Shown here piece by piece: positions 1-64,000 of a stretch of 64,000 bases of DNA (positions within the stretch are counted from its first letter, which is position 1; the number at the start of each line of letters is the position of its first letter). Source of the stretch: Niallia circulans (GTDB lineage: Bacteria > Bacillota > Bacilli > Bacillales > Cytobacillaceae); assembly GCF_003726095.1 (NCBI RefSeq), contig NZ_CP026031.1, forward strand, positions 3,286,001-3,350,000. Reading direction: 5' to 3'. The notes below the pieces were generated by a model that saw only the letters and a list, made by a program, of their open reading frames with translations, had not been told where the DNA came from and ran no database searches. A program made the position numbers and the translations under genes.

Positions 1-372
1 ATAAATCGCTTCTGCAATACCAGCAGCGTTAGCATCATCATCTATGATTATTGGAATATCATTGAGCCTTTTTCTTAGTTCTTCCACAATCTTAAAATTG
101 GACCACTTTAAATTTCCCGTGAAATGAATAACTCCATTTTGTCGATTTAACGGCCCCGGAACACTTATACCGACCGAGATTAACCTTCCATATTTATGGT
201 CCGTTTCAGCTATTAATGAATCGAATTCTTTCATAAGAATATCTATCAGCATTTGTGGTGATTCTATAGTTTTAGACATCAACTGACGTGTGCCAATAAT
301 TTTTTCATTAGTGGCTATTCCAATTAGAGTTTTAGTTCCTCCAATATCCACTAATCCATACAAACCACTCAT
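1..372 (-). CDS. ROK-family sugar kinase or regulator, N-terminal part (runs off the left edge)
   Basis: Only the first 124 codons lie in the window; the C-terminus is beyond position 1. The protein starts MSGLYGLVDIGGTKT, and DIGGTK is the phosphate-binding motif of the ROK (repressor, ORF, kinase) family. A second family motif, IDDDANAAGIAEA, is close to the window edge. There is no N-terminal helix-turn-helix, which favours a sugar kinase (glucose, fructose or N-acetylmannosamine type) over a ROK repressor. The ATG is preceded by AAAGGTGATAA. The gene follows the 61-residue membrane protein after 13 bp and probably shares its promoter, which carries a GntR operator. The amino-sugar assignment rests on the neighbouring GlmU-like and SIS genes. 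Zinc-motif residues of ROK proteins would lie outside the window. Confidence 0.85.
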   Translation of the reverse strand, partial: MSGLYGLVDIGGTKTLIGIATNEKIIGTRQLMSKTIESPQMLIDILMKEFDSLIAETDHKYGRLISVGISVPGPLNRQNGVIHFTGNLKWSNFKIVEELRKRLNDIPIIIDDDANAAGIAEAIY

Positions 373-385
373 TTTATCACCTTTT

Positions 386-571
386 CTACATTTTTTCTGA
401 ACCATCTGAACTAATAATTTTGCTAACATCCTGTACAAGGTTTTGCGTTTTTCTTTTTAGGACTAATCCTAAAATAAAACCAACTAAGATATAGACCAAA
501 ACTAGTATCAATACCAAATTATATGGCCAGGCCGGAAACGGAAAAATGGAGCCATAGATCGACAATAACAT
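386..571 (-). CDS. small single-span membrane protein, 61 aa
   Basis: A short N-terminus is followed by a hydrophobic segment of about 25 residues (roughly 15-40, rich in L, V and I), then a basic KRKTQ stretch and a polar tail, so a single membrane span is likely. It is the first gene of a leftward unit with the ROK gene. The promoter and GntR-type palindrome at 596-664 lie directly upstream. I do not recognise the family. Its place ahead of a sugar kinase suggests an accessory to a sugar transporter, but that is inference. Codon use and spacing to the ROK gene support a real gene. Confidence 0.55.
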   Translation of the reverse strand: MLLSIYGSIFPFPAWPYNLVLILVLVYILVGFILGLVLKRKTQNLVQDVSKIISSDGSEKM

Positions 572-595
572 AACAAGAGCACAAATCTTTTGATG

Positions 596-629
596 TTAAT
601 ACCAATTTTAAATTGGTATTAACCAATTT
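596..629. promoter_or_regulatory. GntR-type operator, compound palindrome
   Basis: Positions 596-622 form a perfect inverted repeat with 13-bp arms around one central base, built on TACCAATTT/AAATTGGTA. A second overlapping near-palindrome, AATTGGTATTAACCAATT, covers 611-628. The same core recurs at 1498-1515 on the other side of the GntR gene. The motif resembles the TGGT...ACCA sites bound by NagR/DasR-type GntR/HutC regulators. It sits just downstream of the leftward promoter at 636-664, where bound protein would block transcription. Confidence 0.7.
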
Positions 630-635
630 ATATAA

Positions 636-664
636 ATTTTATATTTGCCCGATATTTTTGTCAA
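636..664 (-). promoter_or_regulatory. sigma-A-type promoter for the membrane protein/ROK unit
   Basis: On the minus strand TTGACA (664-659) and TAAAAT (641-636) are separated by 17 bp. The GntR-type palindrome begins a few bases downstream, consistent with steric repression. Confidence 0.55.
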
Positions 665-681
665 TTTAATTTTAAAAAAAA

Positions 682-707
682 TACGAATCCCTTATTTTGG
701 ATTCGTA
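682..707 (-). terminator. intrinsic terminator of the GntR gene
   Basis: The arms TACGAATCC and GGATTCGTA are separated by 8 bp, and on the minus strand the stem is followed by a run of T. It lies 9 bp past the GntR stop codon. Confidence 0.75.
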
Positions 708-715
708 GTCATAGT

Positions 716-1429
716 CTAGCTATAAATTTCAGTATTTATTTCATATCTGTCTCCCCTATATACTGAATGAGCAACCTCGAAAATTTCATTATTTTGATCA
801 AAGGTTATCTGTTTAAAATGAAAGACGGGTACAGAATAGTTTATTTCAAGTAATTCTGACTCCTGAGGAGTAGGCATTCTTACCTCGATTTTTTGTTGAG
901 CCTTTGTAATCTTTATACTGTATTCATCCTCTAAGATTCGATATAGCGATTCGTTCTCGAAGTTTCTACTTTCAAGATTATTAAACTTTTCAATCGGCAG
1001 TATTATTGTTTCAATTGCTAAAGGATACAAATCTGCCAATCTTAAACGCTTCAGCATAAGAATCTTTCCCTCAGATTTTAAATCAGCAATCATGTTTGCA
1101 GGAGGTTCTACAATTATTGTTTTCTCTAGAACCTTGGATCCGGGCAACAGTCCTCTCGCGCTCATGTCTTCACTGAAGCTCTTTAAACGCCTGCCTTGTG
1201 GAATTTTAGATTCAGCTACATATGTCCCGCTGCCGTGTCGTCTTATGAGAATATATTCATTGACCAATTCTGAAATAGCTTGCCTCACCGTCATGCGACT
1301 CATTTCGAATAATTCTGCAAGTTCTCTTTCAGGTGGTAACACATCACCCGGTTTCAACTCCCCTCTTTCAATTTTTTGTATAATTTCCTTTTTCAGTTGT
1401 TTATATAAAGGGGTTTTTTTATTGTTCAT
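716..1429 (-). CDS. GntR/HutC-family transcriptional regulator (winged helix plus UTRA)
   Basis: The 237-residue length is typical of the HutC subfamily. Residues about 1-70 are a GntR winged helix (YKQLKKEIIQKIERGELKPG, then LPPERELAELFEMSRMTVRQ), and the wing ends in RHGSGTYV. Residues about 90-235 form a UTRA ligand-binding domain with LKRLRLADLYPLAIE. NagR-like members respond to amino-sugar phosphates. The gene sits between two copies of the same operator core (596-628 and 1498-1515). One controls the leftward ROK unit and the other the rightward nucleotidyltransferase/SIS unit, so it probably represses both. The ligand is unknown; an amino-sugar phosphate is the best guess from context. 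Confidence 0.85.
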   Translation of the reverse strand: MNNKKTPLYKQLKKEIIQKIERGELKPGDVLPPERELAELFEMSRMTVRQAISELVNEYILIRRHGSGTYVAESKIPQGRRLKSFSEDMSARGLLPGSKVLEKTIIVEPPANMIADLKSEGKILMLKRLRLADLYPLAIETIILPIEKFNNLESRNFENESLYRILEDEYSIKITKAQQKIEVRMPTPQESELLEINYSVPVFHFKQITFDQNNEIFEVAHSVYRGDRYEINTEIYS

Positions 1430-1460
1430 GTTTCACATTCCTTTTTTTAAGATTATTCTA

Positions 1461-1515
1461 TTGACATTATAACCATATTTTTATAATAATTAAAGAGAAT
1501 TGGTATATATCAATT
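1461..1515 (+). promoter_or_regulatory. rightward promoter with GntR-type operator
   Basis: TTGACA lies at 1461-1466. A -10 box is either TATAAT at 1482-1487 (15-bp spacer) or TAATAA at 1484-1489 (17-bp spacer). The palindrome AATTGGTATATATCAATT at 1498-1515 overlaps the expected transcription start and matches the operator core at 611-628. The untranslated leader before the first gene is about 150 nt and includes an isolated AGGAGG at 1521-1526 not followed by a long reading frame. Confidence 0.55.
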
Positions 1516-1660
1516 TATAAAGGAGGTATAAATTCGAATTATGGTGTAAATCTTTATGGATGGATATGATTCATTAGATTTAAAAAAATTAAAGGACGTA
1601 ATGCATTACTTTTTAGGGTTTAATTAAATTTTGACTAAATAAACATACGGAGTGATTGAT

Positions 1661-3052
1661 GTGAAAACAGCTATTATATTGGCTGCAGGTAAAGGAAAAA
1701 AAATGTGGCCATATAATGATTATTGGCCTAAGGCAGCATTACCAGTAGCTAACCAAGGAAATATCGTTCATCTCGTAAACCATCTTAAGAGCTTGTCTTT
1801 TGACCGGATTATTATTGTGACTAGTTATCTAGGACGCAGAATTAAATCTCTTGTTTGCGATTTTGAAGGAGTTGAAACTATTGAACTCTCGGTAACTGAG
1901 GGGACTGCAGATAGTTTAGAAAAAGTAGTGTCCCTCGTTAACGACGAACATTTGTTGATCATGTATGGAGATATCTTTATTACTCTAGAGAGATTAACTA
2001 GTTTTGTTGATGCCTATAAAAAAGAACTTAATACTGTAGATACACTCATTTTATCTAAACCTATAACAAATGAATTTGCACCTGATTGGTTTGGAATTTC
2101 CAAAGGGACCGGAAACAGCGTTCAGAATATTTATGGTCACCCTCGTCCTCATTATGTACAAGAGCGACTCATAGGCGTCTTTGCTCTAAGTACAAAAGCG
2201 CTGAAGAGAATGTTGCACCATAACCCAGGTTTCATGAAAAATGTACCGACAGGAGTTATGCCACAACACGAGATGGAATTTGAGCAAAGTCTACAATGGT
2301 TAGTAGAAGAAGGATATACGGTTTCATCCTATCCTGTCACAGATGGAGTAATTGATATAGATAAGCCTTGGCACCTAATGCAAGCTAATCAGCTGGCGCT
2401 ATCGGTTATGACAAATAAACTTCAACATAATGATATTCCTGAGACTTGTAATATCCATCCGACAGCTGATATTCAAGGATGTATAAAGCTTGGAGAACAT
2501 GTGGAAATAGGAAAATATGTAACGATAAAAGGAAATGCGATTATTGGAGATCATACAAAAATTGAAAATGGTGTAACTATAGAAGGAAACGTAGTAATAG
2601 GTTCTCATTGTCGCATAGAAAACTTTTGCAGGATAGGTCCTGATAGCGTCATTGGGAGTAAAAATCGTATTGGACATTGTGCAGAATTTAGCGGTATTAC
2701 CTTTGATAACGTCAGTTTTATACATTTTGGTGAAGTATTCGGAATCATAGGTGAATCAACAGATATCGCTGCTGGAGTCACAGTAGGTATTACTCGTTTC
2801 GATGATCTGCCTCAAACTCAAAAGGTGAATGGTAGAAGAGAAATTCCTGAGAAATTTGGAAATGCTGTTTATTTTGGCGACTTTACTCGGACCGGTATTT
2901 TGAGTCTATATATGCCGGGAACTAAAGTAGGCAGTAATTGCGTTATCGGATCAGGTGTTACAGTGGAGAAAGATATACCATCTAAGACGTTATTGTATGC
3001 CCAACAAACTCTAATTGAAAAAGGATGGGACACTCATCGTTATGGATGGTAA
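1661..3052 (+). CDS. GlmU-like sugar nucleotidyltransferase with left-handed beta-helix domain
   Basis: The N-terminal half (about residues 1-235) is a nucleotidyltransferase fold starting KTAIILAAGKGKKMWP, a variant of the LAAGxGTRM signature, with YGDIF carrying the metal-binding Asp. The C-terminal half (about 255-460) is a row of hexapeptide repeats (ADIQGCIKLGEHVEIG, VVIGSHCRI), the left-handed beta-helix of bifunctional GlmU-type enzymes. It probably activates a sugar-1-phosphate to a nucleotide sugar, with or without acetyl transfer; the substrate cannot be read from sequence. I chose GTG at 1661 because GGAG at 1649-1652 is correctly spaced for it. The in-frame GTG at 1652 overlaps that Shine-Dalgarno site. 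It forms a likely operon with the SIS gene 60 bp downstream under GntR control. Confidence 0.75.
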   Translation: MKTAIILAAGKGKKMWPYNDYWPKAALPVANQGNIVHLVNHLKSLSFDRIIIVTSYLGRRIKSLVCDFEGVETIELSVTEGTADSLEKVVSLVNDEHLLIMYGDIFITLERLTSFVDAYKKELNTVDTLILSKPITNEFAPDWFGISKGTGNSVQNIYGHPRPHYVQERLIGVFALSTKALKRMLHHNPGFMKNVPTGVMPQHEMEFEQSLQWLVEEGYTVSSYPVTDGVIDIDKPWHLMQANQLALSVMTNKLQHNDIPETCNIHPTADIQGCIKLGEHVEIGKYVTIKGNAIIGDHTKIENGVTIEGNVVIGSHCRIENFCRIGPDSVIGSKNRIGHCAEFSGITFDNVSFIHFGEVFGIIGESTDIAAGVTVGITRFDDLPQTQKVNGRREIPEKFGNAVYFGDFTRTGILSLYMPGTKVGSNCVIGSGVTVEKDIPSKTLLYAQQTLIEKGWDTHRYGW

Positions 3053-3112
3053 AGCTTAAAAGCTATCATAGTAATAAATTCAAAAATAAAAACTTTTAAT
3101 GGAGGAAGAACA

Positions 3113-3841
3113 ATGGGATCATTATTTGCGGATTATAGTAAATTCTTTAACAATATTTTAATGGAAGTTCAAGAAACACAAGAAGAAGCCATTATAGAAG
3201 GTGCTAACCTCATCTCACAAGCTGTTAAGTCGGGTGGAAGATTTTATGTATTCGGTTCTGGGCACTCTCATATGATTGCCGAAGAGATTTATAATCGTGC
3301 AGGTGGACTTGCCTTAGTCACAGCTATTTTACCTCCAGAGTTAATGTTGCATGAACGCCCAAATAAAAGCACCTATCTTGAAAGAATCGAAGGACTTGCG
3401 AAGTCGTACTTAAATTTACATGAAGTATCAGACAAAGATGTAATTATGATTGTATCAAACTCAGGAAGAAATACTGTACCCGTTGAAATGGCTATAGAGG
3501 CAAGGAAAAAGGGAGCAAAGGTCATTGCTATGACGAGCATTAAACATTCTCAAAGTGTAACTTCAAGACACCAGAGCGGAAAAAAACTTTATGAACTTGC
3601 TGATGTAGTACTCGATAATGGCGCTGTTATCGGTGATGCTGGTTTCCGGATCTCAAACTCCGACATTTATTCTGGAGCTACTTCAGATGCCGTTGGATGC
3701 TTCCTTGCTCAAGCTCTCATCGTTGAATCTCTACAGCTTTTAATAGAAGCTGGTTTTACCCCTCCAGTATTTAAGAGTTCAAATGTAGATGGGGCTGATC
3801 AATTTAATGATGAGATATTTTCAAATTATGTAAAATGGTAA
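3113..3841 (+). CDS. SIS-domain protein (UPF0309-like), 242 aa
   Basis: One sugar-isomerase (SIS) domain spans the protein: VFGSGHSHMIAEEIYNRAGG binds the sugar phosphate, and MIVSNSGRN is the second conserved loop. The length and the HSHMIAEE motif fit the UPF0309 group, which is often found beside amino-sugar genes. A phosphosugar isomerase or binding protein is expected. The start follows GGAGG with good spacing. It is the second gene of the GntR-regulated rightward unit and is followed by a strong terminator. The precise reaction is not known for this group. Confidence 0.8.
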   Translation: MGSLFADYSKFFNNILMEVQETQEEAIIEGANLISQAVKSGGRFYVFGSGHSHMIAEEIYNRAGGLALVTAILPPELMLHERPNKSTYLERIEGLAKSYLNLHEVSDKDVIMIVSNSGRNTVPVEMAIEARKKGAKVIAMTSIKHSQSVTSRHQSGKKLYELADVVLDNGAVIGDAGFRISNSDIYSGATSDAVGCFLAQALIVESLQLLIEAGFTPPVFKSSNVDGADQFNDEIFSNYVKW

Positions 3842-4125
3842 GTAATCCATAATTTGTGTTTCTTTATTACGCTATTAAAATAAACCAAGAAAATGAAGAG
3901 AGTGCTCAAAAGTCTAACTTTTGAGCACTCTCTCTTATTACTTTTACCTCTCATTACAGCAAGCCAAAAATCCCAAAGCTTGAAGTCTTTTGAATCCTTT
4001 CTGAAAAGATCGAAACCAGCTTCCGATATATCTTTATAGTCATTATTCTCAATCAGATTTAAAGCCTCTTCAATATTAAAAAGTACAACTTCTAAACTTT
4101 TCTGAACTTGTTTGTAGTTCCCCAC
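3826..4125 (-). CDS. doubtful hypothetical protein or gene fragment
   Basis: A 99-codon reading frame begins at a GTG with no clear ribosome site. Its first 65 or so residues (LEVVLFNIEEALNLIE, DFKLWDFWLAVMRG) have plausible protein composition. The remainder is encoded by the terminator at 3898-3932 and runs into the end of the SIS gene. I therefore read it as a remnant or a spurious frame. No family was recognised. Its neighbour at 4209 is also a gene remnant, so this may be one decayed region. Confidence 0.2.
   Translation of the reverse strand: MGNYKQVQKSLEVVLFNIEEALNLIENNDYKDISEAGFDLFRKDSKDFKLWDFWLAVMRGKSNKRECSKVRLLSTLFIFLVYFNSVIKKHKLWITYHFT
3898..3932 (+). terminator. strong intrinsic terminator (possibly bidirectional)
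   Basis: Perfect 15-bp arms, GAGAGTGCTCAAAAG and CTTTTGAGCACTCTC, enclose a 5-base loop and are followed by a TC-rich tract. It ends the nucleotidyltransferase/SIS unit. Confidence 0.85.
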
Positions 4126-4208
4126 TTACAGGTATACCTAATTACCACCACATATTAATTATTCCTTATATCTTACTTGCAGGCAGTGATTTCTTAGCAG
4201 CCTGACTA

Positions 4209-4439
4209 TTGTCAGCAGCAAAAAAACATGGAGTTTCTGTGCCAAAAGATTTCTCCATCATTGGTTTTGACAACCACCCAATTTGTCTGACAACCTCTCC
4301 TGCCTTATCTAGCATCCAAAATCAGACTGAATGGATGATTGAAGATTTAATTAACTGTTTATTAGATCGACTTGCTGGTAAAGAATTTCCTGCGATCAGA
4401 AAAGTTTATACAGGGGATCTAGTGATAAGGGGGACGTAG
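4209..4439 (+). pseudogene. C-terminal remnant of a LacI/GalR-family regulator
   Basis: About 76 codons encode the end of a LacI-type periplasmic-binding-like domain: VSVPKDFSIIGFDNHPIC, then LSSIQNQTEWMIEDL, ending VYTGDLVIRGT. Intact LacI regulators are about 330 residues with an N-terminal helix-turn-helix. Both the DNA-binding domain and most of the ligand domain are missing, and a stop codon lies just upstream in frame. The gene is therefore broken. It may once have regulated the adjacent sugar genes. Confidence 0.75.
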
Positions 4440-4923
4440 GAAGGAGGTTCATCCAGTGGAATACCATGGCTTTTTAACCGTTTAACTTAATCCTTAATAA
4501 ACAAAATTCACTCAGCGATAAATCATCGCTGCATAGTTTAGCGCAACAGACATCTCCATACGCGACTTCTTCGTTACAATAGCGAAACGTAGAACAAAAC
4601 AGCTTCCGAACATTTGGTAGATACTAATTAAATCATTCTTGTAGTTCAATAGGCTTCCTTATCGTTGGGAGTCTTCCTACAGCCTTATTAGTTTGCGTTT
4701 GAATTTGATATTTTAAGGAAATACTCTTTTAGGCCTTGAGTCGCTTAGTGCTAATATTCATTTGCCATCCTGGTCCATCTGAATTTTTCAGAATAAGATG
4801 TTCTCTATAATAAATTATTATATTATGATAGCTTAAAAATCTATTAATGTGTTCTTCTTTCCACACTATATTTATTTTAAAAAAATCCTAAAGCAAAAAT
4901 TTTTATTTATCTTATCTCTTCTT
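4440..4923. other. AT-rich stretch without a supportable gene
   Basis: No reading frame with a convincing start, ribosome site and family resemblance was found. Short frames on the minus strand around 4510-4650 could be debris of an old gene. Nothing else was seen. Confidence 0.4.
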
Positions 4924-5097
4924 TTAATAACTGCCAACTATAACCTTCTTACATTGTTTCGTTTGTTGATATTTATATATTAATTCATCTAACTCTATAC
5001 TCTTTTTAATAGTATTTGGAGAACTAAATCCCTCTACTAAAGCTAATTTTTCCATTTCCTCTCTAACTTGTTCTATTTGATTTCTTAGTTTATACAT
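4924..5097 (-). CDS. Spo0E-family aspartyl-phosphate phosphatase, 57 aa
   Basis: The 57-residue protein starts MYKLRNQIEQVREEMEKLA and contains SIELDELIYKYQ. This fits the SxxLDxLI signature of the Spo0E family, small two-helix proteins that dephosphorylate Spo0A~P and delay sporulation in bacilli. The length is right for the family and the ATG follows GGAGGAATAGTG. The gene stands alone between remnants and AT-rich spacers. It supports a spore-forming host. Which Spo0E paralogue it is cannot be decided from the sequence. Confidence 0.85.
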   Translation of the reverse strand: MYKLRNQIEQVREEMEKLALVEGFSSPNTIKKSIELDELIYKYQQTKQCKKVIVGSY

Positions 5098-5257
5098 CAC
5101 TATTCCTCCATATTATTATAGGTTTAGAATATCTTTGTATTACTTTATAAAACCATTTAAGTCAGTCTCTGCATATTGTTATAAATCAATCTTTTTTTAA
5201 TACTGAACACTAATCTTATCTAAGAAGCCATGTAAAATATACTGCTGCTTTTAAAAG

Positions 5258-5305
5258 GGGAGCACACAATATACTAAGACATTCCTTAGTAATTGGCGTG
5301 CTCCC
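5258..5305. terminator. inverted repeat, probable terminator
   Basis: GGGAGCAC and GTGCTCCC form the outer stem, with ACTAAG and CTTAGT as an inner stem. It lies between the Spo0E-like gene and the small membrane protein and is followed by a T-containing tract on the plus strand. It could end transcription of the leftward surface genes. Confidence 0.5.
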
Positions 5306-5558
5306 ATTTCTCCATATTTTTTATTCCCTCTTCTATAAGATAACTCCACTCTACATAGAACCAACCAGCTTCAAATTTTCCTTCTTATATATTTAATCTA
5401 TCCACCGCTAAATAGGTTCCCAATAAAGTATTTGCCTAGCATTTGTTATTATGGAATTTCAGGTATTCTATTAAATTAAAGCCCTATTTTATAAAATATC
5501 ATAAAGGAATTTAAGCAATTTTTATTATATGGAAGCAAGCATCAAGGTCGCGAACTTT
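5306..5558. other. AT-rich spacer
   Basis: No gene or strong structure was seen between the inverted repeat and the end of the 71-residue membrane protein gene. Confidence 0.4.
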
Positions 5559-5774
5559 TCAAAGTAATTTGAATATTAAAATAACAAAATTTGCAATAAT
5601 AATCAGGATTAAGGCCAATATGATTAGGAAGTCAAAAGCTTGTTTCAAGAATGACCTGGGCTCATTTATGCTTTCTTTCGTTTCATTGTTTTGTAGTTGC
5701 AATTGTTGGAGTTCTTCTTCTATTTCTTTATTAATTTCCTCTATATTTGGAATTTCCTTGTTGGGAGAGTCCAT
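5559..5774 (-). CDS. small membrane protein with acidic, coiled N-terminus, 71 aa
   Basis: The first 45 residues are charged and Gln/Glu-rich (EEINKEIEEELQQLQLQ) and probably form a short coiled coil. The last 25 are a hydrophobic segment ending FVILIFKLL, so it is likely a tail-anchored membrane protein. Its ATG lies 5 bp after the stop of the upstream Mur-ligase-like gene, and its AGGAG site is inside that gene's end, so the two are translationally coupled. No family was recognised. It may tether or regulate the ligase at the membrane; that is inference. Confidence 0.65.
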   Translation of the reverse strand: MDSPNKEIPNIEEINKEIEEELQQLQLQNNETKESINEPRSFLKQAFDFLIILALILIIIANFVILIFKLL

Positions 5775-5779
5775 TTAAC

Positions 5780-7975
5780 TCACTCCTGGTTAGTAGTTTG
5801 TAATTTACGCTCAAAAGTTTGTAACGAGCTAGATAGGATGTTGATTAATTCGGAATATGTATTAACACCACTGACAGATATAATATAATTTTCATAAAAA
5901 GCAATACATGAAAGCTTTAACTCACCGAAACATAGTCCTTTAATTTCATTACCATTTATTCTTCCTAATGTTGGAGAAAAATTTATTATATCCCTCTTTT
6001 TGTATATAGAATAACCAAGCTTTCTAAGATCGGTAAGGTTATATGTTTGCTGTTCTTTTACTCTATACCTACCCGTTAAATTATAACAGGATGATGGCTT
6101 TAGATTTAATTCTCTCCCGTTTTTATTAACTACCCTCATTGCTTTTTGCACATCACCATAAAAATATGTTCCTAATTGATAGATAACACTAGGATGTTGG
6201 GTTAATATAAATTCATTTATGAGTTCCAAGATAGTAAATTTAGTCCCTTTTTGAAAAGGCTTTTTATTTGTTGAGTATCCAATATTGGTTGGCCACTTTT
6301 CTAACGTAATAACATCGTTCAAGTTTACCGTACTAAGGTTAAAGGAGTCTAATAGCAGTAAATGCCCTAATCCTTCCAGTGATCTTGTAGATTGCCGCCC
6401 TCTAACGAAATTAATTTCTTTCGTGTTAGCATCCCATACCTCTACCCCCCAGCTTGGCTGTATAGCATTAGCTACTATTTGAGGATCATACTGGTATAAC
6501 TGCATTTTAGAGCGTTTTAATTGATTAGGAAGATAATGGCTTGTCATTCTGAAATCACTTCCAGATACAGATCCTTTTAATAAAACGATCGAGTCATTGG
6601 AGCAATAGTAGGGAATTCTTTCGGCTAAATCCTTTGCATTATCAAACCATCCTCCTACCTTCTCAGCGGGTAAAGACTTTATGACCTTCCTCATATATAA
6701 TCCGTGACCAAAGATATAATCAGCCCCCGATGACAATATGTACTTTAAAAGTTTGTCATGAAGCTCCTGAGCTTGACTTCCTAAATCTGCTACTTGTCCT
6801 AAGACTAAGATTTTATTTCCAGAGTAAAAGCATTGTTTTTCTTTAAATGTTTGGATTGCATTAATCATCGATGGAATTGCTGCATTATGTGTATCATCGA
6901 TAACATCAATCAACCGACCATCAGCAGTATGATAAGTTTTTAGATCCATAATTTTATCTAATGATTTAAAGGACTGTAACTTTTCTAGATAAGAAGTAAA
7001 TGGATGACCCATTTTCGCAAGACATAGAATTGCACCAAAGGCATTTGCAATCATTCCATTGCTTGGCAATTTCATACTAAAGCAATAATCTTGATTTTGA
7101 TAATGAAATGTTACTAACGTATCATATTTCCTCTGCTTATATTTTTTTAAATAGAGGTCTGCATTTTTATTAGATAGACTATATGTATAAATCTTTTCTG
7201 TTTTTTCTTTGGCTGCATGATATAAAATATCAAATTCTTTTTTACCGATGTCATGATTTATAATCGCAATCCCATTTTGCTGCATGCCTTTAAAAATTCT
7301 TGCTTTAAATTTTGCAATATTTTCTGTCGAATGCAAAGTAGAAAGATGTGCTTCTCCTATCGAGGTAACTAAACAGATATCAGGCTGAATAGTGAGAGAA
7401 TGATTCCCGCGATTATTTAAAGCATTTAATGATATCTCGATAATACCGTAATCAGGATTACTGGAAAGCTTCGATCCATATAATGGAACTCCTACTTGCG
7501 TGTTATGGTTCCCTCGTGTAGCTACAATCGTTCCATCTCCCTTTAATAAATGCTCCAATAATAATCGGGTTGAGCTTTTTCCAACAGACCCTGTTATAGC
7601 GATAACGGGATTGTTCATTTTTAATCTTGCTGCTTTAGCTAATTTGGCAATAGTTTTATAGCTGTCCTTTACGATAAGTTGAGGCTTTTCATCAATTAAT
7701 TCTTTTATCGGTTCTTCTGTGATAATGATGGCACATTTTAGATAGTGATCGAGAATCTCTCTATTTCCATCACGCCACTGTGTTTCTTTTTTATGAACCA
7801 GTTCCCATCTTTTTTTTGACACTGAAATAAAACATGTATGATCACATTTTTCCGATTCAAGACGTTTAGGATCTATTTCAAAATTAAAAATATGAAAATT
7901 ATCGACCTCTTTAATATAGTAACCTTCTAGTATAGTAGCTAATTCTTTTGAACTAAAACCTTGCAAATCTTTCAC
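5780..7975 (-). CDS. Mur-ligase-like protein fused to a probable degenerate D-Ala-D-Ala carboxypeptidase domain
   Basis: The protein has 731 residues; MurF/MurE enzymes have about 450-500. Residues about 1-120 resemble a MurF-type N-domain. The P-loop ITGSVGKSST (about 127-136) has GKSS where most Mur ligases have GKTT. Further ligase motifs are GNHNTQVGVPL, IIEISLNA and the C-domain DDTHNAAIPSM. The last 230 or so residues look like an S11-type PBP fold: WGVEVWDANTKEINFVRG, then LNDVITLEKW, then KGTKFTILELINEF. However, the SxxK and SxN catalytic motifs are not visible, so this part is probably a non-catalytic binding domain. The gene is coupled to a small membrane protein and lies head-to-head with the Asp-Ala repeat surface protein. 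Ligation of an amino acid or peptide to a wall or surface substrate is plausible but unproven. The PBP-like reading is my inference. Confidence 0.65.
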   Translation of the reverse strand: MKDLQGFSSKELATILEGYYIKEVDNFHIFNFEIDPKRLESEKCDHTCFISVSKKRWELVHKKETQWRDGNREILDHYLKCAIIITEEPIKELIDEKPQLIVKDSYKTIAKLAKAARLKMNNPVIAITGSVGKSSTRLLLEHLLKGDGTIVATRGNHNTQVGVPLYGSKLSSNPDYGIIEISLNALNNRGNHSLTIQPDICLVTSIGEAHLSTLHSTENIAKFKARIFKGMQQNGIAIINHDIGKKEFDILYHAAKEKTEKIYTYSLSNKNADLYLKKYKQRKYDTLVTFHYQNQDYCFSMKLPSNGMIANAFGAILCLAKMGHPFTSYLEKLQSFKSLDKIMDLKTYHTADGRLIDVIDDTHNAAIPSMINAIQTFKEKQCFYSGNKILVLGQVADLGSQAQELHDKLLKYILSSGADYIFGHGLYMRKVIKSLPAEKVGGWFDNAKDLAERIPYYCSNDSIVLLKGSVSGSDFRMTSHYLPNQLKRSKMQLYQYDPQIVANAIQPSWGVEVWDANTKEINFVRGRQSTRSLEGLGHLLLLDSFNLSTVNLNDVITLEKWPTNIGYSTNKKPFQKGTKFTILELINEFILTQHPSVIYQLGTYFYGDVQKAMRVVNKNGRELNLKPSSCYNLTGRYRVKEQQTYNLTDLRKLGYSIYKKRDIINFSPTLGRINGNEIKGLCFGELKLSCIAFYENYIISVSGVNTYSELINILSSSLQTFERKLQTTNQE

Positions 7976-8334
7976 TCCTTTTAATATTTTGGTTATTTTT
8001 TGCTAATAACCACTCATTTAAATTAATAAAATGGTTAAAAATTCTATAATAGGTAAAAATGACTAATTCTTTCGAAAAATGTTGAATTTTAGAAAAATTC
8101 ATGTTTTTATATCTTTAGCATCTTATTTTTTTTATTAGTTTTTTTGGTCTTTTGTGTTTTTTGGGTTTTTTGTGTGAATGTATATTTACTATAATCCGGA
8201 AATTCGTCCTGATAAATAGGTATATTTTAGTAATTTACAGAAAAATCACTTATTTTAGGATGAAGGAACTGAAAGGGGGTGAAGGAAAACCACGTTTCAC
8301 AGGTAATTATCATACATAATTTAGGAGGTACAGA
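7976..8334. promoter_or_regulatory. divergent promoter region of the surface locus
   Basis: This 359-bp region separates the leftward Mur-ligase-like gene from the rightward Asp-Ala repeat gene. It contains a striking T/G-rich run at about 8130-8175 and a TATAAT at 8190-8195 reading rightward, without a good -35. The repeat gene is preceded by AGGAGG at about 8323. No operator palindrome was recognised. Confidence 0.35.
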
Positions 8335-11166
8335 ATGAAGGAATTTGATTACAAGAAAAGTTTAAGGAATCACCAAAAACGTAAACGAGTACAAACGAAG
8401 AAAATTCTTGTTTCAACTGTTGTGGCTTCAACATTAGTAGTTAGTAGTCTTCCATCAATCCCAATTGGAAACCTATTAATCAAACCACAGTACACTGTAT
8501 CCGCAGCAAGTCTAGGAGAAGTTCAGTTATTAACAGATGTAGATGTTACAGCTGAATTAACAGAAAACACAGATAATTACAACTTAGCTCTTGGTTTATC
8601 TGGGGTTGGATTAGTAGATGCAGAGTTGTTTAATCCTGATCGAGTAGCTGTGTTTTATGCGCCAGATCTTGCTGGAAAATTAGAAGTAACTGAACCAGCA
8701 AATGTAAGAGTAGAGATTCTACCAATTACAATGGATAACTTACCTGCCCTTTCTAATGGAATAGATTTATTAATGGGCAGTGTAAATAATGTATTTTCAA
8801 CTTTAGTTTCATCAGTTGGTGATTTAGTAAACAATCCAATTACTGGACGACTAGTAAGCGTTGAAGGATTAGACGAGTTAGAATCATCAATCGAGGCACT
8901 AAACAATATAAATGATGCTCTAGAAGATTTATTAGCTTACGAAGATCAAGTGGATGTAACGGTGAATCCAGACGGTAGCCTAGTTGTTAATTTCAGTGAT
9001 GGATTAGGAAACCATCTTGAAACCGCTGTTAAAGATGTTGTTCTTAAACTATTAAATGATTTAACTGATTCCATTAATGCACTAGAAATATCTGGTATTG
9101 CAGGTTCTTTAATTGATCCTATTTTAACTCCTGTACAAGCATTAACTACTCCTATTCAAGATCTATCCAATCAACTACTCAATGGTTCGATTGACATAGC
9201 TAATGATCTTGCAGGTGTTCAAGTTATTGGAGAAACAACCGTTTCATTAAATGCTACTGTTCCTAAGCCAGCAGGAGTAGAAGGCTCTGTTACGATTCAG
9301 GGCGCTGGTGTAAGCACCACAACTATCGATGCTCAATTATTAAGCAACTTAGAAGATTCAGATACTGTTGTATTTAACGAAGAAGGCGACGCTGATGCCG
9401 ATGCGGACGCTGATGCTGATGCCGACGCCGATGCGGACGCTGATGCTGATGCTGATGCCGACGCCGATGCCGACGCTGATGCGGACGCCGATGCCGACGC
9501 TGATGCCGATGCCGACGCCGATGCCGATGCCGACGCTGATGCGGATGCGGATGCGGATGCGGACGCTGATGCGGACGCGGACGCTGATGCGGACGCGGAC
9601 GCTGATGCGGACGCGGACGCTGATGCGGACGCGGACGCCGACGCTGATGCCGATGCCGATGCCGACGCCGATGCTGATGCCGATGCCGATGCTGATGCTG
9701 ATGCCGATGCTGATGCCGATGCCGATGCTGATGCCGATGCCGATGCCGATGCTGATGCGGACGCTGATGCCGATGCCGATGCTGATGCCGATGCCGATGC
9801 TGATGCGGACGCTGATGCCGACGCTGATGCCGATGCCGATGCGGACGCTGATGCGGACGCCGATGCCGACGCTGATGCCGATGCCGACGCCGATGCTGAT
9901 GCCGATGCCGACGCTGATGCCGATGCTGATGCCGATGCCGATGCTGATGCCGATGCCGATGCTGATGCCGATGCCGATGCGGATGCGGACGCTGATGCCG
10001 ATGCCGATGCTGATGCCGATGCCGATGCTGATGCGGACGCTGATGCCGACGCTGATGCCGATGCGGATGCGGACGCTGATGCGGACGCCGATGCCGACGC
10101 TGATGCCGATGCGGACGCGGACGCTGATGCCGACGCGGACGCCGACGCTGATGCCGACGCTGATGCCGACGCTGATGCCGACGCTGATGCCGACGCTGAT
10201 GCCGATGCGGATGCCGATGCCGATGCTGATGCCGACGCTGATGCCGATGCTGATGCCGACGCTGATGCCGACGCTGATGCTGATGCCGATGCTGATGCGG
10301 ACGCTGATGCCGACGCCGATGCCGATGCGGACGCTGATGCCGATGCCGATGCCGACGCTGACTCTGATGCCGATGCGGACGCCGATGCGGATGCTGATGC
10401 CGATGCCGACGCTGATGCTGATGCCGATGCCGATGCCGACGCTGATGCCGACGCCGATGCCGACGCTGATGCTGATGCGGACGCGGACTCTGATGCCGAC
10501 GCTGATGCTGATGCCGATGCCGATGCCGATGCCGACGCCGATGCCGATGCCGACGCCGATGCCGACGCTGATGCCGATGCCGACGCCGATGCCGACGCTG
10601 ATGCCGATGCGGACTCTGATGCTGACGCTGACTCTGATGCCGACGCCGATGCCGACGCTGATGCCGATGCCGATGCTGATGCCGACGCCGATGCCGATGC
10701 CGATGCCGACGCCGATGCTGATGCCGACGCCGATGCCGATGCCGACGCGGATGCCGATGCCGACGCTGACTCTGATGCCGATGCTGATGCCGATGCCGAT
10801 GCCGATGCGGACGCCGATGCTGATGCCGATGCGGACGCCGACGCTGATGCCGACGCTGATGCCGATGCGGACTCTGATGCCGACGCCGATGCTGATGCCG
10901 ACGCGGATGCCGATGCCGACGCCGATGCTGATGCCGATGCCGATGCCGACGCGGATGCTGACGCTGACTCTGATGCCGACGCTGACTCTGACGCCGATGC
11001 AAACTCTGATACGAATAACAACAAAGAATATATTTTAAATACTAATAATGGAGCACAAAAACTACCTAATACAGCTACTGCTATGTGGTCATATGGTCTG
11101 GCTGGAATAGGCGCTCTTTTAAGTGGTATAGCATCGAGAATCTTTGGTAGAAGAAAACGTCAATAG
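8335..11166 (+). CDS. LPNTA-anchored surface protein with giant Asp-Ala dipeptide repeat
   Basis: The 943-residue protein has, in order: a long signal peptide (basic start [18 protein letters not shown], hydrophobic core about 25-45); an N-terminal region to about residue 351 resembling adhesive domains of Gram-positive surface proteins; an uninterrupted 538-residue array of Asp-Ala dipeptides with a few Asp-Ser (352-889); a short linker; and a cell-wall sorting signal. The signal has LPNTA, a hydrophobic helix and the tail FGRRKRQ. LPNTA is the known substrate motif of class D sortases, and such a sortase is encoded two genes downstream. The array is highly acidic and probably works as a charged stalk, like the Ser-Asp stalks of Sdr proteins, or as a cation-binding matrix. 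Ligand and role are unknown. Confidence 0.85.
9388..11001 (+). repeat. 1,614-bp GAY-GCN hexanucleotide array
   Basis: There are 269 consecutive six-base units encoding Asp-Ala, in which Asp uses GAT and GAC and Ala uses GCT, GCC and GCG. GCA appears only in the last unit. Eight units read GACTCT (Asp-Ser), all between 10360 and 10989. Their start-to-start spacings are 126, 126, 18, 138, 102, 96 and 18 bp, which suggests duplication of larger blocks. The array is much more GC-rich than its surroundings. It keeps several other frames open on both strands by composition only. Such arrays are prone to length change and to assembly collapse. Confidence 0.95.
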
Positions 11167-11184
11167 ATCAAAAATATAGAAAAA

Positions 11185-11220
11185 AAGCAAGTGTATGTAT
11201 GCATATATATACACTTGCTT
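11185..11220 (+). terminator. hairpin after the repeat protein, weak terminator or attenuator
   Basis: Perfect 12-bp arms AAGCAAGTGTAT and ATACACTTGCTT enclose a 12-base loop, 18 bp past the stop of the surface protein gene. There is an A-run before it but no T-run after it, so read-through into the next genes is likely. Confidence 0.5.
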
Positions 11221-11262
11221 CATTACAATACAATCAAAGTTGATATTGGTGGTGCAGGATCA

Positions 11263-12924
11263 TTGTTTACAACATTAACAAGTTCTTTTCAAGAAGCTTT
11301 AGAAAAAATTTATCATTATATAAAAGAAACAGAAATATATGCTGAGTTAAATACAGAAAAGGAATGTATCTTATTTCTTTCAGTAGGATTTAAAAATAAG
11401 CGAGCAGATGTAATTAATGTTACACATCAAAATTTTGAATGGGCTTGGAAGACATTAGTTAAACAGGCTATTAAATACTTTGGTGAGGCTAAGGATTTTT
11501 GCAATATCAAGGTTGATTGGGTTAATGATAGAAAAACATATTCGATTATTGATTTTATTGAAATGATAACTCATACAAAAAAGAATTATTTTAGAAAAGG
11601 AATAAGTTTTGATTCATCTTTTACTTATGCATTTTTAGAACAAGAACTTAACAGTAACTCGATGATAAAACTTGACGGAAAAACAAACAGAGGATATTTG
11701 GATGAAGTAAACATCCAGCATTATATATCTCGCCATCGAATGGGATTAAACAAACTTGATTTTAATAAGGTAACAGCTGTCACTACATTTTCAACGCAAG
11801 GTTTTTATTGTGATCAGTACTCTTGCTACACACTTAAATCTGATGAGTATGATAATGGTAGAAGAGATACAAAATTAGATGCAAATGAGTTAAAACAAAT
11901 GATTCAAAGTGCGCAAAAACAGCTGATTAATATGTGTAAACCATATGGTAAGTTTGTTTATGGATATTTTTCATGTTTTGATAAAGAAATTAAATTTTAT
12001 AATATGCTAAGGCATGCAAGTACATTATATGCGATGACAGAATCCTATGAGCTTTTTCCAGATCCTATTTTAAAAGAATCAATAGAACGAGGACTAGATT
12101 ATTTAATCGATAAGGCAATGTATAAAGATGGACAAAAGGCCTATATCATTGACCAAATTAAAGAGGATACTTTTGAGATAAAATTAGGGGCAAATGCTGC
12201 TGCTATTCTTGCACTTTCAAAATACCTTGAGATTTTCGGTTTGAATCAGCATTACCTACTGGCTGCCCAACAGTTGGCAAAAGGAATTGTTGAATTACAA
12301 CAACCAGATGGGAAATTTATCCACGTATTACATTACCCTTCGTTAAATGTGAAAGAAGCTTATCGTATTGTTTATTACGATGGAGAGGCAGCTTTTGCGT
12401 TAATGAGGTTATATAAATTAGATAAAAATCCAAAATGGATCGAGTGTGTTGAACATGCTTTTAACTATTTCATCGCGAACAATTATTGGAAGAATCATGA
12501 CCATTGGCTAAGTTATTGTACAAACGAATTAATTAAGTATAAGCCTGAAAAGAAGTATTTTGAGTTCGGTTTAAAAAATACAAATGATAAGCTTGATTTT
12601 ATCTATCATCGAAAAACTACATATCCTACCTTTCTTGAATTGACTATGGCTACATATCATATGATCCAATATTTAAAGAAGACGAATCATGCCTCTTTGT
12701 TAACATCTTTTGATGAAAAAAAATTAATAGATACCATACATAGACGTGCTGAATATCAAAGAAATGGTTACTTTTATCCTGAATTAGCAATGTATTATAA
12801 AAATCCCAACAGAATTAAAGGTGGTTTTTTTATTAGACATCATTCATTTCGAATGCGTATAGATGACATTGAACATTATTTATCAGGATACTGTCAATAC
12901 TTTCACACATTTCTTGCTAATTGA
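11263..12924 (+). CDS. predicted alpha/alpha-toroid protein of the surface locus
   Basis: The protein has about 550 residues with no signal peptide. The C-terminal two thirds shows helical-hairpin periodicity typical of alpha/alpha toroid folds: MLRHASTLYAMTESYELF, LGANAAAILALSKYLEIF, LQQPDGKFIHV, YYDGEAAFALMRLYKL and NYFIANNYW. Such folds occur in glycan-processing enzymes and in cyclases; I do not recognise the exact family. The reading frame is open from a GTG at 11191, but that codon lies inside a hairpin and lacks a ribosome site. An in-frame TTG at 11263, preceded by GGTGG, is my choice; the start remains uncertain. The sortase gene follows after 21 bp. A role in maturation or decoration of the repeat protein is inferred from position. 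Confidence 0.6.
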   Translation: MFTTLTSSFQEALEKIYHYIKETEIYAELNTEKECILFLSVGFKNKRADVINVTHQNFEWAWKTLVKQAIKYFGEAKDFCNIKVDWVNDRKTYSIIDFIEMITHTKKNYFRKGISFDSSFTYAFLEQELNSNSMIKLDGKTNRGYLDEVNIQHYISRHRMGLNKLDFNKVTAVTTFSTQGFYCDQYSCYTLKSDEYDNGRRDTKLDANELKQMIQSAQKQLINMCKPYGKFVYGYFSCFDKEIKFYNMLRHASTLYAMTESYELFPDPILKESIERGLDYLIDKAMYKDGQKAYIIDQIKEDTFEIKLGANAAAILALSKYLEIFGLNQHYLLAAQQLAKGIVELQQPDGKFIHVLHYPSLNVKEAYRIVYYDGEAAFALMRLYKLDKNPKWIECVEHAFNYFIANNYWKNHDHWLSYCTNELIKYKPEKKYFEFGLKNTNDKLDFIYHRKTTYPTFLELTMATYHMIQYLKKTNHASLLTSFDEKKLIDTIHRRAEYQRNGYFYPELAMYYKNPNRIKGGFFIRHHSFRMRIDDIEHYLSGYCQYFHTFLAN

Positions 12925-12945
12925 TACCATAAGGAGGAGCTTTGC

Positions 12946-13545
12946 ATGAAAGTCATAGGAAATTGCTTAATTGCTGCCGGAATTTGCTTACTTATCTTCT
13001 TTGGTTATCAATATTATCATAATGAACATGCACAAAACATAGCATTTGTTGAGGCTAAAGAACTGATTGAAAATAATAAGAATATAAAAATAGATAGATC
13101 TGATAAGAAGAAAGATCCTTTTTCTCAAGTTACATTTGATTATGGGCAGAGCATCGGTATTTTGAAAATACCAAAGTTAGAAAGATCGCTTGCAATCGTT
13201 GAAGGAACAGATCCTGATTCTTTAAGTAAAGGGGTTGGCCATCTATCAGAGTCTGTACTTCCGGGTCAAGGTGAACAAATTATACTATCTGGACATCGCG
13301 ACACCGTTTTCAGGGATTTTGGCGATTTAACAATCGGTGATCAATTTATTGTGGAGATGCCTTATGGCAAGTATCATTATGAGATTAAAGAGACTGAAAT
13401 TGTTCCTGAGGATGATACCAGTGTTATCAGGAAAATGGGAAAGGAAGTTCTAGTGGTAACGACTTGTTATCCATTTTATTTTATTGGAAATGCACCTGAA
13501 AGATTTATTATTTATGCATACCCAGTAGAAAAAAAAGGATTGTGA
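12946..13545 (+). CDS. class D sortase
   Basis: The 199-residue membrane-anchored transpeptidase has an N-terminal hydrophobic anchor (about residues 5-24) and then a sortase domain. The catalytic triad is visible: His117 in LSGHRDTVF, Cys174 in VVTTCYPF and Arg186 in PERFIIY. TTCY with a short N-terminal anchor fits class D. These enzymes prefer LPNTA, exactly the motif of the Asp-Ala repeat protein two genes upstream, so this is very probably its dedicated anchoring enzyme. The ATG is preceded by AAGGAGGAG. The gene is followed immediately by a terminator. The class D member SrtC of Bacillus anthracis is linked to sporulation, but nothing here shows the same timing. Confidence 0.9.
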   Translation: MKVIGNCLIAAGICLLIFFGYQYYHNEHAQNIAFVEAKELIENNKNIKIDRSDKKKDPFSQVTFDYGQSIGILKIPKLERSLAIVEGTDPDSLSKGVGHLSESVLPGQGEQIILSGHRDTVFRDFGDLTIGDQFIVEMPYGKYHYEIKETEIVPEDDTSVIRKMGKEVLVVTTCYPFYFIGNAPERFIIYAYPVEKKGL

Positions 13546-13573
13546 ATTCAGTTTTTACTGAAACAATCCTTTT
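13533..13573 (+). terminator. intrinsic terminator of the surface operon
   Basis: AAAAGGATTGT and ACAATCCTTTT form an 11-bp stem that overlaps the sortase stop codon and is followed by TTTCTTTG. Confidence 0.8.
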
Positions 13574-13720
13574 CTTTGTGTCGTATGCGGTAGAATATTG
13601 TGCTGTGTCATCGTTGAAATAATCAAGCTAGATGTTAAGGTTCAACCATCGATACTCCCCCGCATTTTTTCAAATAGTTTCACATAGAACTATTGGTACA
13701 ATTTTTGTGTCTCTTGACGC

Positions 13721-14176
13721 CTACTTAAAACTATCTAGAAATTTACTCGCCTCACTGTTAAATTTCCACGTTACCCCGTACTTATCCACTACCATTCCGA
13801 AACTTGCTGACCACGGGGTAGAAGCTAACGGCATGATCACAGTACCACCTTCTGCAAGCTTTTCAAATATTTGCTGATTCCTATCTTGATCTGCATCAAT
13901 AATACTGATTAAGACGGTATTCCCTTTTATGATTTCACCCGTCATAGCTTGCATAAAAGGCGGAACGTCAGAAATCATTAGAATATTCCCTGAAAACTCA
14001 ATACGAGATTCCATAATCATGTTTTGCTCTTCTTTCGTTAATGGAGCATTAGAATCTTGAACAAAAGCGGCAAATCTCACCTTTTTTACATTTGTTGCAT
14101 GTAATGCCTTTTCATAGAAGTCCAGCGCTTCTTCTGCTTTTCCACCAAATTGAAGATAACTTATTGCTTTCATCAT
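13721..14176 (-). CDS. VOC-superfamily protein (PhnB/glyoxalase-like)
   Basis: The 151-residue protein has the paired beta-alpha-beta modules of the vicinal-oxygen-chelate superfamily: ISYLQFGGKAEEALDFYEKA at the N-terminus, and ASFGMVVDKYGVTW in the second module. This pattern matches the PhnB-like group, many of whose members have no known substrate. The ATG follows AGGAGGAATTAA; a second ATG is adjacent. It is divergent from a WYL-type regulator, and a near-palindrome lies between them, so the regulator probably controls it. The gene may respond to a small toxic or aromatic compound, but nothing fixes the substrate. Confidence 0.8.
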   Translation of the reverse strand: MMKAISYLQFGGKAEEALDFYEKALHATNVKKVRFAAFVQDSNAPLTKEEQNMIMESRIEFSGNILMISDVPPFMQAMTGEIIKGNTVLISIIDADQDRNQQIFEKLAEGGTVIMPLASTPWSASFGMVVDKYGVTWKFNSEASKFLDSFK

Positions 14177-14210
14177 TTAATTCCTCCTTTTTATATTTAA
14201 AGTATAATAG

Positions 14211-14233
14211 GACATAAGTGACATCTATATGTC
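14211..14233. promoter_or_regulatory. candidate operator between VOC gene and WYL regulator
   Basis: GACATA and TATGTC form an imperfect palindrome across 14211-14233, directly after a TATAAT at 14203-14208. It lies in the 74-bp gap between two divergent genes. Confidence 0.35.
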
Positions 14234-14250
14234 GTATATAGGGGGAGAAA

Positions 14251-15159
14251 ATGAAAAAAATTGAGCGACTTATATCAATAGTAATGATCTTATTACAAAA
14301 AGAAGTTGTTTCCGCATCAGAATTTAGTCGACTTTTTCATGTAACGAAACGAACGATTCAACGTGATATGGAAGCATTAAGCTATGCAAACATCCCTATT
14401 TATGCGAAATATGGTGCTGAAGGTGGATATGCACTAATGGATGAGTATAAATTCGATAAACGATTACTAAATCAGAATGATATTGAAAATATACTCGTAG
14501 CTTTAGGTGGTTTTGAGCAACTGATTACAAATCAAGAAATTCAAACGACTATTCTAAAAATCAAAGGAATGACCAGTGCAAATATATCCCCAAAACTAGA
14601 TGTAACTTTTTATGATTGGAAAGGAAGAAGTCAAATAGATGAAGATGTTTTATTAATAAAACAAGCAATGGAAAATAACTGGTTAGTAAAATTTGAGTAT
14701 GTAGACTCAATAGGAAATATCACTTCCAGAGTTGTAGAACCTTATAAGATGCATTTGCGAGAAATGCATTGGTACCTTTTTGGTTATAGTTTAGAACGGA
14801 AAGATTATCGAACCTTTAAATTGACGAGGATGACTAATATCAACAAAGGCGGTTTTTTTATACCCAGAACCGATAAGGTATTGGAAGCAGAAAAGCAACA
14901 TAATGAAAAACAAGATTTAGTTAATGTACAGCTATTGATAGACGTTGCAGTCAGAGATCAATTTATCGAGAGATATGGCAAGAACGCTGTTAACAAGGGG
15001 AATTCAGAAAGTTATCTTGCCACTATTGAATTGCCTATGAATCCATTTGCCTACCAGTTTTTAGCGGGATTCGGTAATAAGGTGAAAATTATAAAGCCTA
15101 AAGCTTTTATTGCTGAATACTTACATTTTTTGGAGGATACAGTGAAGCTTTATAAGTAA
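14251..15159 (+). CDS. YafY-type transcriptional regulator (HTH plus WYL domain)
   Basis: The 302-residue protein has an N-terminal DeoR-like helix-turn-helix (ISIVMILLQKEVVSASEF, then FHVTKRTIQRDMEAL) and a WYL domain from about residue 135. The WYL region contains KFEYVDSIGN, VVEPYKMHLREMHWYLFGY and FKLTRM. WYL domains bind nucleotides or other small ligands, and these proteins usually act as repressors of a neighbouring gene. The start follows GGGGGAGAAA. The VOC gene is transcribed divergently 74 bp away and is the likely target. Confidence 0.85.
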   Translation: MKKIERLISIVMILLQKEVVSASEFSRLFHVTKRTIQRDMEALSYANIPIYAKYGAEGGYALMDEYKFDKRLLNQNDIENILVALGGFEQLITNQEIQTTILKIKGMTSANISPKLDVTFYDWKGRSQIDEDVLLIKQAMENNWLVKFEYVDSIGNITSRVVEPYKMHLREMHWYLFGYSLERKDYRTFKLTRMTNINKGGFFIPRTDKVLEAEKQHNEKQDLVNVQLLIDVAVRDQFIERYGKNAVNKGNSESYLATIELPMNPFAYQFLAGFGNKVKIIKPKAFIAEYLHFLEDTVKLYK

Positions 15160-15262
15160 TGTTGATTATTAAGGAAAAACTGGATTGGTACTTCTATTAC
15201 TATAAGTCTTGTAATATCTTTCCTTAGAAAAAGGGAATCTAGAGCCTTCCCTCTGATTCCCC

Positions 15263-15448
15263 TCACAACCGTTGCAATCGAAGTTCCTTGATAAATGAAT
15301 CGTAATCAATCTCTAGTGTTTCACAATTGACTTTTACTTCTTCAAAGAAGTCGAATTCTCTATCTGCTGGGCGGTCGCGGTTTTCGTAGTAAAAGTTGAT
15401 TAGGTCGTATAGTTTTATAAAAGAATCTAGCTTTTCTTTTTTATTCAT
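15263..15448 (-). CDS. small hypothetical protein, 61 aa
   Basis: The protein is charged and soluble, with predicted helix throughout: KLDSFIKLYDLINFYYENRD, then EFDFFEEVKVNCETLE. The ATG is preceded by GGAGAGCGGGAT with acceptable spacing. It stands alone 64 bp left of the dihydroorotase-like gene in the same orientation. No family was recognised. Composition and ribosome site support a real gene. Confidence 0.55.
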   Translation of the reverse strand: MNKKEKLDSFIKLYDLINFYYENRDRPADREFDFFEEVKVNCETLEIDYDSFIKELRLQRL

Positions 15449-15512
15449 TTATCCCGCTCTCCTCCTGTTTTTCAATACTGTCTTTTTATCTACAAAACTT
15501 CAATAGTAGTAA

Positions 15513-16958
15513 TCACAAATCGCCTATGCTCTTAAGCTCGAAAGGAGAACCGTCCCTCTCATTCTCTCCTGGCACCACAATTCTTCCGATTGGTTGGCTG
15601 ATGATTTGCCCATTTTCCATTACTTTTGTTCCGCGGACAATGGTGGCGACTGGCATTCCTGTAATAGGTGTTTGGTTGTATGCTGTTACCTTGCTTTTGC
15701 TGTGGAGCTCTTCTCTTTTAATGGTATGTTTTTTCTTCATATCTACTATGGTAATATCTGCATCGGTTCCTACTTGTAACGACCCTTTTTGCGGGTAGAT
15801 TCCATATTGCTTTGCTGGATTTTCAGAAAGAAGTTTGCAGGCATCGACTAAAGAAATCTTCTCTTCACTTACTGCGTTTAATAGTAGTGGCGCCAATGTT
15901 TCAACCCCACACATTCCAGCAGGGATATCCCATAAGCTGCCATCCTTTTCTTCTTCGGTATGAGGAGCATGGTCAGAGCAGACAACCGTTACGGTACCAT
16001 CTTGAATCCCTCTCCACAGCTCTTCCTGATCCTTTTTATATTTAATAGGCGGATATACCTTCATCTGCGGACCAACTCTTTCATAATCCTCATTGGATAA
16101 AAAGAGATAATGCGGACATGTTTCTGATGTAATATTTGTATAGCCATCTGTTTGCGCTTGTCTTATTAGCTTTACCCCTTCTCCTGTACTGACATGAAGA
16201 ATATGCAGTCGAGTGCCAAGATTTTTCGCCAATGCAATCCCAGATTGAATGGTCATTTCCTCGGCTAAATTCGGGCGTCCTTGCAGAAGTGCCTCATAAT
16301 CTCTTTTCCCAGAAGCTTCTACTTCCTCTGTCAACCGTTGGATTATTTGATTATTTTCCGCATGAATAGCAAGAATTTGTCCCGTTTTTTGAACTTCTCG
16401 GAAAATACTATAAACCTCTCCATCTGAAAGCGGCGGAATGACACCTTTGTCTCCATCCTTATAGTTATACATCAACTGATAAGTCTCTTTATTAATGGCA
16501 TAGCCCCAGAAAAACTTAAAGCCAATCACCCCAGCCTGATGCAGTGGAACGATATCCTCTCGGTTAGCATCCCCTAAGCAAATTCCCCATATAGCGAAAT
16601 CCACATGTGCTTTAGCCGTGAGATTTTTCTTTTGTTTCTCAAAATTTTCGACATTATTAATAGGAGGATTAGTGTTCGGCATTTCAAACACAGTCGTAAT
16701 CCCACCTGCCGCTGCAGCTTGGGTGCTATAATAAAAATCTTCTTTATACGTTGGACCTGGATCCCTTGAATGTATATGGGTATCCATAAAGCCCGGACAC
16801 ACATATAACCCTTCTCCATCTGTTACCTCTAGCACTTCTCCCGCTAATTCATCCTGAGTGATGGCCGCAATCTTTCCATCTTTAATATAGAGATGCCCTT
16901 TTTCAAATCCATTTCCGGTATATAAATAGCCGTTTTTAATAACATGATCCCACAACAT
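15513..16958 (-). CDS. dihydroorotase-like cyclic amidohydrolase
   Basis: The protein has about 481 residues in the amidohydrolase superfamily (dihydroorotase, allantoinase, hydantoinase). PGFMDTHIHSRDPG carries the HxH metal ligands; FKFFWG holds the Lys expected to be carboxylated; HAEN, HILHVS and CSDHAPHT supply the remaining metal and catalytic residues. DHAPHT and DPG favour dihydroorotase or allantoinase. I start at ATG 16958, which follows GGAGTGGAGAGT. The frame is open further upstream only through a short tandem repeat (17015-17067). It is the last gene of a leftward unit with PyrD-like, PyrK-like and carbamoylase genes. Proposed role: opening of dihydroorotate to N-carbamoyl-aspartate during orotate breakdown. 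The C-terminus runs into a short GC-rich repeat at 15544. Confidence 0.8.
   Translation of the reverse strand: MLWDHVIKNGYLYTGNGFEKGHLYIKDGKIAAITQDELAGEVLEVTDGEGLYVCPGFMDTHIHSRDPGPTYKEDFYYSTQAAAAGGITTVFEMPNTNPPINNVENFEKQKKNLTAKAHVDFAIWGICLGDANREDIVPLHQAGVIGFKFFWGYAINKETYQLMYNYKDGDKGVIPPLSDGEVYSIFREVQKTGQILAIHAENNQIIQRLTEEVEASGKRDYEALLQGRPNLAEEMTIQSGIALAKNLGTRLHILHVSTGEGVKLIRQAQTDGYTNITSETCPHYLFLSNEDYERVGPQMKVYPPIKYKKDQEELWRGIQDGTVTVVCSDHAPHTEEEKDGSLWDIPAGMCGVETLAPLLLNAVSEEKISLVDACKLLSENPAKQYGIYPQKGSLQVGTDADITIVDMKKKHTIKREELHSKSKVTAYNQTPITGMPVATIVRGTKVMENGQIISQPIGRIVVPGENERDGSPFELKSIGDL
15544..15556. repeat. short intergenic-type repeat GGAGAACCGTCCC (copy 1)
   Basis: The related 14-mer GGAGGAACCGTCCC recurs at 42426-42439, in both cases at the 3' end of a leftward gene. 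Here it codes for part of the last residues of the amidohydrolase (ERDGSPFE). Confidence 0.5.
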
Positions 16959-17014
16959 ACTCTCCACTCCTTTTTTATATGAAAAAATCGATTGATCAAC
17001 CAATGCGGCGAAGA

Positions 17015-17067
17015 TATCAGCCAAACTTTGGGGGTTATCAGCCAAAACGCCTTGCTTATCAGCCAAA
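17015..17067. repeat. three direct repeats of TATCAGCCAAA at 21-bp period
   Basis: TATCAGCCAAA occurs at 17015-17025, 17036-17046 and 17057-17067, spaced exactly 21 bp, with a degenerate fourth unit to the left. They lie between the PyrD-like gene and the start of the amidohydrolase. On the minus strand they would encode LAD-containing heptapeptides, but I regard the region as intergenic. Confidence 0.75.
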
Positions 17068-17082
17068 CACCCCTACATCCGA

Positions 17083-17994
17083 CTACCGAACCACCACTCC
17101 ACCAATAATCTCTTGTATATCCTTTATTCCATGTGCCTGCATATAGGCTTCCATTTCGTTGCGGATCGTTATCATTGCTTCTGGATCGACGAAGGAAGCT
17201 GTGCCAATTTGTACAGCGGACGCACCGGCGAGCATTAATTCGATGGCATCCTCTCCATTCATGACGCCTCCGCATCCTATAATCGGAAGGGAAGTTGCCT
17301 GATACACTTGGTAAACCATTCGGACAACGAGGGGCAAAATAGCTGGGCCGGAATAGCCGCCCATTACATTGCTGATCTTCGGTTTTCTAGTATGAACATC
17401 AATAGACATAGCCAAAAATGTGTTGGAAACTGTTAAAATATCAGCGCCGGCTGCTTCACAAGCTTTGGCAATCTCCACAATACTTGTTACATTAGGAGAT
17501 AACTTCGGAATGAGCGGCTTATTTGTCGTCTTTCGTACCTTGCTTACTAATTCATGCGAGATGGATGGATCCATGCCAAACGCCATCCCATTATTTTTCA
17601 AATTGGGACAGGAAATATTTAATTCAATGGCATCCACCTCGTCCATAGCACCGAGCTCTGCGCTAACCTCCACAAATTCCTCGATGCTGTCTGCTGACAC
17701 ACTAGGGATAAGAGGAGTCGAAAAAGCTGCATAAAAGGGGATTGTCTTTTCTTTAAAATACGTTAATCCCTCACTTTGAATCCCAATCGAATTAATCATG
17801 CCACCAGCCTTTGTTTCACAAATACGAGGGGTAGAGTTGCCTGTTCGCCGATTTTTGGTAATGCTTTTGGGAATAATGGCCCCAATCTGATTAATATCAA
17901 TATAATTAGTCATTTGTTCCGCAAATGTTCCAGACGCTGGCATAACCGGATTTTTCAAATGAAGATTGCCTAATGTTACTTCCAAGCCACTCAT
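17083..17994 (-). CDS. pyrD: dihydroorotate dehydrogenase, PyrD (class 1B catalytic subunit)
   Basis: The 303-residue flavoprotein shows class 1 signatures: NPVMPASGTF near the N-terminus, the SIGIQSEG loop, the active-site motif ELNISCPNLKNNGMAFG with the catalytic Cys, and the FMN-phosphate loop IIGCGGVMNGEDA. Class 1B enzymes work with a PyrK subunit, encoded immediately upstream; the ATG overlaps the PyrK stop in ATGA. Residues before this ATG in the open frame belong to PyrK. In biosynthesis the pair oxidises dihydroorotate with NAD. The same reaction runs backwards with NADH in orotate fermenters. Missing pyrB, carAB, pyrE and pyrF, together with the carbamoylase and transporter, argue for a catabolic role here. 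Confidence 0.85.
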   Translation of the reverse strand: MSGLEVTLGNLHLKNPVMPASGTFAEQMTNYIDINQIGAIIPKSITKNRRTGNSTPRICETKAGGMINSIGIQSEGLTYFKEKTIPFYAAFSTPLIPSVSADSIEEFVEVSAELGAMDEVDAIELNISCPNLKNNGMAFGMDPSISHELVSKVRKTTNKPLIPKLSPNVTSIVEIAKACEAAGADILTVSNTFLAMSIDVHTRKPKISNVMGGYSGPAILPLVVRMVYQVYQATSLPIIGCGGVMNGEDAIELMLAGASAVQIGTASFVDPEAMITIRNEMEAYMQAHGIKDIQEIIGGVVVR

Positions 17995-18776
17995 GCAAAT
18001 ACCACCTTTTCTAATGGAAAGACTGGTCCTTCCATACAAATCCGGACCGGTCGGATGCGTTCCTCTTCTTCAATCTGACAGACACATCCATAGCAAGAAC
18101 CAATCCCGCATCCCATATTTTCTTCCAAGGCGATTTCCGCAAAAAGCCGATGTTCATATGCTAATTCCTTCATTAATTTAGATAGTCTTCTTGATCCACA
18201 TGTATAGATACTATCTATCTTTTTTTCACTTATCCATGTTTCTGCTAAAAGTTTTACACAACTAGGATCACTCGTTCCAGCTTCATCATTTACAAACACA
18301 GCCTCCACACCAGCTGCCTTTAACTCCGCTTCCACTAAATAATCTTCTTTTGTTCTAGCACTGACAATCGCAAAACACGAAATATTCTTACTTTTCAGCT
18401 TGAAAGCAAGAGCGGAAAGGGTGGCAATTCCTACACCTCTAGCAACAATAAGAATATTTTCACTTCCTTCCGCTATACTGAATCCCTTCCCTAATGGACC
18501 AAGTATATCCAGCGTCTCTTCCGACTTTCGCTCCGCTAAAGCCTTCGTCCCAACCCCTTTTACTAAATAAAGAAACTCCAATGTGCTTTCTGCTTCATTG
18601 ATGCGAAAAATACTAAGTGGTCTGCGTAACAAGGGCTTAGGTCCTTCACAGCATTTGATATGAAAAAATTGACCCGCTTGAACTGGGAATAGCTGCTGAT
18701 TGGGAACTTTTACTTTTAAATGAAAATATCGCTTGCTTACTTGCTTGTTAAATATTATTTCTGCTTTCACTGCCAT
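17991..18776 (-). CDS. pyrK: dihydroorotate dehydrogenase electron-transfer subunit, PyrK-like
   Basis: The 261-residue protein has a ferredoxin-reductase-like FAD domain (AGQFFHIKC, LLRRPLSIFRI), an NAD-binding domain (LIVARGVGIATLSAL, YTCGSRRLSKLM) and a C-terminal 2Fe-2S site, GCGIGSCYGCVC followed by a later Cys. It passes electrons between NAD(H) and the FMN of the PyrD subunit, whose gene overlaps its stop by 4 bp. RVGIATLSAL has GVGIAT where many PyrK have GGGIGT, a mild divergence from the biosynthetic type. It is the third gene of the IclR-headed operon. Confidence 0.85.
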   Translation of the reverse strand: MAVKAEIIFNKQVSKRYFHLKVKVPNQQLFPVQAGQFFHIKCCEGPKPLLRRPLSIFRINEAESTLEFLYLVKGVGTKALAERKSEETLDILGPLGKGFSIAEGSENILIVARGVGIATLSALAFKLKSKNISCFAIVSARTKEDYLVEAELKAAGVEAVFVNDEAGTSDPSCVKLLAETWISEKKIDSIYTCGSRRLSKLMKELAYEHRLFAEIALEENMGCGIGSCYGCVCQIEEEERIRPVRICMEGPVFPLEKVVFA

Positions 18777-18798
18777 CCTTTTTCTCTCCTTTCTTTAA

Positions 18799-20037
18799 TT
18801 AATACACTGCTATTGCCTGCTGTAATACAGCTGCCTCTAACACATCAATACCGATTAAAATATCGTCTAAATCGGTATGTTCATCTGGATGATGACTAAT
18901 TCCGTTTAAGGACGGAATAAAGATTAACCCAACCGGACCGAAGGAAGTCATATTCATGGCATCATGCCCAGCGCCACTTTGCATCCATTGATAAGGAAGC
19001 TTTTTTTCCAGACAAATTTTTTCTATTTGAAGAGTAAGCTCTTTTGATAACTGAACAGGCTCTTCCTTGCTAATCTCCTGTGAAGTTATCGTTAAACCTC
19101 GTCTTTCCTGAACATCCTCCATTTTTTTTAAAAGAGCGGTGAGTACTTTATTTCTAGAGGCAGTCGAAGTGGAGCGAATATCGACTTTCATTTCGACTGT
19201 ACCTGGCACCACATTCATCGCCCCCATTGGAATGGAAAGCACCCCGATTGTGGCGACGGTCCCGTTATGCTGTTCTTCTTTCGCTGCTTCTTCTAAAGCG
19301 AGCGCTAGTTCACTTGCCCCAAGCAATGCATCCTTGCGCATATTCATCGGTGTTGTCCCAGAATGAGAAGCAGCGCCTTTTACTTCAATAATGAAGCGGA
19401 CGGGTGCGGCAATCCCTGTTACAATCCCAATTTTCTTATTGGTATTCATCAGAATCGGACCTTGCTCAATATGTAATTCAAAGAATGCTTGAAAACGTTC
19501 TGTCGCTCTGCTTGCCAAATCCAATTGATCAAATCGCAAGGCACAAAGGGAAAGAGCTTTTTCAAAGGTAATTCCATCCTTATCCTTCAGATGTTGATAC
19601 TTCTCCTTTTGCAGTGTTCCTGCCATCGCCTTGCTGCCAACCGTTGATACTCCGAATCGAGACGATTCTTCACAGGCGAAAGAAATAATTTCAATCGGAT
19701 GTTCCGTTTCCAGATTTTGTTCATTGAGGCGTTTTATCACTTCTAAACCTGCTGTAACTCCTACTACGCCATCGTATTTACCGCCTTGGTAAACGGTATC
19801 TAGATGGGATCCTATGACAACTGGCGGAAGATCTTTGTGCTTTCCTTCTCTTCTCGCAATAATATTGCCGCAATAATCCATTCTAATTTCTAGACCCTCA
19901 TTTTTGCACAAACGCATAAAAGCATGACTGCATGCCTGCTCCTCATTTGTAAAGGCCACTCTGGTGATTCCTTTCGTTCCCGAATTATATTGATTCATAT
20001 TATTCAACAGTTCTTCATATTTTCTTTTTCGATCCAT
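18799..20037 (-). CDS. M20-family N-carbamoyl-L-amino acid hydrolase (ureidosuccinase-like)
   Basis: The protein has about 412 residues and the two-zinc M20 pattern of the carbamoylase/allantoate amidohydrolase group: GSHLDTVYQGGKYDG, then FACEESSRFG, FFELHIEQGP, SGAGHDAMNM and GISHHPDEHTD. These enzymes release ammonia and CO2 from N-carbamoyl amino acids or ureido compounds. With dihydroorotase and dihydroorotate dehydrogenase beside it, N-carbamoyl-L-aspartate is the most economical substrate, giving L-aspartate. I start at ATG 20037 because AAGGAGATAGA precedes it; an upstream GTG at 20064 lies before that site. Allantoate or hydantoin-derived substrates remain possible. Confidence 0.8.
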   Translation of the reverse strand: MDRKRKYEELLNNMNQYNSGTKGITRVAFTNEEQACSHAFMRLCKNEGLEIRMDYCGNIIARREGKHKDLPPVVIGSHLDTVYQGGKYDGVVGVTAGLEVIKRLNEQNLETEHPIEIISFACEESSRFGVSTVGSKAMAGTLQKEKYQHLKDKDGITFEKALSLCALRFDQLDLASRATERFQAFFELHIEQGPILMNTNKKIGIVTGIAAPVRFIIEVKGAASHSGTTPMNMRKDALLGASELALALEEAAKEEQHNGTVATIGVLSIPMGAMNVVPGTVEMKVDIRSTSTASRNKVLTALLKKMEDVQERRGLTITSQEISKEEPVQLSKELTLQIEKICLEKKLPYQWMQSGAGHDAMNMTSFGPVGLIFIPSLNGISHHPDEHTDLDDILIGIDVLEAAVLQQAIAVY

Positions 20038-20082
20038 CTTTCTATCTCCTTGATTATGGGCCACGGAGCTCCGCCCTTCTCT

Positions 20083-20856
20083 TTATAAGCGAATAGAACT
20101 TAATAGATGCATAGATTTCATATGTTCACTTGCCTCTTTGGCCACTTCGTTTATTTGTTTCACTAATGTTGCTTGCTGCATCGCGATATAGTCACTTTCG
20201 CCAACAATGCTGATGCTGACATTCGTTTTTTTATCATCATAAAATATTGGCGCGGAAATAGCAGATACCCCCATTTCCAATTCTTCAATGCAAAATGCTA
20301 GTTGGGAATGATAGATTTCTTTTAATTCTTTTTTGATGTCGAGAGGATTTGTTTTCGTATAGGGGGTGGTAGCTTCAAAGGGTGTCTCATGCACCATTCT
20401 CTCAACTATCGCTTCCTCTTGATACGCCAAAATTACTTTTGCTGCCGCGGCACTATGAATTGGCATCCGCTGTCCCACATGAACAAAATATTTATTGCGC
20501 AGATCTGATGGCTGATGAGTGTAGACACAATAGACATCGCCTCCATGATAACGACAAATGAAGGTATAGAGATTAGTCTCAATAGATAATTTTTCCCCAT
20601 ATCTGCCCAGTAGTTTAATCGGATCCTGCAACCTTAAAAACTGACTGCCCCACAGCATCGTTTTCGGTCCTAGATAATATTGTTTAGTCGTTTTATCTTG
20701 GACAACAAGCTGATGTTCACACATACTTGTAAGCATTCGATGAATCGTACCCTTACTTAAATCCGTCTCTCTCGCAAGTTCACTGACACCCATCCCTATA
20801 TTGGCATTAGAGGAGAGGCAGTCCATTACATCTGTAAAACGATTTAACCATTCCAA
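20083..20856 (-). CDS. IclR-family transcriptional regulator of the pyrimidine catabolic unit
   Basis: The 257-residue protein has an N-terminal winged helix (ANIGMGVSELARETDLSKGT, then HRMLTSM) and an IclR effector domain (VGQRMPIHSAAAAKVILAY, then EELEMGVSAISAPIF). The start is TTG at 20856, with GGGGA 8 bp upstream. It is the first gene of the leftward unit that continues with the carbamoylase, PyrK, PyrD and amidohydrolase genes. The palindrome GGAACAATGTTCC lies about 37 bp upstream, and a close variant lies before the MFS gene. It therefore probably controls itself, the enzymes and the transporter. The effector may be orotate or a breakdown product. Confidence 0.85.
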   Translation of the reverse strand: MEWLNRFTDVMDCLSSNANIGMGVSELARETDLSKGTIHRMLTSMCEHQLVVQDKTTKQYYLGPKTMLWGSQFLRLQDPIKLLGRYGEKLSIETNLYTFICRYHGGDVYCVYTHQPSDLRNKYFVHVGQRMPIHSAAAAKVILAYQEEAIVERMVHETPFEATTPYTKTNPLDIKKELKEIYHSQLAFCIEELEMGVSAISAPIFYDDKKTNVSISIVGESDYIAMQQATLVKQINEVAKEASEHMKSMHLLSSIRL

Positions 20857-20892
20857 GCCATGTCTCCCCTTTTAAAATAAGTTTCTCTGAGC

Positions 20893-20905
20893 GGAACAAT
20901 GTTCC
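20893..20905. promoter_or_regulatory. IclR-type operator upstream of the regulator/enzyme unit
   Basis: GGAACAATGTTCC is a perfect 13-bp palindrome with one central base. The flank TGA(G/A)CGGAAC is shared with the site at 22335-22347. Confidence 0.65.
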
Positions 20906-20919
20906 ATTTTTTTAAAATA

Positions 20920-20949
20920 AGAGAAGGTGCCATCAAAACATCCTTCTCT
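20920..20949 (-). terminator. terminator of the MFS transporter gene
   Basis: AGAGAAGG and CCTTCTCT form the stem with a 14-base loop. On the minus strand it is followed by TATTTTAAAAAAAT. It separates the transporter transcript from the enzyme unit. Confidence 0.65.
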
Positions 20950-20977
20950 CTTAAAATATAGATTGTAACCTTAATTC

Positions 20978-22213
20978 TTAAACAATCTCTTTATCCTTTG
21001 ATTCTGGAATTAAAAAGATAAATGCTAATGCAGATAAAATGTAAACACCGGACAATAAGCTAAGTGCATAGCTTAAAGAATGATTAAGAGAAATATAACC
21101 AATAATAAATGGCGCAAATCCCGCGATTGCTCTCCCTACATTAAAAATAATGTTTTCTGCAGTGGAACGGACTTCTGTATTATAATGCTCTGCTAGCAGG
21201 GCTCCATATCCACCCATCATCCCATTTACAAAGAATCCTAATACGCCGCCAAGAAGCAATAAAGCTGCTGTCGATGTTACTTGGAAATAGACCCAAACAA
21301 TAATTGCCGCCGCAATCAGGAAAGTGATATAAGATGGTCTGCGTCCAATTTTGTCTGCCAAATAACCAAAGATTAAAATCCCTAATATCATCCCGACAAT
21401 CGTTGTTACCGTCCATAAAGTTGTTTTATTAAAATTGTAACCTAGTTCCGAAGCAAGCATCGTCGGCATCCACGTCATAATGCCATAAAAGCCAAAGTTT
21501 TGAACACTTGTGGCGATAATTAAGCCAATCGTTATCTTCGTTGTTTCCTTTGAAGCAAATAATTGTCCAATGGCAATCTTATTTTTATTTTCTTCTTTAA
21601 GTTTTGTCCAAATCTCTGGTTCCTTTAAATTTTTGCGGGACCAAAACGCAAAAATCGCTGGTACTACCCCTGCAAGGAATACACCATGCCACCCGAATTT
21701 CGGTGCAATAAACAATACCGTTAAAGTTGCAAGAACAATCCCTAACTGAAATCCGACCGCTACAACAGATGTAGCACGAGAGCGATATTTCTTCGGCCAA
21801 GTCTCACTGACAAGCGTCATCCCAATTCCAAATTCGCCCCCAAGCCCTAAACCAGCTAAAAAGCGGAAGATCGCAAATGTTTCTAAATTAGGAGCTAAAG
21901 CACATAAACCTGTAAAAACAGAAAATATTAAAATAGTCCAAGTAAACACCCGTACTCGCCCAAATTTATCCGCCATTACTCCAAATACAATTCCACCAAT
22001 TACAGCTCCAAGCAATGTAATGGTAGAAAGGCTTCCCGCCTGCGCTTGATTAATGCCAAAAAAAGCAATAATGAGCGGCAGCGTATAAGCCAAAATCATC
22101 ATATCTAGCCCATCCATGGCATATCCAACCGTTGAAGACCATAGCGTTTTCCATTGATAACCCGTTATCTTCTTTTCCGGTACCTCTGAATTTTCATATG
22201 CTTTTATATTCAC
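20978..22213 (-). CDS. MFS transporter, aromatic-acid/H+ symporter type (candidate orotate importer)
   Basis: The 411-residue protein has 12 predicted membrane spans. MFS motifs are FGVMADKFGRVRV (loop 2-3), FRFLAGLGLGGEFG (TM4) and GYLADKIGRRPSY (loop 8-9); YAMDGLDMMIL in TM1 carries the Asp typical of aromatic-acid symporters (AAHS type). The start is GTG, preceded by GGGGAGGAG. The gene is upstream of, and co-oriented with, the IclR/carbamoylase/PyrKD/amidohydrolase unit and carries its own IclR-type operator at 22335-22347. The substrate is therefore probably a pyrimidine carboxylate such as orotate. Direct evidence for the substrate is lacking. Confidence 0.8.
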   Translation of the reverse strand: MNIKAYENSEVPEKKITGYQWKTLWSSTVGYAMDGLDMMILAYTLPLIIAFFGINQAQAGSLSTITLLGAVIGGIVFGVMADKFGRVRVFTWTILIFSVFTGLCALAPNLETFAIFRFLAGLGLGGEFGIGMTLVSETWPKKYRSRATSVVAVGFQLGIVLATLTVLFIAPKFGWHGVFLAGVVPAIFAFWSRKNLKEPEIWTKLKEENKNKIAIGQLFASKETTKITIGLIIATSVQNFGFYGIMTWMPTMLASELGYNFNKTTLWTVTTIVGMILGILIFGYLADKIGRRPSYITFLIAAAIIVWVYFQVTSTAALLLLGGVLGFFVNGMMGGYGALLAEHYNTEVRSTAENIIFNVGRAIAGFAPFIIGYISLNHSLSYALSLLSGVYILSALAFIFLIPESKDKEIV

Positions 22214-22334
22214 TGAATAACTCCTCCCCTTAACTTAAATATGATCCCTTCTATTCTGTCATCTCTCTATCAAAACCTGCTCCTCTCCTAAAATAATCTT
22301 TATATGTCCTTCTAACCGCATTGTTTCACTGAAC

Positions 22335-22347
22335 GGAACGATGTTTC
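22335..22347. promoter_or_regulatory. IclR-type operator upstream of the MFS gene
   Basis: GGAACGATGTTTC matches the operator at 20893-20905 in 11 of 13 positions and shares the TGAxCGGAAC flank. It lies about 120 bp before the MFS start. The rest of 22214-22519 is AT-rich with no other structure seen. Confidence 0.55.
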
Positions 22348-22519
22348 AAAATGAAGTAGCATAAACGTATAATACTATTAACTTTTTTGGAAATCTATCA
22401 TATTGTCAGAAAATATGACAATATTTTTTATTTTCAGATATTATTTTCAGATATTATAACATAGTATGAGTCATGCAAAAATATCCTCATCTGGAATGGG
22501 GATGAGGGAGGAAGGATTA

Positions 22520-22937
22520 TTATGAATACTGTAATAGTTTGGTTATCTGCCTTGTCCACTTTACCAAAGACTGTCTATGAACTATTAATCTAAGGCTAAT
22601 CCCTGAGTCTGTTCCCATGTTTGAATGAATCATTCCATTGTCAAAGTGAATATAAAATGTATAAAGATTTTCCTCCATCTTTTGATAGCTAAATGAAATG
22701 TCGGGTTCAATGGCTGTGATGTCTCCAGAAAGGGTGGGATTTTCCAATTTGGACACTACTAGATTCTATATCATAGTTAGACCAAGTTACCTCATGAGAA
22801 AATGCTCCAGAGTTAAAGTCAAATGTAAATCTTAATTGTAATTGAGTAAAGCCGTCTTCTAAATTATGTATATCGATTACTTCTGTTTTTAGCTGTGTCT
22901 TGCTATATTCAAATCCATCATCTTTTAGGAAAAACAT
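22520..22937 (-). pseudogene. hypothetical protein split by a frameshift
   Basis: Two overlapping leftward frames encode adjoining parts of what reads as one protein of about 140 residues. The first runs from 22937 (MFFLKDDGFEYSKTQLKTEV, then HEVTWSNYDIESSSVQ). The second continues from about 22745 (KLENPTLSGDITAIEPD) to VKWTRQITKLLQYS at 22520. The switch falls within 22740-22756. Either the gene is inactivated or the assembly has a one-base error. The family is not recognised; the composition suggests a small beta-rich soluble protein. The spacer to the AEC permease gene contains a family A repeat. Confidence 0.6.
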
Positions 22938-23030
22938 GATGATGAGTCCCCTCCCTTATTCTGATTAATATTATCTTAGCATTTTGGTTAGAGGAAGAGG
23001 CTGTCGTTTTTCCCTAAAATGATTCATTTC

Positions 23031-23088
23031 CCTTGTCCTTCTGAGAGAGACAGATGTGGGATGTTGTCTTTTTATGGTACCTGTCACC
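23031..23088. repeat. intergenic repeat family A, copy 1
   Basis: The element starts TTGTCCTTCTGAGAGAGACAG and ends GTCTTTTTATGGTACCTGTCACC (last block 23066-23088). Related copies lie at 28796-28852, 33115-33158 and 35874-35896. The last block can fold on GGTA/CACC-type arms. Confidence 0.8.
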
Positions 23089-23096
23089 ATTAAAAA

Positions 23097-23127
23097 AAGA
23101 AGCAGAAAAGTCCCCCTTCTGCTTCTT
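23097..23127 (-). terminator. terminator of the AEC permease gene
   Basis: AAGAAGCAGAA and TTCTGCTTCTT form an 11-bp stem with a 9-base loop. On the minus strand it is followed by seven T. It starts 19 bp past the permease stop. Confidence 0.85.
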
Positions 23128-23145
23128 TTTCATTTATTAAATTAA

Positions 23146-24093
23146 TTAAATTAACCAGGTTATAAAGATTGGTAATGTAATTAATGATAATATAGTGCTA
23201 ATCACGAAAGAAGATGCTGTTTCCGTTGTTAGCGAATCGAATCTAGTTGAAATCATCGCTGCAACGGCTGATCCTGGAAATGCTACTAATAAAATAGCTT
23301 TTACAGTATCGGCGTGGTTTAATCCTACTAGATGAGCAACCAATATCATAAATAATGGTAGCACTATCACTTTTAATAGCGAAATACCAAAAGCAACTCC
23401 TTGGAAATTGATTTTGCGAATACCTACGGTTACCCCTACCGCAAATAACGCAACACCAGATGTTACAGAGCCAATCTGATCAAGCGCACTTTGTATTATT
23501 TCTGGTGAGTGGAAACCACATAGTGTCAATACAACTGCTAGTAATGGAATACATGCAAGTGGTTCACTTAATCCATGTAAAATAATACCTATTGTGCTTC
23601 CCTTCTCATCCTTTGCTTTCCCTTTATTGCTTTCGCCAATATTCCCCACAATTGTTGCTAAAGGATCTAAAATGGCATTAACCACAATTCCTGTAATCGC
23701 AATAGGAATAGCAACTTCTTGTTGTCCGAATAAACTACCAAGCACAGAAATCCCCATAAAGGCAAATGCCGGCTGCGTAGAATTTAACGAGAACATCGAA
23801 GCTTTTGTAACATCATATTTAAAAACAAACTTCGAAATAAGTAGTAATATGACATAAAAACCAATAATACCAATAAACATATTTAAGAAAAACGGCCATT
23901 GATCGATTAGTGTTTGCTTCGATGTGGTTGTAATTCCAATAAATAAATGCGCTGGTAATGCAAATTTTGTTACTAATGTATTGAGACCTTTAGAAGAATC
24001 AGCATTAAAAATGTTTAAATAGCCACCTAAATATCCTAAAATAATGGTAAAAAAGATGGGGATTAATACTAAAAATATATGCCCAAGAGACAT
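23146..24093 (-). CDS. AEC-family permease (malate/organic anion type)
   Basis: The 315-residue protein has about ten hydrophobic spans and the typical inverted-repeat layout of the auxin-efflux-carrier family (FTIILGYLGGYLNIF, then KFALPAHLFIGI; MISTRFDSLTTETASSFV near the C-terminus). Malate permeases of the MleP type belong to this family. The gene lies 90 bp after the malic/malolactic enzyme gene and is co-oriented, so the pair probably imports and uses malate. A hairpin at 24137-24167 between them may reduce expression of the permease. Confidence 0.8.
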   Translation of the reverse strand: MSLGHIFLVLIPIFFTIILGYLGGYLNIFNADSSKGLNTLVTKFALPAHLFIGITTTSKQTLIDQWPFFLNMFIGIIGFYVILLLISKFVFKYDVTKASMFSLNSTQPAFAFMGISVLGSLFGQQEVAIPIAITGIVVNAILDPLATIVGNIGESNKGKAKDEKGSTIGIILHGLSEPLACIPLLAVVLTLCGFHSPEIIQSALDQIGSVTSGVALFAVGVTVGIRKINFQGVAFGISLLKVIVLPLFMILVAHLVGLNHADTVKAILLVAFPGSAVAAMISTRFDSLTTETASSFVISTILSLITLPIFITWLI

Positions 24094-24136
24094 GGTAGTT
24101 CACTTCACTTTCCCTTTGTTCGTTTCTAAGCTGTTT

Positions 24137-24167
24137 GAATCGTCTTACAGTGATTGCAAGACGATTC
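24137..24167. terminator. hairpin between malic enzyme and permease genes
   Basis: GAATCGTCTT and AAGACGATTC form a 10-bp stem with an 11-base loop. The T-rich tail is on the plus-strand side, so as a leftward terminator it would be weak; it may act as an attenuator or an mRNA-stabilising structure. Confidence 0.5.
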
Positions 24168-24183
24168 TATTTATTTACTTGTC

Positions 24184-25881
24184 TTATTTTAATGTTATTG
24201 TTTTATATTCTGGCTTCCACATATAGTCATTAAGCGCTTGTTCTATATCCTCTATTTTCGCTTGCGCAATTCCTTCTTTGATTGCAGCTTCCGCTACTGC
24301 TATAGCTACGGCCTTAGATACCTCTTGTAATTTATCAATGGAAGGGAGAATTGATGCCCCAAGCGAGCTGCTATCAGCTAATGATGCAACTGCATTTGCG
24401 GAGGCCGCAAACATTCCTTTTGAAATAATAGCAGCTTTTGCAATAATTGCTCCCAACCCTAGTCCTGGAAATACAAATGCATTATTGGATTGACCAATTT
24501 CATATGTGACACCGTTATATTCCACGTCTTTAAATGGACTACCAGTAGCAATTAGTGCTTTCCCATCTGTCCATTTAATAATGTCTTCTGGTGTAGCTTC
24601 TGCTAATGGAGTTGGATTAGACATTGGCATGATAATCGGACGCTCTACATGCTTGGCCATCTCTTTTACCACCTCTTCAGAGAAGGCACCTGCTTGTCCA
24701 GAAGTACCAATAAGAATAGTCGGCTTTACTTTTCTAATAACTTCTAGAAGCGGAATAATATTTTCCTCGTTTCTTTCCCAATCTGCTACTTCTTTTGCAG
24801 AACGAACATATGGTTGTTGGAATGCTACAACATCTGCTGTTTCGTCTGTTAATAACCCACGGAAGTCAATTGGCCAAAAGCGATTATACGCTTCTTCTCT
24901 TGAAACTCCCTCTAATACCATTGTTTCTACCATTTGATCTGCGTTCCCAATACCAGCAGCACCTGGTCCAAAGATAACAACTCGCTGATCAGAAAGAGAC
25001 TCTTTCGTAACTTTTAAAGCAGACATAATTGCCGCCAAAGTAACAGCACCTGTTCCTTGGATATCATCATTGAAAGTAAGAATTTTATCACTGTATTTTT
25101 CCATGATTGCACGAGCATTTACATTACCAAGGTCTTCCCAATGAAGGAGAACATCTGGAAAAGTTTTCAATGCATTTTCCACAAATCGTTCAATAAACTG
25201 ATCATAGCTTTTGCCGCGAACACGACTAAACTTGTTACCAAGATATAATGGATCTTGAATTAAAGCTTCGTTGTTCGTTCCCACATCCAACACAATTGGA
25301 AGCACTCTACTAGGATCTATGCCAGCTGCTGCCGTATAAACAGCTAGTTTACCGATTGCAATATTAATACCACCGACACCTTGATCTCCAATACCAAGAA
25401 TACTTTCTGAATCGGTTACTACAATTAAATCAATTCCATCACTAGGAATATTTAAATTGTTAAAAGCTTCTTCCATGTTCTCCATATTATCGATAGATAA
25501 GTATAATCCACCAGGAATATGGTATTCATGAGAGTACTTTTGAATCACTTCGCCAACAGTTGGAGTGTAAATAATGGGCAGCATTTCGTTCAGGTTATCC
25601 TGAAGTACTTTATAAAATAGAACAACGTTTCGATTATACAAATCATATAAAAGACCGTTTTTACGTAAATCACTTGTTTGGGCAGAAAATTGTTCGTAAA
25701 TACGTTTTGCTTGTTCTTCTAATGTTAGAATTTGAGTTGGTAATAAACCATTTAAACCAAGCTCTTGACGTTCTTCTTTCGAAAAAGCTACGCCTTTATT
25801 AAGAAAAGGATTTAATAAAAGCTGTTTTCCTTTTAAATTTGTTTGAATAACATCTTGTTTACTAATTGTACCTATTGCCAT
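24184..25881 (-). CDS. NAD-dependent malic enzyme or malolactic enzyme
   Basis: The 565-residue length is typical of the large malic enzyme family. Visible signatures are [51 protein letters not shown], the metal-binding [11 protein letters not shown], the NAD-binding [18 protein letters not shown], and [14 protein letters not shown]. Malic enzymes decarboxylate malate to pyruvate with NAD; malolactic enzymes of the same family give lactate. Sequence inspection alone does not separate them, and the neighbouring AEC (MleP-like) permease is compatible with both. Start: ATG after AGAAGGAGCAAGAC. A strong promoter lies at 26106-26134, giving a leader of about 215 nt. Confidence 0.85.
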
Positions 25882-26105
25882 GTCTTGCTCCTTCTTTCTT
25901 TTTTAAGTTAACAGAAATTCTCAAATTAAGATATCTTTAATTCAAGATAATTTCCGACACTTCTTTTCCTTACGAGGTTTTATTAAGCCTCGTTCCTTCC
26001 TATAGTTAACTAATACTTCTTCTTCCCCCTTCTCTCCATTAATCTATAGGTCATTCTTATTCTTTTTTTAATAACTTTTTCTACCCTAGTTATAATTCGT
26101 AACCA

Positions 26106-26134
26106 AATATACTCCTGCTAAAAATACTTGTCAA
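26106..26134 (-). promoter_or_regulatory. sigma-A-type promoter of the malic enzyme gene
   Basis: On the minus strand TTGACA (26134-26129) and TATATT (26111-26106) are separated by 17 bp. The leader downstream contains a small hairpin with CGAGG/CCTCG arms at about 25975-25992. Confidence 0.65.
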
Positions 26135-26213
26135 GGAATTGATTTAGACAAAAGTTTATGAAAAAGGATGGGACTTTAGTAGCCGCGTAGATGGTACCGC
26201 TTTATCATTATAG

Positions 26214-26340
26214 AAAAAAAAACAATGAAGCCATGTATCTTTAGTGGAAACAATCTAGCACCTTTGTTTTTAGGTTTTACCTCCAGCTTACTCTTTACCC
26301 CTTATTAGGAGAACAAGGTAAATTTAAGTTGCTTCATTGT
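26214..26340 (-). ncRNA. candidate structured noncoding RNA with terminator-like end
   Basis: On the minus strand ACAATGAAGC (26340-26331) pairs with GCTTCATTGT (26231-26222). It encloses about 100 nt with further nested complements such as TTTACC/GGTAAA, and is followed by nine T (26222-26214). A closed domain ending in a U-tract looks like a short independent transcript or a leader element. It ends about 80 bp upstream of the malic enzyme promoter. No good promoter was found for it, and I recognise no known RNA family. Confidence 0.3.
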
Positions 26341-26774
26341 CGAATGAAAATTTTATAAAAAACAGCCTCCTGATGAAGACTGTTTTCTGCCTTCAACTTT
26401 TGTCGAAAAAATACCTATTTCCACTTCATTCTTTTTCATACAAGAAGAAATTTACTCGTCAACGTCCATGAATGCCAGTCTAGGTAGAAGGATCATAATT
26501 GTATCACTTTTGCAATACATAAAGTGGTTATAAATATTATCCCCACGTTTCATTTTAATATGTTCAAAAAACTATAAAATAATCCTTCATTCACGTAATG
26601 ATTGAGCTCTGTCCAAGAGCATTAGAAGCAAGTCTCAATGTTACCTTTTTTCATCATATAACAAGAGCTATATTTATACGATAAATTAAATGTTCACTTC
26701 GTGTTAATAAGGTGCACAAATGTTATATTCATTGAGCTTAATGTTAATCTCACTCGACTTTTATATTATGTTTT
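26341..26774. other. AT-rich spacer with one hairpin
   Basis: A small hairpin AAAACAG/CTGTTTT lies at about 26359-26386. No coding sequence or promoter could be supported in the rest of the stretch. Confidence 0.35.
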
Positions 26775-27275
26775 TTAGAGAGTTAATATACTATTTTGAG
26801 AAATAAAATAAAAATCACTATTATTTACGCTAAATTCTTTAGGAATTGAGTCATAAGTTATTAATAAATAAGGATAAGTTTCAATATTTAAAATAGACCT
26901 TATCAGGTTGATTTTTTTATGATAGGAAATAGCTTTTTCAATTATTTGATAATATCCAATGGAAGATTGATGATACCACCATGAATTATACTGATTAACA
27001 ATATTTTCTTTTTGTTTTGAATCTAAACCTACTAAGACTTCTTCCGCAAGTGAATTTTCCACTTCTATATATTGAATATACTCACCATTATTAAGTAATT
27101 GTTCAAAATATAGGTTCCATTGCTCAATAATATTTTTTTTAATTTCATTAATATCTAAATTTTCAACCCTAACTTCAAAATGAGGAAATTCCTTTTTATC
27201 AATCCAATTATAAAGATATAATAAAAAATTAAACTCGTTAGGTACAATTATTGTAAAATTTCCGGAATTCTCCAC
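26775..27275 (-). CDS. hypothetical soluble protein, about 166 aa
   Basis: The protein is acidic and aromatic-rich without membrane spans (FNFLLYLYNWIDKKEFPHFE, then NQYNSWWYHQSSIGYYQIIE). I start at GTG 27275 because GGAGG at 27283-27287 is correctly spaced for it; an ATG at 27290 overlaps that site. No family was recognised. Its base composition is more AT-rich than the metabolic genes around it, which may indicate recent acquisition. It stands alone. Confidence 0.55.
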   Translation of the reverse strand: MENSGNFTIIVPNEFNFLLYLYNWIDKKEFPHFEVRVENLDINEIKKNIIEQWNLYFEQLLNNGEYIQYIEVENSLAEEVLVGLDSKQKENIVNQYNSWWYHQSSIGYYQIIEKAISYHKKINLIRSILNIETYPYLLITYDSIPKEFSVNNSDFYFISQNSILTL

Positions 27276-27453
27276 TGCAAAAACCTCCATTTTTATCTAG
27301 TATTTTAACAAAAATAATAGGAGGAATGGACACTGATTAAGCAAGAAAATTTCCTCCAACTAACATAGATAAATAATCGTTTTTACATTAACATTATGGA
27401 TAAATACATCTATTAGATTTTTAAATATAAGTACTTTAGAGAGGGGAAGTATT

Positions 27454-27795
27454 TTGAAGAAAAAATTATTTCTAACATTTGCTTTAACTATTTTGTTAAT
27501 AGGAGGATGCTATTATTTCTTTATCTATTTTCCATATCCACCTTCAAAAGATTTTTATGACTTCCCAGTTCCTAGAAGTGCTGAAATGATAAGAGAAACT
27601 GAAACTTCAAAAACATATAAATGGTCAAATGCATCAGAAGAACACGGGATTCCCTTTGGATATGTAAAAGCCATAAAATCAAATGGCTGGAAAAAAGGAG
27701 AACAAGCGGGGGCCTCGACTTATTATAGCAATGGAGTGCATCAAATCATATTGACTTCCACAACGGATATAATAGCCATCGAAAAAGTAAAATAA
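27454..27795 (+). CDS. small predicted lipoprotein, 113 aa
   Basis: The N-terminus MKKKLFLTFALTILLIGGCY is a lipoprotein signal with lipobox LIGGC (Cys19), so the mature protein should be lipid-anchored outside the membrane. The mature part is polar (PVPRSAEMIRETETSKTYKW, then NGVHQIILTSTT). The start is TTG after GAGAGGGGAAG. No family was recognised, and the gene is not clearly linked to its neighbours. Confidence 0.65.
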   Translation: MKKKLFLTFALTILLIGGCYYFFIYFPYPPSKDFYDFPVPRSAEMIRETETSKTYKWSNASEEHGIPFGYVKAIKSNGWKKGEQAGASTYYSNGVHQIILTSTTDIIAIEKVK

Positions 27796-28030
27796 GATAT
27801 AAGAATTTTGTTGTAGTGTGTTGTTTTTGAGGAGAAATACAACTATTTGGAGGTTTGGGTATTAAAAAAGCATGAGGCTTATTATTTTTTTGTTCTTTAA
27901 TATAGGCTATAAAGCTTATCCAAGTGAACAGACATTTTTAATTAATAGTTTTATCAGTACAGTAAAGAAAGAAGAAAAAACTCTTCAAATAAGGTCTTAT
28001 TCAACTATCCTAAAGCTAATATCGCAAACC

Positions 28031-28591
28031 TTAAATTGGATATTGATCAGATTCTTTTCCTCTTGCATGTAAAAATTGAAGATATTGCTCAGGTTTGGGG
28101 TCGGGAAAATAAGCAAAAATCCGTTCTGAATTTACCATACTTCCCTCTTTGGCCTCTATATAGTCAAAATAACTGCTCCAAGGATACTCTTCCAAGCGTT
28201 CTACGATACCAGCTCGAATTGGATTAAGATGAATGTACCGATTGACCTCTAATTCATATTGAGCAGAAGTGATCAACTCAGATCCATAACGACTTTCAAA
28301 CACATGCCCTGTAAAATCATATTTTTTATTGAAATATATCGCGTAATTAAAATGAAGAGTTCTTATAATGTCACTTGGGGAATGTTGAAGGGTTTTTATT
28401 TGAAGATGGATGTGATTTGTCATCAAACAATAGGTTTGCAGAATAAATGGCTTTTCCTCCATTACTTCTGTCAACAATCGAAGATACTTTTTACGATCTT
28501 CCTCGTCAAAAAATAAAGAAGTACGGCGAATACCTCGACTTGTAATATGATAACTAGCACCAGGATACCAAACACGCTTTTTTCTAGGCAA
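28031..28591 (-). CDS. REP-associated tyrosine transposase (RAYT, IS200-like Y1 family)
   Basis: The 186-residue protein has the Y1 transposase fold of HUH nucleases: YHITSRGIRR near the N-terminus, the metal-binding HUH motif in CLMTNHIHLQIKT, and a C-terminal helix LEVNRYIHLNPIRAGIV with the candidate nucleophilic Tyr. The end of the protein is LEEYPWSSY. Length and WSSY-type motifs match RAYTs, which are single-copy and linked to short palindromic intergenic repeats. No IS ends flank it. A family A repeat lies about 205 bp upstream, and three more copies lie within 7.5 kb, so this protein is a candidate for spreading them. Confidence 0.85.
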   Translation of the reverse strand: MPRKKRVWYPGASYHITSRGIRRTSLFFDEEDRKKYLRLLTEVMEEKPFILQTYCLMTNHIHLQIKTLQHSPSDIIRTLHFNYAIYFNKKYDFTGHVFESRYGSELITSAQYELEVNRYIHLNPIRAGIVERLEEYPWSSYFDYIEAKEGSMVNSERIFAYFPDPKPEQYLQFLHARGKESDQYPI

Positions 28592-28795
28592 CGAACAACC
28601 TCCTTTTTTATGAAATTTGCTTGCATATTATGAAGGATAAAATCGAGGGAGATTAGCAAAGGGACTTATAACTGTATCCTAGGAATAAGATAAAGAGAGG
28701 CAGCTTAAAATATAACATTCTACCTCCCAGACAAAATCCCTCCATTTTCCGACAAAAAAATAGGAAAAGAAATCAAAAAATGATCCCTCTTCCCC

Positions 28796-28852
28796 TTTGT
28801 CCTTCAGAGAGAGACAGAATTAGCTTTTTGTCTTTTTATGGTGCCTGTCACC
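28796..28852. repeat. intergenic repeat family A, copy 2
   Basis: TTTGTCCTTCAGAGAGAGACAG is followed by GTCTTTTTATGGTGCCTGTCACC (28830-28852). The right block overlaps and encodes the last residues of the Rieske protein. Confidence 0.85.
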
Positions 28853-29824
28853 AGGAGTTGTTCCATTCTCCACCCCAAGTTCCTGCAGCCATCTACGGTA
28901 GCTGATCGTCAGGGCGTCTGACTTAAGATGCAATTCCGCCTGTAGATCCAATGGCAATAATTCCGGCTTTTGGCTTTGAACAATATCTAAATCTTGATAA
29001 AAGATTTTATCCTGGAATTCGATAAATGGTTCATCTGGTTTATCTAAATCATAGTTTCTTGTTAGCAGCATAAAGGCTTTCGACTGTTCGTTATCTTCTT
29101 GATTGACGACAAGCAAAATCGTCAACGCGTCTTCTGATCCATCTGTTGTTTTCGTGAAACGAGCAGTTGTTGGATTTAGAATTTCATACACATAATTGGC
29201 ATATCCACCTTTTGAGCGTCCATCTGGATTGGGCTGGTAGACAGGAATTTTGCTTGTAATAAAACGGTTATCAATAAAATCCACTTTATAATCGACCACT
29301 TCCGCATGGTCCTCATCCCCAAGCAAGCCTTCATGAACAAACATAAGATGAGAAACATCAAGGAAGTTTTCAATGATTCGCGGTGCATTTGCTTTTACCT
29401 CATAAGGACCACATATTGCTGTTCGATATCCTTCTGTACTATATTCAGGATAAGAAATAAGCGGTGCTGGATCGTCCCCCAGATTCACCCAAATAAGTCC
29501 AAGATATTCCTCACAATGATAAACAGTTGCTTTCGCTTTTCTTGGAATAGCTCGTCCATTTGGCAATGCCGGTATCTTGACACATGCTCCTGCACAATCG
29601 TATTCCCAAGCATGGTATGCACAAACTAAATTCCCGTTTTTCACCTTACCAAGTGAAAGCGCCGCTCCTCTATGAATACACAAATCTTTAAAGGCATGAA
29701 CGCCCTTCTCATTTCGAAAAATGGCTACTCTTTCCCCAAGCACAAATACTTGTTTCGGATCATCCAGCAATTCCTCTGCTTTACATACTGGATGCCATTC
29801 ATTCCATAGTCTATCTTGTTGCAT
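28820..29824 (-). CDS. Rieske non-haem iron oxygenase, alpha subunit
   Basis: The 334-residue protein has an N-terminal Rieske domain with CIHRGAAL and CAYHAWEYD ligands for the 2Fe-2S cluster, then a catalytic domain where NFLDVSHLMFVHE supplies the Asp/His ligands for mononuclear iron. Length and layout fit single-component alpha subunits of the vanillate O-demethylase/N-demethylase type. No reductase gene is nearby. It follows an NCS2 purine permease 26 bp downstream and is preceded by a guanine riboswitch, so a purine or methylated purine is a candidate substrate. I start at ATG 29824 after AGGAGAGGCG. The C-terminal GDRHHKKTKS is encoded by an intergenic repeat, so the native end may have been lost. 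Confidence 0.8.
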   Translation of the reverse strand: MQQDRLWNEWHPVCKAEELLDDPKQVFVLGERVAIFRNEKGVHAFKDLCIHRGAALSLGKVKNGNLVCAYHAWEYDCAGACVKIPALPNGRAIPRKAKATVYHCEEYLGLIWVNLGDDPAPLISYPEYSTEGYRTAICGPYEVKANAPRIIENFLDVSHLMFVHEGLLGDEDHAEVVDYKVDFIDNRFITSKIPVYQPNPDGRSKGGYANYVYEILNPTTARFTKTTDGSEDALTILLVVNQEDNEQSKAFMLLTRNYDLDKPDEPFIEFQDKIFYQDLDIVQSQKPELLPLDLQAELHLKSDALTISYRRWLQELGVENGTTPGDRHHKKTKS

Positions 29825-29849
29825 AATCGCGCCTCTCCTGTTCCTATTT

Positions 29850-31208
29850 TTAGTTAACATTTACCGTTGGCTTGTTTGTATTTACACGCTCTCCTTGTTT
29901 TTGCGGCAGAACTAGATTAAGGATTAATGCAGCAATGGCTCCTATAGCTGTCCCTGATGATACAAAGTAAGTTACAATTTCAGGCAGGCCATTTAACACA
30001 TTTGCCGGCATTAACACAGCAAATAAAGCAAGCATAATTGGAACTCCAATAACAATCATATTTCTCTCCGTAAATTCCAATCCTTTCACGACTTTAAATC
30101 CATTCATCATAATGATTACGCATAAAATCGCAAATACACTATTAATCACCACACTAGGGATGCAAGCAATCAAACTCGTCAGCTTTGGCATCATTCCTAG
30201 AATAACTAACATAATTCCACCCATAATAATTGGCTTACGACTCTTTACTCCTGTAATCGCAATAATACCAGCATTAGAGGAATAGCCCGTTACTGGTGTT
30301 CCGCCAAAGAAAGAACCGACAAAACAGCCTAACCCTTCTCCAAATGCGCCGCCATTTAAACGCTTATCATTCAGCTCTTCGCCCGTTACATTGCTTACAG
30401 TAAACCATGTTCCCGTCGTTTCAATAGTGACAATTAAATAAACTACAATCATAACAAGAATGGCATGAACATTGAATTGTGGCGCTCCAAATGCAAATAG
30501 ACTTGGCATTTGAAACCAGCTTGCATTTTCTAATGAGGCAAAACTAACTAAACCGAAGAAAGAAGCAACAAGCGAGCCTAATCCTAACGCTAAGATAACC
30601 GATACTACCTTTATATATTTCCATTTAGATTTAGCCTTTTCCCCTACGTACATACAGAAAATCAATACAGCCGCTGTAACGGTCGCAACCAAGATATTTT
30701 CGCCAAAACTACCCTCTGCTGTATAAATAGAATTAATCGCACTCGGCATTAAAGAAATCCCTACAACCACAATAACGGTCCCAGCAACAATCGGCGGGAT
30801 GACTTTTCTAACCACTTTACTATAGAGTTTAAGCGGATAACCAAGTAAGGCAATAATTAACGCACCAGGTATTAAGCTGCCTATCATCGCTCCAATTCCT
30901 GATGTCGTTCCAATTGCTGCAAGTGCACTTAATGGTACAAAGGAAGGTCCTTGCATAACAGGAAGCTTCATTGCAAAGCCTGCTTGAATAATCGTTGCAA
31001 TTCCACATGCGATAAAAGTCATTTGGATCAGCAATGAACTATCCTGTACAGAAAAGGATAATAAACCTGCCAAGATAATCGGTGGGATAAACAAATCCAT
31101 CGCTAATATTTGCTGAACTCCTAGAAAGATCGATTTGCCGACAGTAATTTCTTCTTTTCCTTCCTGTATCTTCCCCTTTGCTTCCAAATCCTTTGCCATC
31201 TTCTCCAT
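29850..31208 (-). CDS. NCS2-family purine permease
   Basis: The 452-residue protein has 12-14 predicted spans and nucleobase-ascorbate-transporter signatures: MQGPSFVPLSALA (TM3), IETTGTWFTVSNVTG and GTPVTGYSSNAGIIAITG. The family moves xanthine, urate, uracil or guanine with protons or sodium. The 5' leader carries a C74-type purine riboswitch (31405-31475) and a terminator (31280-31334), so guanine or hypoxanthine should shut it off. It is co-oriented with the Rieske gene and divergent from guanine deaminase. Import of a purine for breakdown is the expected role. Confidence 0.85.
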   Translation of the reverse strand: MEKMAKDLEAKGKIQEGKEEITVGKSIFLGVQQILAMDLFIPPIILAGLLSFSVQDSSLLIQMTFIACGIATIIQAGFAMKLPVMQGPSFVPLSALAAIGTTSGIGAMIGSLIPGALIIALLGYPLKLYSKVVRKVIPPIVAGTVIVVVGISLMPSAINSIYTAEGSFGENILVATVTAAVLIFCMYVGEKAKSKWKYIKVVSVILALGLGSLVASFFGLVSFASLENASWFQMPSLFAFGAPQFNVHAILVMIVVYLIVTIETTGTWFTVSNVTGEELNDKRLNGGAFGEGLGCFVGSFFGGTPVTGYSSNAGIIAITGVKSRKPIIMGGIMLVILGMMPKLTSLIACIPSVVINSVFAILCVIIMMNGFKVVKGLEFTERNMIVIGVPIMLALFAVLMPANVLNGLPEIVTYFVSSGTAIGAIAALILNLVLPQKQGERVNTNKPTVNVN

Positions 31209-31279
31209 TCCAGTACCCCCTATTGATGATACTTCCTATAATCTTTGTTTCTTCGTTAATAAGTAAATTCACCGAACAG

Positions 31280-31334
31280 AAAAAGCTCGAAGTACATACC
31301 TTCCTTAACAAAAGAAAAGCATGCACTTCGAGCC
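31280..31334 (-). terminator. riboswitch-controlled intrinsic terminator
   Basis: On the minus strand GCTCGAAGTGCATGC pairs with GGTATGTACTTCGAGC around a loop of about 20 bases and is followed by TTTTTC. It lies between the purine riboswitch and the NCS2 start. A further small stem (GACAT/ATGTC) lies at 31366-31391. Confidence 0.75.
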
Positions 31335-31404
31335 CTTTATAATCAAAGTATGACAAGAATAGACATCTCCCTATAAAGGGGCGTTATGTCCATTTTATCT
31401 CTGC

Positions 31405-31475
31405 TTTTCATAGTCAGTTTATTTACGGTAAACAGGTAGAAACTTGTAGGCCATATCCCTACGATTATATGAAAA
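31405..31475 (-). ncRNA. purine riboswitch, guanine class
   Basis: On the minus strand the element contains the conserved blocks TATAATC, GATATGG, GTTTCTACC, CCGTAAA and GACTATGA, in the order of the xpt-type purine aptamer. Terminal arms TTTTCATA and TATGAAAA form P1. The specificity position in GACTATG is C, as in guanine/hypoxanthine sensors; adenine sensors have GATTATG. It controls the NCS2 permease/Rieske unit through the downstream terminator. Confidence 0.9.
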
Positions 31476-31650
31476 TACACTATTTTTTTTTGAATATTAT
31501 AGCGACCTGAAACCTTTTGCAACTTTCAAGCTCACCATCAACATTCACTTCATTTTTTAAAATACACAATAAATTTTTTTATTTACTAGTAATTATCAAC
31601 TTGCTACAATAACTATATTAACACAAAACACGAACATTAGGAAGGTGTTT

Positions 31651-33018
31651 ATGAGCAATTATACGCATATTTTTCAAGGAACTGCTTTTTCTAGTGAGTC
31701 TCCCAAAAAAGTAACTATATTGAAAGACTATTTATTCTTTATCGATACCAATGGAATGATAAAAAAAATGGTCGGACCGGAACAGTCCGAATATTCCACC
31801 TTGTTGGAGACTTATGAGGGCCAAGCTAACTTCCACCGTTTAGCAGAGGGGCAATATTTCTTGCCTGGTTTTGTAGACTTGCATGTTCATGCACCACAAT
31901 GGGCACAGTCGGGTACAGCTTTAGATATTCCACTATACGATTGGCTGCATACCTATACATTTCCATTAGAAGCGAAGTATGCAGATTTATCCTTTGCCAC
32001 AACAGTATATGAAGACTTAGTAAGCACCTTGCTCGCAAATGGAACAACAACCGTTCTTTATTTCGCAACTGTCCACAAAGAGGCGAGTTTGTTATTAGCA
32101 AAAATCTGTGCAGAAAAGGGTCAACGAGGTTTAGTAGGTAAGGTCGTCATGGATGATCCAGAACAAAATCCATCCTATTACCGAGATGCTGATACAAAAA
32201 CAGCTCTAGCTGATACAGAGTCATTTATTTTAGCTGTGAAAGAGTTAGCTAAAGAGACGAAACAAGGTGTTTATCCTGTTGTTACACCTCGCTTTATTCC
32301 AAGCTGCTCTGATGAAGCCCTTAAGGGTCTTGGGAAGTTGGCGGCGAAATATGATACCCATATTCAGTCCCATTGCAGTGAAAGTGACTGGGCCCATGAT
32401 TATGTAAAAGAACGCTTAGGTAAGCATGATGCGTTTGCTCTCCATGATTTTGGATTATTAGGCAACAAATCGGTTATGGCTCATTGTAACTTCTTAGATG
32501 ACAACGATGCCGCGTTATTTGCGGAAACTGGCACAGCCATCAGCCATTGTCCGCTATCGAATGCTTACTTCGCCAATAGCGTACTGCCCATAAAACGATT
32601 TCAATCAATGGGAATTGATATCGGACTAGGTACAGATATTTCCGCTGGTGCCACTCCAAGTCTTTATGATAATGCGAAGCAGGCCGTTGTTTCCTCGAGA
32701 ATGCTAGAAGATGGCGTAAATCCAACTCTTCCCGCAGAGGAAAGAGGCGTTCCAGATTCCCGAATTTCTATTCATGAAGCCTTTTATTTAGCAACTGCCG
32801 GCGGTGGTGAAAGCTTAAGTCTGCCAATCGGACGTTTACAAGAAAACTACACATGGGATGTACAAATCATCGATACAAAAGCACCAACTGCAAAATTACC
32901 GATTTTCTCTGAAGCAGAAGATTTAGATGATATTTTCCAAAAGATCCTCTATCTCGTACGCCCAGATAATATCTCGGAAGTTTGGGTTCAAGGAGAGAAA
33001 GTTCACTCCCGTTCTTGA
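31651..33018 (+). CDS. guaD: guanine deaminase (amidohydrolase superfamily)
   Basis: The 455-residue protein has metal-binding motifs VDLHVHAPQW, QSHCSESDW, MAHCNFL and GLGTDISAG. Together with the APQW motif, these identify the amidohydrolase-type guanine deaminase rather than the small CDA-type enzyme. It converts guanine to xanthine and ammonia in the cytoplasm. The ATG at 31651 follows AGGAAGG; a GTG six bases upstream overlaps that site. It is divergent from the purine permease/Rieske unit and ends in a strong terminator. Together they suggest a guanine salvage or catabolic branch. Confidence 0.88.
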   Translation: MSNYTHIFQGTAFSSESPKKVTILKDYLFFIDTNGMIKKMVGPEQSEYSTLLETYEGQANFHRLAEGQYFLPGFVDLHVHAPQWAQSGTALDIPLYDWLHTYTFPLEAKYADLSFATTVYEDLVSTLLANGTTTVLYFATVHKEASLLLAKICAEKGQRGLVGKVVMDDPEQNPSYYRDADTKTALADTESFILAVKELAKETKQGVYPVVTPRFIPSCSDEALKGLGKLAAKYDTHIQSHCSESDWAHDYVKERLGKHDAFALHDFGLLGNKSVMAHCNFLDDNDAALFAETGTAISHCPLSNAYFANSVLPIKRFQSMGIDIGLGTDISAGATPSLYDNAKQAVVSSRMLEDGVNPTLPAEERGVPDSRISIHEAFYLATAGGGESLSLPIGRLQENYTWDVQIIDTKAPTAKLPIFSEAEDLDDIFQKILYLVRPDNISEVWVQGEKVHSRS

Positions 33019-33052
33019 GAATTCTATTAGTCTACAATCAATCAGATAGCAT

Positions 33053-33088
33053 GAAGCACCCTAATCAAACGTTTGATTAGGGTGCTTC
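33053..33088 (+). terminator. perfect palindromic terminator of guanine deaminase
   Basis: GAAGCACCCTAATCAAAC and GTTTGATTAGGGTGCTTC are perfectly complementary 18-bp arms with no bases between them. It is followed by a mixed tail and could work on both strands. Confidence 0.85.
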
Positions 33089-33114
33089 TACTAAATAAAA
33101 AAGCTAATACGAAG

Positions 33115-33158
33115 TGTCCTTTGTAGAGAAACAGTGTCTTTTTATGGTGCCTGTCACC
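33115..33158. repeat. intergenic repeat family A, copy 3
   Basis: GTCCTTTGTAGAGAAACAG is followed by GTCTTTTTATGGTGCCTGTCACC (33136-33158). The right block is identical to that of copy 2 and overlaps the stop codon of the EEP-family gene. Confidence 0.85.
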
Positions 33159-33993
33159 CTATCTCTACCTTCACCCCAAAATGATCAGACACAACCGGCG
33201 TTGTTCTTCCATCAAAAACCGTTTCATATGAATAAACAGAGAGATTAGAAGAAACAAAGATATAATCAATCCGCAGAAGATCACTATTATTCTCCCAGCC
33301 ATCAATTCTCTTCTCCACAGTATGGCTGCCATTTTTGAGCGTGGCATCTAGAAAAGCGTCCTTTATATAGGGGTGCTTGGAAACAACACTATACCCTTCC
33401 TCTTCGATATGGGCAGGGTTATTAAAATCGCCCATCAACAAGATAGATCCACCTGCCCGTGCTTCCACTTCCCATGCTTCAACAAGCTTGTTCCATTCAT
33501 ACAAGAAAGGATAGCTTCCGGTTTCATCCTGCCACCAAGAGAGGTGCAATCCGTACACTAAATAGTTTTTTTTATTTGCTTGAAAACGAACTTCCAAGGC
33601 TTTTCTTGTATGATAATCTGTATAATCATCTTTGCGGGACAGCAATATCCCTCTTGCATTTGTTACTTTAAATCGAGTAAGAATGGCGATTCCTTCATCA
33701 TATTGGTCGTAACCAATATGACTAGGAACCCAGCTCCAATAAAATTTGAGCCCTTCTTTCTTCAGCTCCTGCTGGAGAAGAAACGCAAAGTTATCTTTTT
33801 TAATCACTGTATCTTGATTGGGGGCAATGAAAAAAGAATCCACCTCCGCTTCCTCTGCATCCATCGATTGATTTACTTCCTGTAAGGAAATAACATCATA
33901 GGAATCAGCCAGCAATTGCTCCTTGATCGCTTTCAGTTTTTCTAAAGGTCTTTCTTCTATCCAGCTATGGGTATTTAAAGTTAATAATTTCAT
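33154..33993 (-). CDS. endonuclease/exonuclease/phosphatase (EEP) family protein
   Basis: The 279-residue protein has EEP motifs: MKLLTLNTHSW at the start, VISLQEVNQ with the metal-binding Glu, YGLHLSWW, LLMGDFNNPA, RIDYIFVS and a final SDHFGV. The family hydrolyses phosphodiesters or phosphate esters of DNA, lipids or small molecules. Its start overlaps the stop of the PTS IICB gene in ATGA, so it is translationally coupled to a sugar transporter. A phosphatase or phosphodiesterase acting on the imported sugar phosphate is therefore more likely than DNA repair. No signal peptide is present. Confidence 0.8.
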   Translation of the reverse strand: MKLLTLNTHSWIEERPLEKLKAIKEQLLADSYDVISLQEVNQSMDAEEAEVDSFFIAPNQDTVIKKDNFAFLLQQELKKEGLKFYWSWVPSHIGYDQYDEGIAILTRFKVTNARGILLSRKDDYTDYHTRKALEVRFQANKKNYLVYGLHLSWWQDETGSYPFLYEWNKLVEAWEVEARAGGSILLMGDFNNPAHIEEEGYSVVSKHPYIKDAFLDATLKNGSHTVEKRIDGWENNSDLLRIDYIFVSSNLSVYSYETVFDGRTTPVVSDHFGVKVEIG

Positions 33994-35633
33994 TCACTTT
34001 GCTCCAAATAGTCATTAATATCCGATTTCAGAATGTCAGCCTTTGGACCATAGATAGCTTGAACACCGCCATCCTTCTTAATTAAGCCCATTGCGCCAGC
34101 TGCTTTCCATGACGATTCATCGCCAACTTTATCTAGCTCTTTTACGGAAACACGCAACCTTGTCATACAGGCATCTACATCGGTAATATTAGCTTTTCCG
34201 CCTAATAAGTCGACAATTTCTAAGACTTGGCTGTTAGTAGGACCAGCGTTTCCAGCTTCTATGGTGTTAGAATCTGCATCACTTTCATAGTTACCATTAC
34301 GACCTGGTGTTGAAAAATTAAATTTCTTAATCATGAAATTCGCAATAAAATAGCTCACTATAAAGAAGACAATACATACAATTACAAAGTTTAGGACGTC
34401 GCCTCCCAAGCCTGCTTTAAAAGCAATCGGCAAACGTGTGATCAATTCTAAGTTTCCAAAGGAATGGAGACGTAAATGAACAATATCCGCAGAAGCAAAA
34501 GCTAATCCTTGTAAGATAGCATACACAACGTAAAGTACTGGAGCAGCAAACATAAACATAAATTCTAAAGGCTCTGTAACCCCTGTTAAAAAGACAGCGA
34601 TGGCTGCGGAAAAAATCATTGATTTATATTTTTTCTTTTTATCCATATCTACATTTCGGTAGATTGCAACAGCGACACCCATCAAAATTGCTGTCGCACC
34701 AATCATCTGCCCTACTTTAAAACGGGCTGGAGTAACAGAAGATAGCAGTTGATTATATGCCGCAGTATCACCCGCATTTTGTAGATTCACTAAATCACTT
34801 GCCCATGCTAGCCAAAGTGGATCTTGTCCAAATACTTCCTTACCAGCCATCACACCAGACATGATCGTATATGTTCCACCTAGTGAGGTATAGTTAATTG
34901 GAATCGTTAACATATGGTGTAGACCAAATGGAATAAGTAGACGTTCAGCTGTACCATAGATAAAAGGCGCTAGGATTGGAGCGCTTTCACTTGAAGTCGC
35001 AATCCACAGTCCAAAATGGTTAATTCCTGTTTGAATCGTTGGCCAAATCACCGCAAGGATCAAGGAAACGATAACAGACCAAAGGATAACCACAAACGGT
35101 ACAAATCGTTTTCCATTAAAGAAGGCCAGTGCATCTGGCAGCTTTCTGAAATTGTAATATTTATTATAGACAATTGCTCCGATAAAGCCGGAGATAATCC
35201 CCACGAAAACACCCATATTAAGTGCAGGCGCTTCCAATACACTTGTAAAATATCCTTCTACTAAAATCTTCGTTCCAAATAAAGTATGCGTAAATGCGCC
35301 ATCTTCAGATAGCATTTCATTTGTGACCCCAAAGATAGAGCCTGTAATTCTATTAATTAATAAGAAGGCAATCCCCGCAGCAAAGGCCCCGCCTGCTTTT
35401 TCCTTTGCCCACGAACCACCAATTGCTAAAGCAAATAAAATATGTAAATTCCCAATAATCCCCCAACCAATATTCTCTACAACGCTTCCAATTGTGATAA
35501 AAACAGAAGCATCGATCATGGCAATCAGCTTACCTAAACTAATCATAATTCCAGCTGCCGGCATAACAGCTACCACTACCATCAATGCTTTCCCAAATTT
35601 TTGCCAAAATTCAAATGACAACATCTTTTTCAT
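33990..35633 (-). CDS. PTS transporter IICB, glucose/maltose superfamily
   Basis: The 547-residue protein has an N-terminal EIIC membrane domain (FGKALMVVVAVMPAAGIMIS, then LLIPFGLHHMLTIPINYTSL and FLTGVTEPLEFMFMF) and a C-terminal EIIB domain with phospho-Cys in VDACMTRLRVSV. It has no EIIA, which must be supplied in trans. The glucose/maltose/N-acetylglucosamine superfamily is clear; the substrate is not. The ATG at 35633 follows AGGAGGGAACAC. LacI-type half-palindromes at 35657-35766 lie in its promoter region. It is coupled to the EEP gene downstream and lies beside ribokinase, epimerase and LacI genes. Confidence 0.82.
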   Translation of the reverse strand: MKKMLSFEFWQKFGKALMVVVAVMPAAGIMISLGKLIAMIDASVFITIGSVVENIGWGIIGNLHILFALAIGGSWAKEKAGGAFAAGIAFLLINRITGSIFGVTNEMLSEDGAFTHTLFGTKILVEGYFTSVLEAPALNMGVFVGIISGFIGAIVYNKYYNFRKLPDALAFFNGKRFVPFVVILWSVIVSLILAVIWPTIQTGINHFGLWIATSSESAPILAPFIYGTAERLLIPFGLHHMLTIPINYTSLGGTYTIMSGVMAGKEVFGQDPLWLAWASDLVNLQNAGDTAAYNQLLSSVTPARFKVGQMIGATAILMGVAVAIYRNVDMDKKKKYKSMIFSAAIAVFLTGVTEPLEFMFMFAAPVLYVVYAILQGLAFASADIVHLRLHSFGNLELITRLPIAFKAGLGGDVLNFVIVCIVFFIVSYFIANFMIKKFNFSTPGRNGNYESDADSNTIEAGNAGPTNSQVLEIVDLLGGKANITDVDACMTRLRVSVKELDKVGDESSWKAAGAMGLIKKDGGVQAIYGPKADILKSDINDYLEQSE

Positions 35634-35656
35634 TGTGTTCCCTCCTATTTCCAATT

Positions 35657-35766
35657 AAAACGTTTGCATTAAATCATATCTATGATTATAGTAATATATC
35701 TACCATTTTACAAGAAAAATATTCATAATTTTAGTAATCGATTGCAAAAACAACGCAAACGATTGC
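35657..35766. promoter_or_regulatory. LacI/CcpA-type operators before the PTS IICB gene
   Basis: Three sites with a central CG fit the LacI-type half-site pattern: AAAACGTTTGCA (35657-35668), GTAATCGATTGC (35734-35745) and GCAAACGATTGC (35755-35766). They resemble both the GTAAxCGxTTAC sites near the divergent LacI gene and catabolite-responsive elements. I cannot tell which protein binds. Confidence 0.5.
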
Positions 35767-35873
35767 ATTAAGCGGAATCACCTTCAGAAAAAATCCTGCT
35801 TTTAAAAAGAATGATAAATAAATTGCTTCTGTTAACCTAACTGTCTATCTCCTATGGACAAAAAAGACCGGTT

Positions 35874-35896
35874 GTCTTTTTGTGGTGCCTGACACC
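35874..35896. repeat. intergenic repeat family A, copy 4
   Basis: GTCTTTTTGTGGTGCCTGACACC differs from copies 2 and 3 at two positions. The left part of the element (about 35850-35870) is poorly conserved. Confidence 0.75.
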
Positions 35897-35902
35897 ATAC
35901 TA

Positions 35903-35933
35903 AAAAATCCCCACCACTATGGATGAGGATTTT
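35903..35933 (-). terminator. terminator of the ribokinase gene
   Basis: On the minus strand AAAATCCTCA pairs with TGGGGATTTT, followed by TTAG. It lies 28 bp past the ribokinase stop. Confidence 0.65.
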
Positions 35934-35960
35934 ATCAAGTTTTTTAATATAACCAAATCC

Positions 35961-36875
35961 TTACTTCACCAAATACCCTTCCACTTCATTCAAAGTTGGG
36001 ATTGCTTCTTGGCCGCCGCTCCGCGATACTTTTATTCCTGCTGCAACGCTTGCGAAATTAGCCGCTTTTACTAAATCATTCGTATCTAAATAGGCACTAG
36101 CAAGAGCACCTGCAAAGCAGTCGCCTGCTCCTACTGTATCCACTGCTTTCACTTTAATAGCATCTACTACTGTTGCTTCTCCATTTTTGTATACTAAGCT
36201 TCCATGTTCGCCCATTTTGACAATGACATCAGAAATGCCTTTTTCATTTAGTTTTTTCGCTGCTTCTAGTGCTGTTTCTTTATTTATTACATCAATTCCA
36301 GTGATGCGTTTTGTTTCTTGTTTGTTTGGTGTTACTAAGTCAGCATATTGAAAGGCTTCCTCAAAGATTCCATCTGCAGGTGCTGGATCTAGGATTACAT
36401 ACATTCCACGTTCTTTAGCAGCCTGCATCGCAGCGATGATAGATTCCTTGCTAGTTTCCAATTGGACGAGCAGAATTTTCGCATCTATTTGGGCAAATAT
36501 CTTCTCGATATCTTCTTTTGATAGAGAATCATTTGCTCCCTTTGTTCCAACCATTGTGTTTTCACCTGAACTGTCAACAATCGCAACAAAAGTACCAGTG
36601 CCTGATTCTTCACTTTTCACAATATAACTAGTATCCACATTTTTGGCCTGTAAATTCTCAATCAATTGATTTCCTGCACTATCTTTTCCAACTGATCCAA
36701 CTAAACAAGTTTTTTTGCCAAGCTTCGCTACAGAGACAGCTTGGTTTGCTCCCTTTCCCCCTGGCAGCATCTTAATCGAATCACAAAACATCGTATCCCC
36801 ATATGCTGGATACTTCGGTGCTTCTACAATTATATCCATATTAATACTGCCGACAACTACGATATCATAATTCAT
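35961..36875 (-). CDS. rbsK: ribokinase
   Basis: The 304-residue PfkB-family kinase has an N-terminal GSINMDIIVEAPKYPAYGDT and GGKGANQAVSVAKLG (substrate binding). The C-terminal signature DTVGAGDCFAGALAS holds the catalytic Asp and the anion hole. The GGKGANQA motif with a 304-residue length fits ribokinase closely. It phosphorylates D-ribose (or a related pentose) to the 5-phosphate. It follows the ribulose-phosphate epimerase and LacI genes in one leftward unit; no ribose ABC transporter is present, so the pentose must enter or form by another route. ATG follows AGGAAGG. Confidence 0.88.
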   Translation of the reverse strand: MNYDIVVVGSINMDIIVEAPKYPAYGDTMFCDSIKMLPGGKGANQAVSVAKLGKKTCLVGSVGKDSAGNQLIENLQAKNVDTSYIVKSEESGTGTFVAIVDSSGENTMVGTKGANDSLSKEDIEKIFAQIDAKILLVQLETSKESIIAAMQAAKERGMYVILDPAPADGIFEEAFQYADLVTPNKQETKRITGIDVINKETALEAAKKLNEKGISDVIVKMGEHGSLVYKNGEATVVDAIKVKAVDTVGAGDCFAGALASAYLDTNDLVKAANFASVAAGIKVSRSGGQEAIPTLNEVEGYLVK

Positions 36876-36897
36876 TTTAGCCTTCCTCCAGTTGGTT

Positions 36898-37557
36898 TTA
36901 ATTAAATATTTCTCTTGTTAATCGAACATTTTCTTCCAATGAATGATTACTATTAAATACAGCACTTGTTCCTAATACATACATCGTCGCACCATTTTCT
37001 TGGCATGTTGGAATGGTACTCTCTCCAATATTGCCGTCTACTTGGATCTCAATTTCCCGGTTATACTGCTTTATCTTCCCATTTAGTTTCGCGATCTTTT
37101 CATACATAGAAGGAATAAATTTTTGGCCGGCAAATCCTGGATTTACAGTCATCACTACGACATAATCGATTAAGTCATATACTTGATCAAGGAATTCAAG
37201 CGAAGTTCCCGGATTTATCGCTACTCCTGCTTTTATTCCTTTCTCTTTAATTTTCATTAATACACTATGTAGAGCATTGGTTGATTCTTGATGTACAGAA
37301 ATCATGTCTGCTCCACACTCTGCAAATAAGTCGATATGCCTTTCTGGCTCTTCTACCATTAAATGAATATCTAATGGTGTTGTTGTAAGTCTGCGAACCG
37401 TTTTCACAAAGTCTGGTCCTAATGTGAAATTGGGAACAAATTTCCCATCCATAATGTCAATATGATAAAAATCAACACCCGCTTTATCTAACTCTTTTAT
37501 ATTTTGTTCTAAATTTCCTAAGTCTGCACACATCAAAGATGGTCCGATTTTATTCAT
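36898..37557 (-). CDS. rpe: ribulose-phosphate 3-epimerase
   Basis: The 219-residue TIM-barrel enzyme carries the family motifs IGPSLMCADLGNLEQNI, FYHIDIMDGKFVPNFT, LDIHLMVEEPE, VVMTVNPGFAGQKF and IQVDGNIG. It interconverts ribulose-5-phosphate and xylulose-5-phosphate; close homologues epimerise other ketohexose or ketopentose phosphates. The ATG at 37557 follows TGGAGGAAG and overlaps the end of the LacI gene by 8 bp. Being a second copy linked to a regulator and kinase, it is probably catabolic rather than the housekeeping epimerase. Confidence 0.85.
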   Translation of the reverse strand: MNKIGPSLMCADLGNLEQNIKELDKAGVDFYHIDIMDGKFVPNFTLGPDFVKTVRRLTTTPLDIHLMVEEPERHIDLFAECGADMISVHQESTNALHSVLMKIKEKGIKAGVAINPGTSLEFLDQVYDLIDYVVVMTVNPGFAGQKFIPSMYEKIAKLNGKIKQYNREIEIQVDGNIGESTIPTCQENGATMYVLGTSAVFNSNHSLEENVRLTREIFN

Positions 37558-38566
37558 TAATACTTCCTCCATTAATTGTTGACGAATTTCTTATAACTAA
37601 CTTTGGCTCCAATTGATATTGCTTCTGCTTATTCTTCGGATTTTTGATTAATTGGATTAATTCATTGACCGCTAATCTGCCAATATCCTCTTTACACTGA
37701 TCTACAGAGGAAAGAGTTGGATACATATAGGAAGCAAGACTAATATTATCATAGCCTACAATCTTCACTTCACTTGGTACTTTAATGCCAAACTCATGGC
37801 ATGCACGCATGGCGCCAATAGCCATTGCATCATTTGCACAAAAAATGCTATCAAATGAACGGCCCTTTTCAATGAGAGCCTTTGTATTTTCATATCCACT
37901 TGCGGTTCCAAAATCCCCATAACATATATGCGTTTTAACAGGATGCCTCGCCTCGTTTAAAGCAAGCGTGAATCCAGTTAAACGATCAATCGCACTTTTC
38001 TCATTTTTAGGTCCGGAGATAAACACAATATTATTACATTTTTCATCTCGAATAAGATGAGTAACAGCCAGCTGTGCACCTAAAGTGTGATCAACAGTTA
38101 TGGCAGAGTATGGATGTTCAAAATTTGCACGGTCAATTGTAATTGTTCTGATTCCGCGTTTTTCTAATTCTGCTAAGTCACTTGCATCTACATGAAGGGA
38201 ATTTATAATGGCTCCACTAACATAGTGGTCAATCATGGATTCTAGATAATATTCCACTTTCATGCGATCATCATCACTATTACATAAATACACATTATAA
38301 CCGTTTTCATTTGCAACCTTTTCAATTTCCCTAACCAACTCAGGAAAAAAGGGATTATTCAATGTTGGTACAAGAAGCGCAATTAAATTGGAGCTTCCTT
38401 CCGAAAGACTTTTGGCTATTTTATTTGGTTTATAATTTAATTTCTTTATGACATTTTCTACATGCGTAATTGTTTCAGGCTTCGCGCCACCTTTATTATT
38501 AAGAACTCTTGATACAGTAGCAACAGAAACACCTGCTTCTTTCGCAACATCTTTGATTGTTATCAT
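37550..38566 (-). CDS. LacI-family transcriptional regulator
   Basis: The 338-residue protein begins MITIKDVAKEAGVSVATVSR, the LacI DNA-binding domain with hinge YKPNKIAKSL. A periplasmic-binding-like sugar domain follows (LIALLVPTLNNPFFPEL, AMAIGAMRACHEFGIKVPSE, YPTLSSVDQ). It is the first gene of the epimerase/ribokinase unit. Operators of the form GTAACCGATTAC occur just upstream (38584-38595), at 38699-38710, and twice before the divergent EIIC gene (38807-38830). It therefore probably represses itself and the EIIC gene and perhaps the PTS IICB unit. Confidence 0.88.
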   Translation of the reverse strand: MITIKDVAKEAGVSVATVSRVLNNKGGAKPETITHVENVIKKLNYKPNKIAKSLSEGSSNLIALLVPTLNNPFFPELVREIEKVANENGYNVYLCNSDDDRMKVEYYLESMIDHYVSGAIINSLHVDASDLAELEKRGIRTITIDRANFEHPYSAITVDHTLGAQLAVTHLIRDEKCNNIVFISGPKNEKSAIDRLTGFTLALNEARHPVKTHICYGDFGTASGYENTKALIEKGRSFDSIFCANDAMAIGAMRACHEFGIKVPSEVKIVGYDNISLASYMYPTLSSVDQCKEDIGRLAVNELIQLIKNPKNKQKQYQLEPKLVIRNSSTINGGSINE

Positions 38567-38583
38567 CTTAATCCCTCATTTAC

Positions 38584-38710
38584 GTAACCGATTACTTATT
38601 TTCATTTAATCATTCCAAAAAAATAATGTCAACTGAAATTATATATTTTAAAAACTTACCGCTTTTTATCAATCCAGCGAAAAGGCTCTCCTATAAACGA
38701 AACCGTTTAC
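38584..38710. promoter_or_regulatory. LacI-type operators upstream of the regulator gene
   Basis: GTAACCGATTAC (38584-38595) and GAAACCGTTTAC (38699-38710) match the same palindromic core found before the divergent EIIC gene. The first lies 18 bp upstream of the LacI start and fits autoregulation. Confidence 0.65.
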
Positions 38711-38773
38711 TTACCTTTCCATATTATTCTTCCAAAAATGATTTTACTTGAAAAAACTAATTTAAATTAATAG

Positions 38774-38830
38774 TTGTACCTTTAAAAAAATTCTGTTATA
38801 TTTTGAGTAACCGTTTACGGAACCGATTAC
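38774..38830 (+). promoter_or_regulatory. promoter with two tandem LacI operators before the EIIC gene
   Basis: TTGTAC (38774-38779) and TATATT (38797-38802) are separated by 17 bp. Two operators, GTAACCGTTTAC (38807-38818) and GGAACCGATTAC (38819-38830), follow back to back over the transcription start. This is a clear repressor-controlled promoter. Confidence 0.75.
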
Positions 38831-38859
38831 GTAAATTTCATAAAAGGAAGGTAAGCCAA

Positions 38860-40278
38860 ATGTTTCTTGAGAAATTAAATGATGCTTTTAATGGCTTTAT
38901 TAATTTAGGAGGATCTGCCATGATGTTTATCATCATTACGATTCTTTCTTTAATCGTTGGCGTTTCTATATCGAAAGCAATTGAAGGCGGCCTAAGAATG
39001 GCCATTGCCTTAACAGGTATGGGAGCAATTATTTCTTTGCTTACTACTGCTTTTTCACCAGCGCTAAATAGTTTTGTAGAATCTACGGGAGTTGCCTTAT
39101 CTGTTACGGATTTAGGATGGGCTCCACTCGCTGTGATCACATGGGGATCTGTTTACACACTCTATTTCGCTTTTATATGCCTTTTAGTAAACGTATTCAT
39201 GTTGATAGCTAAGAAAACAGCAACCTTAAACGTAGATTTATTTAATATTTGGAATCTCTCTGTCATTGGTCTTCTTACTATGTATTATTCTAATGATAAT
39301 CTAATTTTAACAACATTATTCGTAGCTTTTATTTACGCATTAATGCTTATCAATGCAGATGTAATGAAGCCTACAATCAATGAGCTTTTAGGCTATGACC
39401 AAAACAACATTACAACAACCGCTCATCCATCCTTACTAATCGCACCACTTGTTATGGTGTTAAACAAGTTTATCGATATATGCTTACCATTTATTGATAA
39501 ATTTGACTTTAATGCAGAAGCATTAAATAAAAAAATTGGTTTCTGGGGCAGTAATTTCGCAATTGGTGCCTACTTAGGGATATTCATCGGTATTCTTGGA
39601 CAATTGTCAGTCGCAGAAATTTTCACCTTAGCCTTTACTGGTGCTGTTGCCCTTGAACTATTTGCTTTAGTTGGCAGCTGGTTCGGCCCAGCTATTGGTC
39701 CTTTATCCGAAGGTATTACATCGAAAATGAGTAAGCGTTTTAAAGGTCGGAAATTATTGATAGGAATCGACTGGCCAATCTTAGCGACACGCGCAGAACT
39801 ATGGGCAGTAGCGAATATTTTAGCACCAATCTTGCTGCTAGTCGCTATCTTTCTTCCCGGCAATACAGTCCTTCCATTAGGAGGAATTCTGCTTACTGTA
39901 TTAGCCCCAGCTCTTCTAATCGTAACAAAGGGAAGAGTAGTACGCATGACCATTATTGGAACCATTTTAATTCCTTTATTCTTATGGGGAGCAACTTTTA
40001 TTGCTAAATTCGTGACGGAAACCTCCAAAGCTATGGGGAATTTCCCTAATGGCTTGGATGCAGATTCCCTGTTCTCTTCCGTGGACTCTGATCCAATTGA
40101 AAAAATGCTCGCTATTCTATTTGGGAAAGCTGTCGATACTTGGGATATCAAATTAATAGGATTCTCCGTGTTAGCGCTTATCGCTTATATCCTGTTATTC
40201 GGCTGGTACTTTAAACAAATGAGAAAAGAAAATGAGAAAATGGAATTGAAACAAAATACAGATAAGAAAGTGTCATAA
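38860..40278 (+). CDS. galactitol-type PTS EIIC (GatC-like), orphan
   Basis: The 472-residue membrane protein resembles GatC: ALSVTDLGWAPLAVITWGS, then KTATLNVDLFNIWNLSVIGL, and repeated GxxxGP motifs near LVGSWFGPAIGPLSEG. The GAT-type EIIC normally works with separate GatA and GatB subunits, and neither is encoded in this window. The ATG at 38860 follows AAGGAAGG; an upstream TTG frame overlaps the operators. It is divergent from LacI/epimerase/ribokinase, under shared operators. It may import a pentitol or pentose. Whether it works with distant EIIA/EIIB or as a PTS-independent carrier is open. Confidence 0.8.
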   Translation: MFLEKLNDAFNGFINLGGSAMMFIIITILSLIVGVSISKAIEGGLRMAIALTGMGAIISLLTTAFSPALNSFVESTGVALSVTDLGWAPLAVITWGSVYTLYFAFICLLVNVFMLIAKKTATLNVDLFNIWNLSVIGLLTMYYSNDNLILTTLFVAFIYALMLINADVMKPTINELLGYDQNNITTTAHPSLLIAPLVMVLNKFIDICLPFIDKFDFNAEALNKKIGFWGSNFAIGAYLGIFIGILGQLSVAEIFTLAFTGAVALELFALVGSWFGPAIGPLSEGITSKMSKRFKGRKLLIGIDWPILATRAELWAVANILAPILLLVAIFLPGNTVLPLGGILLTVLAPALLIVTKGRVVRMTIIGTILIPLFLWGATFIAKFVTETSKAMGNFPNGLDADSLFSSVDSDPIEKMLAILFGKAVDTWDIKLIGFSVLALIAYILLFGWYFKQMRKENEKMELKQNTDKKVS

Positions 40279-40286
40279 CTAGAAAG

Positions 40287-40324
40287 TAGGATGTTAACCA
40301 TAAAGTTTTAAGGTTAACATTCTA
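40287..40324 (+). terminator. terminator of the EIIC gene
   Basis: AGGATGTTAACC and GGTTAACATTCT form a long stem (one G-T pair) and are followed by ATTTTTATTTT. Confidence 0.85.
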
Positions 40325-40485
40325 TTTTTATTTTCACGGAGTGTAAGAAAAAAATCGCCAAAACTACTTTATTCTATCCTTCAGCAGATTCTACCGCTAA
40401 AAGAAGTCCTTATCTTCTATTTTTTCAAAATTTTTATTTAAAATACGAACTTTTTAAGTTACAATGTTAATATTGTACGTAAATA

Positions 40486-40556
40486 CCCCGTATAATCCCG
40501 GTAATATGGTCTGGGAGTCTCTACAGAGTGGCCCTAAATCACTCTACTATGGACGG
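40486..40556 (+). ncRNA. purine riboswitch, guanine class (second copy)
   Basis: Conserved blocks in order: GTATAATCC, AATATGG, GGAGTCTCTAC, CCCTAAA and TACTATGG. P3 is AGAGTG/CACTCT. The base preceding TATGG at the specificity position is C, as in guanine sensors. The sequence differs from the usual CTACC in reading CTACA with a compensating U in P3. It lies upstream of a purine-permease-like gene and a phosphoribosyltransferase, followed by a terminator at 40574-40604. Confidence 0.85.
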
Positions 40557-40573
40557 AAAATTTCTTTTTCTAG

Positions 40574-40604
40574 AAACCGTTCTACTTTGCTGAACGGTTT
40601 TTTT
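40574..40604 (+). terminator. riboswitch-controlled terminator
   Basis: AAACCGTTC and GAACGGTTT form a 9-bp stem with a 9-base loop and are followed by TTTT. It lies 18 bp after the aptamer and 38 bp before the permease ATG. Confidence 0.85.
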
Positions 40605-40642
40605 CTATAGGACATTGCGGGAAATAGTAAAGGAGAAGGAAA

Positions 40643-41716
40643 ATGGAAGATATACTAAAAGACATACTAGCAGCATTAAGTGTTGTATTAAATGGATTGC
40701 CCCAAGGGTTACTGGCTCTATCTTTTGGCTTTGCGTCCGTGCCAACCGCACTTGCCTTTCTTGTAGGTGCTGCTGGGAATAGCTTAACAAGCAATGTTGC
40801 CGTTATTTCCTTTCAGGCGGAAACCATAACAGTTGCAGGAACAATGGGGAAAAATATGCGCGAACGGCTCTCTTCCATCTTTTTTGGTGCCTTTTTATTA
40901 GTTATTATAGGTGTTTTTGGATTGATGGAACAAATCGTTGCCTGGATTGGTCCTGTTATTACAAATGGGATGATGGCTGGTGTTGGTTTTATGCTCGCAA
41001 AGGTTGCCTGGGATATGGCAAAAAACGATCGATTGATTGGGGTCACTTCATTCGCTAGTGCCTTATTAACCTATATTATTTCAAAAGACTTAGTATATAC
41101 CATCACTGTTTCTGTGCTGCTTTCTAGCATTGTCTATCATTTCACTAAAAAAGAATCTGCCACTGTAACAAATATGCTAACAGAAGATAAATTTAAGCTC
41201 CAAAAGTTTATTCTCAACCCTTCTGTTATTCGCGGGGCACTCGCTCTTGTTTGTTTGAATATTGGTGCTAATATTGCCTTTGGAAAAATTAATGGAGAAA
41301 TCGCCGGAGCAAATGTAAATATTGACACGCTAACGATTATTAGTAGTTTAGCAGATATGGTCTCTTCTCTATTTGGTGGAGGACCTGTGGAAATCATTAT
41401 TTCCGCTACTGCCTCTGCTCCCCATGCAGTATGGGCAGGAGTTCTAACAATGGCCATCATGGCAGCGATCCTGTTCTTCAAACTTTTGCCGAAGATTGGA
41501 AAATATGTACCTAGTTCATCCATTGCCGGTTTCCTTTTCGTCTTAGGGGCGATTGTGACATTACCAGGCAATGCAACAGCTGCACTAACTGGTACAGAAG
41601 CTAGTTCCCCTATTGTTGGAGCCATTACTATCATCGTAACAGCCATTGCCGATCCATTTTTAGGGTTATTAGCTGGCGTTGTGATGGAATTTTTACTAGG
41701 ACTCTTTGGAGTTTAA
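40643..41716 (+). CDS. purine-permease-like membrane protein
   Basis: The 357-residue polytopic protein has about ten spans and features of the nucleobase permease superfamily: NSLTSNVAVISFQAETITVA, GPVITNGMMAGVGFML, and a Gly-rich GGGPVEIIISATASAPH loop. It is shorter than typical NCS2 or AzgA permeases (about 430 or more), so it may form a separate subgroup. A guanine-class riboswitch controls it, and a phosphoribosyltransferase gene follows after 15 bp, so import of a purine base for salvage is likely. ATG follows AAAGGAGAAGG. Confidence 0.75.
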   Translation: MEDILKDILAALSVVLNGLPQGLLALSFGFASVPTALAFLVGAAGNSLTSNVAVISFQAETITVAGTMGKNMRERLSSIFFGAFLLVIIGVFGLMEQIVAWIGPVITNGMMAGVGFMLAKVAWDMAKNDRLIGVTSFASALLTYIISKDLVYTITVSVLLSSIVYHFTKKESATVTNMLTEDKFKLQKFILNPSVIRGALALVCLNIGANIAFGKINGEIAGANVNIDTLTIISSLADMVSSLFGGGPVEIIISATASAPHAVWAGVLTMAIMAAILFFKLLPKIGKYVPSSSIAGFLFVLGAIVTLPGNATAALTGTEASSPIVGAITIIVTAIADPFLGLLAGVVMEFLLGLFGV

Positions 41717-41731
41717 GAAAAAGGAGAATTT

Positions 41732-42268
41732 ATGATGGAGACTTATTCACTTACTGTTGCTGGAGTAAAAAGAGAGTTACCGATTATCCCTATTTCAAAT
41801 GATTTAAAGATTGCAAGCTTTGTTATTTTAGGCGATACAGAAATCGTCGTTGCAGCCGCTTCCCTCTTAGCTGAGCAATTGAAAGACATCGATTATTTAG
41901 TAACAGCTGAGGCAAAAGGAATTCCCCTCGTCCATGAATTATCGAAACAACTAAACATGCCAGAATATGTCGTTGCTCGAAAAAGTGTAAAACCCTACAT
42001 GGACGAACCACTAATCAATCAAGTCGTGTCCATTACCACACAAAAAGAACAATTACTCTGTTTAGATGGAAAAGACGCCGCCAAGATTAAAGGAAAACGC
42101 ATTGCCATAATTGATGATGTCATTAGCACTGGAGAGTCAATACGAGTATTAGAAGAACTAGTTACCAAAGCAGGAGGAATCGTTGTTTCCAAAGCTGCCA
42201 TTCTTGCTGAAGGAGATGCTGCAGAAAGAGATGATATCGTTTATTTAGAGAAGTTGCCTGTGTTTTGA
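41732..42268 (+). CDS. purine phosphoribosyltransferase-like protein
   Basis: The 178-residue protein carries the PRPP-binding signature RIAIIDDVISTGES and an upstream VTAEAKGIPLVHEL loop, the layout of adenine/xanthine-type phosphoribosyltransferases. These enzymes convert a free base plus PRPP to a nucleotide, or act as regulators. It is the second gene behind the guanine riboswitch, after a permease, so the base is probably guanine, hypoxanthine or xanthine. The substrate is not decided by the motif. ATG follows AAAAGGAGAATTT. Confidence 0.8.
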   Translation: MMETYSLTVAGVKRELPIIPISNDLKIASFVILGDTEIVVAAASLLAEQLKDIDYLVTAEAKGIPLVHELSKQLNMPEYVVARKSVKPYMDEPLINQVVSITTQKEQLLCLDGKDAAKIKGKRIAIIDDVISTGESIRVLEELVTKAGGIVVSKAAILAEGDAAERDDIVYLEKLPVF

Positions 42269-42326
42269 TAGGTTGGGATACAGAGGATGGTTTTGTGAGG
42301 GATTAAAAAAATCGTGTAGGAAAAAC

Positions 42327-42360
42327 AGCCATTGGAACAAACATTGTTCTAATGGCTCTT
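42327..42360. terminator. bidirectional terminator, copy 1 of hairpin repeat C
   Basis: AGCCATTGGAACAA and TTGTTCTAATGGCT form a long stem. It ends both the phosphoribosyltransferase (plus strand, followed by CTTCATTATTTTATT) and the transaldolase (minus strand, followed by GTTTTTCC). A copy identical at 31 of 34 positions lies inverted at 47237-47270. Confidence 0.8.
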
Positions 42361-42425
42361 CATTATTTTATTCACTTTAAAAACAACGCCGAAACTTCTA
42401 CAATACTCCCCAAAAAAAGAAATCA

Positions 42426-42439
42426 GGAGGAACCGTCCC
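42426..42439. repeat. short intergenic-type repeat GGAGGAACCGTCCC (copy 2)
   Basis: Related to the element at 15544-15556. It abuts the stop codon of the transaldolase gene, again at a leftward gene end. Confidence 0.5.
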
Positions 42440-42440
42440 G

Positions 42441-43163
42441 CTAAATAATGGAATACCCTAGTTCTTGTATGTCTTTATTAAACATTTTTACTGTATCGAG
42501 GGATATAGTTTTTAGGTCTCTTCCTACGTTTGCTAGTTTATTAAGGATGTCTGGGGAGCAGGTGATGATTGAGCAGCCACATGCGTCTGCTTGCATGATG
42601 TTTAATAGCTCTCTCGAACTGGCCCATAATAGCTCTGTTCCTTCTTTTTTACTGCATATTTTGGCAGCTTCTTTCATAGTGGGGATAGGATCGATTCCTG
42701 AATCTGCAATTCTGCCGGCGAATACGGAAACAATATTCTTTGTTCCAGATTTGAAGGCTTGAACCGTTTCTTCGACTTGGTCTAGTGTTAAAATGGCTGT
42801 AATGTTTAATTGCATTCCTTTACTGGATAGTTTTTGAATTAATGGAATAGAAGATTCCCCAATCGAATTCGTAATTGGTATTTTAATATAGACATTTTCT
42901 CCCCAGCTATTTATCTTTTCTGCTTCTTTTTCCATGATGGCAAAGTCATCGGAAAATACTTCAAAAGATATTGGCAAATCTGGTATATGGCGAAGTGCTT
43001 CGACTGCAAATGCTTCATAGTCTTGAATACCGGCTTTTTTCATTAGACTTGGATTTGTCGTAAATCCATGGATGATTCCACTTTTATATGCTTCTAACAT
43101 ATCAGCTAATACTGCTCCATCTGCATAGATTTTGACGTTTAATTGATCGATTAATTTATCCAT
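42441..43163 (-). CDS. transaldolase family protein
   Basis: The 240-residue TIM-barrel protein fits the short transaldolase/fructose-6-phosphate aldolase group: IYADGAVLADML, GFTTNPSLMKKAG, the Schiff-base Lys in VYIKIPITNS, QLNITAILTLDQV and VSVFAGRIADSG. It moves a dihydroxyacetone unit between sugar phosphates or cleaves a ketose phosphate. It is the last gene of the ascorbate-type PTS unit and probably processes the phosphorylated product. ATG follows AGGAGTGAAG. Confidence 0.85.
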   Translation of the reverse strand: MDKLIDQLNVKIYADGAVLADMLEAYKSGIIHGFTTNPSLMKKAGIQDYEAFAVEALRHIPDLPISFEVFSDDFAIMEKEAEKINSWGENVYIKIPITNSIGESSIPLIQKLSSKGMQLNITAILTLDQVEETVQAFKSGTKNIVSVFAGRIADSGIDPIPTMKEAAKICSKKEGTELLWASSRELLNIMQADACGCSIITCSPDILNKLANVGRDLKTISLDTVKMFNKDIQELGYSII

Positions 43164-43175
43164 TCTGCTTCACTC

Positions 43176-44561
43176 CTACATATTGGTATCTTCATCGACA
43201 TGATTGATCGTAACAGTTTTCGTTTTAATGAAGTTTGGAATAATTAAAATGAGTACTAGCAAAAAGACAATCGCGTAGATGCCAGCTGTGGTAAATAGGT
43301 TTCCTGCTTGCCCAAGAAGTATCCCAATTAGAGCAAAATCCACATCACCGAACGTAGAATTGGCAAAGCCTAAATCTCCTAATACAGGGAGAAGTAATGC
43401 AGGTAAGAAGGTTAGTGCCAACCCATTTACAAAAGAACCAAGCATTGCTCCTTTTCTTCCGCCTGTTGCATTTCCATAGACGCCAGCCGTAGCTCCACAG
43501 AAAAAATGAGGAACGAGCCCTGGAATAATTAATACACCGCCAGCAAATCCAAGAATGAGCATTCCAATAATTCCTCCTGCAAAGCTACAGATGAAGCCAA
43601 TGATTACCGCTGTTTGTGCATATGGGAAGAAGACGGCACAATCTACTGCTGGAACTGCATTTGGGATTATCCTTGTAGCAATTCCTTGGAAGGACGGAAT
43701 AAGGTCTGCAAGAATCATCCGCACCCCGTTATAAACGATCGTTACACCAATGGCAAATTTCAAAGCACTCATAATAGCAAATAAATAAGGGGACACCCCG
43801 TCCGATAGCGTGTTAACAAATTCTGAACCAGCTGCGATTGCTGCTATAAGATAAATAACACACATCGTTAGTGCCGTAGATAAGGTTGTATTTCTTAAAA
43901 AGGACCATTGCTCCGGAATATTAATTTTCTCCGTACTATCCTTTGGACTTCCCACAAACTTTCCAACCCATGCAGACAGATAGTATCCGATGCTCCCAAA
44001 ATGGCCCATCGCAATATCATCCCCATCCGTAACTTTTAATGTATATTTCTGCCCGATTGCTGGGGAAATCGCACTCCATGCGCCTAAAATAAAGCCACCG
44101 ATCATAACGAGTAATGCTCCTGATAAACCAGATGCACCTAGCACTGCGGATAACAAGCAAGCCATGAAAAAGCTATGGTGACCGGTTAGAAATACATATT
44201 TGTACTTTGTAAACCTTGCTATGACGATATTAAGAATGAGACCTAGTAATAAAATCGACATCGTTTCTACACCAAGCATTTTTTGAGCGGTAGCAACTAC
44301 TGCTTCATTATTGGGAACAACCCCTTGGATGTTAAACCCTTTTTCTATCATTGCTCCCAATGGCTCCAGATTAGCAACAATAAAGGATGCACCTGCACTC
44401 AGCATAATATAACCGAGAATAGGACCAAGTGTACCGGTTAAAACTTTATGAAATGGTTTCCGCAATGCAACAAGGCCAATGAATGCAATTAACCCTATTA
44501 AAAGTGCTGGCTCTGAGAGAATATCCTTAAGAAATTCTAAAACATTTGTTAATAAGCCCAT
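43176..44561 (-). CDS. ulaA: ascorbate-type PTS EIIC (UlaA-like)
   Basis: The 461-residue membrane protein shows the UlaA pattern: GLVALRKPFHKVLTGTLGP, GHHSFFMACLLSA, DGDDIAMGHFGSIGYY, and FFCGATAGVYGNATGG. UlaA transports and phosphorylates L-ascorbate or related sugar acids and polyols together with UlaB and UlaC. UlaB is encoded next door; the EIIA function is probably provided by the C-terminal domain of the PRD regulator or by a distant gene. Downstream enzymes of ascorbate catabolism (UlaD, E, F, G) are absent, and a transaldolase is present instead, so the substrate may not be ascorbate. Confidence 0.85.
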   Translation of the reverse strand: MGLLTNVLEFLKDILSEPALLIGLIAFIGLVALRKPFHKVLTGTLGPILGYIMLSAGASFIVANLEPLGAMIEKGFNIQGVVPNNEAVVATAQKMLGVETMSILLLGLILNIVIARFTKYKYVFLTGHHSFFMACLLSAVLGASGLSGALLVMIGGFILGAWSAISPAIGQKYTLKVTDGDDIAMGHFGSIGYYLSAWVGKFVGSPKDSTEKINIPEQWSFLRNTTLSTALTMCVIYLIAAIAAGSEFVNTLSDGVSPYLFAIMSALKFAIGVTIVYNGVRMILADLIPSFQGIATRIIPNAVPAVDCAVFFPYAQTAVIIGFICSFAGGIIGMLILGFAGGVLIIPGLVPHFFCGATAGVYGNATGGRKGAMLGSFVNGLALTFLPALLLPVLGDLGFANSTFGDVDFALIGILLGQAGNLFTTAGIYAIVFLLVLILIIPNFIKTKTVTINHVDEDTNM

Positions 44562-44584
44562 TTTAAAGCCCCCTCAACCGTATG

Positions 44585-44875
44585 TTATTTTTTATTAGAA
44601 GCAACCTCTTGCAACACTTCCTGGACATCCGCTTTAATTTTCTTCTTATTTATATAGCTCCTTACCACACAAACTCTTTGCGCCGTGCTATCAAATTGTT
44701 TTGCTAATTCATCAATCGTCACGACTAAGTCACAGTTTCTTCCCTTGGCTCCATTAAAGTCAGATGATTCGACCTGTGCTGGAATTCCCAATTCTGCACA
44801 AATTTCTTCTATCTTCATTTTCAACATTAAACTACTGCCAATCCCATTTCCGCAAACGGTTACAATTGTAATCAT
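44585..44875 (-). CDS. ulaB: ascorbate-type PTS EIIB (UlaB-like)
   Basis: This 96-residue cytoplasmic EIIB has the phospho-Cys loop VCGNGIGSSLMLKM at the N-terminus and DLVVTIDELAKQF, typical of the lactose/ascorbate EIIB fold. It takes phosphate from EIIA and passes it to the substrate held by the UlaA-like EIIC encoded 23 bp downstream. ATG follows AAAGGAG. Position between regulator and EIIC is usual for such units. Confidence 0.88.
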   Translation of the reverse strand: MITIVTVCGNGIGSSLMLKMKIEEICAELGIPAQVESSDFNGAKGRNCDLVVTIDELAKQFDSTAQRVCVVRSYINKKKIKADVQEVLQEVASNKK

Positions 44876-44890
44876 TGTTAAACATCTCCT

Positions 44891-46975
44891 TTATAATTCA
44901 CTATAGCTTTGAATAAGCTCGAGAAATGATTCAGTTGCTGTCATTTCTATCATTTGGTCGATATTCTCCTCTTCCTCTAATAATTCTGTTAGCTGACTTA
45001 ATGCTTTTAAGTGCGAATGATTATCTACAGCAGCCAATACAAAAATCAAGTGAACATTTTTCTCTGGATCATCTGGTGAAAAAGAAATAGGTTCGTGCAA
45101 TTTAAGTAGACTCATGCCTAATTTTTTCACCCCTTCTTCTGGTCTCGCATGTGGAATCGCTACATTTGGTGCGAGAACAACATAAGAGCCCAGCTTTTCA
45201 ATATTGGTAATCATTGCATCGATATAGCGTGGTTCTATCGCTTGTATGTCAAGCAATGGTGACGAAGCAACGCGAATTGCCTCCTGCCAACTATCTACCT
45301 TATCTTTTATTTGAATCAATTCTCGTTTTAACAGATCACTTATCACTGGTTTGTACCCCCTAAACTGAGCAGCAGTATGCCCCATTACTAAATCACAAAG
45401 TGCTTCATAGAGTCCATTTTCATTATGGATGGTCGTAAAAGGCTTGATGACTTCCATTATTTGATTAACGCTGACTCCTTTTAAATCCTTTTTCCTGAGA
45501 ACACGAAAATCAAATTCCTGAAGAATACGCGCTTTATCTAACGCTGTTAAAATAGGATTAACCATAATAATTGGTTTTGTTGTTTGAAAAGGAATGGTTG
45601 AAAACAACAAATCAAATTCATCTTCCCTTTGATAGTCATAGTCACTTAGGGAATAAATAGCTAGTATTTCTACCTCTGGCAAAAGCTTTTCTATCTGGTA
45701 TTTGAGCATATTAGATGTCCCCATTCCATTCGGGCAAACAATGACTGCCTTTTTACGCAGATCCACTTGAATATTTGCCGCATCCACATAGGAACCAAAA
45801 TGCAAGGTAATATAACCTACCTCCTCCTCCGAAATGGAACGGTTTACGAATTCCTCTAATGGCTTGAGCGCCTTTTTTACTAACACAAACAAATCCGGAA
45901 ATTCTTCCTTTATTTGCTTTAATAATGGATTGACGATTGGAATATGAAATAACATTCGATAGTAAGCCGGTCTAATATGATAATAAAGGGAGTGAGCTAA
46001 CTCCTTCTGATTGGAAATCGACACACAGGCTAGCAGTTCGAATTCTTGAATGATTACTTGTGTCAACGCAAATAATTGCCTTTCCATTAAGAATGAAGCT
46101 TCGTTTAGATGGCTATCCTTGCATTGCAATCCTATCAGAACGCTTGTTATATAAAGGTGTTCATCAGTCTCCTTTGAAATGCCAAGTTTGGTGACTTTTT
46201 CAGAAATAACCTTATACTCGTTTAAGTTCGCAATGATTTCTCTCCTATCATCTGGATAGAAAATACTGCCTCCTTTTTGTATTCTCAATAGAAGAAAAAG
46301 CAGAAAGACGATTACTTCTTGGACCTTTTCTTCAACGTATTTAATGCCAAGCTGTTTTTCCATTTCTGCTATAATAGCAGCAATCTTTTTGTGACTATGT
46401 TCATAAGCCCCTTGGCCATTTTCTTGATTGTATAAGTCCTTTAATAGCTCAGATCCTTCCTCATAACGTATAAATTCTGAAATGCAAAGCATCATGAGAA
46501 ACCTTATATTACCTTCCTCCCCAACCAATTCGTAACCATGCCTTCTTGTATACTTAATAATTACATGATATTGTTCAGCGAGCTTAGATGCTTCTTTAAT
46601 AGAAGTAAGGACCGTATTTTTGCTGACCTTAAGAAGATCAATGAAGTGATTCACAGACACATATTCTGTATTCGTAAATATTTTTAATAGAATTAACCCT
46701 TTTCTTTCCGTTGGTGAAGCAATATAAGTATTTGTCTTTACGACCGGTATCTTTCCTTCTTCCTGTTCCTTCCATTGATTAGGAAAGATTAACCCTTTTG
46801 AACGATCATTTTTAATAGGGGGCATCCCCTGATCTATTAACCAATTATTGATTTTCTTCACATCATACGTAATTTGCCGCCGCGTACACCCTAACTCCTT
46901 TTCCAATCTCTTGATTCTTTGAGGACCATAATTTTTTAATACCTGTAATAAAGCAGCCGCCCTCTGATCCAACAT
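44891..46975 (-). CDS. BglG/MtlR-type PRD regulator with EIIB and EIIA domains
   Basis: The protein has about 694 residues. N-terminal winged-helix domains (LLQVLKNYGPQRIKRLEKEL, KVSKNTVLTSIKEASKLAEQ) are followed by two PTS regulation domains (to about residue 390). Next comes an EIIB-like domain with IVCPNGMGTSN, and a C-terminal EIIA of the fructose/mannitol type with the phospho-His in VAIPHARPEEG. Such proteins are activators whose activity is set by PTS phosphorylation. It is the first gene of the UlaB/UlaA/transaldolase unit. I start at ATG 46975 after AAGGAGGTAGG; the open frame extends 13 codons further without a better site. Confidence 0.85.
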   Translation of the reverse strand: MLDQRAAALLQVLKNYGPQRIKRLEKELGCTRRQITYDVKKINNWLIDQGMPPIKNDRSKGLIFPNQWKEQEEGKIPVVKTNTYIASPTERKGLILLKIFTNTEYVSVNHFIDLLKVSKNTVLTSIKEASKLAEQYHVIIKYTRRHGYELVGEEGNIRFLMMLCISEFIRYEEGSELLKDLYNQENGQGAYEHSHKKIAAIIAEMEKQLGIKYVEEKVQEVIVFLLFLLLRIQKGGSIFYPDDRREIIANLNEYKVISEKVTKLGISKETDEHLYITSVLIGLQCKDSHLNEASFLMERQLFALTQVIIQEFELLACVSISNQKELAHSLYYHIRPAYYRMLFHIPIVNPLLKQIKEEFPDLFVLVKKALKPLEEFVNRSISEEEVGYITLHFGSYVDAANIQVDLRKKAVIVCPNGMGTSNMLKYQIEKLLPEVEILAIYSLSDYDYQREDEFDLLFSTIPFQTTKPIIMVNPILTALDKARILQEFDFRVLRKKDLKGVSVNQIMEVIKPFTTIHNENGLYEALCDLVMGHTAAQFRGYKPVISDLLKRELIQIKDKVDSWQEAIRVASSPLLDIQAIEPRYIDAMITNIEKLGSYVVLAPNVAIPHARPEEGVKKLGMSLLKLHEPISFSPDDPEKNVHLIFVLAAVDNHSHLKALSQLTELLEEEENIDQMIEMTATESFLELIQSYSEL

Positions 46976-47014
46976 CTTCCTACCTCCTTCTACGTACAGT
47001 ATAAAATATTCCAA

Positions 47015-47637
47015 CGAAAGAAAGCGTATTCATTTGGTCCGAATTGTGGCTAGCTCGTTTGAACAAGATTGGATTGATTTTGGGGTCTATTGTTTTTTAC
47101 TTATATGGAAGGTCCTAATTCTAATTAAGAGGGAGTATAGCAAGCAGACAGTGAGGAGTTTGAGCCACTATTTACGGATATCTGAGCCAGGAAGTGCGGG
47201 GGAAAAGCTACTGTTATTAAAAATACAAAGTAATTAAAGAGCCATTAGAACAATATTCGTTCCAATGGCCGCTTGTATTATCTGAATCTTTATGCATAAG
47301 ATACCTTGTTATACGATTTTTAACTTCTGTGAGAATTATATAGATACGCTTAATCCATGAGGTTCCTTCATCAAAAATCCGCCATAAACCAGGGCTTTAT
47401 AGGAGTCGTGAACAATTAGATCAAGAAATATTTGCGCCTGTACTAGTTTTGATTGCCCTACTTCTAGAGAAAACTGAGAATAGAAAATAGTTGATGCTTT
47501 TTTTAATAGATTGGAATGTAGGGAACGGTTTTTGTGAAGGATTTACCTCTTAGAATGCCATCCTCTGCTCCCTCCTACCTGAGTCCATCAATAAATGTAG
47601 CAGAGGAATTTCTTTATGTTTACAGATTATCAGCCTG
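47015..47637. other. spacer between PTS unit and exopolysaccharide cluster
   Basis: It contains GAGCCA at 47162 and again 22 bp later, and the hairpin at 47237-47270. Reading frames here look incidental. Short debris resembling coding sequence at 47360-47470 cannot be assigned. Nothing else was seen. Confidence 0.4.
47237..47270. terminator. hairpin repeat C, copy 2 (inverted)
   Basis: GAGCCATTAGAACAA pairs with TTCCAATGGCC. On the minus strand it matches 31 of 34 bases of the plus-strand copy at 42327-42360. It may end transcription of the lyase gene. Confidence 0.6.
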
Positions 47638-49557
47638 CTATTTAGTAAACTGGGTCTCGAACTCTATTGAAATCTGCGTTTCCTTAACATTTTCTAAATG
47701 AATAGCTAATTTCTTAATATTATTATTTTGTTTTTGGTTTTCACCAAGCGAACTAGATAATGGTTTAGCATCCATTACTGAGAATTTAGCATTAGAAGGG
47801 TTCTTTATTGTTACTGTAATGAATTTTTCACCCATTACCAATATAGCTGTTTTTCGATCTACACTTAGACCAATATTTGCTCGAGTATGCATAAACCAAT
47901 AAATTTCTGATGGAGTACTTAATGTAATATTATCCTCTATAAGTATGTCATTTCTATCATTAATCAAAGATGCTCTTCTTTGGATAGATTTTGCATTTTT
48001 ATACGCATCTGTCATATCAATAAGGGTACTAGCCTCATTTTTCTTTGAAGTAAAGTCTATTATTTTTCCTTTTGCAAAAATATTTTGATCTGGACCTTCA
48101 TCTGGATTTATCACTAGTGTATTTTGACCCTCTGCTCTTTTCCTATAATAATTCCAGCGCTTGCTTTTCTTATCAAAGTAGCCTGGAAGATTATAATTAT
48201 CCATACCAAGATCAATAGCCCATCTCTCACCTAATGCATCAATTACAAATGTCCCTATATCTAAATCGCCATGACTAGCTTGATTATCACCAGCATGTAT
48301 GCCTACAAAAGATGACTTTGAATCCCATGAACTTCTCATAGTTACAATACCAGCACTACCATTGAACATTTTGTCTAATGGAAGGGGATAATTTTTTTCT
48401 TCTTTTGGTCTGTACCAAATCATATTTAGAGGACTATATGTTTTTAGCACACTATCTGCCAATTCCGGCTTATTAAATTTATTAGAAAACCAAAATAATT
48501 GTGGTGATTTAATAAAGTTATCTTCTTGAGAATCACCTATATTAAATGCGCCATTATTTCCTTTGGTATAGATTGCATAATATCCAGTATTGGCTATTCC
48601 TTTTACTTTGGAAAACTCATAATCTGTACCTAAAGAAGTTTCTAAAGAGGAGAAAAGCAATGCCAAATATTTTGTTGCATAATTCCAATATCCAGGTCCT
48701 TCTTCCGTTCCTCCATCGTCACCATACGACATTAAAGAAGTTTTTAATGAAGAAAGAGACTTTTGAATAATTTCACCAGTAATTCTTTCGGTAAATGGTG
48801 ATTCATCTGCGATTGCCAAGGCACTAATTAATATACCGCTATTAGAAACTGTATTCCAATTATTACTTCCATCTCTCCAAAAAGTAGGTATTTGAGCTTG
48901 ACTATTTTGATCATTATATACTATAAGTGCTGGATTAAGTGCCTTTTTAAGTATGGACTGTTTTAGAATATCCTTTTGGTTCTGATTTAAATAATCATAA
49001 AGCCAATCAAAACCAATTCCTACTGCCGCAGCCATCTCAGCTGTATCTAAAAAATGTGCAGGGTTCCAATCATAGAACCTATTTCGATCAGATACTCGCT
49101 CCAACTCTTTCCAAGCTCTTTCAGCATATAACTTATTACCACTCAACCTATACATTAAAGACAATGTTAGGGTTCTGTCTAAGACAGTTCTACTAATTGG
49201 CAGTAATCTCACACCATCTGATTTTTCATATGTCACCACAGGCTTTTCTAATAAATTATTAGCATTTATTGTCAGCTCTTTATACCAACGCTTTAAATTT
49301 GAATCAGTTTTTAGAGATTCTTTTATTTTTTCAAAATCTTCACTTGTTGCTAATAGTCTGGGATGCTTTTTATTAGGAGATACTCTCTTTAGGTCATTTA
49401 TAATCACTTGTGCTGCTGGTTCCTTTAAAGAAGAAATATTATTTTTTCCTTTATATTCAACATTATTCTGTTGTGAGCTATCCCTATGGATGGTTACACT
49501 ACTAAAAAAAATAATAAGAATTAATACAAAATATGAAAATTTCTTTTTTATTTTCAT
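47638..49557 (-). CDS. secreted heparinase II/III-like polysaccharide lyase
   Basis: The 639-residue protein has a signal peptide (MKIKKKFSYFVLILIIFFSS). An alpha/alpha-toroid region (MYRLSGNKLYAERAWKELER, GIGFDWLYDYLNQNQKDIL, TEEGPGYWNYATKYLA) is followed by a beta-sandwich heparinase II/III domain (GNDQASHGDLDIGTF-like segment, then ALGERWAIDLGMDNYNLPGY). This order is typical of family II/III lyases that cleave uronic-acid polymers. It follows UDP-glucose dehydrogenase, which makes UDP-glucuronate, at the end of the exopolysaccharide cluster. It probably trims or degrades the polymer made here. ATG at 49557 follows GGGAGG. Confidence 0.8.
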   Translation of the reverse strand: MKIKKKFSYFVLILIIFFSSVTIHRDSSQQNNVEYKGKNNISSLKEPAAQVIINDLKRVSPNKKHPRLLATSEDFEKIKESLKTDSNLKRWYKELTINANNLLEKPVVTYEKSDGVRLLPISRTVLDRTLTLSLMYRLSGNKLYAERAWKELERVSDRNRFYDWNPAHFLDTAEMAAAVGIGFDWLYDYLNQNQKDILKQSILKKALNPALIVYNDQNSQAQIPTFWRDGSNNWNTVSNSGILISALAIADESPFTERITGEIIQKSLSSLKTSLMSYGDDGGTEEGPGYWNYATKYLALLFSSLETSLGTDYEFSKVKGIANTGYYAIYTKGNNGAFNIGDSQEDNFIKSPQLFWFSNKFNKPELADSVLKTYSPLNMIWYRPKEEKNYPLPLDKMFNGSAGIVTMRSSWDSKSSFVGIHAGDNQASHGDLDIGTFVIDALGERWAIDLGMDNYNLPGYFDKKSKRWNYYRKRAEGQNTLVINPDEGPDQNIFAKGKIIDFTSKKNEASTLIDMTDAYKNAKSIQRRASLINDRNDILIEDNITLSTPSEIYWFMHTRANIGLSVDRKTAILVMGEKFITVTIKNPSNAKFSVMDAKPLSSSLGENQKQNNNIKKLAIHLENVKETQISIEFETQFTK

Positions 49558-49681
49558 CCCAAACCTCCCATTCATTTTATATTATTTCTATATTTGTTGA
49601 TTAACTCAAAATAATTACTCTCACATTTAAACGTTAAATATTTACTTTTATTTCCCAGTATTAGTCTTATTTAATAAAAAT

Positions 49682-49716
49682 AAAATACTCCTACCTATAT
49701 TGGTAAAGAGTATTTT
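49682..49716 (-). terminator. terminator after UDP-glucose dehydrogenase
   Basis: AAAATACTC and GAGTATTTT with inner ACC/GGT arms form a stem. On the minus strand it is followed by ATTTTTATTAAA. It separates the dehydrogenase from the lyase gene. Confidence 0.65.
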
Positions 49717-49728
49717 ATAATTTTATTT

Positions 49729-50895
49729 CTAATCTCTACTAAATAAATCCCTCGTATAAACCTTGTCTTCAACATCTGCTAAATCGCTAGATAATCTATT
49801 GGCAACAATCACATCAGAAATTTCTTTAAATTGATCGAAATCATTAATCACTCTTGAATTATAGAAAGTCTCTTCCTGCAATGCTGGTTCATAAACAACC
49901 ACTTCAATACCTTTTGCTTTAATACGTTTCATGACACCTTGTATGGCTGATTGTCTAAAGTTGTCTGAATCCATTTTCATTGTTAAGCGATAAATACCAA
50001 CAACTTTTGGATTCTTTTTGATAATCATTTCTGCAATATGATCTTTTCTTGTTCTATTAGCATCAACAATTGCTGTCATAATATTATTAGGAACATCTGC
50101 ATAGTTAGCTAGTAGCTGCTTTGTATCTTTTGGTAAACAGTAACCGCCATAACCAAAGGAAGGGTTATTATAATGGGTTCCGATTCTTGGATCTAGGCCT
50201 ACACCATCAATAATTTGCTTTGAATCTAAACCTCTTACTTCAGCATAAGAATCGAGTTCGTTAAAGAATGCAACTCTCATCGCTAAATATGTATTAGCGA
50301 ATAATTTAATAGCTTCTGCTTCAGTAGAATTTGTGAATAAAACATCTATATTCTCTTTAATTGCACCTTGGACTAACATATTAGCAAACACCTTTGCTCT
50401 TTCTGATTGTTCTCCCAATACAATTCGAGATGGATACAAGTTGTCATATAGTGCTTTACCTTCTCTTAAAAACTCTGGTGAAAAGATAATATTATCCGTT
50501 TCAAACTTTTCTTTAATCTTCTCTGTGTATCCAACAGGAACAGTTGACTTGATAACCATAATAGCTTCTGGATTAATGGATAATACATTCGCAATTACGG
50601 CTTCAACCGTTCTTGTATTAAAATAGTTTTTTTCCGGATCATAGTTAGTTGGAGTAGATATAATTACATATTCTGCGTCTTTAAATGCAGCATAATTATC
50701 TGTTGTTGCTGTCAAATTTAAATCCTTTGTCGCTAAATATTCCTCAATTTCATTATCAATTATCGGTGACTTCTTATTATTGATCAAATCCACCTTTTCT
50801 TGAATAATATCAAGTGCTATAACTTCATTATGTTGAGCTAGAAGAATAGCATTAGACAATCCAACATAGCCAGTGCCTGCAACTGTTATTTTCAT
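49729..50895 (-). CDS. ugd: UDP-glucose 6-dehydrogenase
   Basis: The 388-residue protein has the NAD-binding N-terminus [20 protein letters not shown], the motif [27 protein letters not shown], and the catalytic Cys in [19 protein letters not shown]. The short length and YCLPKDT motif fit the Ugd group found in capsule loci. It oxidises UDP-glucose to UDP-glucuronate, a precursor for an acidic exopolysaccharide. It is near the end of the leftward cluster. ATG follows GGGAGAGATATAA. Confidence 0.9.
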
Positions 50896-51344
50896 TTAAT
50901 TATATCTCTCCCTTGATAAACTAGTATTCAAATAAAAAACAAAAATTTTTTAAGCGTATACTGCTTCTCGAAATATGCCTGATATTCTCCACAAATAATT
51001 TGCTCTCATCAATCCTGTTACTAACATTTTCTAACCTAACCATATTCTTCTCTAGCAAGCCTTTGGCGGGTTTTCTTCACTTGTAAACTAGTAATTAATT
51101 AGTATTATTCCTGTTTCTTTCAATAAAAATTAAGAAAAGAAACTATAGCGAAAGTTCATTTTCCCTTCTCTTTATCTAATTTGTTTGTTGTCTTTTTGAG
51201 AAGCCCGATATCTAATTTTATAAAACCTAACCAGTTTGAACTTCAGTAAACTTCAACTCTGATAGAGCATGAATTTCATGTTTCACTCACTTTGTCAGAA
51301 GATGAACAAATCATCTACTTAAACGTGAGTAATACTATCGTTCT
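50896..51344. other. 449-bp spacer inside the exopolysaccharide cluster
   Basis: AT-rich, with no supportable gene. It probably carries the promoter of the dehydrogenase gene, but no clear -35/-10 pair was fixed. Confidence 0.35.
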
Positions 51345-52376
51345 TCATCTCTTTAAATACTCTTTTAATATATTATTTACCCTCATCATCAGGTAGACAA
51401 ATTCCACTTTCTGTTTTCGATACAAGCTCAGAAACATACGTTCTTTAAACGTCCAACTATCAAACTGAACTCCCTTTACTGCCTCCAGGAACTCCTGATC
51501 TTGCATGACCTCACGAATCTTCTCCAAAGCTTGCCTCTTCTGATTCCAATTGGAAAAATGCAGTACAGTACGACGAACTACTTCATTACCATAATGGAAA
51601 TATAGTTCATTCTTATGCCCGACTTCAGTTCCTGCAAGGTTACAGGCGGACATGTACGATTTTTTCAGTTCATTCCAAAAGTCCGACCTATAGGAGTGAC
51701 TCGCACTTTCACTATATACCACGTACAGATAAGGGGACTCTGCTGCCAACACTTCAAATTTCTTAACTACTCTAAAACAAGAAAAACAGAAAATACAGTC
51801 CTCTGCAAACCTCATATTCATTGGAAAAGCAAGCTCATTATCAAGCAAAAATTTTCGCGAAAATAGGTATTGATATACCTTCCCGCCAAAATATGTTGCT
51901 TTATAGTTTTTAGAGAAAGGCTCATCGTAAAGCCTTTCACAAAGTAACCTTGCATCAGCCTCGTTATAGCAACCTGGTTCGAGCGGTAATGGTACTTTCC
52001 TCACTATTTTTTGGTTCATAACAGCATATGCAAACATGTAAATCTCTTTATCAAAGCCTACACTGTTCAAGATCTTACTGTACTGTTCGGGGAGCACTAA
52101 ATCATCAGCATCCACAAATGCAATATAGTTACCAGTTGACTTTCGAATACCGGTATTTCTAGCTGCCGATACCCCACTATTTTTCTGTGAGACTACCATA
52201 AGACGATGATCTATAATAGTCTTCAGTTTTTCTAGTGTCAAATCTGTAGAGCCATCATCTACCACAATCACTTCAATCTCCTCATATGGAATCTGAAGAA
52301 TCCTTGTGACACAATCCAATATATACTTCTGTGCGTTATATGCCGGAATAATAAAAGATACTTTTTCCTTTTTCAT
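51345..52376 (-). CDS. family 2 glycosyltransferase
   Basis: The 343-residue protein has a GT-A fold: VSFIIPAYNAQKYILDC, IEVIVVDDGSTDLTLEKL, SGVSAARNTGIRKSTGNYIA, and the metal-binding FVDADDLVLPEQYSK. This is the classic GT2 layout for adding one sugar to a lipid-linked repeat unit on the cytoplasmic face. Donor and acceptor cannot be read. It is transcribed after the flippase gene. ATG follows AAGAAGGTGATGC. Confidence 0.88.
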   Translation of the reverse strand: MKKEKVSFIIPAYNAQKYILDCVTRILQIPYEEIEVIVVDDGSTDLTLEKLKTIIDHRLMVVSQKNSGVSAARNTGIRKSTGNYIAFVDADDLVLPEQYSKILNSVGFDKEIYMFAYAVMNQKIVRKVPLPLEPGCYNEADARLLCERLYDEPFSKNYKATYFGGKVYQYLFSRKFLLDNELAFPMNMRFAEDCIFCFSCFRVVKKFEVLAAESPYLYVVYSESASHSYRSDFWNELKKSYMSACNLAGTEVGHKNELYFHYGNEVVRRTVLHFSNWNQKRQALEKIREVMQDQEFLEAVKGVQFDSWTFKERMFLSLYRKQKVEFVYLMMRVNNILKEYLKR

Positions 52377-52467
52377 TGCATCACCTTCTTATTTCTTCTT
52401 GCCTCAGTATTTTTTGAAAATTTGTATAAACATAATAAGCCTTATATAGTCCCTAATCATTACTATT

Positions 52468-54024
52468 TCAATAACGTAACAACCGTTTTTCCAAGGCTAA
52501 TTTACCCTTTGTCATTTTGTCAAATAGCTGAAGACTTTGACGAAATTCTATCTGTTTATGATATGCCAGATAGAAAATGACATTGGGAATTATACAACAA
52601 AGTATCCCGCGAGTAACAAGCGTAGTAAAATCTGAAAATTGTAGCAAACTAGAAGGGATATAAGTCAAAATACACGCCAAAATTGTTACAATGACATATC
52701 GAAAAAGTTTTCTTAAATAAGGCCACATATCGCTTTTATCAAATAACTCGCTAAAAATATTGTGTAGTAGCCAAGGCATACCTATCAACAATGTAGCTAA
52801 TACAGTGGATAAAATTATTCCATATATTCCCCAAAATTGAACCATAATCAAATTCATTATCAAATTTGCCAAAGCTGTTACTAAAGGACGGAATCTATCC
52901 TTATTCCAAATTCCTCCTGCATCCTTAAATAAATTTAGGAGTTGATTTATTTCGTATATGAAGTAATAAATACAAAAATAAATTACAGCAATAAAAGAAA
53001 GCTCATATCTTTCTCCAACCCAAAGTTTCATAATTGGCTGATACAAACATAACAAGCAAACTGTACAGAATCCGGAAATCCATACAATAATCAATGTGAA
53101 TTTTTTCAGGTCCTCTACGTTTTTCTCCTTTGTTTCCTTAATCAAACTATTACCAATACCTGCAGTACATGAATTAAATACAATAGTGACTAAGGCAATT
53201 AAAGAAGATAGAATGTAATAGTAATTTTGATAAACAGCTAACATGGTAAGACCTAAAAATGCAGATATCACAATTGTATCTACAGAGTTCAGAATTACCG
53301 CACCGACCTTTGATGTAAACAAGTCTCTTATCCTTTTGTTAATCTGACTAATTACTGTTTTTTCGAGTCTACCTTTCGCACGATAATTAGGATACATTTT
53401 CGTAGCAACAACGGCAGTTAAAATATTGGTCATCGCCTGTGTAAAAAGTGCAACGATTAAATACCAGTAATAATTTTGTAAAATAAACAAAACTAACAAT
53501 TGTAAACCGTACTGAAAAGTGTTTGTAAACAGTTGTACCTTGCTTATCACATCATTTCGTTGATGTGCATTTAACAAGCTATTTTTATAGGCAAATAGCC
53601 AATAAGAAAGTACAGTTGCTCCTAGGTTTAATAGATATAGAATATAAACATTCAATCCACCAGGTACCTCACCACTAATCAAGCTCGGTATAAAAGGTAA
53701 AATTATCAAGCCTACAACCGCAATAATACACCCAATCACACGGTAATATATTTGATATAAGCGTAGCAATGCACTGATGGTTTTTTCATCATCTTCTGCA
53801 ATGGGTTTATACATACTAAAAACCATGGCAGATCCTATTCCCAGCTCTACTAAATTCAACACTTGAAGAATCGACGTGAACAGACTATTCAAACCAAGAT
53901 ACTCAATACCCATCCAATAAATCATTGCTGTACGCATTAAAAACGGTACAATAATTTGATATATCTTCAAAATACCGCCAAAGATGATATTACGTGTTGC
54001 ATTTTTTGTGCGTTCTATTTTCAC
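52468..54024 (-). CDS. polysaccharide flippase (Wzx-like, PST/MATE superfamily)
   Basis: The 518-residue protein has about 14 membrane spans and the N-terminal ATRNIIFGGILKIYQIIVPF and LGLNSLFTSILQVLNLVELG of PST-family exporters. It moves undecaprenyl-linked repeat units across the membrane for Wzy polymerisation. I start at GTG 54024, preceded by GAGGGGGA. It lies between the pyruvyl transferase and GT2 genes, the usual setting. Confidence 0.85.
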   Translation of the reverse strand: MKIERTKNATRNIIFGGILKIYQIIVPFLMRTAMIYWMGIEYLGLNSLFTSILQVLNLVELGIGSAMVFSMYKPIAEDDEKTISALLRLYQIYYRVIGCIIAVVGLIILPFIPSLISGEVPGGLNVYILYLLNLGATVLSYWLFAYKNSLLNAHQRNDVISKVQLFTNTFQYGLQLLVLFILQNYYWYLIVALFTQAMTNILTAVVATKMYPNYRAKGRLEKTVISQINKRIRDLFTSKVGAVILNSVDTIVISAFLGLTMLAVYQNYYYILSSLIALVTIVFNSCTAGIGNSLIKETKEKNVEDLKKFTLIIVWISGFCTVCLLCLYQPIMKLWVGERYELSFIAVIYFCIYYFIYEINQLLNLFKDAGGIWNKDRFRPLVTALANLIMNLIMVQFWGIYGIILSTVLATLLIGMPWLLHNIFSELFDKSDMWPYLRKLFRYVIVTILACILTYIPSSLLQFSDFTTLVTRGILCCIIPNVIFYLAYHKQIEFRQSLQLFDKMTKGKLALEKRLLRY

Positions 54025-54182
54025 TTGTAAAATCCCCCTCAATTACGTTTCATGTGAATTGAAAAAATTCATTATCAATACAATCAACATAATTGTAATG
54101 GTTAATACATATTAGTTAACATATATAAAGAATGATAAATATATCATTCTGTTCAGTAATATTTCCATAAATACTATTAAAT

Positions 54183-55010
54183 TTAATTCCAGATATCTTT
54201 TGGAAAAACAGCAATCAATTGTTCCTGCATTTCCGATAGGTTCGGTAGTTCCATTGCCTGCATTTTAAGAGCTTCATCTAGCGTTTCAGCCATTTTAACT
54301 GAAGTTCTTCCTGTTGAGAAGTACCAGTCATAAAACTTTATAATTTCCTGATCCATTCCCTTTTTTAAAAAAATAGCCGGAACTCCATAGGCCTCTGCCA
54401 AAATAATACCATGCAAAGTAGACGAAATAACAAGCTCTGATGCAACTACATCGTTCAAAAAAGACTTATGATCGTATGTTTCTATATTGATATAATTCAA
54501 ATCATCTCGTCGGTTTCCATCTTTTCCATTCTGAGACATATGGTATATCACCGAAATCGGGTATTTTTTTTCTACATTTTCTGGCTTATAGATTAAAGGC
54601 AGCAATATACCTGGATCTCCATATACCTCCGGGCATTCATATCCGATGCCTTGCAAGAACCATCTCGTTATTGGTCCCCTAACTGCACGGATATCATATT
54701 TTCTATTTTTTTTTTGTTTTACCACTGCTTCCATACTACTGACACTATGGATTCCACTTCCCCAAACTGTAGCATCAAAACCACCCATGCCAATCAATGA
54801 GCCAACAGTTAATAAATGCTTCGTACCATTTACCTTTTGTTCTTTGTCCAAGCCGTAATAATCAAGCATCCAATCATATATCACAATTGCCAATCCATCA
54901 CCTAAATTGGGCTTTTTATTCCACCACTCTAGGTTAACTTTATTTTTTTGCGATTTCTTATATCCAATAGACAGCTCATTTCTCATTAAAAATCTTTTTA
55001 TCCTAGACAC
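54183..55010 (-). CDS. polysaccharide pyruvyl transferase family protein (first)
   Basis: The 275-residue protein has the family pattern NLEWWNKKPNLGDGLA at the N-terminus, VWGSGIHS, IRAVRGPITRWFLQ, YGDPGILLPLIY and SSTLHGIILAEAYGVPAIF. These enzymes add pyruvate ketals to sugars of exopolysaccharides or wall glycans. With a second homologue at 59684-60820, the polymer may be pyruvylated at two positions, which would make it more acidic. Confidence 0.85.
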   Translation of the reverse strand: MSRIKRFLMRNELSIGYKKSQKNKVNLEWWNKKPNLGDGLAIVIYDWMLDYYGLDKEQKVNGTKHLLTVGSLIGMGGFDATVWGSGIHSVSSMEAVVKQKKNRKYDIRAVRGPITRWFLQGIGYECPEVYGDPGILLPLIYKPENVEKKYPISVIYHMSQNGKDGNRRDDLNYINIETYDHKSFLNDVVASELVISSTLHGIILAEAYGVPAIFLKKGMDQEIIKFYDWYFSTGRTSVKMAETLDEALKMQAMELPNLSEMQEQLIAVFPKDIWN

Positions 55011-55023
55011 ATATAGTCCTCCA

Positions 55024-56205
55024 TCACATATTTTTTTTGAATGGTATTCCTAATAAAATGTAAAAAGCAAAACCAAAAGCACTAAACACCAAAGTTGAAG
55101 ACGTAACGCCAACTATTAACAATGAAATAATACCAGCAATTAACACCGCTTCATGCCGCTGATACGTACCATTTTTTCTTTTTGTTGCACTTATAACCAT
55201 CGCAACATAAAGAAGTAGCCCCACTACTCCAGTAGACACCAAAATGCTAAGTACCATATTATGGGCAGAGGTTGCGAACACATTTCCTGTTATCTCTACA
55301 TATTTTTCTGCATATAAATAACCCACTCCATATATCGGGCTGGAAGAAATCACATTTAAACAACTTTCCCAAATGAATGTCCTCGTTGTTAGCGTCGGAC
55401 TTTTTCCTAAAATATTCACAACAAAATACTGCATAATAGGTGACCGATCTATTAATATGGTAAAAGTAACGAGCAGTCCATAAAGTGGAATAAAAACTTT
55501 ATAATTTAAAATTTTATATATAATTTTTTCGCTTCCCTTTATTATTTTACTAAGGTTAAAAAAAATAAAAAACCCACCTATCAATAGGATACCAACATTG
55601 GCTGCTGTTGATTTAGAGTGATACAAACATATTGCCGAAATTATAATGGCAAGATAACTCTCTATATTAATTTTTTTATTTTTCACTTCTGACAAGTATG
55701 CAGTAATGATGCATAGTGGTAAACTATAAACTAATCTTGCCGTCTTATACCCTAAAAACCAGTTTTCAGTGTATAGGTCATCGCTATATAATCCACTTGG
55801 GTATAATATCATTGATAATGCATCGGCAATAATAATTACCCATAGAGTATTTTTCCATATTCTCAAAATTGGAATAATACTTTTCTGGTAGGAATCGATA
55901 CAAAGCGAAATTAAGAATGGAATAGATAACAATCTAAACGCATACCCAACATTTCCATAACCAAATTGTGTACATAATAAAGAAAATAAAATAAATACAC
56001 TTAGCCATTTAAATGTAGTTGTGTATTTATGTCTAATAAAAAAATTTCTTATGACAAGTCCTATAATCGCAACAATTCTTATCCAAAAAAGGATTTGAGT
56101 CATTTCACTAAAAATGGAATTTAAAAAGGTAATATTTATACAACTAATAAGGATTACTAAACTTATTAAATCCGTTGAGGTAATCTTCTTTATTCTAAAG
56201 TTCAT
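55024..56205 (-). CDS. O-antigen ligase/polymerase-like protein (Wzy-like)
   Basis: The 393-residue protein has about 10-12 hydrophobic spans and a large extracellular loop containing SPTLTTRTFIWESC and SSPIYGVGYLYAEKYV, then SAHNMVLSILVSTGVVGLL. The last two patterns are characteristic of Wzy polymerases and WaaL ligases. It would polymerise repeat units outside the membrane. Sequence conservation in this family is low, so the call rests on topology, motifs and context. Confidence 0.78.
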   Translation of the reverse strand: MNFRIKKITSTDLISLVILISCINITFLNSIFSEMTQILFWIRIVAIIGLVIRNFFIRHKYTTTFKWLSVFILFSLLCTQFGYGNVGYAFRLLSIPFLISLCIDSYQKSIIPILRIWKNTLWVIIIADALSMILYPSGLYSDDLYTENWFLGYKTARLVYSLPLCIITAYLSEVKNKKINIESYLAIIISAICLYHSKSTAANVGILLIGGFFIFFNLSKIIKGSEKIIYKILNYKVFIPLYGLLVTFTILIDRSPIMQYFVVNILGKSPTLTTRTFIWESCLNVISSSPIYGVGYLYAEKYVEITGNVFATSAHNMVLSILVSTGVVGLLLYVAMVISATKRKNGTYQRHEAVLIAGIISLLIVGVTSSTLVFSAFGFAFYILLGIPFKKNM

Positions 56206-56307
56206 TATTTTCCCTCACCAAAATTAAGGCTTGCTATTCAAACCCCATATTATAAATCAATATAAACTTAACACGATTTCGTTATCCAGAAAAGTCTATA
56301 TATGTAA

Positions 56308-57237
56308 TTATTTCACAAAGCGAGATGTATCATTTTGTAAAATAGCAAACAGTTCCGGATAATGTCTCATAATTTTTTCAATAGCAATATCGTTATTTCC
56401 GCCTTGCACATTTTGCGATTGTAACGAAGAAGAAGGCTGTCCAACCACCCAAACTGGGCAAAGTCCCCTTTGCTCCGGCTCCGATACCATGGCGCGTGTA
56501 CCTTGTTTCACAGCCATAAATTTTAGCCAAAGATCATCAACCGATGGAGCTAGCGACATAAGCAATTCTTCCGAAAACAAATCTTTATATAATACACCAG
56601 GTGGATAGAGGATGCCCCCCTCTCCGATTGGTAAAATTCGATAACTAGGCTGCTCAACTTTTTCTGGTAGCATTGTTCTCCACTTTACATAAGGGGCAAG
56701 TCGATCCCCTTCCACTGCAATCCAACGTGCTTGATTGCAAATCACTGTATTGGGATACTTTTTATGCATTCTTAACAATTTTTCAACCGTATTTTCCGGA
56801 TAGATAACGTCATCATCGACTGTAATTACAATAGCATCTGGATTTTCAAGCATGGAATAATAATATTTTTTGTGCGACCTTAAATCGTTACAAAATCTAA
56901 CCTCTAAGCCATATTGCATATATTGTTGGATTTCTTGCGGAATATCTTCTTCTGGATACTGTTCTTCTGCAAGCCATAGAATAAACCGATCGACCGGCAC
57001 ACTCTGATTCAGAAGTGACTTAATCGTCCATCCGACTATGTTATTACGCCCTGGATAGGTCGTCATTGACAGAATGATTTTTTTTTCGCCTTTACTTTTT
57101 CCTATGCAATTTTTAATTGGCTGTTTGCGAAGTAGTAAATTTTCCGAAACCATAACGAATCTATTTAATATCCAATTTAATCCCTTGATCCTTTTGTTAT
57201 AGGGCAGTTTGTATTTATGAATATCCTGTATTTTCAT
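56308..57237 (-). CDS. glycosyltransferase, GT-A fold
   Basis: The 309-residue protein has KIILSMTTYPGRNNIVGWTI, LWLAEEQYPEEDIP and the acidic motif IVITVDDDVIYPENTVEKLL, followed by a conserved VDDLWLKFMAVKQGTR. This group of capsule glycosyltransferases is recognised by the TTYPGR and DDD motifs. I chose ATG 57237, preceded by GGGAGGATAC; the frame opens with a GTG inside that site. The donor sugar is unknown. Confidence 0.75.
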   Translation of the reverse strand: MKIQDIHKYKLPYNKRIKGLNWILNRFVMVSENLLLRKQPIKNCIGKSKGEKKIILSMTTYPGRNNIVGWTIKSLLNQSVPVDRFILWLAEEQYPEEDIPQEIQQYMQYGLEVRFCNDLRSHKKYYYSMLENPDAIVITVDDDVIYPENTVEKLLRMHKKYPNTVICNQARWIAVEGDRLAPYVKWRTMLPEKVEQPSYRILPIGEGGILYPPGVLYKDLFSEELLMSLAPSVDDLWLKFMAVKQGTRAMVSEPEQRGLCPVWVVGQPSSSLQSQNVQGGNNDIAIEKIMRHYPELFAILQNDTSRFVK

Positions 57238-57579
57238 GTATCCTCCCACTATCTTCTAAAGAAGCTTTGGATGCAACACTATCTACCAGAAAGCTTAATC
57301 GCACTTTGACAATAATCTTATATGAGCAAAACGACGCGAAAAAAAGCTGTAGCAGTTTTCTTAGGCTAGATTTTCATGCGTCTATTACAACAAATTGTGA
57401 GCATCCTTTTCTTCCGTTGCGCAGGTCGCTGCGCAATTTGATTTATTCCCAAGTGTATCCACTTGCTATCTAAAATCCTTACGATTTAGTGTTATTCTTA
57501 AAAATAACTTTTGAATTTTCATTTTTTCATAAATAACGCTAATGTATCCTAAAAAACGAAATTCTTTTCACTAATTTTA
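57238..57579. other. spacer without a supportable gene
   Basis: A short GC-containing palindrome, TGCGCAGGTCGCTGCGCA, lies near 57418-57435. Reading frames here are short and lack ribosome sites. No terminator or promoter could be fixed. Confidence 0.35.
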
Positions 57580-58521
57580 TTAGTCAGTTTCTTGTTTATA
57601 AAATTGGTTATTCTTTAAAAAATTTTTTAATCTACTAATCTTAATGTCTGATAGTTTAATTAATATATGTTTATTTCTAAGCAATTTAATAAAAATTCCT
57701 AAGCTATAAGATAAACCAAACTTATACCTTACAAGTGCCATTCCAGTAAGTCTTATGGCAGAATTCCTTATATTTTTATATTCTTTAGTACTTAGCTTTT
57801 CTCTGAAAAAATTATTTTTTCTTATATATACATCCAAAATATCCGAAAATTTTTCTTTACTCATCGCACTAGTTATACTTTTGGAATTAAAGTCCCAACT
57901 ATAAATTGTATTTGAATCAACTGTAAATGAAGTTGAATAATAATCACATTTTAAACTAAACATAACATCATTACTGCTTAACGTTGAATCAAAAGTAATA
58001 TTATGTTTTTTAATCATTTCTGCTCTAAATAATTTTGACCAAACCACTTGTATTTGATATTTTATTTTACTACTATCCCTAGTTTCCAAATATTCTTCGA
58101 TTGGTTTGGAATAAGAAAGGTGTCTAGTTGTTATATTACCATTTTCATCTTGAGATGTAGGTGGAAAATAAACTATATCAAAATCTGCTGTTAAATACGG
58201 TTCTATAAACTTATAGAAATTATCAGTAAAATGATCATCACTGTCTGCGAACAAAATCCATGGAGAAGTAGCCTTTTGAATCCCGATATTTCTACAAACA
58301 CCGGCACCTTTTTTATTTGTTTGGTTTTCATACAAAGATATATTTAAAGGAAATTGCTTCACAATTCTTTTTAAGTTTTCTATTTCTGTAACACTACTCT
58401 TATCATCAACAATAATAATTTCAAAATTATCCTTTTCTTTCACCATTAGTGAATTAAGGAGCTTTCCTATCCTATCACTTGAATTAAAATGTGGTATTAC
58501 AATAGATATCAACGAATTCAT
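57580..58521 (-). CDS. family 2 glycosyltransferase
   Basis: The 313-residue protein starts MNSLISIVIPHFNSSDRIGK. It continues with FEIIIVDDKSSVTEIE, GAGVCRNIGIQKATSPWILF and ADSDDHFTDNF, the GT2 donor- and metal-binding motifs. The base composition is notably AT-rich, as in the next genes upstream, which fits the frequent exchange of cassette genes in such clusters. The transferred sugar is unknown. Confidence 0.85.
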   Translation of the reverse strand: MNSLISIVIPHFNSSDRIGKLLNSLMVKEKDNFEIIIVDDKSSVTEIENLKRIVKQFPLNISLYENQTNKKGAGVCRNIGIQKATSPWILFADSDDHFTDNFYKFIEPYLTADFDIVYFPPTSQDENGNITTRHLSYSKPIEEYLETRDSSKIKYQIQVVWSKLFRAEMIKKHNITFDSTLSSNDVMFSLKCDYYSTSFTVDSNTIYSWDFNSKSITSAMSKEKFSDILDVYIRKNNFFREKLSTKEYKNIRNSAIRLTGMALVRYKFGLSYSLGIFIKLLRNKHILIKLSDIKISRLKNFLKNNQFYKQETD

Positions 58522-58652
58522 TTTTAGCCCCTACTAGCATAATTTTTTATAATATAAGAGTTTATTATCTATTACTTTTAATACTATTCGAAAGTAATAG
58601 TTGCAAAAAATATCCTTTTTTACCTGATGGAAAGTAAAGATATACTATTCAT

Positions 58653-59654
58653 TTATTTTATATAAATAGTATAATCTTCAATACTTTTTCTATCAGAGGC
58701 GGGAACAATTGTCTCTTCTTTAAAGTCACCAATTGCAATAAATAATATTAGTTGTTCAGAATCGTCAACTTCTATTAACTTTCTTATATCCTTTTCATCC
58801 CTAGAATTCATCATCGCGTTTAACGGGACAGCAGCTAAGCCTTCGTGTTCTAAGCCATAAATCACTGACATTGAAAATAGGCCACCATCAACAAAAGCCT
58901 CATTTCTTTCTACAGGGCTCAAAAATGTACTATTAGAAACACTTATTGCCAAAACCACCTCAGGCAATTTGGGATATCCTTTAAACCCTCTTTGCAAATA
59001 TAGTAAATTTTTCATTTTTTCTTTATTAGTTACAACGTAAACTTTCCATCCTTGTCTATTACAAACAGAGGGAGTTTTTCCAGCATTCTTTATTGCATTA
59101 TTCACTTTATTTATATCTATAGGTTGTCCAGAAAACTCTCTAATACTATATCGATTTTGAGCTAATGAATAAAAATCCTTATTATGATTTTGCTTTTTTT
59201 CCTCTCGATAAATAGTTTTAGTTCCTGCTTCTCTAAATACTTGATTGTAATCTTCCAAAAAAGTGCTATCTATAATTTCACTCAAAAAACTCACATCAAA
59301 ATTCTTACTCTCGTGAAATTTTTTATACCGCAGTATAATAGAACGCCCTTGTCTATAAGGAAAACTATCCTGAGAATAGCCACTTTTTGTATAAACCACT
59401 AAAGCATCATTAAGAACAGAAAGAGCCTTTTTACCAAATCCTAATCGAATATTTTCATTACGAGACAATCCTTTTTCAATCGCATGAACATTGTATATTA
59501 TTCTCGAACATAATTGTTCATATGAACAATCATAAATTGAAAAGGAGGCTGTTTTCGAAAATCTTCTTATATCTTTACCTGCTAAATAACGAAGACGAAT
59601 CTTTTGCAAAAATTTCTTTCCATATTCCTTCAATTTATTTGTATTAGTTTTCAT
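58653..59654 (-). CDS. nitroreductase-family flavoprotein of the exopolysaccharide cluster
   Basis: The 333-residue protein has an N-terminal extension of about 150 residues (YNVHAIEKGLSRNENIRLGF). A nitroreductase fold follows: NRYSIREFSGQPIDINKV, TPSVCNRQGWKVYVV, YPKLPEVVLAISVS and FVDGGLFSMSVIYGLEHEGL. FMN-dependent redox or ligand transformation is expected. Partnering with pyruvyl transferases occurs in polysaccharide loci, but the reaction is not established. It lies 29 bp after the second pyruvyl transferase gene. ATG at 59654 follows AGAAGAGGAG. Confidence 0.8.
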   Translation of the reverse strand: MKTNTNKLKEYGKKFLQKIRLRYLAGKDIRRFSKTASFSIYDCSYEQLCSRIIYNVHAIEKGLSRNENIRLGFGKKALSVLNDALVVYTKSGYSQDSFPYRQGRSIILRYKKFHESKNFDVSFLSEIIDSTFLEDYNQVFREAGTKTIYREEKKQNHNKDFYSLAQNRYSIREFSGQPIDINKVNNAIKNAGKTPSVCNRQGWKVYVVTNKEKMKNLLYLQRGFKGYPKLPEVVLAISVSNSTFLSPVERNEAFVDGGLFSMSVIYGLEHEGLAAVPLNAMMNSRDEKDIRKLIEVDDSEQLILFIAIGDFKEETIVPASDRKSIEDYTIYIK

Positions 59655-59683
59655 ATATACTCCTCTTCTTATCAAAAGTACAA

Positions 59684-60820
59684 CTATATATTAGATTTCA
59701 AATAATTTATCGCCTTTTCTCTCTCTAGGTTTAGTTTTTTATTGACACTATCATAATCAATTTCATTAGATAATATTGAGGACAAGCCATCTAATGATAA
59801 GTTATCTGAACGTTGAGAATCAAGACCAAATAAACCTAATAAATAACCTAGCTTTTCTTCGTTACCATAACTGTTTCCAACACTTTTTCTAATTATTGTA
59901 CAAAATTGTTTATTATTTATAATTGAAAATATTGTTCCATGAAAAGTATCAGTAACAATGGACTCAGCATCACGAAAATAAGCTAAAACTTCAAACGGGT
60001 CACAATCAATAAATTTATCACAACAATCTTGGACGCCGCCTATACATATTACCTTAGCACCTTTATTTCTAGCATATTCCTTAATCATTTTATTTTCTTC
60101 ACTAGTAAGCCTGCCAGAATATCCATAAACTATAATATATTTATCTTTAAATAGACGATTTTTGGGAATTTTCGATTCTAATTTCATATAATCATATGCT
60201 AAAACAGGATCTACATTTACTGAAGGATTATTGCCAGTGAGTTTTTCTATTACACTGCGAGAGTTTTCATCTCTAACGGAGATTTGAGCAAATGCCTGAA
60301 AATCTTCCTTTAACATTTCACCAATTGAATATTCATTTATTTTTTCATATGTTGTATTACCAAAAGACCCTGCATACGAAATGACTTTCTTTGCTTCAGA
60401 ATTATGTCCAAAAAGATCTCTAGAAAATCCAACATTACTATTTGATTGCACACAATTGAATACCTCATCACTACCAATAACTTGTACATCAACATTATAA
60501 TTATAATTAGGTTGTTCAGTTAAACCGAGAAGCGGAAAAAAACGGTTAGCATATGTTCTTTTGTGATTAAAAAAGCGAATCTTATCTATCAATTTAGCAT
60601 TAACTTGATTATATTCTTTAATTTTACTAATCTTTCTACTGAAACTATTTTTCCTATCAGCAATATCAGTTTTAATTAAAGGATCTCCCGGACGATAATC
60701 TAGAAATTGCACCTCAATATTCTGATCAGACATTTCTATTAGCCGCTTTAAGGCATAACCCTGTAAGAATGATCCATAATTATAGATTCTTTGCATTGAC
60801 ATAATTCCTACTGTTTTCAT
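59684..60820 (-). CDS. polysaccharide pyruvyl transferase family protein (second)
   Basis: The 378-residue protein has MSMQRIYNYGSFLQGYALKR at the N-terminus, VQVIGSDEVFNCVQS, ISYAGSFGNTTYE, ISVRDENSRSVIEKLTG, NVDPVLAYDY and TDTFHGTIFSIINNKQF. The SDE, VRDE, DP and HG motifs define the family. Its ATG directly follows the stop of the PssE-like gene. It could add pyruvate or another group to the repeat unit; the adjacent nitroreductase gene suggests the two act together. Confidence 0.83.
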   Translation of the reverse strand: MKTVGIMSMQRIYNYGSFLQGYALKRLIEMSDQNIEVQFLDYRPGDPLIKTDIADRKNSFSRKISKIKEYNQVNAKLIDKIRFFNHKRTYANRFFPLLGLTEQPNYNYNVDVQVIGSDEVFNCVQSNSNVGFSRDLFGHNSEAKKVISYAGSFGNTTYEKINEYSIGEMLKEDFQAFAQISVRDENSRSVIEKLTGNNPSVNVDPVLAYDYMKLESKIPKNRLFKDKYIIVYGYSGRLTSEENKMIKEYARNKGAKVICIGGVQDCCDKFIDCDPFEVLAYFRDAESIVTDTFHGTIFSIINNKQFCTIIRKSVGNSYGNEEKLGYLLGLFGLDSQRSDNLSLDGLSSILSNEIDYDSVNKKLNLEREKAINYLKSNI

Positions 60821-61312
60821 TCACTTGCTCCTCATTAAATCTTTAATAATTATTTTGAATTGATCGATAAATTGTGTATTATTTGATACAAAATCCTCAT
60901 TGGTATCCGAGAAATTTTTAATAGTTTCAGATAAGTCTTTTATATCATCAACCAAATATATTCCATAACCACGCTCTTGGATTCTCTTTGCAAAATCAAA
61001 TTGATGATTATTTACATGTTCATCAAACTCAAATTTCCTAGGCACTACAATCGGGGATTTATGCTTTTCTAAAACACTTAAAAAGCTTGCTGGACCTCCA
61101 TGGGTAATTACTATACGAGATTTTTCAATGTAATTCGTCATTTCATCAAAACTTACAAACTTTGTCCACTGACAGTGCTTTGGCTCGTAATCTGAATAAC
61201 CTGTTTGAATAAAGACTTCATCATCAATTCTTCCATTTGCTTTTAATTGATCAATTTCCATAATTAACCTGTTAAATTGTTGCTCATGTGTTCCAACTGT
61301 TACAAATATCAT
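60821..61312 (-). CDS. PssE-like glycosyltransferase subunit (Alg13-like)
   Basis: The 163-residue protein starts MIFVTVGTHEQQFNRLIMEI and has ITHGGPASFLSVLEKHKSPI followed by VVPRKFEFDEHVNNHQ. This is the C-terminal half of a GT28-type enzyme, which binds the nucleotide sugar. It pairs with the membrane-associated Alg14-like subunit encoded just upstream, whose TAG stop abuts its ATG. Together they add the second sugar to the lipid-linked primer. Confidence 0.88.
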   Translation of the reverse strand: MIFVTVGTHEQQFNRLIMEIDQLKANGRIDDEVFIQTGYSDYEPKHCQWTKFVSFDEMTNYIEKSRIVITHGGPASFLSVLEKHKSPIVVPRKFEFDEHVNNHQFDFAKRIQERGYGIYLVDDIKDLSETIKNFSDTNEDFVSNNTQFIDQFKIIIKDLMRSK

Positions 61313-61762
61313 CTAGAAAATACCTCCTAAATTTATTGCTTTAGGATATACCTTCTTCATTTCTTCCCATTGAACAATAAATTTGTCAGAAACAGGATAT
61401 ACTAATTTTCCAGTAAGGGTTGGTGAATCAATTCTATCAAATACCTCTATATACACTGTTTTACAACCAAATAACTTTCCTAGATAAAAAAAAGGCACAG
61501 CAACAGCGGCACCAGAGGAAATAATAATATCTGGTCTTTCCTTTTTTAAGATTTTATAAGCTAAAATTGTATTTCTAATTGTGTTTTTCACATTACGATT
61601 GGTTGGGTAGTAACATGGGTACATTTTTTCATTTTTTAAGATACTTTTAGCATCACTCTTATCGAAGGTAACCCAAAATCTTTCTTCATTTTCCCAAAAA
61701 GGTTTTAACATATGAAGATGCGTTAAATGACCTCCACTTGAACCAACTAAACAAACTTTCAT
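61313..61762 (-). CDS. PssD-like glycosyltransferase subunit (Alg14-like)
   Basis: The 149-residue protein has MKVCLVGSSGGHLTHLHMLK, then ERPDIIISSGAAVAVPFFYL and YIEVFDRIDSPTLTGKLVYP, the Alg14 pattern. It is the membrane-associated half that recruits the PssE-like subunit and the lipid acceptor. ATG at 61762 is preceded by GAGGAATAATATT; a GTG five codons upstream overlaps that site. It is translationally coupled to the PssE-like gene. Confidence 0.88.
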   Translation of the reverse strand: MKVCLVGSSGGHLTHLHMLKPFWENEERFWVTFDKSDAKSILKNEKMYPCYYPTNRNVKNTIRNTILAYKILKKERPDIIISSGAAVAVPFFYLGKLFGCKTVYIEVFDRIDSPTLTGKLVYPVSDKFIVQWEEMKKVYPKAINLGGIF

Positions 61763-61885
61763 AATATTATTCCTCACTAATTACCCTATTTATTTTAAAA
61801 CAATAATAATTATTAACTATTAAAAGTATCTTTAAAAACTTAATTTCTACTCGATTATTCTGCTTATTAGATTATTCCTACGAAA

Positions 61886-62560
61886 TTAAAATGCATTTTT
61901 TGATCCAAATAACACTAAAACTGTTCTTAAGATAATTTTAATGTCTTTCATAATAGATCTCTCTTTGATATAAAGCAAATCCAACTCTACCATCTCAGAA
62001 AACCCAATATTACTTCTCCCGCTAACTTGCCACAACCCTGTGCATCCTGGCACTACTAATAGTCTTTGTTTATCATATGGAGTATATTCTGCCACTTCTC
62101 GAGGAAGTGGTGGCCTCGGGCCTACTAAACTCATTTCACCCTTCAGCACATTAATCAACTGCGGTAATTCATCTAGACTAGTTTTTCGGATAAACTTACC
62201 CACTTTTGTTACTCGTGGATCATCCTTCATCTTAAACATTGCACCTGAAACCTCATTTAAAGCTAATAATTCTTTCAATCGCTCTTCAGCATCAGAAGCC
62301 ATCGAGCGGAACTTATACATATAAAATTCTCTTCCATCTTTTCCTACTCTTAATTGTTTAAAGAAAACTTTCCCTTTTGGATCTTCTAATTTAATTAAAA
62401 GACCAATAATAATAAAAAGGATACTTAGAACAATTAATCCACAAAATGAACCAATGATGTCTATTGATCTTTTCATTACAAGGTAGCTTCGAGCTGTATT
62501 TACAGATATATTCTTTTTCTTTTCTAAATACAGAGATTGATCCTTATAAAATTCAGACAT
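61886..62560 (-). CDS. undecaprenyl-phosphate sugar phosphotransferase (initiating transferase)
   Basis: The 224-residue protein has one N-terminal hydrophobic segment (RSIDIIGSFCGLIVLSILF) and the bacterial sugar-transferase domain: KVFFKQLRVGKDGREFYMYK, FRSMASDAEERLKEL, KTSLDELPQLINVLKGEMSL, VGPRPPLP and PGCTGLWQVSGR. It moves a sugar-1-phosphate, often glucose, galactose or an N-acetyl-hexosamine, to undecaprenyl phosphate and so starts each repeat unit. It is the first polymer-building gene after the regulatory kinase and phosphatase. Confidence 0.9.
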   Translation of the reverse strand: MSEFYKDQSLYLEKKKNISVNTARSYLVMKRSIDIIGSFCGLIVLSILFIIIGLLIKLEDPKGKVFFKQLRVGKDGREFYMYKFRSMASDAEERLKELLALNEVSGAMFKMKDDPRVTKVGKFIRKTSLDELPQLINVLKGEMSLVGPRPPLPREVAEYTPYDKQRLLVVPGCTGLWQVSGRSNIGFSEMVELDLLYIKERSIMKDIKIILRTVLVLFGSKNAF

Positions 62561-62672
62561 CACTATACCACCTATCCCTTAACTTTTTTATGTAGTCTAT
62601 AGATAACTAATAATAAAATTACAATAACAATTATTATAGCTTCTATTATTAGTTATCTAGTAAATTATATAA

Positions 62673-63437
62673 TTAAAATATTCCTAAAAACTTCTTTCTT
62701 TGTATACGCTCTGGAATCTCTTTTATTATATTTTTATCTTCAATTAGTAATTCAGCATTTTCTTTAAAAAGATAAATATAATCCATTCCAAAATTTTCTT
62801 TAATCATCTCTAAAGACTCAGCCATTTTAAAAGTGCGATTATGAATATTATGGGCATCTGAAGCAATAAAATGAGTTAAATTATGCTCTATCATCTGTTC
62901 CGAAAACTTTTTCACATTTTTCCCAAAGTATCCTACTACACTGGATGCTGTTACTTGAGTCAATGCTCCGTTTTTTACAAACTTATAAAGAAGATCCGGT
63001 TTTTCTTGCAATTCTTTGTTTCTTTCAGGGTGTACAATAATTGGAATAATCCCCTCTGTTTGCAATTCATATAATAATCTTTCTGCATATCGTGGTACAG
63101 AGGAAGAAGGAAATTCAATGAAAAGATATTTTGTATGATTCAGTGTTAGAACCTCACCCTTATTATAATCTTCTAACACTTCTCCATAAATTCGAACTTC
63201 CTGCCCTGGAAGTATATTAAGAGGAAGGTTTTCTTGTTTTAAAACAGCATTTAAGTCATTAACCTTTTCTAGAATGGATGACTTCTCGTTAATATATTGG
63301 TTATTCTTATGATGAGGTGTAGCAATAATTGTTGTAATCCCTTCATTAATAGCAGTCTTAGCCATCTCTAAACTATTTTCTAATGTCTGTGCTCCATCAT
63401 CAATATTCGGTAATATATGACAATGTATATCAATCAT
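62673..63437 (-). CDS. CpsB/YwqE-type protein-tyrosine phosphatase (PHP family)
   Basis: The 254-residue protein has the metal-binding motifs MIDIHCHILPNIDDGAQTL, TIIATPHHKN, IIVHPERNKEL and FIASDAHN, the PHP-type manganese-dependent phosphatase. It removes phosphate from the tyrosine cluster of the BY-kinase encoded upstream, and so controls chain length and output of the polysaccharide. ATG follows GAGAGGTGTAG. Confidence 0.9.
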   Translation of the reverse strand: MIDIHCHILPNIDDGAQTLENSLEMAKTAINEGITTIIATPHHKNNQYINEKSSILEKVNDLNAVLKQENLPLNILPGQEVRIYGEVLEDYNKGEVLTLNHTKYLFIEFPSSSVPRYAERLLYELQTEGIIPIIVHPERNKELQEKPDLLYKFVKNGALTQVTASSVVGYFGKNVKKFSEQMIEHNLTHFIASDAHNIHNRTFKMAESLEMIKENFGMDYIYLFKENAELLIEDKNIIKEIPERIQRKKFLGIF

Positions 63438-63562
63438 CGTGCTACACCTCTCTATTTTTATTCATTTAGTATCTTTCTATCACATTATCAAATAGTAACA
63501 TTGATCATTTTTTCCGTAAATAGCATATACCGGCGGTATTTTCGATTATATCTTGTTAGATA

Positions 63563-64000
63563 TTAGTTTGTGCCGTAATAATAGTAATTACTATTTTTAT
63601 CATTCTTTTTATTATTTAATACAACGCCCAATATTTTCCCTGTAGAAGAAGCGAGCTGTTCTTTTGTTTTTACCACAGCATCTTTATCCGCTTTCCCACT
63701 ACCTACCACTAAAATACTTCCATGACAAAGATTTGCCAGGACTTGAGCATCCGTTACCGCCATAACTGGTGGAGTATCAAATAAGACAATATCAAATTCT
63801 TCTAAAGCTTGTTCTAGGAAATAGCTCATGGCTTTTGATCCTAATAACTCAGAGGGATTCGGTGGTATTGGACCGCTTGGAAGAACATATAAATTTTTCT
63901 CGTCATACTGGTGAACAGCTTCCATTAACTCCATTTGGTTCGTTAATATAGAGGTCAATCCAGTTGTATTATTTAAATTAAACGTATAATGCACAGTCGG
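63563..64000 (-). CDS. CpsD-like BY-kinase (bacterial tyrosine kinase), C-terminal part
   Basis: The gene continues beyond the right edge; 145 codons are visible. TVHYTFNLNNTTGLTSIL follows the usual DxRxP region, FDIVLFDTPPVMAVTDAQVL contains the Walker B motif, and the C-terminus is a tyrosine cluster (NYYYYGTN) that is autophosphorylated. It pairs with a transmembrane adaptor, expected outside the window, and with the phosphatase downstream. Walker A is not visible because it lies to the right of the window. Confidence 0.88.
   Translation of the reverse strand, partial: PTVHYTFNLNNTTGLTSILTNQMELMEAVHQYDEKNLYVLPSGPIPPNPSELLGSKAMSYFLEQALEEFDIVLFDTPPVMAVTDAQVLANLCHGSILVVGSGKADKDAVVKTKEQLASSTGKILGVVLNNKKNDKNSNYYYYGTN

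Follow-up and report, generated by a model that had tools for sequence, protein, structure and literature searches.

Which pathway do the six leftward genes described here serve, within a 64,000-nucleotide stretch of Niallia circulans DNA (the window), and are they controlled together? The fermentation of orotate by Clostridium (Zymobacterium) oroticum is classical biochemistry of the 1950s. The chemistry of orotate breakdown is old, and its genes and their control appear little described: a search of titles and abstract openings, with most subscription papers outside it, found no literature on orotate-catabolic genes, and "ureidosuccinase" did not occur in the papers listed. A sequence-only reading of the window had placed N-carbamoyl-amino-acid hydrolase, PyrK-like, PyrD-like and dihydroorotase-like genes in one leftward unit behind an IclR gene, with an aromatic-acid-type MFS gene next to it; all six do lie on the minus strand in that arrangement, the hydrolase being of M20 type and the MFS gene upstream:

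15513..16958, minus strand: dihydroorotase-like cyclic amidohydrolase (AH), 481 aa from ATG; longest open reading frame 15513-17066
17083..17994, minus strand: PyrD2, predicted catalytic FMN subunit of class-1B dihydroorotate dehydrogenase, 303 aa from ATG; longest open reading frame to 18039
17991..18776, minus strand: PyrK2, predicted FAD/[2Fe-2S] electron-transfer subunit; PF10418, 47.6 bits
18799..20037, minus strand: candidate ureidosuccinase of the M20 N-carbamoyl-amino-acid amidohydrolase type, 412 aa from ATG; longest open reading frame to 20064
20083..20856, minus strand: regulator of the IclR family, whose gene opens the enzyme unit; PF01614, 83.3 bits, and PF09339, 39.8 bits
20893..20905, no strand: palindrome GGAACAATGTTCC, candidate operator for IclR control of the enzyme unit
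20978..22213, minus strand: AAHS-type (aromatic-acid:H+ symporter) MFS transporter, probable importer of orotate; TIGR00895 below cut-off
22335..22347, no strand: palindrome GGAACGATGTTTC, candidate operator for IclR control of the transporter gene

For the AH, PyrD-like and M20 genes, the starts supported by ribosome-binding sites are slightly 3' of the longest-frame starts; the AH ATG is preceded by GGAGTGG, and the PyrD2 start forms an ATGA overlap with the pyrK-like stop. A scan for promoters gave 22 hits, about as many as expected by chance (20.8). When the 64-kb window was searched by tblastn with the genome's own pyr proteins (E <= 1e-4), no match to pyrB, carA, carB, pyrE or pyrF was obtained, as had been claimed, and none to pyrR. 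The genes for a malic enzyme and an AEC transporter at 23146-25881 were weighed as further members of the unit and rejected: they adjoin the operon in genome G167 and are absent from the G166 and G175 stretches compared.

Conservation was examined in 22 loci, the window's own and 21 retrieved by PyrD similarity. The M20-PyrK2-PyrD2-AH core adjoins in identical order in all of them, so that the arrangement is not a matter of chance. Two transporter/regulator modules are joined to this one core: IclR, present in nine loci and always with the MFS gene, and PucR plus TRAP in 13, the PucR-like identity having been tested in two members. MFS and TRAP transporters both carry organic acids. In addition to the core, a CapA/MslH-like gene related to C-terminal tryptophan epimerase occurs in 14 of the 22 loci and a nitroreductase gene in 11; the window's own locus has neither. 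Among 17 loci of more distant AH relatives, M20, PyrK and PyrD are all non-adjacent in five and M20 alone is adjacent in one. A PyrD2 scan of named genome contigs returned at least 50 loci with PyrD matches of at most 49%, save one partial match at 56%; none of those 50 listed has an M20 match at E <= 1e-10, and therefore none holds the four-gene core. A plasmid search with AH found no close relative (1043 records, all below 60% identity).

PyrD2 scores 375.9 bits with NF005574 (cut-off 269), also exceeds the TIGR01037 cut-off, and gives 262.7 bits against PDB 1EP1. Seven positions that we take to bind orotate (Lys58, Asn83, Asn141, Cys144, Asn146, Asn206 and Thr207) are kept in all 22 PyrD2 proteins, and at each of them 42-44 of 44 other PyrDs agree. 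In the phylogeny that had been proposed as a check, the catabolic PyrDs form a single clade of their own (100/98), apart from those 44; close to the site PyrD2 departs from nearly all of them at some positions, such as Ile87 (for Leu) and Ser89 (for Asn). PyrK2 exceeds the cut-offs of PF10418 and PF00970, and its [2Fe-2S] cysteines 223, 228, 231 and 247 are conserved in 21 of 21 sequences, the row of locus L108 being missing from the alignment. The FMN barrel with its orotate site and the PyrK partner thus mark the pair as a probable class-1B dihydroorotate dehydrogenase. It resembles PyrDB-PyrK (PDB 1EP1-1EP3) in subunit make-up, orotate-site residues and PyrK cysteines, and differs in its separate clade and in being linked to a carbamoyl hydrolase and a transporter rather than to carAB/pyrB. 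The reductive uracil pathway (PreA/PydA, dihydropyrimidinase, beta-ureidopropionase) likewise comprises ring reduction, ring opening and carbamoyl removal. Uracil reduction was nevertheless rejected because of Asn83 and Asn146, where E. coli PreA has Gly and Gln, respectively; in addition, PyrD2 has 303 aa and no ferredoxin tail, as opposed to 411 aa in PreA, and the AH residues for the second step are of dihydroorotase rather than hydantoinase type.

The sequence-only reading would have been refuted by a preference of AH and M20 for hydantoins or allantoin; as far as sequence can tell, the carboxylate-binding residues of AH are of dihydroorotase rather than hydantoinase or allantoinase type. 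Its metal-site residues His97, His99, His235, His291 and Asp365 (517-aa numbering, as for all AH residues here) are present in all 38 AH homologues aligned, and Arg101, Asn131 and His369 in all 38 as well as in 34 of 34 reference dihydroorotases. According to PMC12809426, the alpha-carboxylate is bound in the M. jannaschii dihydroorotase by Arg60, Asn89 and His306, with which these three residues align. The allantoinases examined lack the dihydroorotase Arg and His that AH keeps: such allantoinase-like proteins have a non-Arg residue, MPLN, and SDHSP without the second His, features that AH does not share. On its own, Asn131 is not diagnostic: the allantoinase-like protein of this genome has an aligned Asn as well. 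Compared with dihydroorotases (PDB 3MPG, 4YIW), AH has the same Arg, Asn and His for the substrate carboxylate but differs in an unusual K-F/L/Y-FWGY loop and in Lys184, found in carboxylated-Lys enzymes, where 33 of the 34 reference dihydroorotases align Ser/Thr. Overall it is nearer to L-hydantoinase (308 bits in the PDB comparison) and allantoinase (241) than to dihydroorotase (210). Among the best 25 of its 65 NCBIfam matches, only the subfamily cut-off of TIGR00857 is exceeded (346 over 279), and the dihydroorotase equivalog cut-offs are missed.

The strongest new evidence for the orotate reading comes from AH homologues that close pyr operons devoid of pyrC. In genomes G641 and G627 the homologue ends a pyrR-pyrP-pyrB-carA-carB-pyrK-pyrD-pyrF series, and no pyrC match was found in those operons; in G612 the same series is followed by M20-PyrK2-PyrD2-MFS-AH, an arrangement also seen in G593, where pyrP was unmatched. 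In each of these four genomes no TIGR00857 match other than AH passes the cut-off, the next one being allantoinase-like, and in two near-complete genomes this sole match stands behind a pyrC-less pyr operon. Proteins of this family would therefore act as dihydroorotases there.

The M20 protein belongs to the M20 carbamoyl-amino-acid hydrolase family (TIGR01879, 411 bits over 204) and gives 288 bits against the L-carbamoylase PDB 3N5F. We assume that ureidosuccinase (EC 3.5.1.7) is a member of this family, and we know of no residue set diagnostic of carbamoyl-aspartate activity. The protein is a candidate ureidosuccinase (N-carbamoyl-L-aspartate amidohydrolase).

One alternative is that the cluster serves the breakdown of a different carboxylated pyrimidine or of a hydantoin, such as 5-carboxymethylhydantoin or hydantoin-propionate. 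The ergothioneine side route through ErtD and ErtE (hydantoin-propionate, N-carbamyl-L-glutamate) also pairs a cyclic amidohydrolase with an M20 carbamoyl hydrolase; M20 scores 411 bits with the ErtE N-carbamyl-L-glutamate amidohydrolase model and AH 297-323 with ErtD, and the CapA/MslH-like and nitroreductase genes of many related loci would be superfluous for orotate. However, both Ert cut-offs are missed (520 for ErtE), the locus in the window does without these two extra genes, a hydantoin route has no need of the PyrD/PyrK pair, whose orotate site is kept, and the AH family replaces dihydroorotase in pyr operons. We consider this alternative unlikely. Less likely still is a second, backup set for pyrimidine synthesis, in which AH and the dehydrogenase would run in the anabolic direction. 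The pyr-operon homologues of G641 and G627 would fit such a role, as would the genome's biosynthetic pyrK, whose frame is broken in the assembly (the open frame covers 186 aa, whereas five relatives have 267-300). On the other hand, the carbamoyl-amino-acid hydrolase of the unit would destroy the intermediate, the genes are linked to IclR and a transporter, pyrB and carAB have no match in the window, and the separate biosynthetic operon that a catabolic role presupposes is present at C1:678-690 kb (pyrR-pyrP-pyrB-pyrC-carA-carB-pyrK-pyrD-pyrF-pyrE, named by resemblance). The least probable alternative, that an allantoin or purine degradation cluster has been misread, is favoured by model scores (the best NCBIfam models of AH and M20 are named allantoinase and allantoate amidohydrolase, M20 reaching 474 bits with NF006771, cut-off 399; AH misses the AllB equivalog TIGR03178 by less than 2 bits, 356.1 against 357.85, and its G641 homologue exceeds it with 396.5) and by the PucR-like regulator of 13 loci, but is rejected because the allantoinase residues are absent from AH and the puc-type genes have purine-type clusters of their own at other places in the genome (pucH-like, allantoinase-like, with xanthine-dehydrogenase-type genes; pucF-like, allantoate-hydrolase-like, beside a PucR-like gene), PyrD/PyrK moreover having no use in such a pathway.

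The palindromes had been proposed to join transporter and enzymes in one regulon, and motif conservation in relatives supports this. In the 5.18-Mb genome there are just two exact copies of GGAACRATGTTYC, one upstream of iclR and the other upstream of the MFS gene; its backward control has no match in the whole genome. The looser pattern GRAACNNNGTTYC is not specific, as it was found at 20 places genome-wide compared to 13 for its backward control; a perfect GGAAC-N3-GTTCC is present at only one of the 20, 20893-20905. An operator-like motif derived from the window's own two regions was detected in 12 of the 14 upstream regions targeted, or 10 of 12 when those two are left out, and in none of 108 controls. 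The weaker cases are L107, whose iclR has no site, and L108 and L109, with weak sites only. An IclR protein together with conserved palindromes upstream of the putatively regulated genes points to a local IclR regulon. The palindrome at 20893 was also considered as a terminator and rejected: on the plus strand it forms a hairpin followed by a T run, whereas the genes are on the minus strand, where there is no such run. The MFS protein itself scores 331.6 bits with TIGR00895, below the cut-off of 418.6.

Taken together, these results indicate that the gene block is most likely an orotate catabolic regulon, well supported though not proven. On the other side weigh the PyrD2 substitutions near the site, the overall closeness of AH to L-hydantoinase and allantoinase, the distant AH loci with none of the other core genes adjacent, and the MFS score under its cut-off. 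What the DNA itself shows is which genes are present, how they and the motif are conserved, the active-site residues, and that biosynthetic and purine-type genes are separate; from this we infer the in vivo substrate of each enzyme, the direction of flux, the inducer and the growth phenotype. The MFS protein would import orotate, PyrD2-PyrK2 would reduce it to dihydroorotate with NADH, AH would open the ring to give N-carbamoyl-aspartate, and M20 would hydrolyse the latter to aspartate, CO2 and ammonia. Part of pyrimidine biosynthesis, in which orotate is an intermediate, would thus be traversed in reverse. This catabolic sequence, already put forward from the DNA alone, is now backed by the conserved core, the residues and the separate pyr and purine-type genes. 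IclR may act at both palindromes and so, we propose, switch transporter and enzymes together. Classically, the orotate/dihydroorotate couple is assigned a potential much higher than -470 mV. A review (PMC8097209) places it at about -470 mV, compared to -320 mV for the nicotinamide couple, by which NADH-driven orotate reduction would be disfavoured without a downstream pull. Hydrolysis of carbamoyl-aspartate by M20 would make the route one-way. The intermediates proposed here are those of the C. oroticum route (orotate, dihydroorotate, carbamoyl-aspartate, aspartate), which likewise has an NADH-linked flavin/iron-sulfur dihydroorotate dehydrogenase; the difference is that genes are given here, in Bacilli, with IclR/MFS or PucR/TRAP modules.

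Genes may thus be assigned to a pathway for which early work on clostridia is the main source, including a named candidate for ureidosuccinase. Only tentatively, we would extend this to an orotate-to-aspartate regulon that is widespread in Bacilli, though patchily distributed. At its centre would be a dihydroorotase lineage, previously unrecognised, with a hydantoinase/allantoinase-like scaffold, which in one family also replaces pyrC in de novo synthesis, a single lineage crossing between breakdown and synthesis; M20 might be the missing ureidosuccinase gene, and the CapA/MslH-like partner of 14 of the 22 loci a metal-dependent epimerase rescuing the wrong enantiomer of dihydroorotate or carbamoyl-aspartate. 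By gene context, proteins whose best scores are as allantoinase or dihydroorotase-like, and the second PyrD/PyrK pair, probably serve breakdown, and it would be misleading to take every pyrD, pyrK or pyrC copy for a biosynthetic one. With the lineage that replaces pyrC, a switch from catabolic to anabolic use or back could be tested directly.

The genome forms a single contig of 5,175,203 bases (C1), on which the window lies at C1:3286001-3350000. As the sequence-only reading had stated, M20, PyrK-like, PyrD-like and amidohydrolase genes form a leftward unit behind an IclR gene, with an MFS gene adjoining; six genes are present.

15513-22213 of the window, leftward: six-gene unit of MFS transporter, IclR regulator, M20 amidohydrolase, PyrK-like (PyrK2), PyrD-like (PyrD2) and cyclic amidohydrolase (AH) genes
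L006:8991-9766 (C1:686990 onward), in the genome's own pyr operon: broken biosynthetic pyrK; a genuine break and a sequencing error are both possible
L101:5720-6469, in a relative, and 10 other loci: nitroreductase partner of the M20-PyrK2-PyrD2-AH core
L078:10586-11893, in a relative, and 13 other loci: CapA/PGA_cap partner of the core

The PyrK-like and PyrD-like genes are joined by an ATGA overlap, and for AH the start at 16958, preceded by GGAGTGG, was preferred over the TTG at 17066. The reported lack of pyrB, carAB, pyrE and pyrF near the cluster extends across the 64-kb window: tblastn with the genome's own pyr proteins (E <= 1e-4) found no match to pyrB, carA, carB, pyrE, pyrF or pyrR, and detected a distant pyrP-like permease (28%) at 29850-31208. 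The region 28820-33018, in which a VanA_C-type Rieske oxygenase, a xanthine/uracil-type permease and a divergent Amidohydro_1 protein are grouped together, is possibly a second N-heterocycle catabolic locus. A malic enzyme and AEC-type transporter pair adjoins the operon (23146-25881) and is missing from the stretches around it in two same-genus genomes. The 943-aa protein encoded at 8335-11166 carries an adhesive domain (PF20609) at its N-terminus, an LPNTA motif near its end and a very long Asp-Ala repeat.

A catabolic role presupposed a separate biosynthetic operon, and one is present at C1:678-690 kb, with the order pyrR-pyrP-pyrB-pyrC-carA-carB-pyrK-pyrD-pyrF-pyrE (gene names by resemblance). 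In this assembly the pyrK frame of the operon is interrupted, leaving 186 aa open against 267-300 aa in five relatives. Identity between the window's proteins and those of this operon is 46% for PyrD, 38% for PyrK and 31% for AH against PyrC. Outside the window operon, a further amidohydrolase with allantoinase residues sits among xanthine-dehydrogenase-type genes and a further M20 protein adjoins PucR-like and permease-like genes; by resemblance these would be pucH and pucF, respectively. A PreA-type enzyme is not evident in this genome, since a PF01180 search returned, besides the two PyrDs, just one weak match (29.7 bits against a cut-off of 27) covering one quarter of the model.

Seven PyrD2 positions of the orotate site are identical in all 22 loci (our own and 21 retrieved by PyrD similarity) and match 42-44 of 44 other PyrDs; PreA differs at two of them. 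PyrD2 carries Ile87 and Ser89, against Leu and nearly always Asn in the other 44. Phylogenies of both PyrD and the amidohydrolase against their paralogues had been proposed as a check. For PyrD, a 67-row tree, retaining 43 among at least 50 genome-contig PyrDs, grouped the 22 catabolic sequences as a single clade (support 100/98). Other PyrD-like families, among them X1 and X2, are described near hydantoinase, M20 and xanthine-dehydrogenase genes by Barba et al. 2013 (PMC4016543).

In the M. jannaschii dihydroorotase, according to a passage of PMC12809426, the substrate alpha-carboxylate is bound by Arg60, Asn89 and His306, termed invariant among DHOases; the E. coli equivalents are given as Arg20, Asn44 and His254 in a passage of PMC8659124. 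The residues aligned with these, Arg101, Asn131 and His369 in AH, occur in 38/38 AH-family members and in all 34 reference DHOases (the genome's PyrC plus 33 of the 37 matched genome-contig loci, four having been dropped for length or stops), as well as in one row outside the 38 (L147, as L173). Of the three, Arg and His are discriminating but Asn is not, because in the genome's allantoinase-like protein these positions read Asn, Asn and Ser. The Arg and second His are also absent from E. coli AllB and HyuA and from eight allantoinase-like rows (L174-L181, of which L175 is the own protein). Lys184 marks the AH family, the position being Ser or Thr in 33 of the 34 references. A 53-row amidohydrolase tree, in which roughly one third of the DHOase rows were used and HyuA, allantoinases and the archaeal row have long branches, groups the 38 amidohydrolases in a single clade, separate from both type-I DHOases and allantoinases. 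On TIGR00857, the dihydroorotase subfamily model, AH scored 346 bits against a cut-off of 279. Scores on the AllB allantoinase equivalog weigh against the orotate reading: AH reaches 356.1 bits (cut-off 357.85) and a pyr-operon homologue in G641 reaches 396.5 (341 on TIGR00857). The equivalog thus fails to separate allantoinase from the AH lineage, and its names are untrustworthy either way.

The strongest argument that AH may catalyze the ring-opening (second) step is its place in pyr operons lacking pyrC. In two relatives (G641 and G627) AH is the last gene after pyrR-pyrP-pyrB-carA-carB-pyrK-pyrD-pyrF, and a pyrC match was not found in the stretches examined. In G612 the M20, PyrK2 and PyrD2 genes come immediately after a pyrC-less pyr operon, with a PucR-like gene on the opposite strand, MFS and AH behind them; G593 is arranged alike, with pyrP unmatched. 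Genome-wide, AH was the only TIGR00857 match over cut-off in these four genomes, a search in which a type-II PyrC might go undetected (completeness 79% for G641, 86% for G627 and 99% for G612 and G593). The next-best matches were allantoinase-like by residues, and G641 had one further weak match (190 bits). A pyr operon likewise neighbors the catabolic operon in G339, but that one has its own pyrC. In G206 (L109, L178), of the same genus as G339, which has pyrC, the catabolic AH is the only match over cut-off and pyrC was not seen.

PyrD2 occurs in 9 of 193 genomes of the family (E <= 1e-90) and at least 14 of 397 drawn from the order (E <= 1e-100), and AH in at least 21 of 398 from the class (E <= 1e-120) and at least 2 of 398 from the phylum (E <= 1e-110), our own included each time; the last three counts are lower bounds because just 4-5 candidates were scored per genome. 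M20, PyrK2, PyrD2 and AH are adjacent in the same order in 22/22 loci; the L108 PyrK2 was overlooked by the ORF picker, but tblastn finds it in L095, which covers the same place. Nine loci carry the IclR and MFS module and 13 a PucR-like regulator with a three-part TRAP transporter, never both (families assigned from one or two members checked each). A CapA/MslH-like gene accompanies 14 loci (two members checked for family) and is akin to MslH, a tryptophan epimerase of lasso peptides (8GQ9, 256 bits); a nitroreductase gene accompanies 11, and three members tested exceed the cut-off of the oxygen-insensitive model NF008033. Neither is found at our own locus. Across the own genome the CapA search gives a 40-residue match with an internal stop and one weak match (38 bits), while a full-length homologue (50-51%) lies at a distance from the operon in G166 and G167. 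For the more distant AH loci, 17 of 22 non-own places were fetched, leaving out G865, G920, G762 and G904 (one family) and G206 (already in the set). Nine have all four core genes in varying order (in L141 with PyrK at just 27%), one has M20 alone adjoining, two lie inside pyr biosynthetic operons, and in five the fetched stretches contain no M20, PyrK or PyrD nearby. These five (L136, L137, L139, L140 and L148) have all three dihydroorotase residues.

Palindromes had been read as suggesting one regulon of transporter and enzymes. The exact class occurs only twice genome-wide, once upstream of iclR and once upstream of the MFS gene, and recurrence of the motif in relatives favors a shared putative operator. 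At seven IclR-module loci, 12 of the 14 regions that precede iclR or MFS contain GGAAC-N3-GTTCC with at most one mismatch (10 of 12 without the window's two, from which the motif was derived); of 108 regions upstream of other ORFs in these sequences, none does. As four of the seven loci belong to one genus and two to another, these represent about three independent lineages. L076 iclR, one of the two misses, has the full motif when the orthologous start is used; the other, L107 iclR, has no site upstream. L108 and L109, outside the count, have weaker sites only.

In the proposed route, the MFS protein would import orotate, PyrDK2 would reduce it, driven by NADH, AH would then open the ring, and the M20 enzyme would remove the carbamoyl group to yield aspartate, CO2 and ammonia. 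The last step is the least certain: M20 exceeds the cut-offs of both TIGR01879 (general carbamoyl-hydrolase) and NF006771 (named allantoate amidohydrolase), and scores 411 bits on the N-carbamyl-L-glutamate hydrolase ErtE model, below its cut-off of 520. A review passage puts the orotate/dihydroorotate potential at about -470 mV (PMC8097209), which speaks against easy reduction of orotate by NADH. Irreversible hydrolysis would pull the route toward aspartate, and the classical value of the potential is higher. A literature search of one library, judged by titles and abstract openings, listed nothing on orotate-catabolic genes.

Taken together, the PyrD2 orotate site, the AH Arg and His and the pyrC-less operon context support the original interpretation, and the unit is probably an orotate catabolic operon. 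The route from orotate to aspartate is known from Clostridium oroticum.
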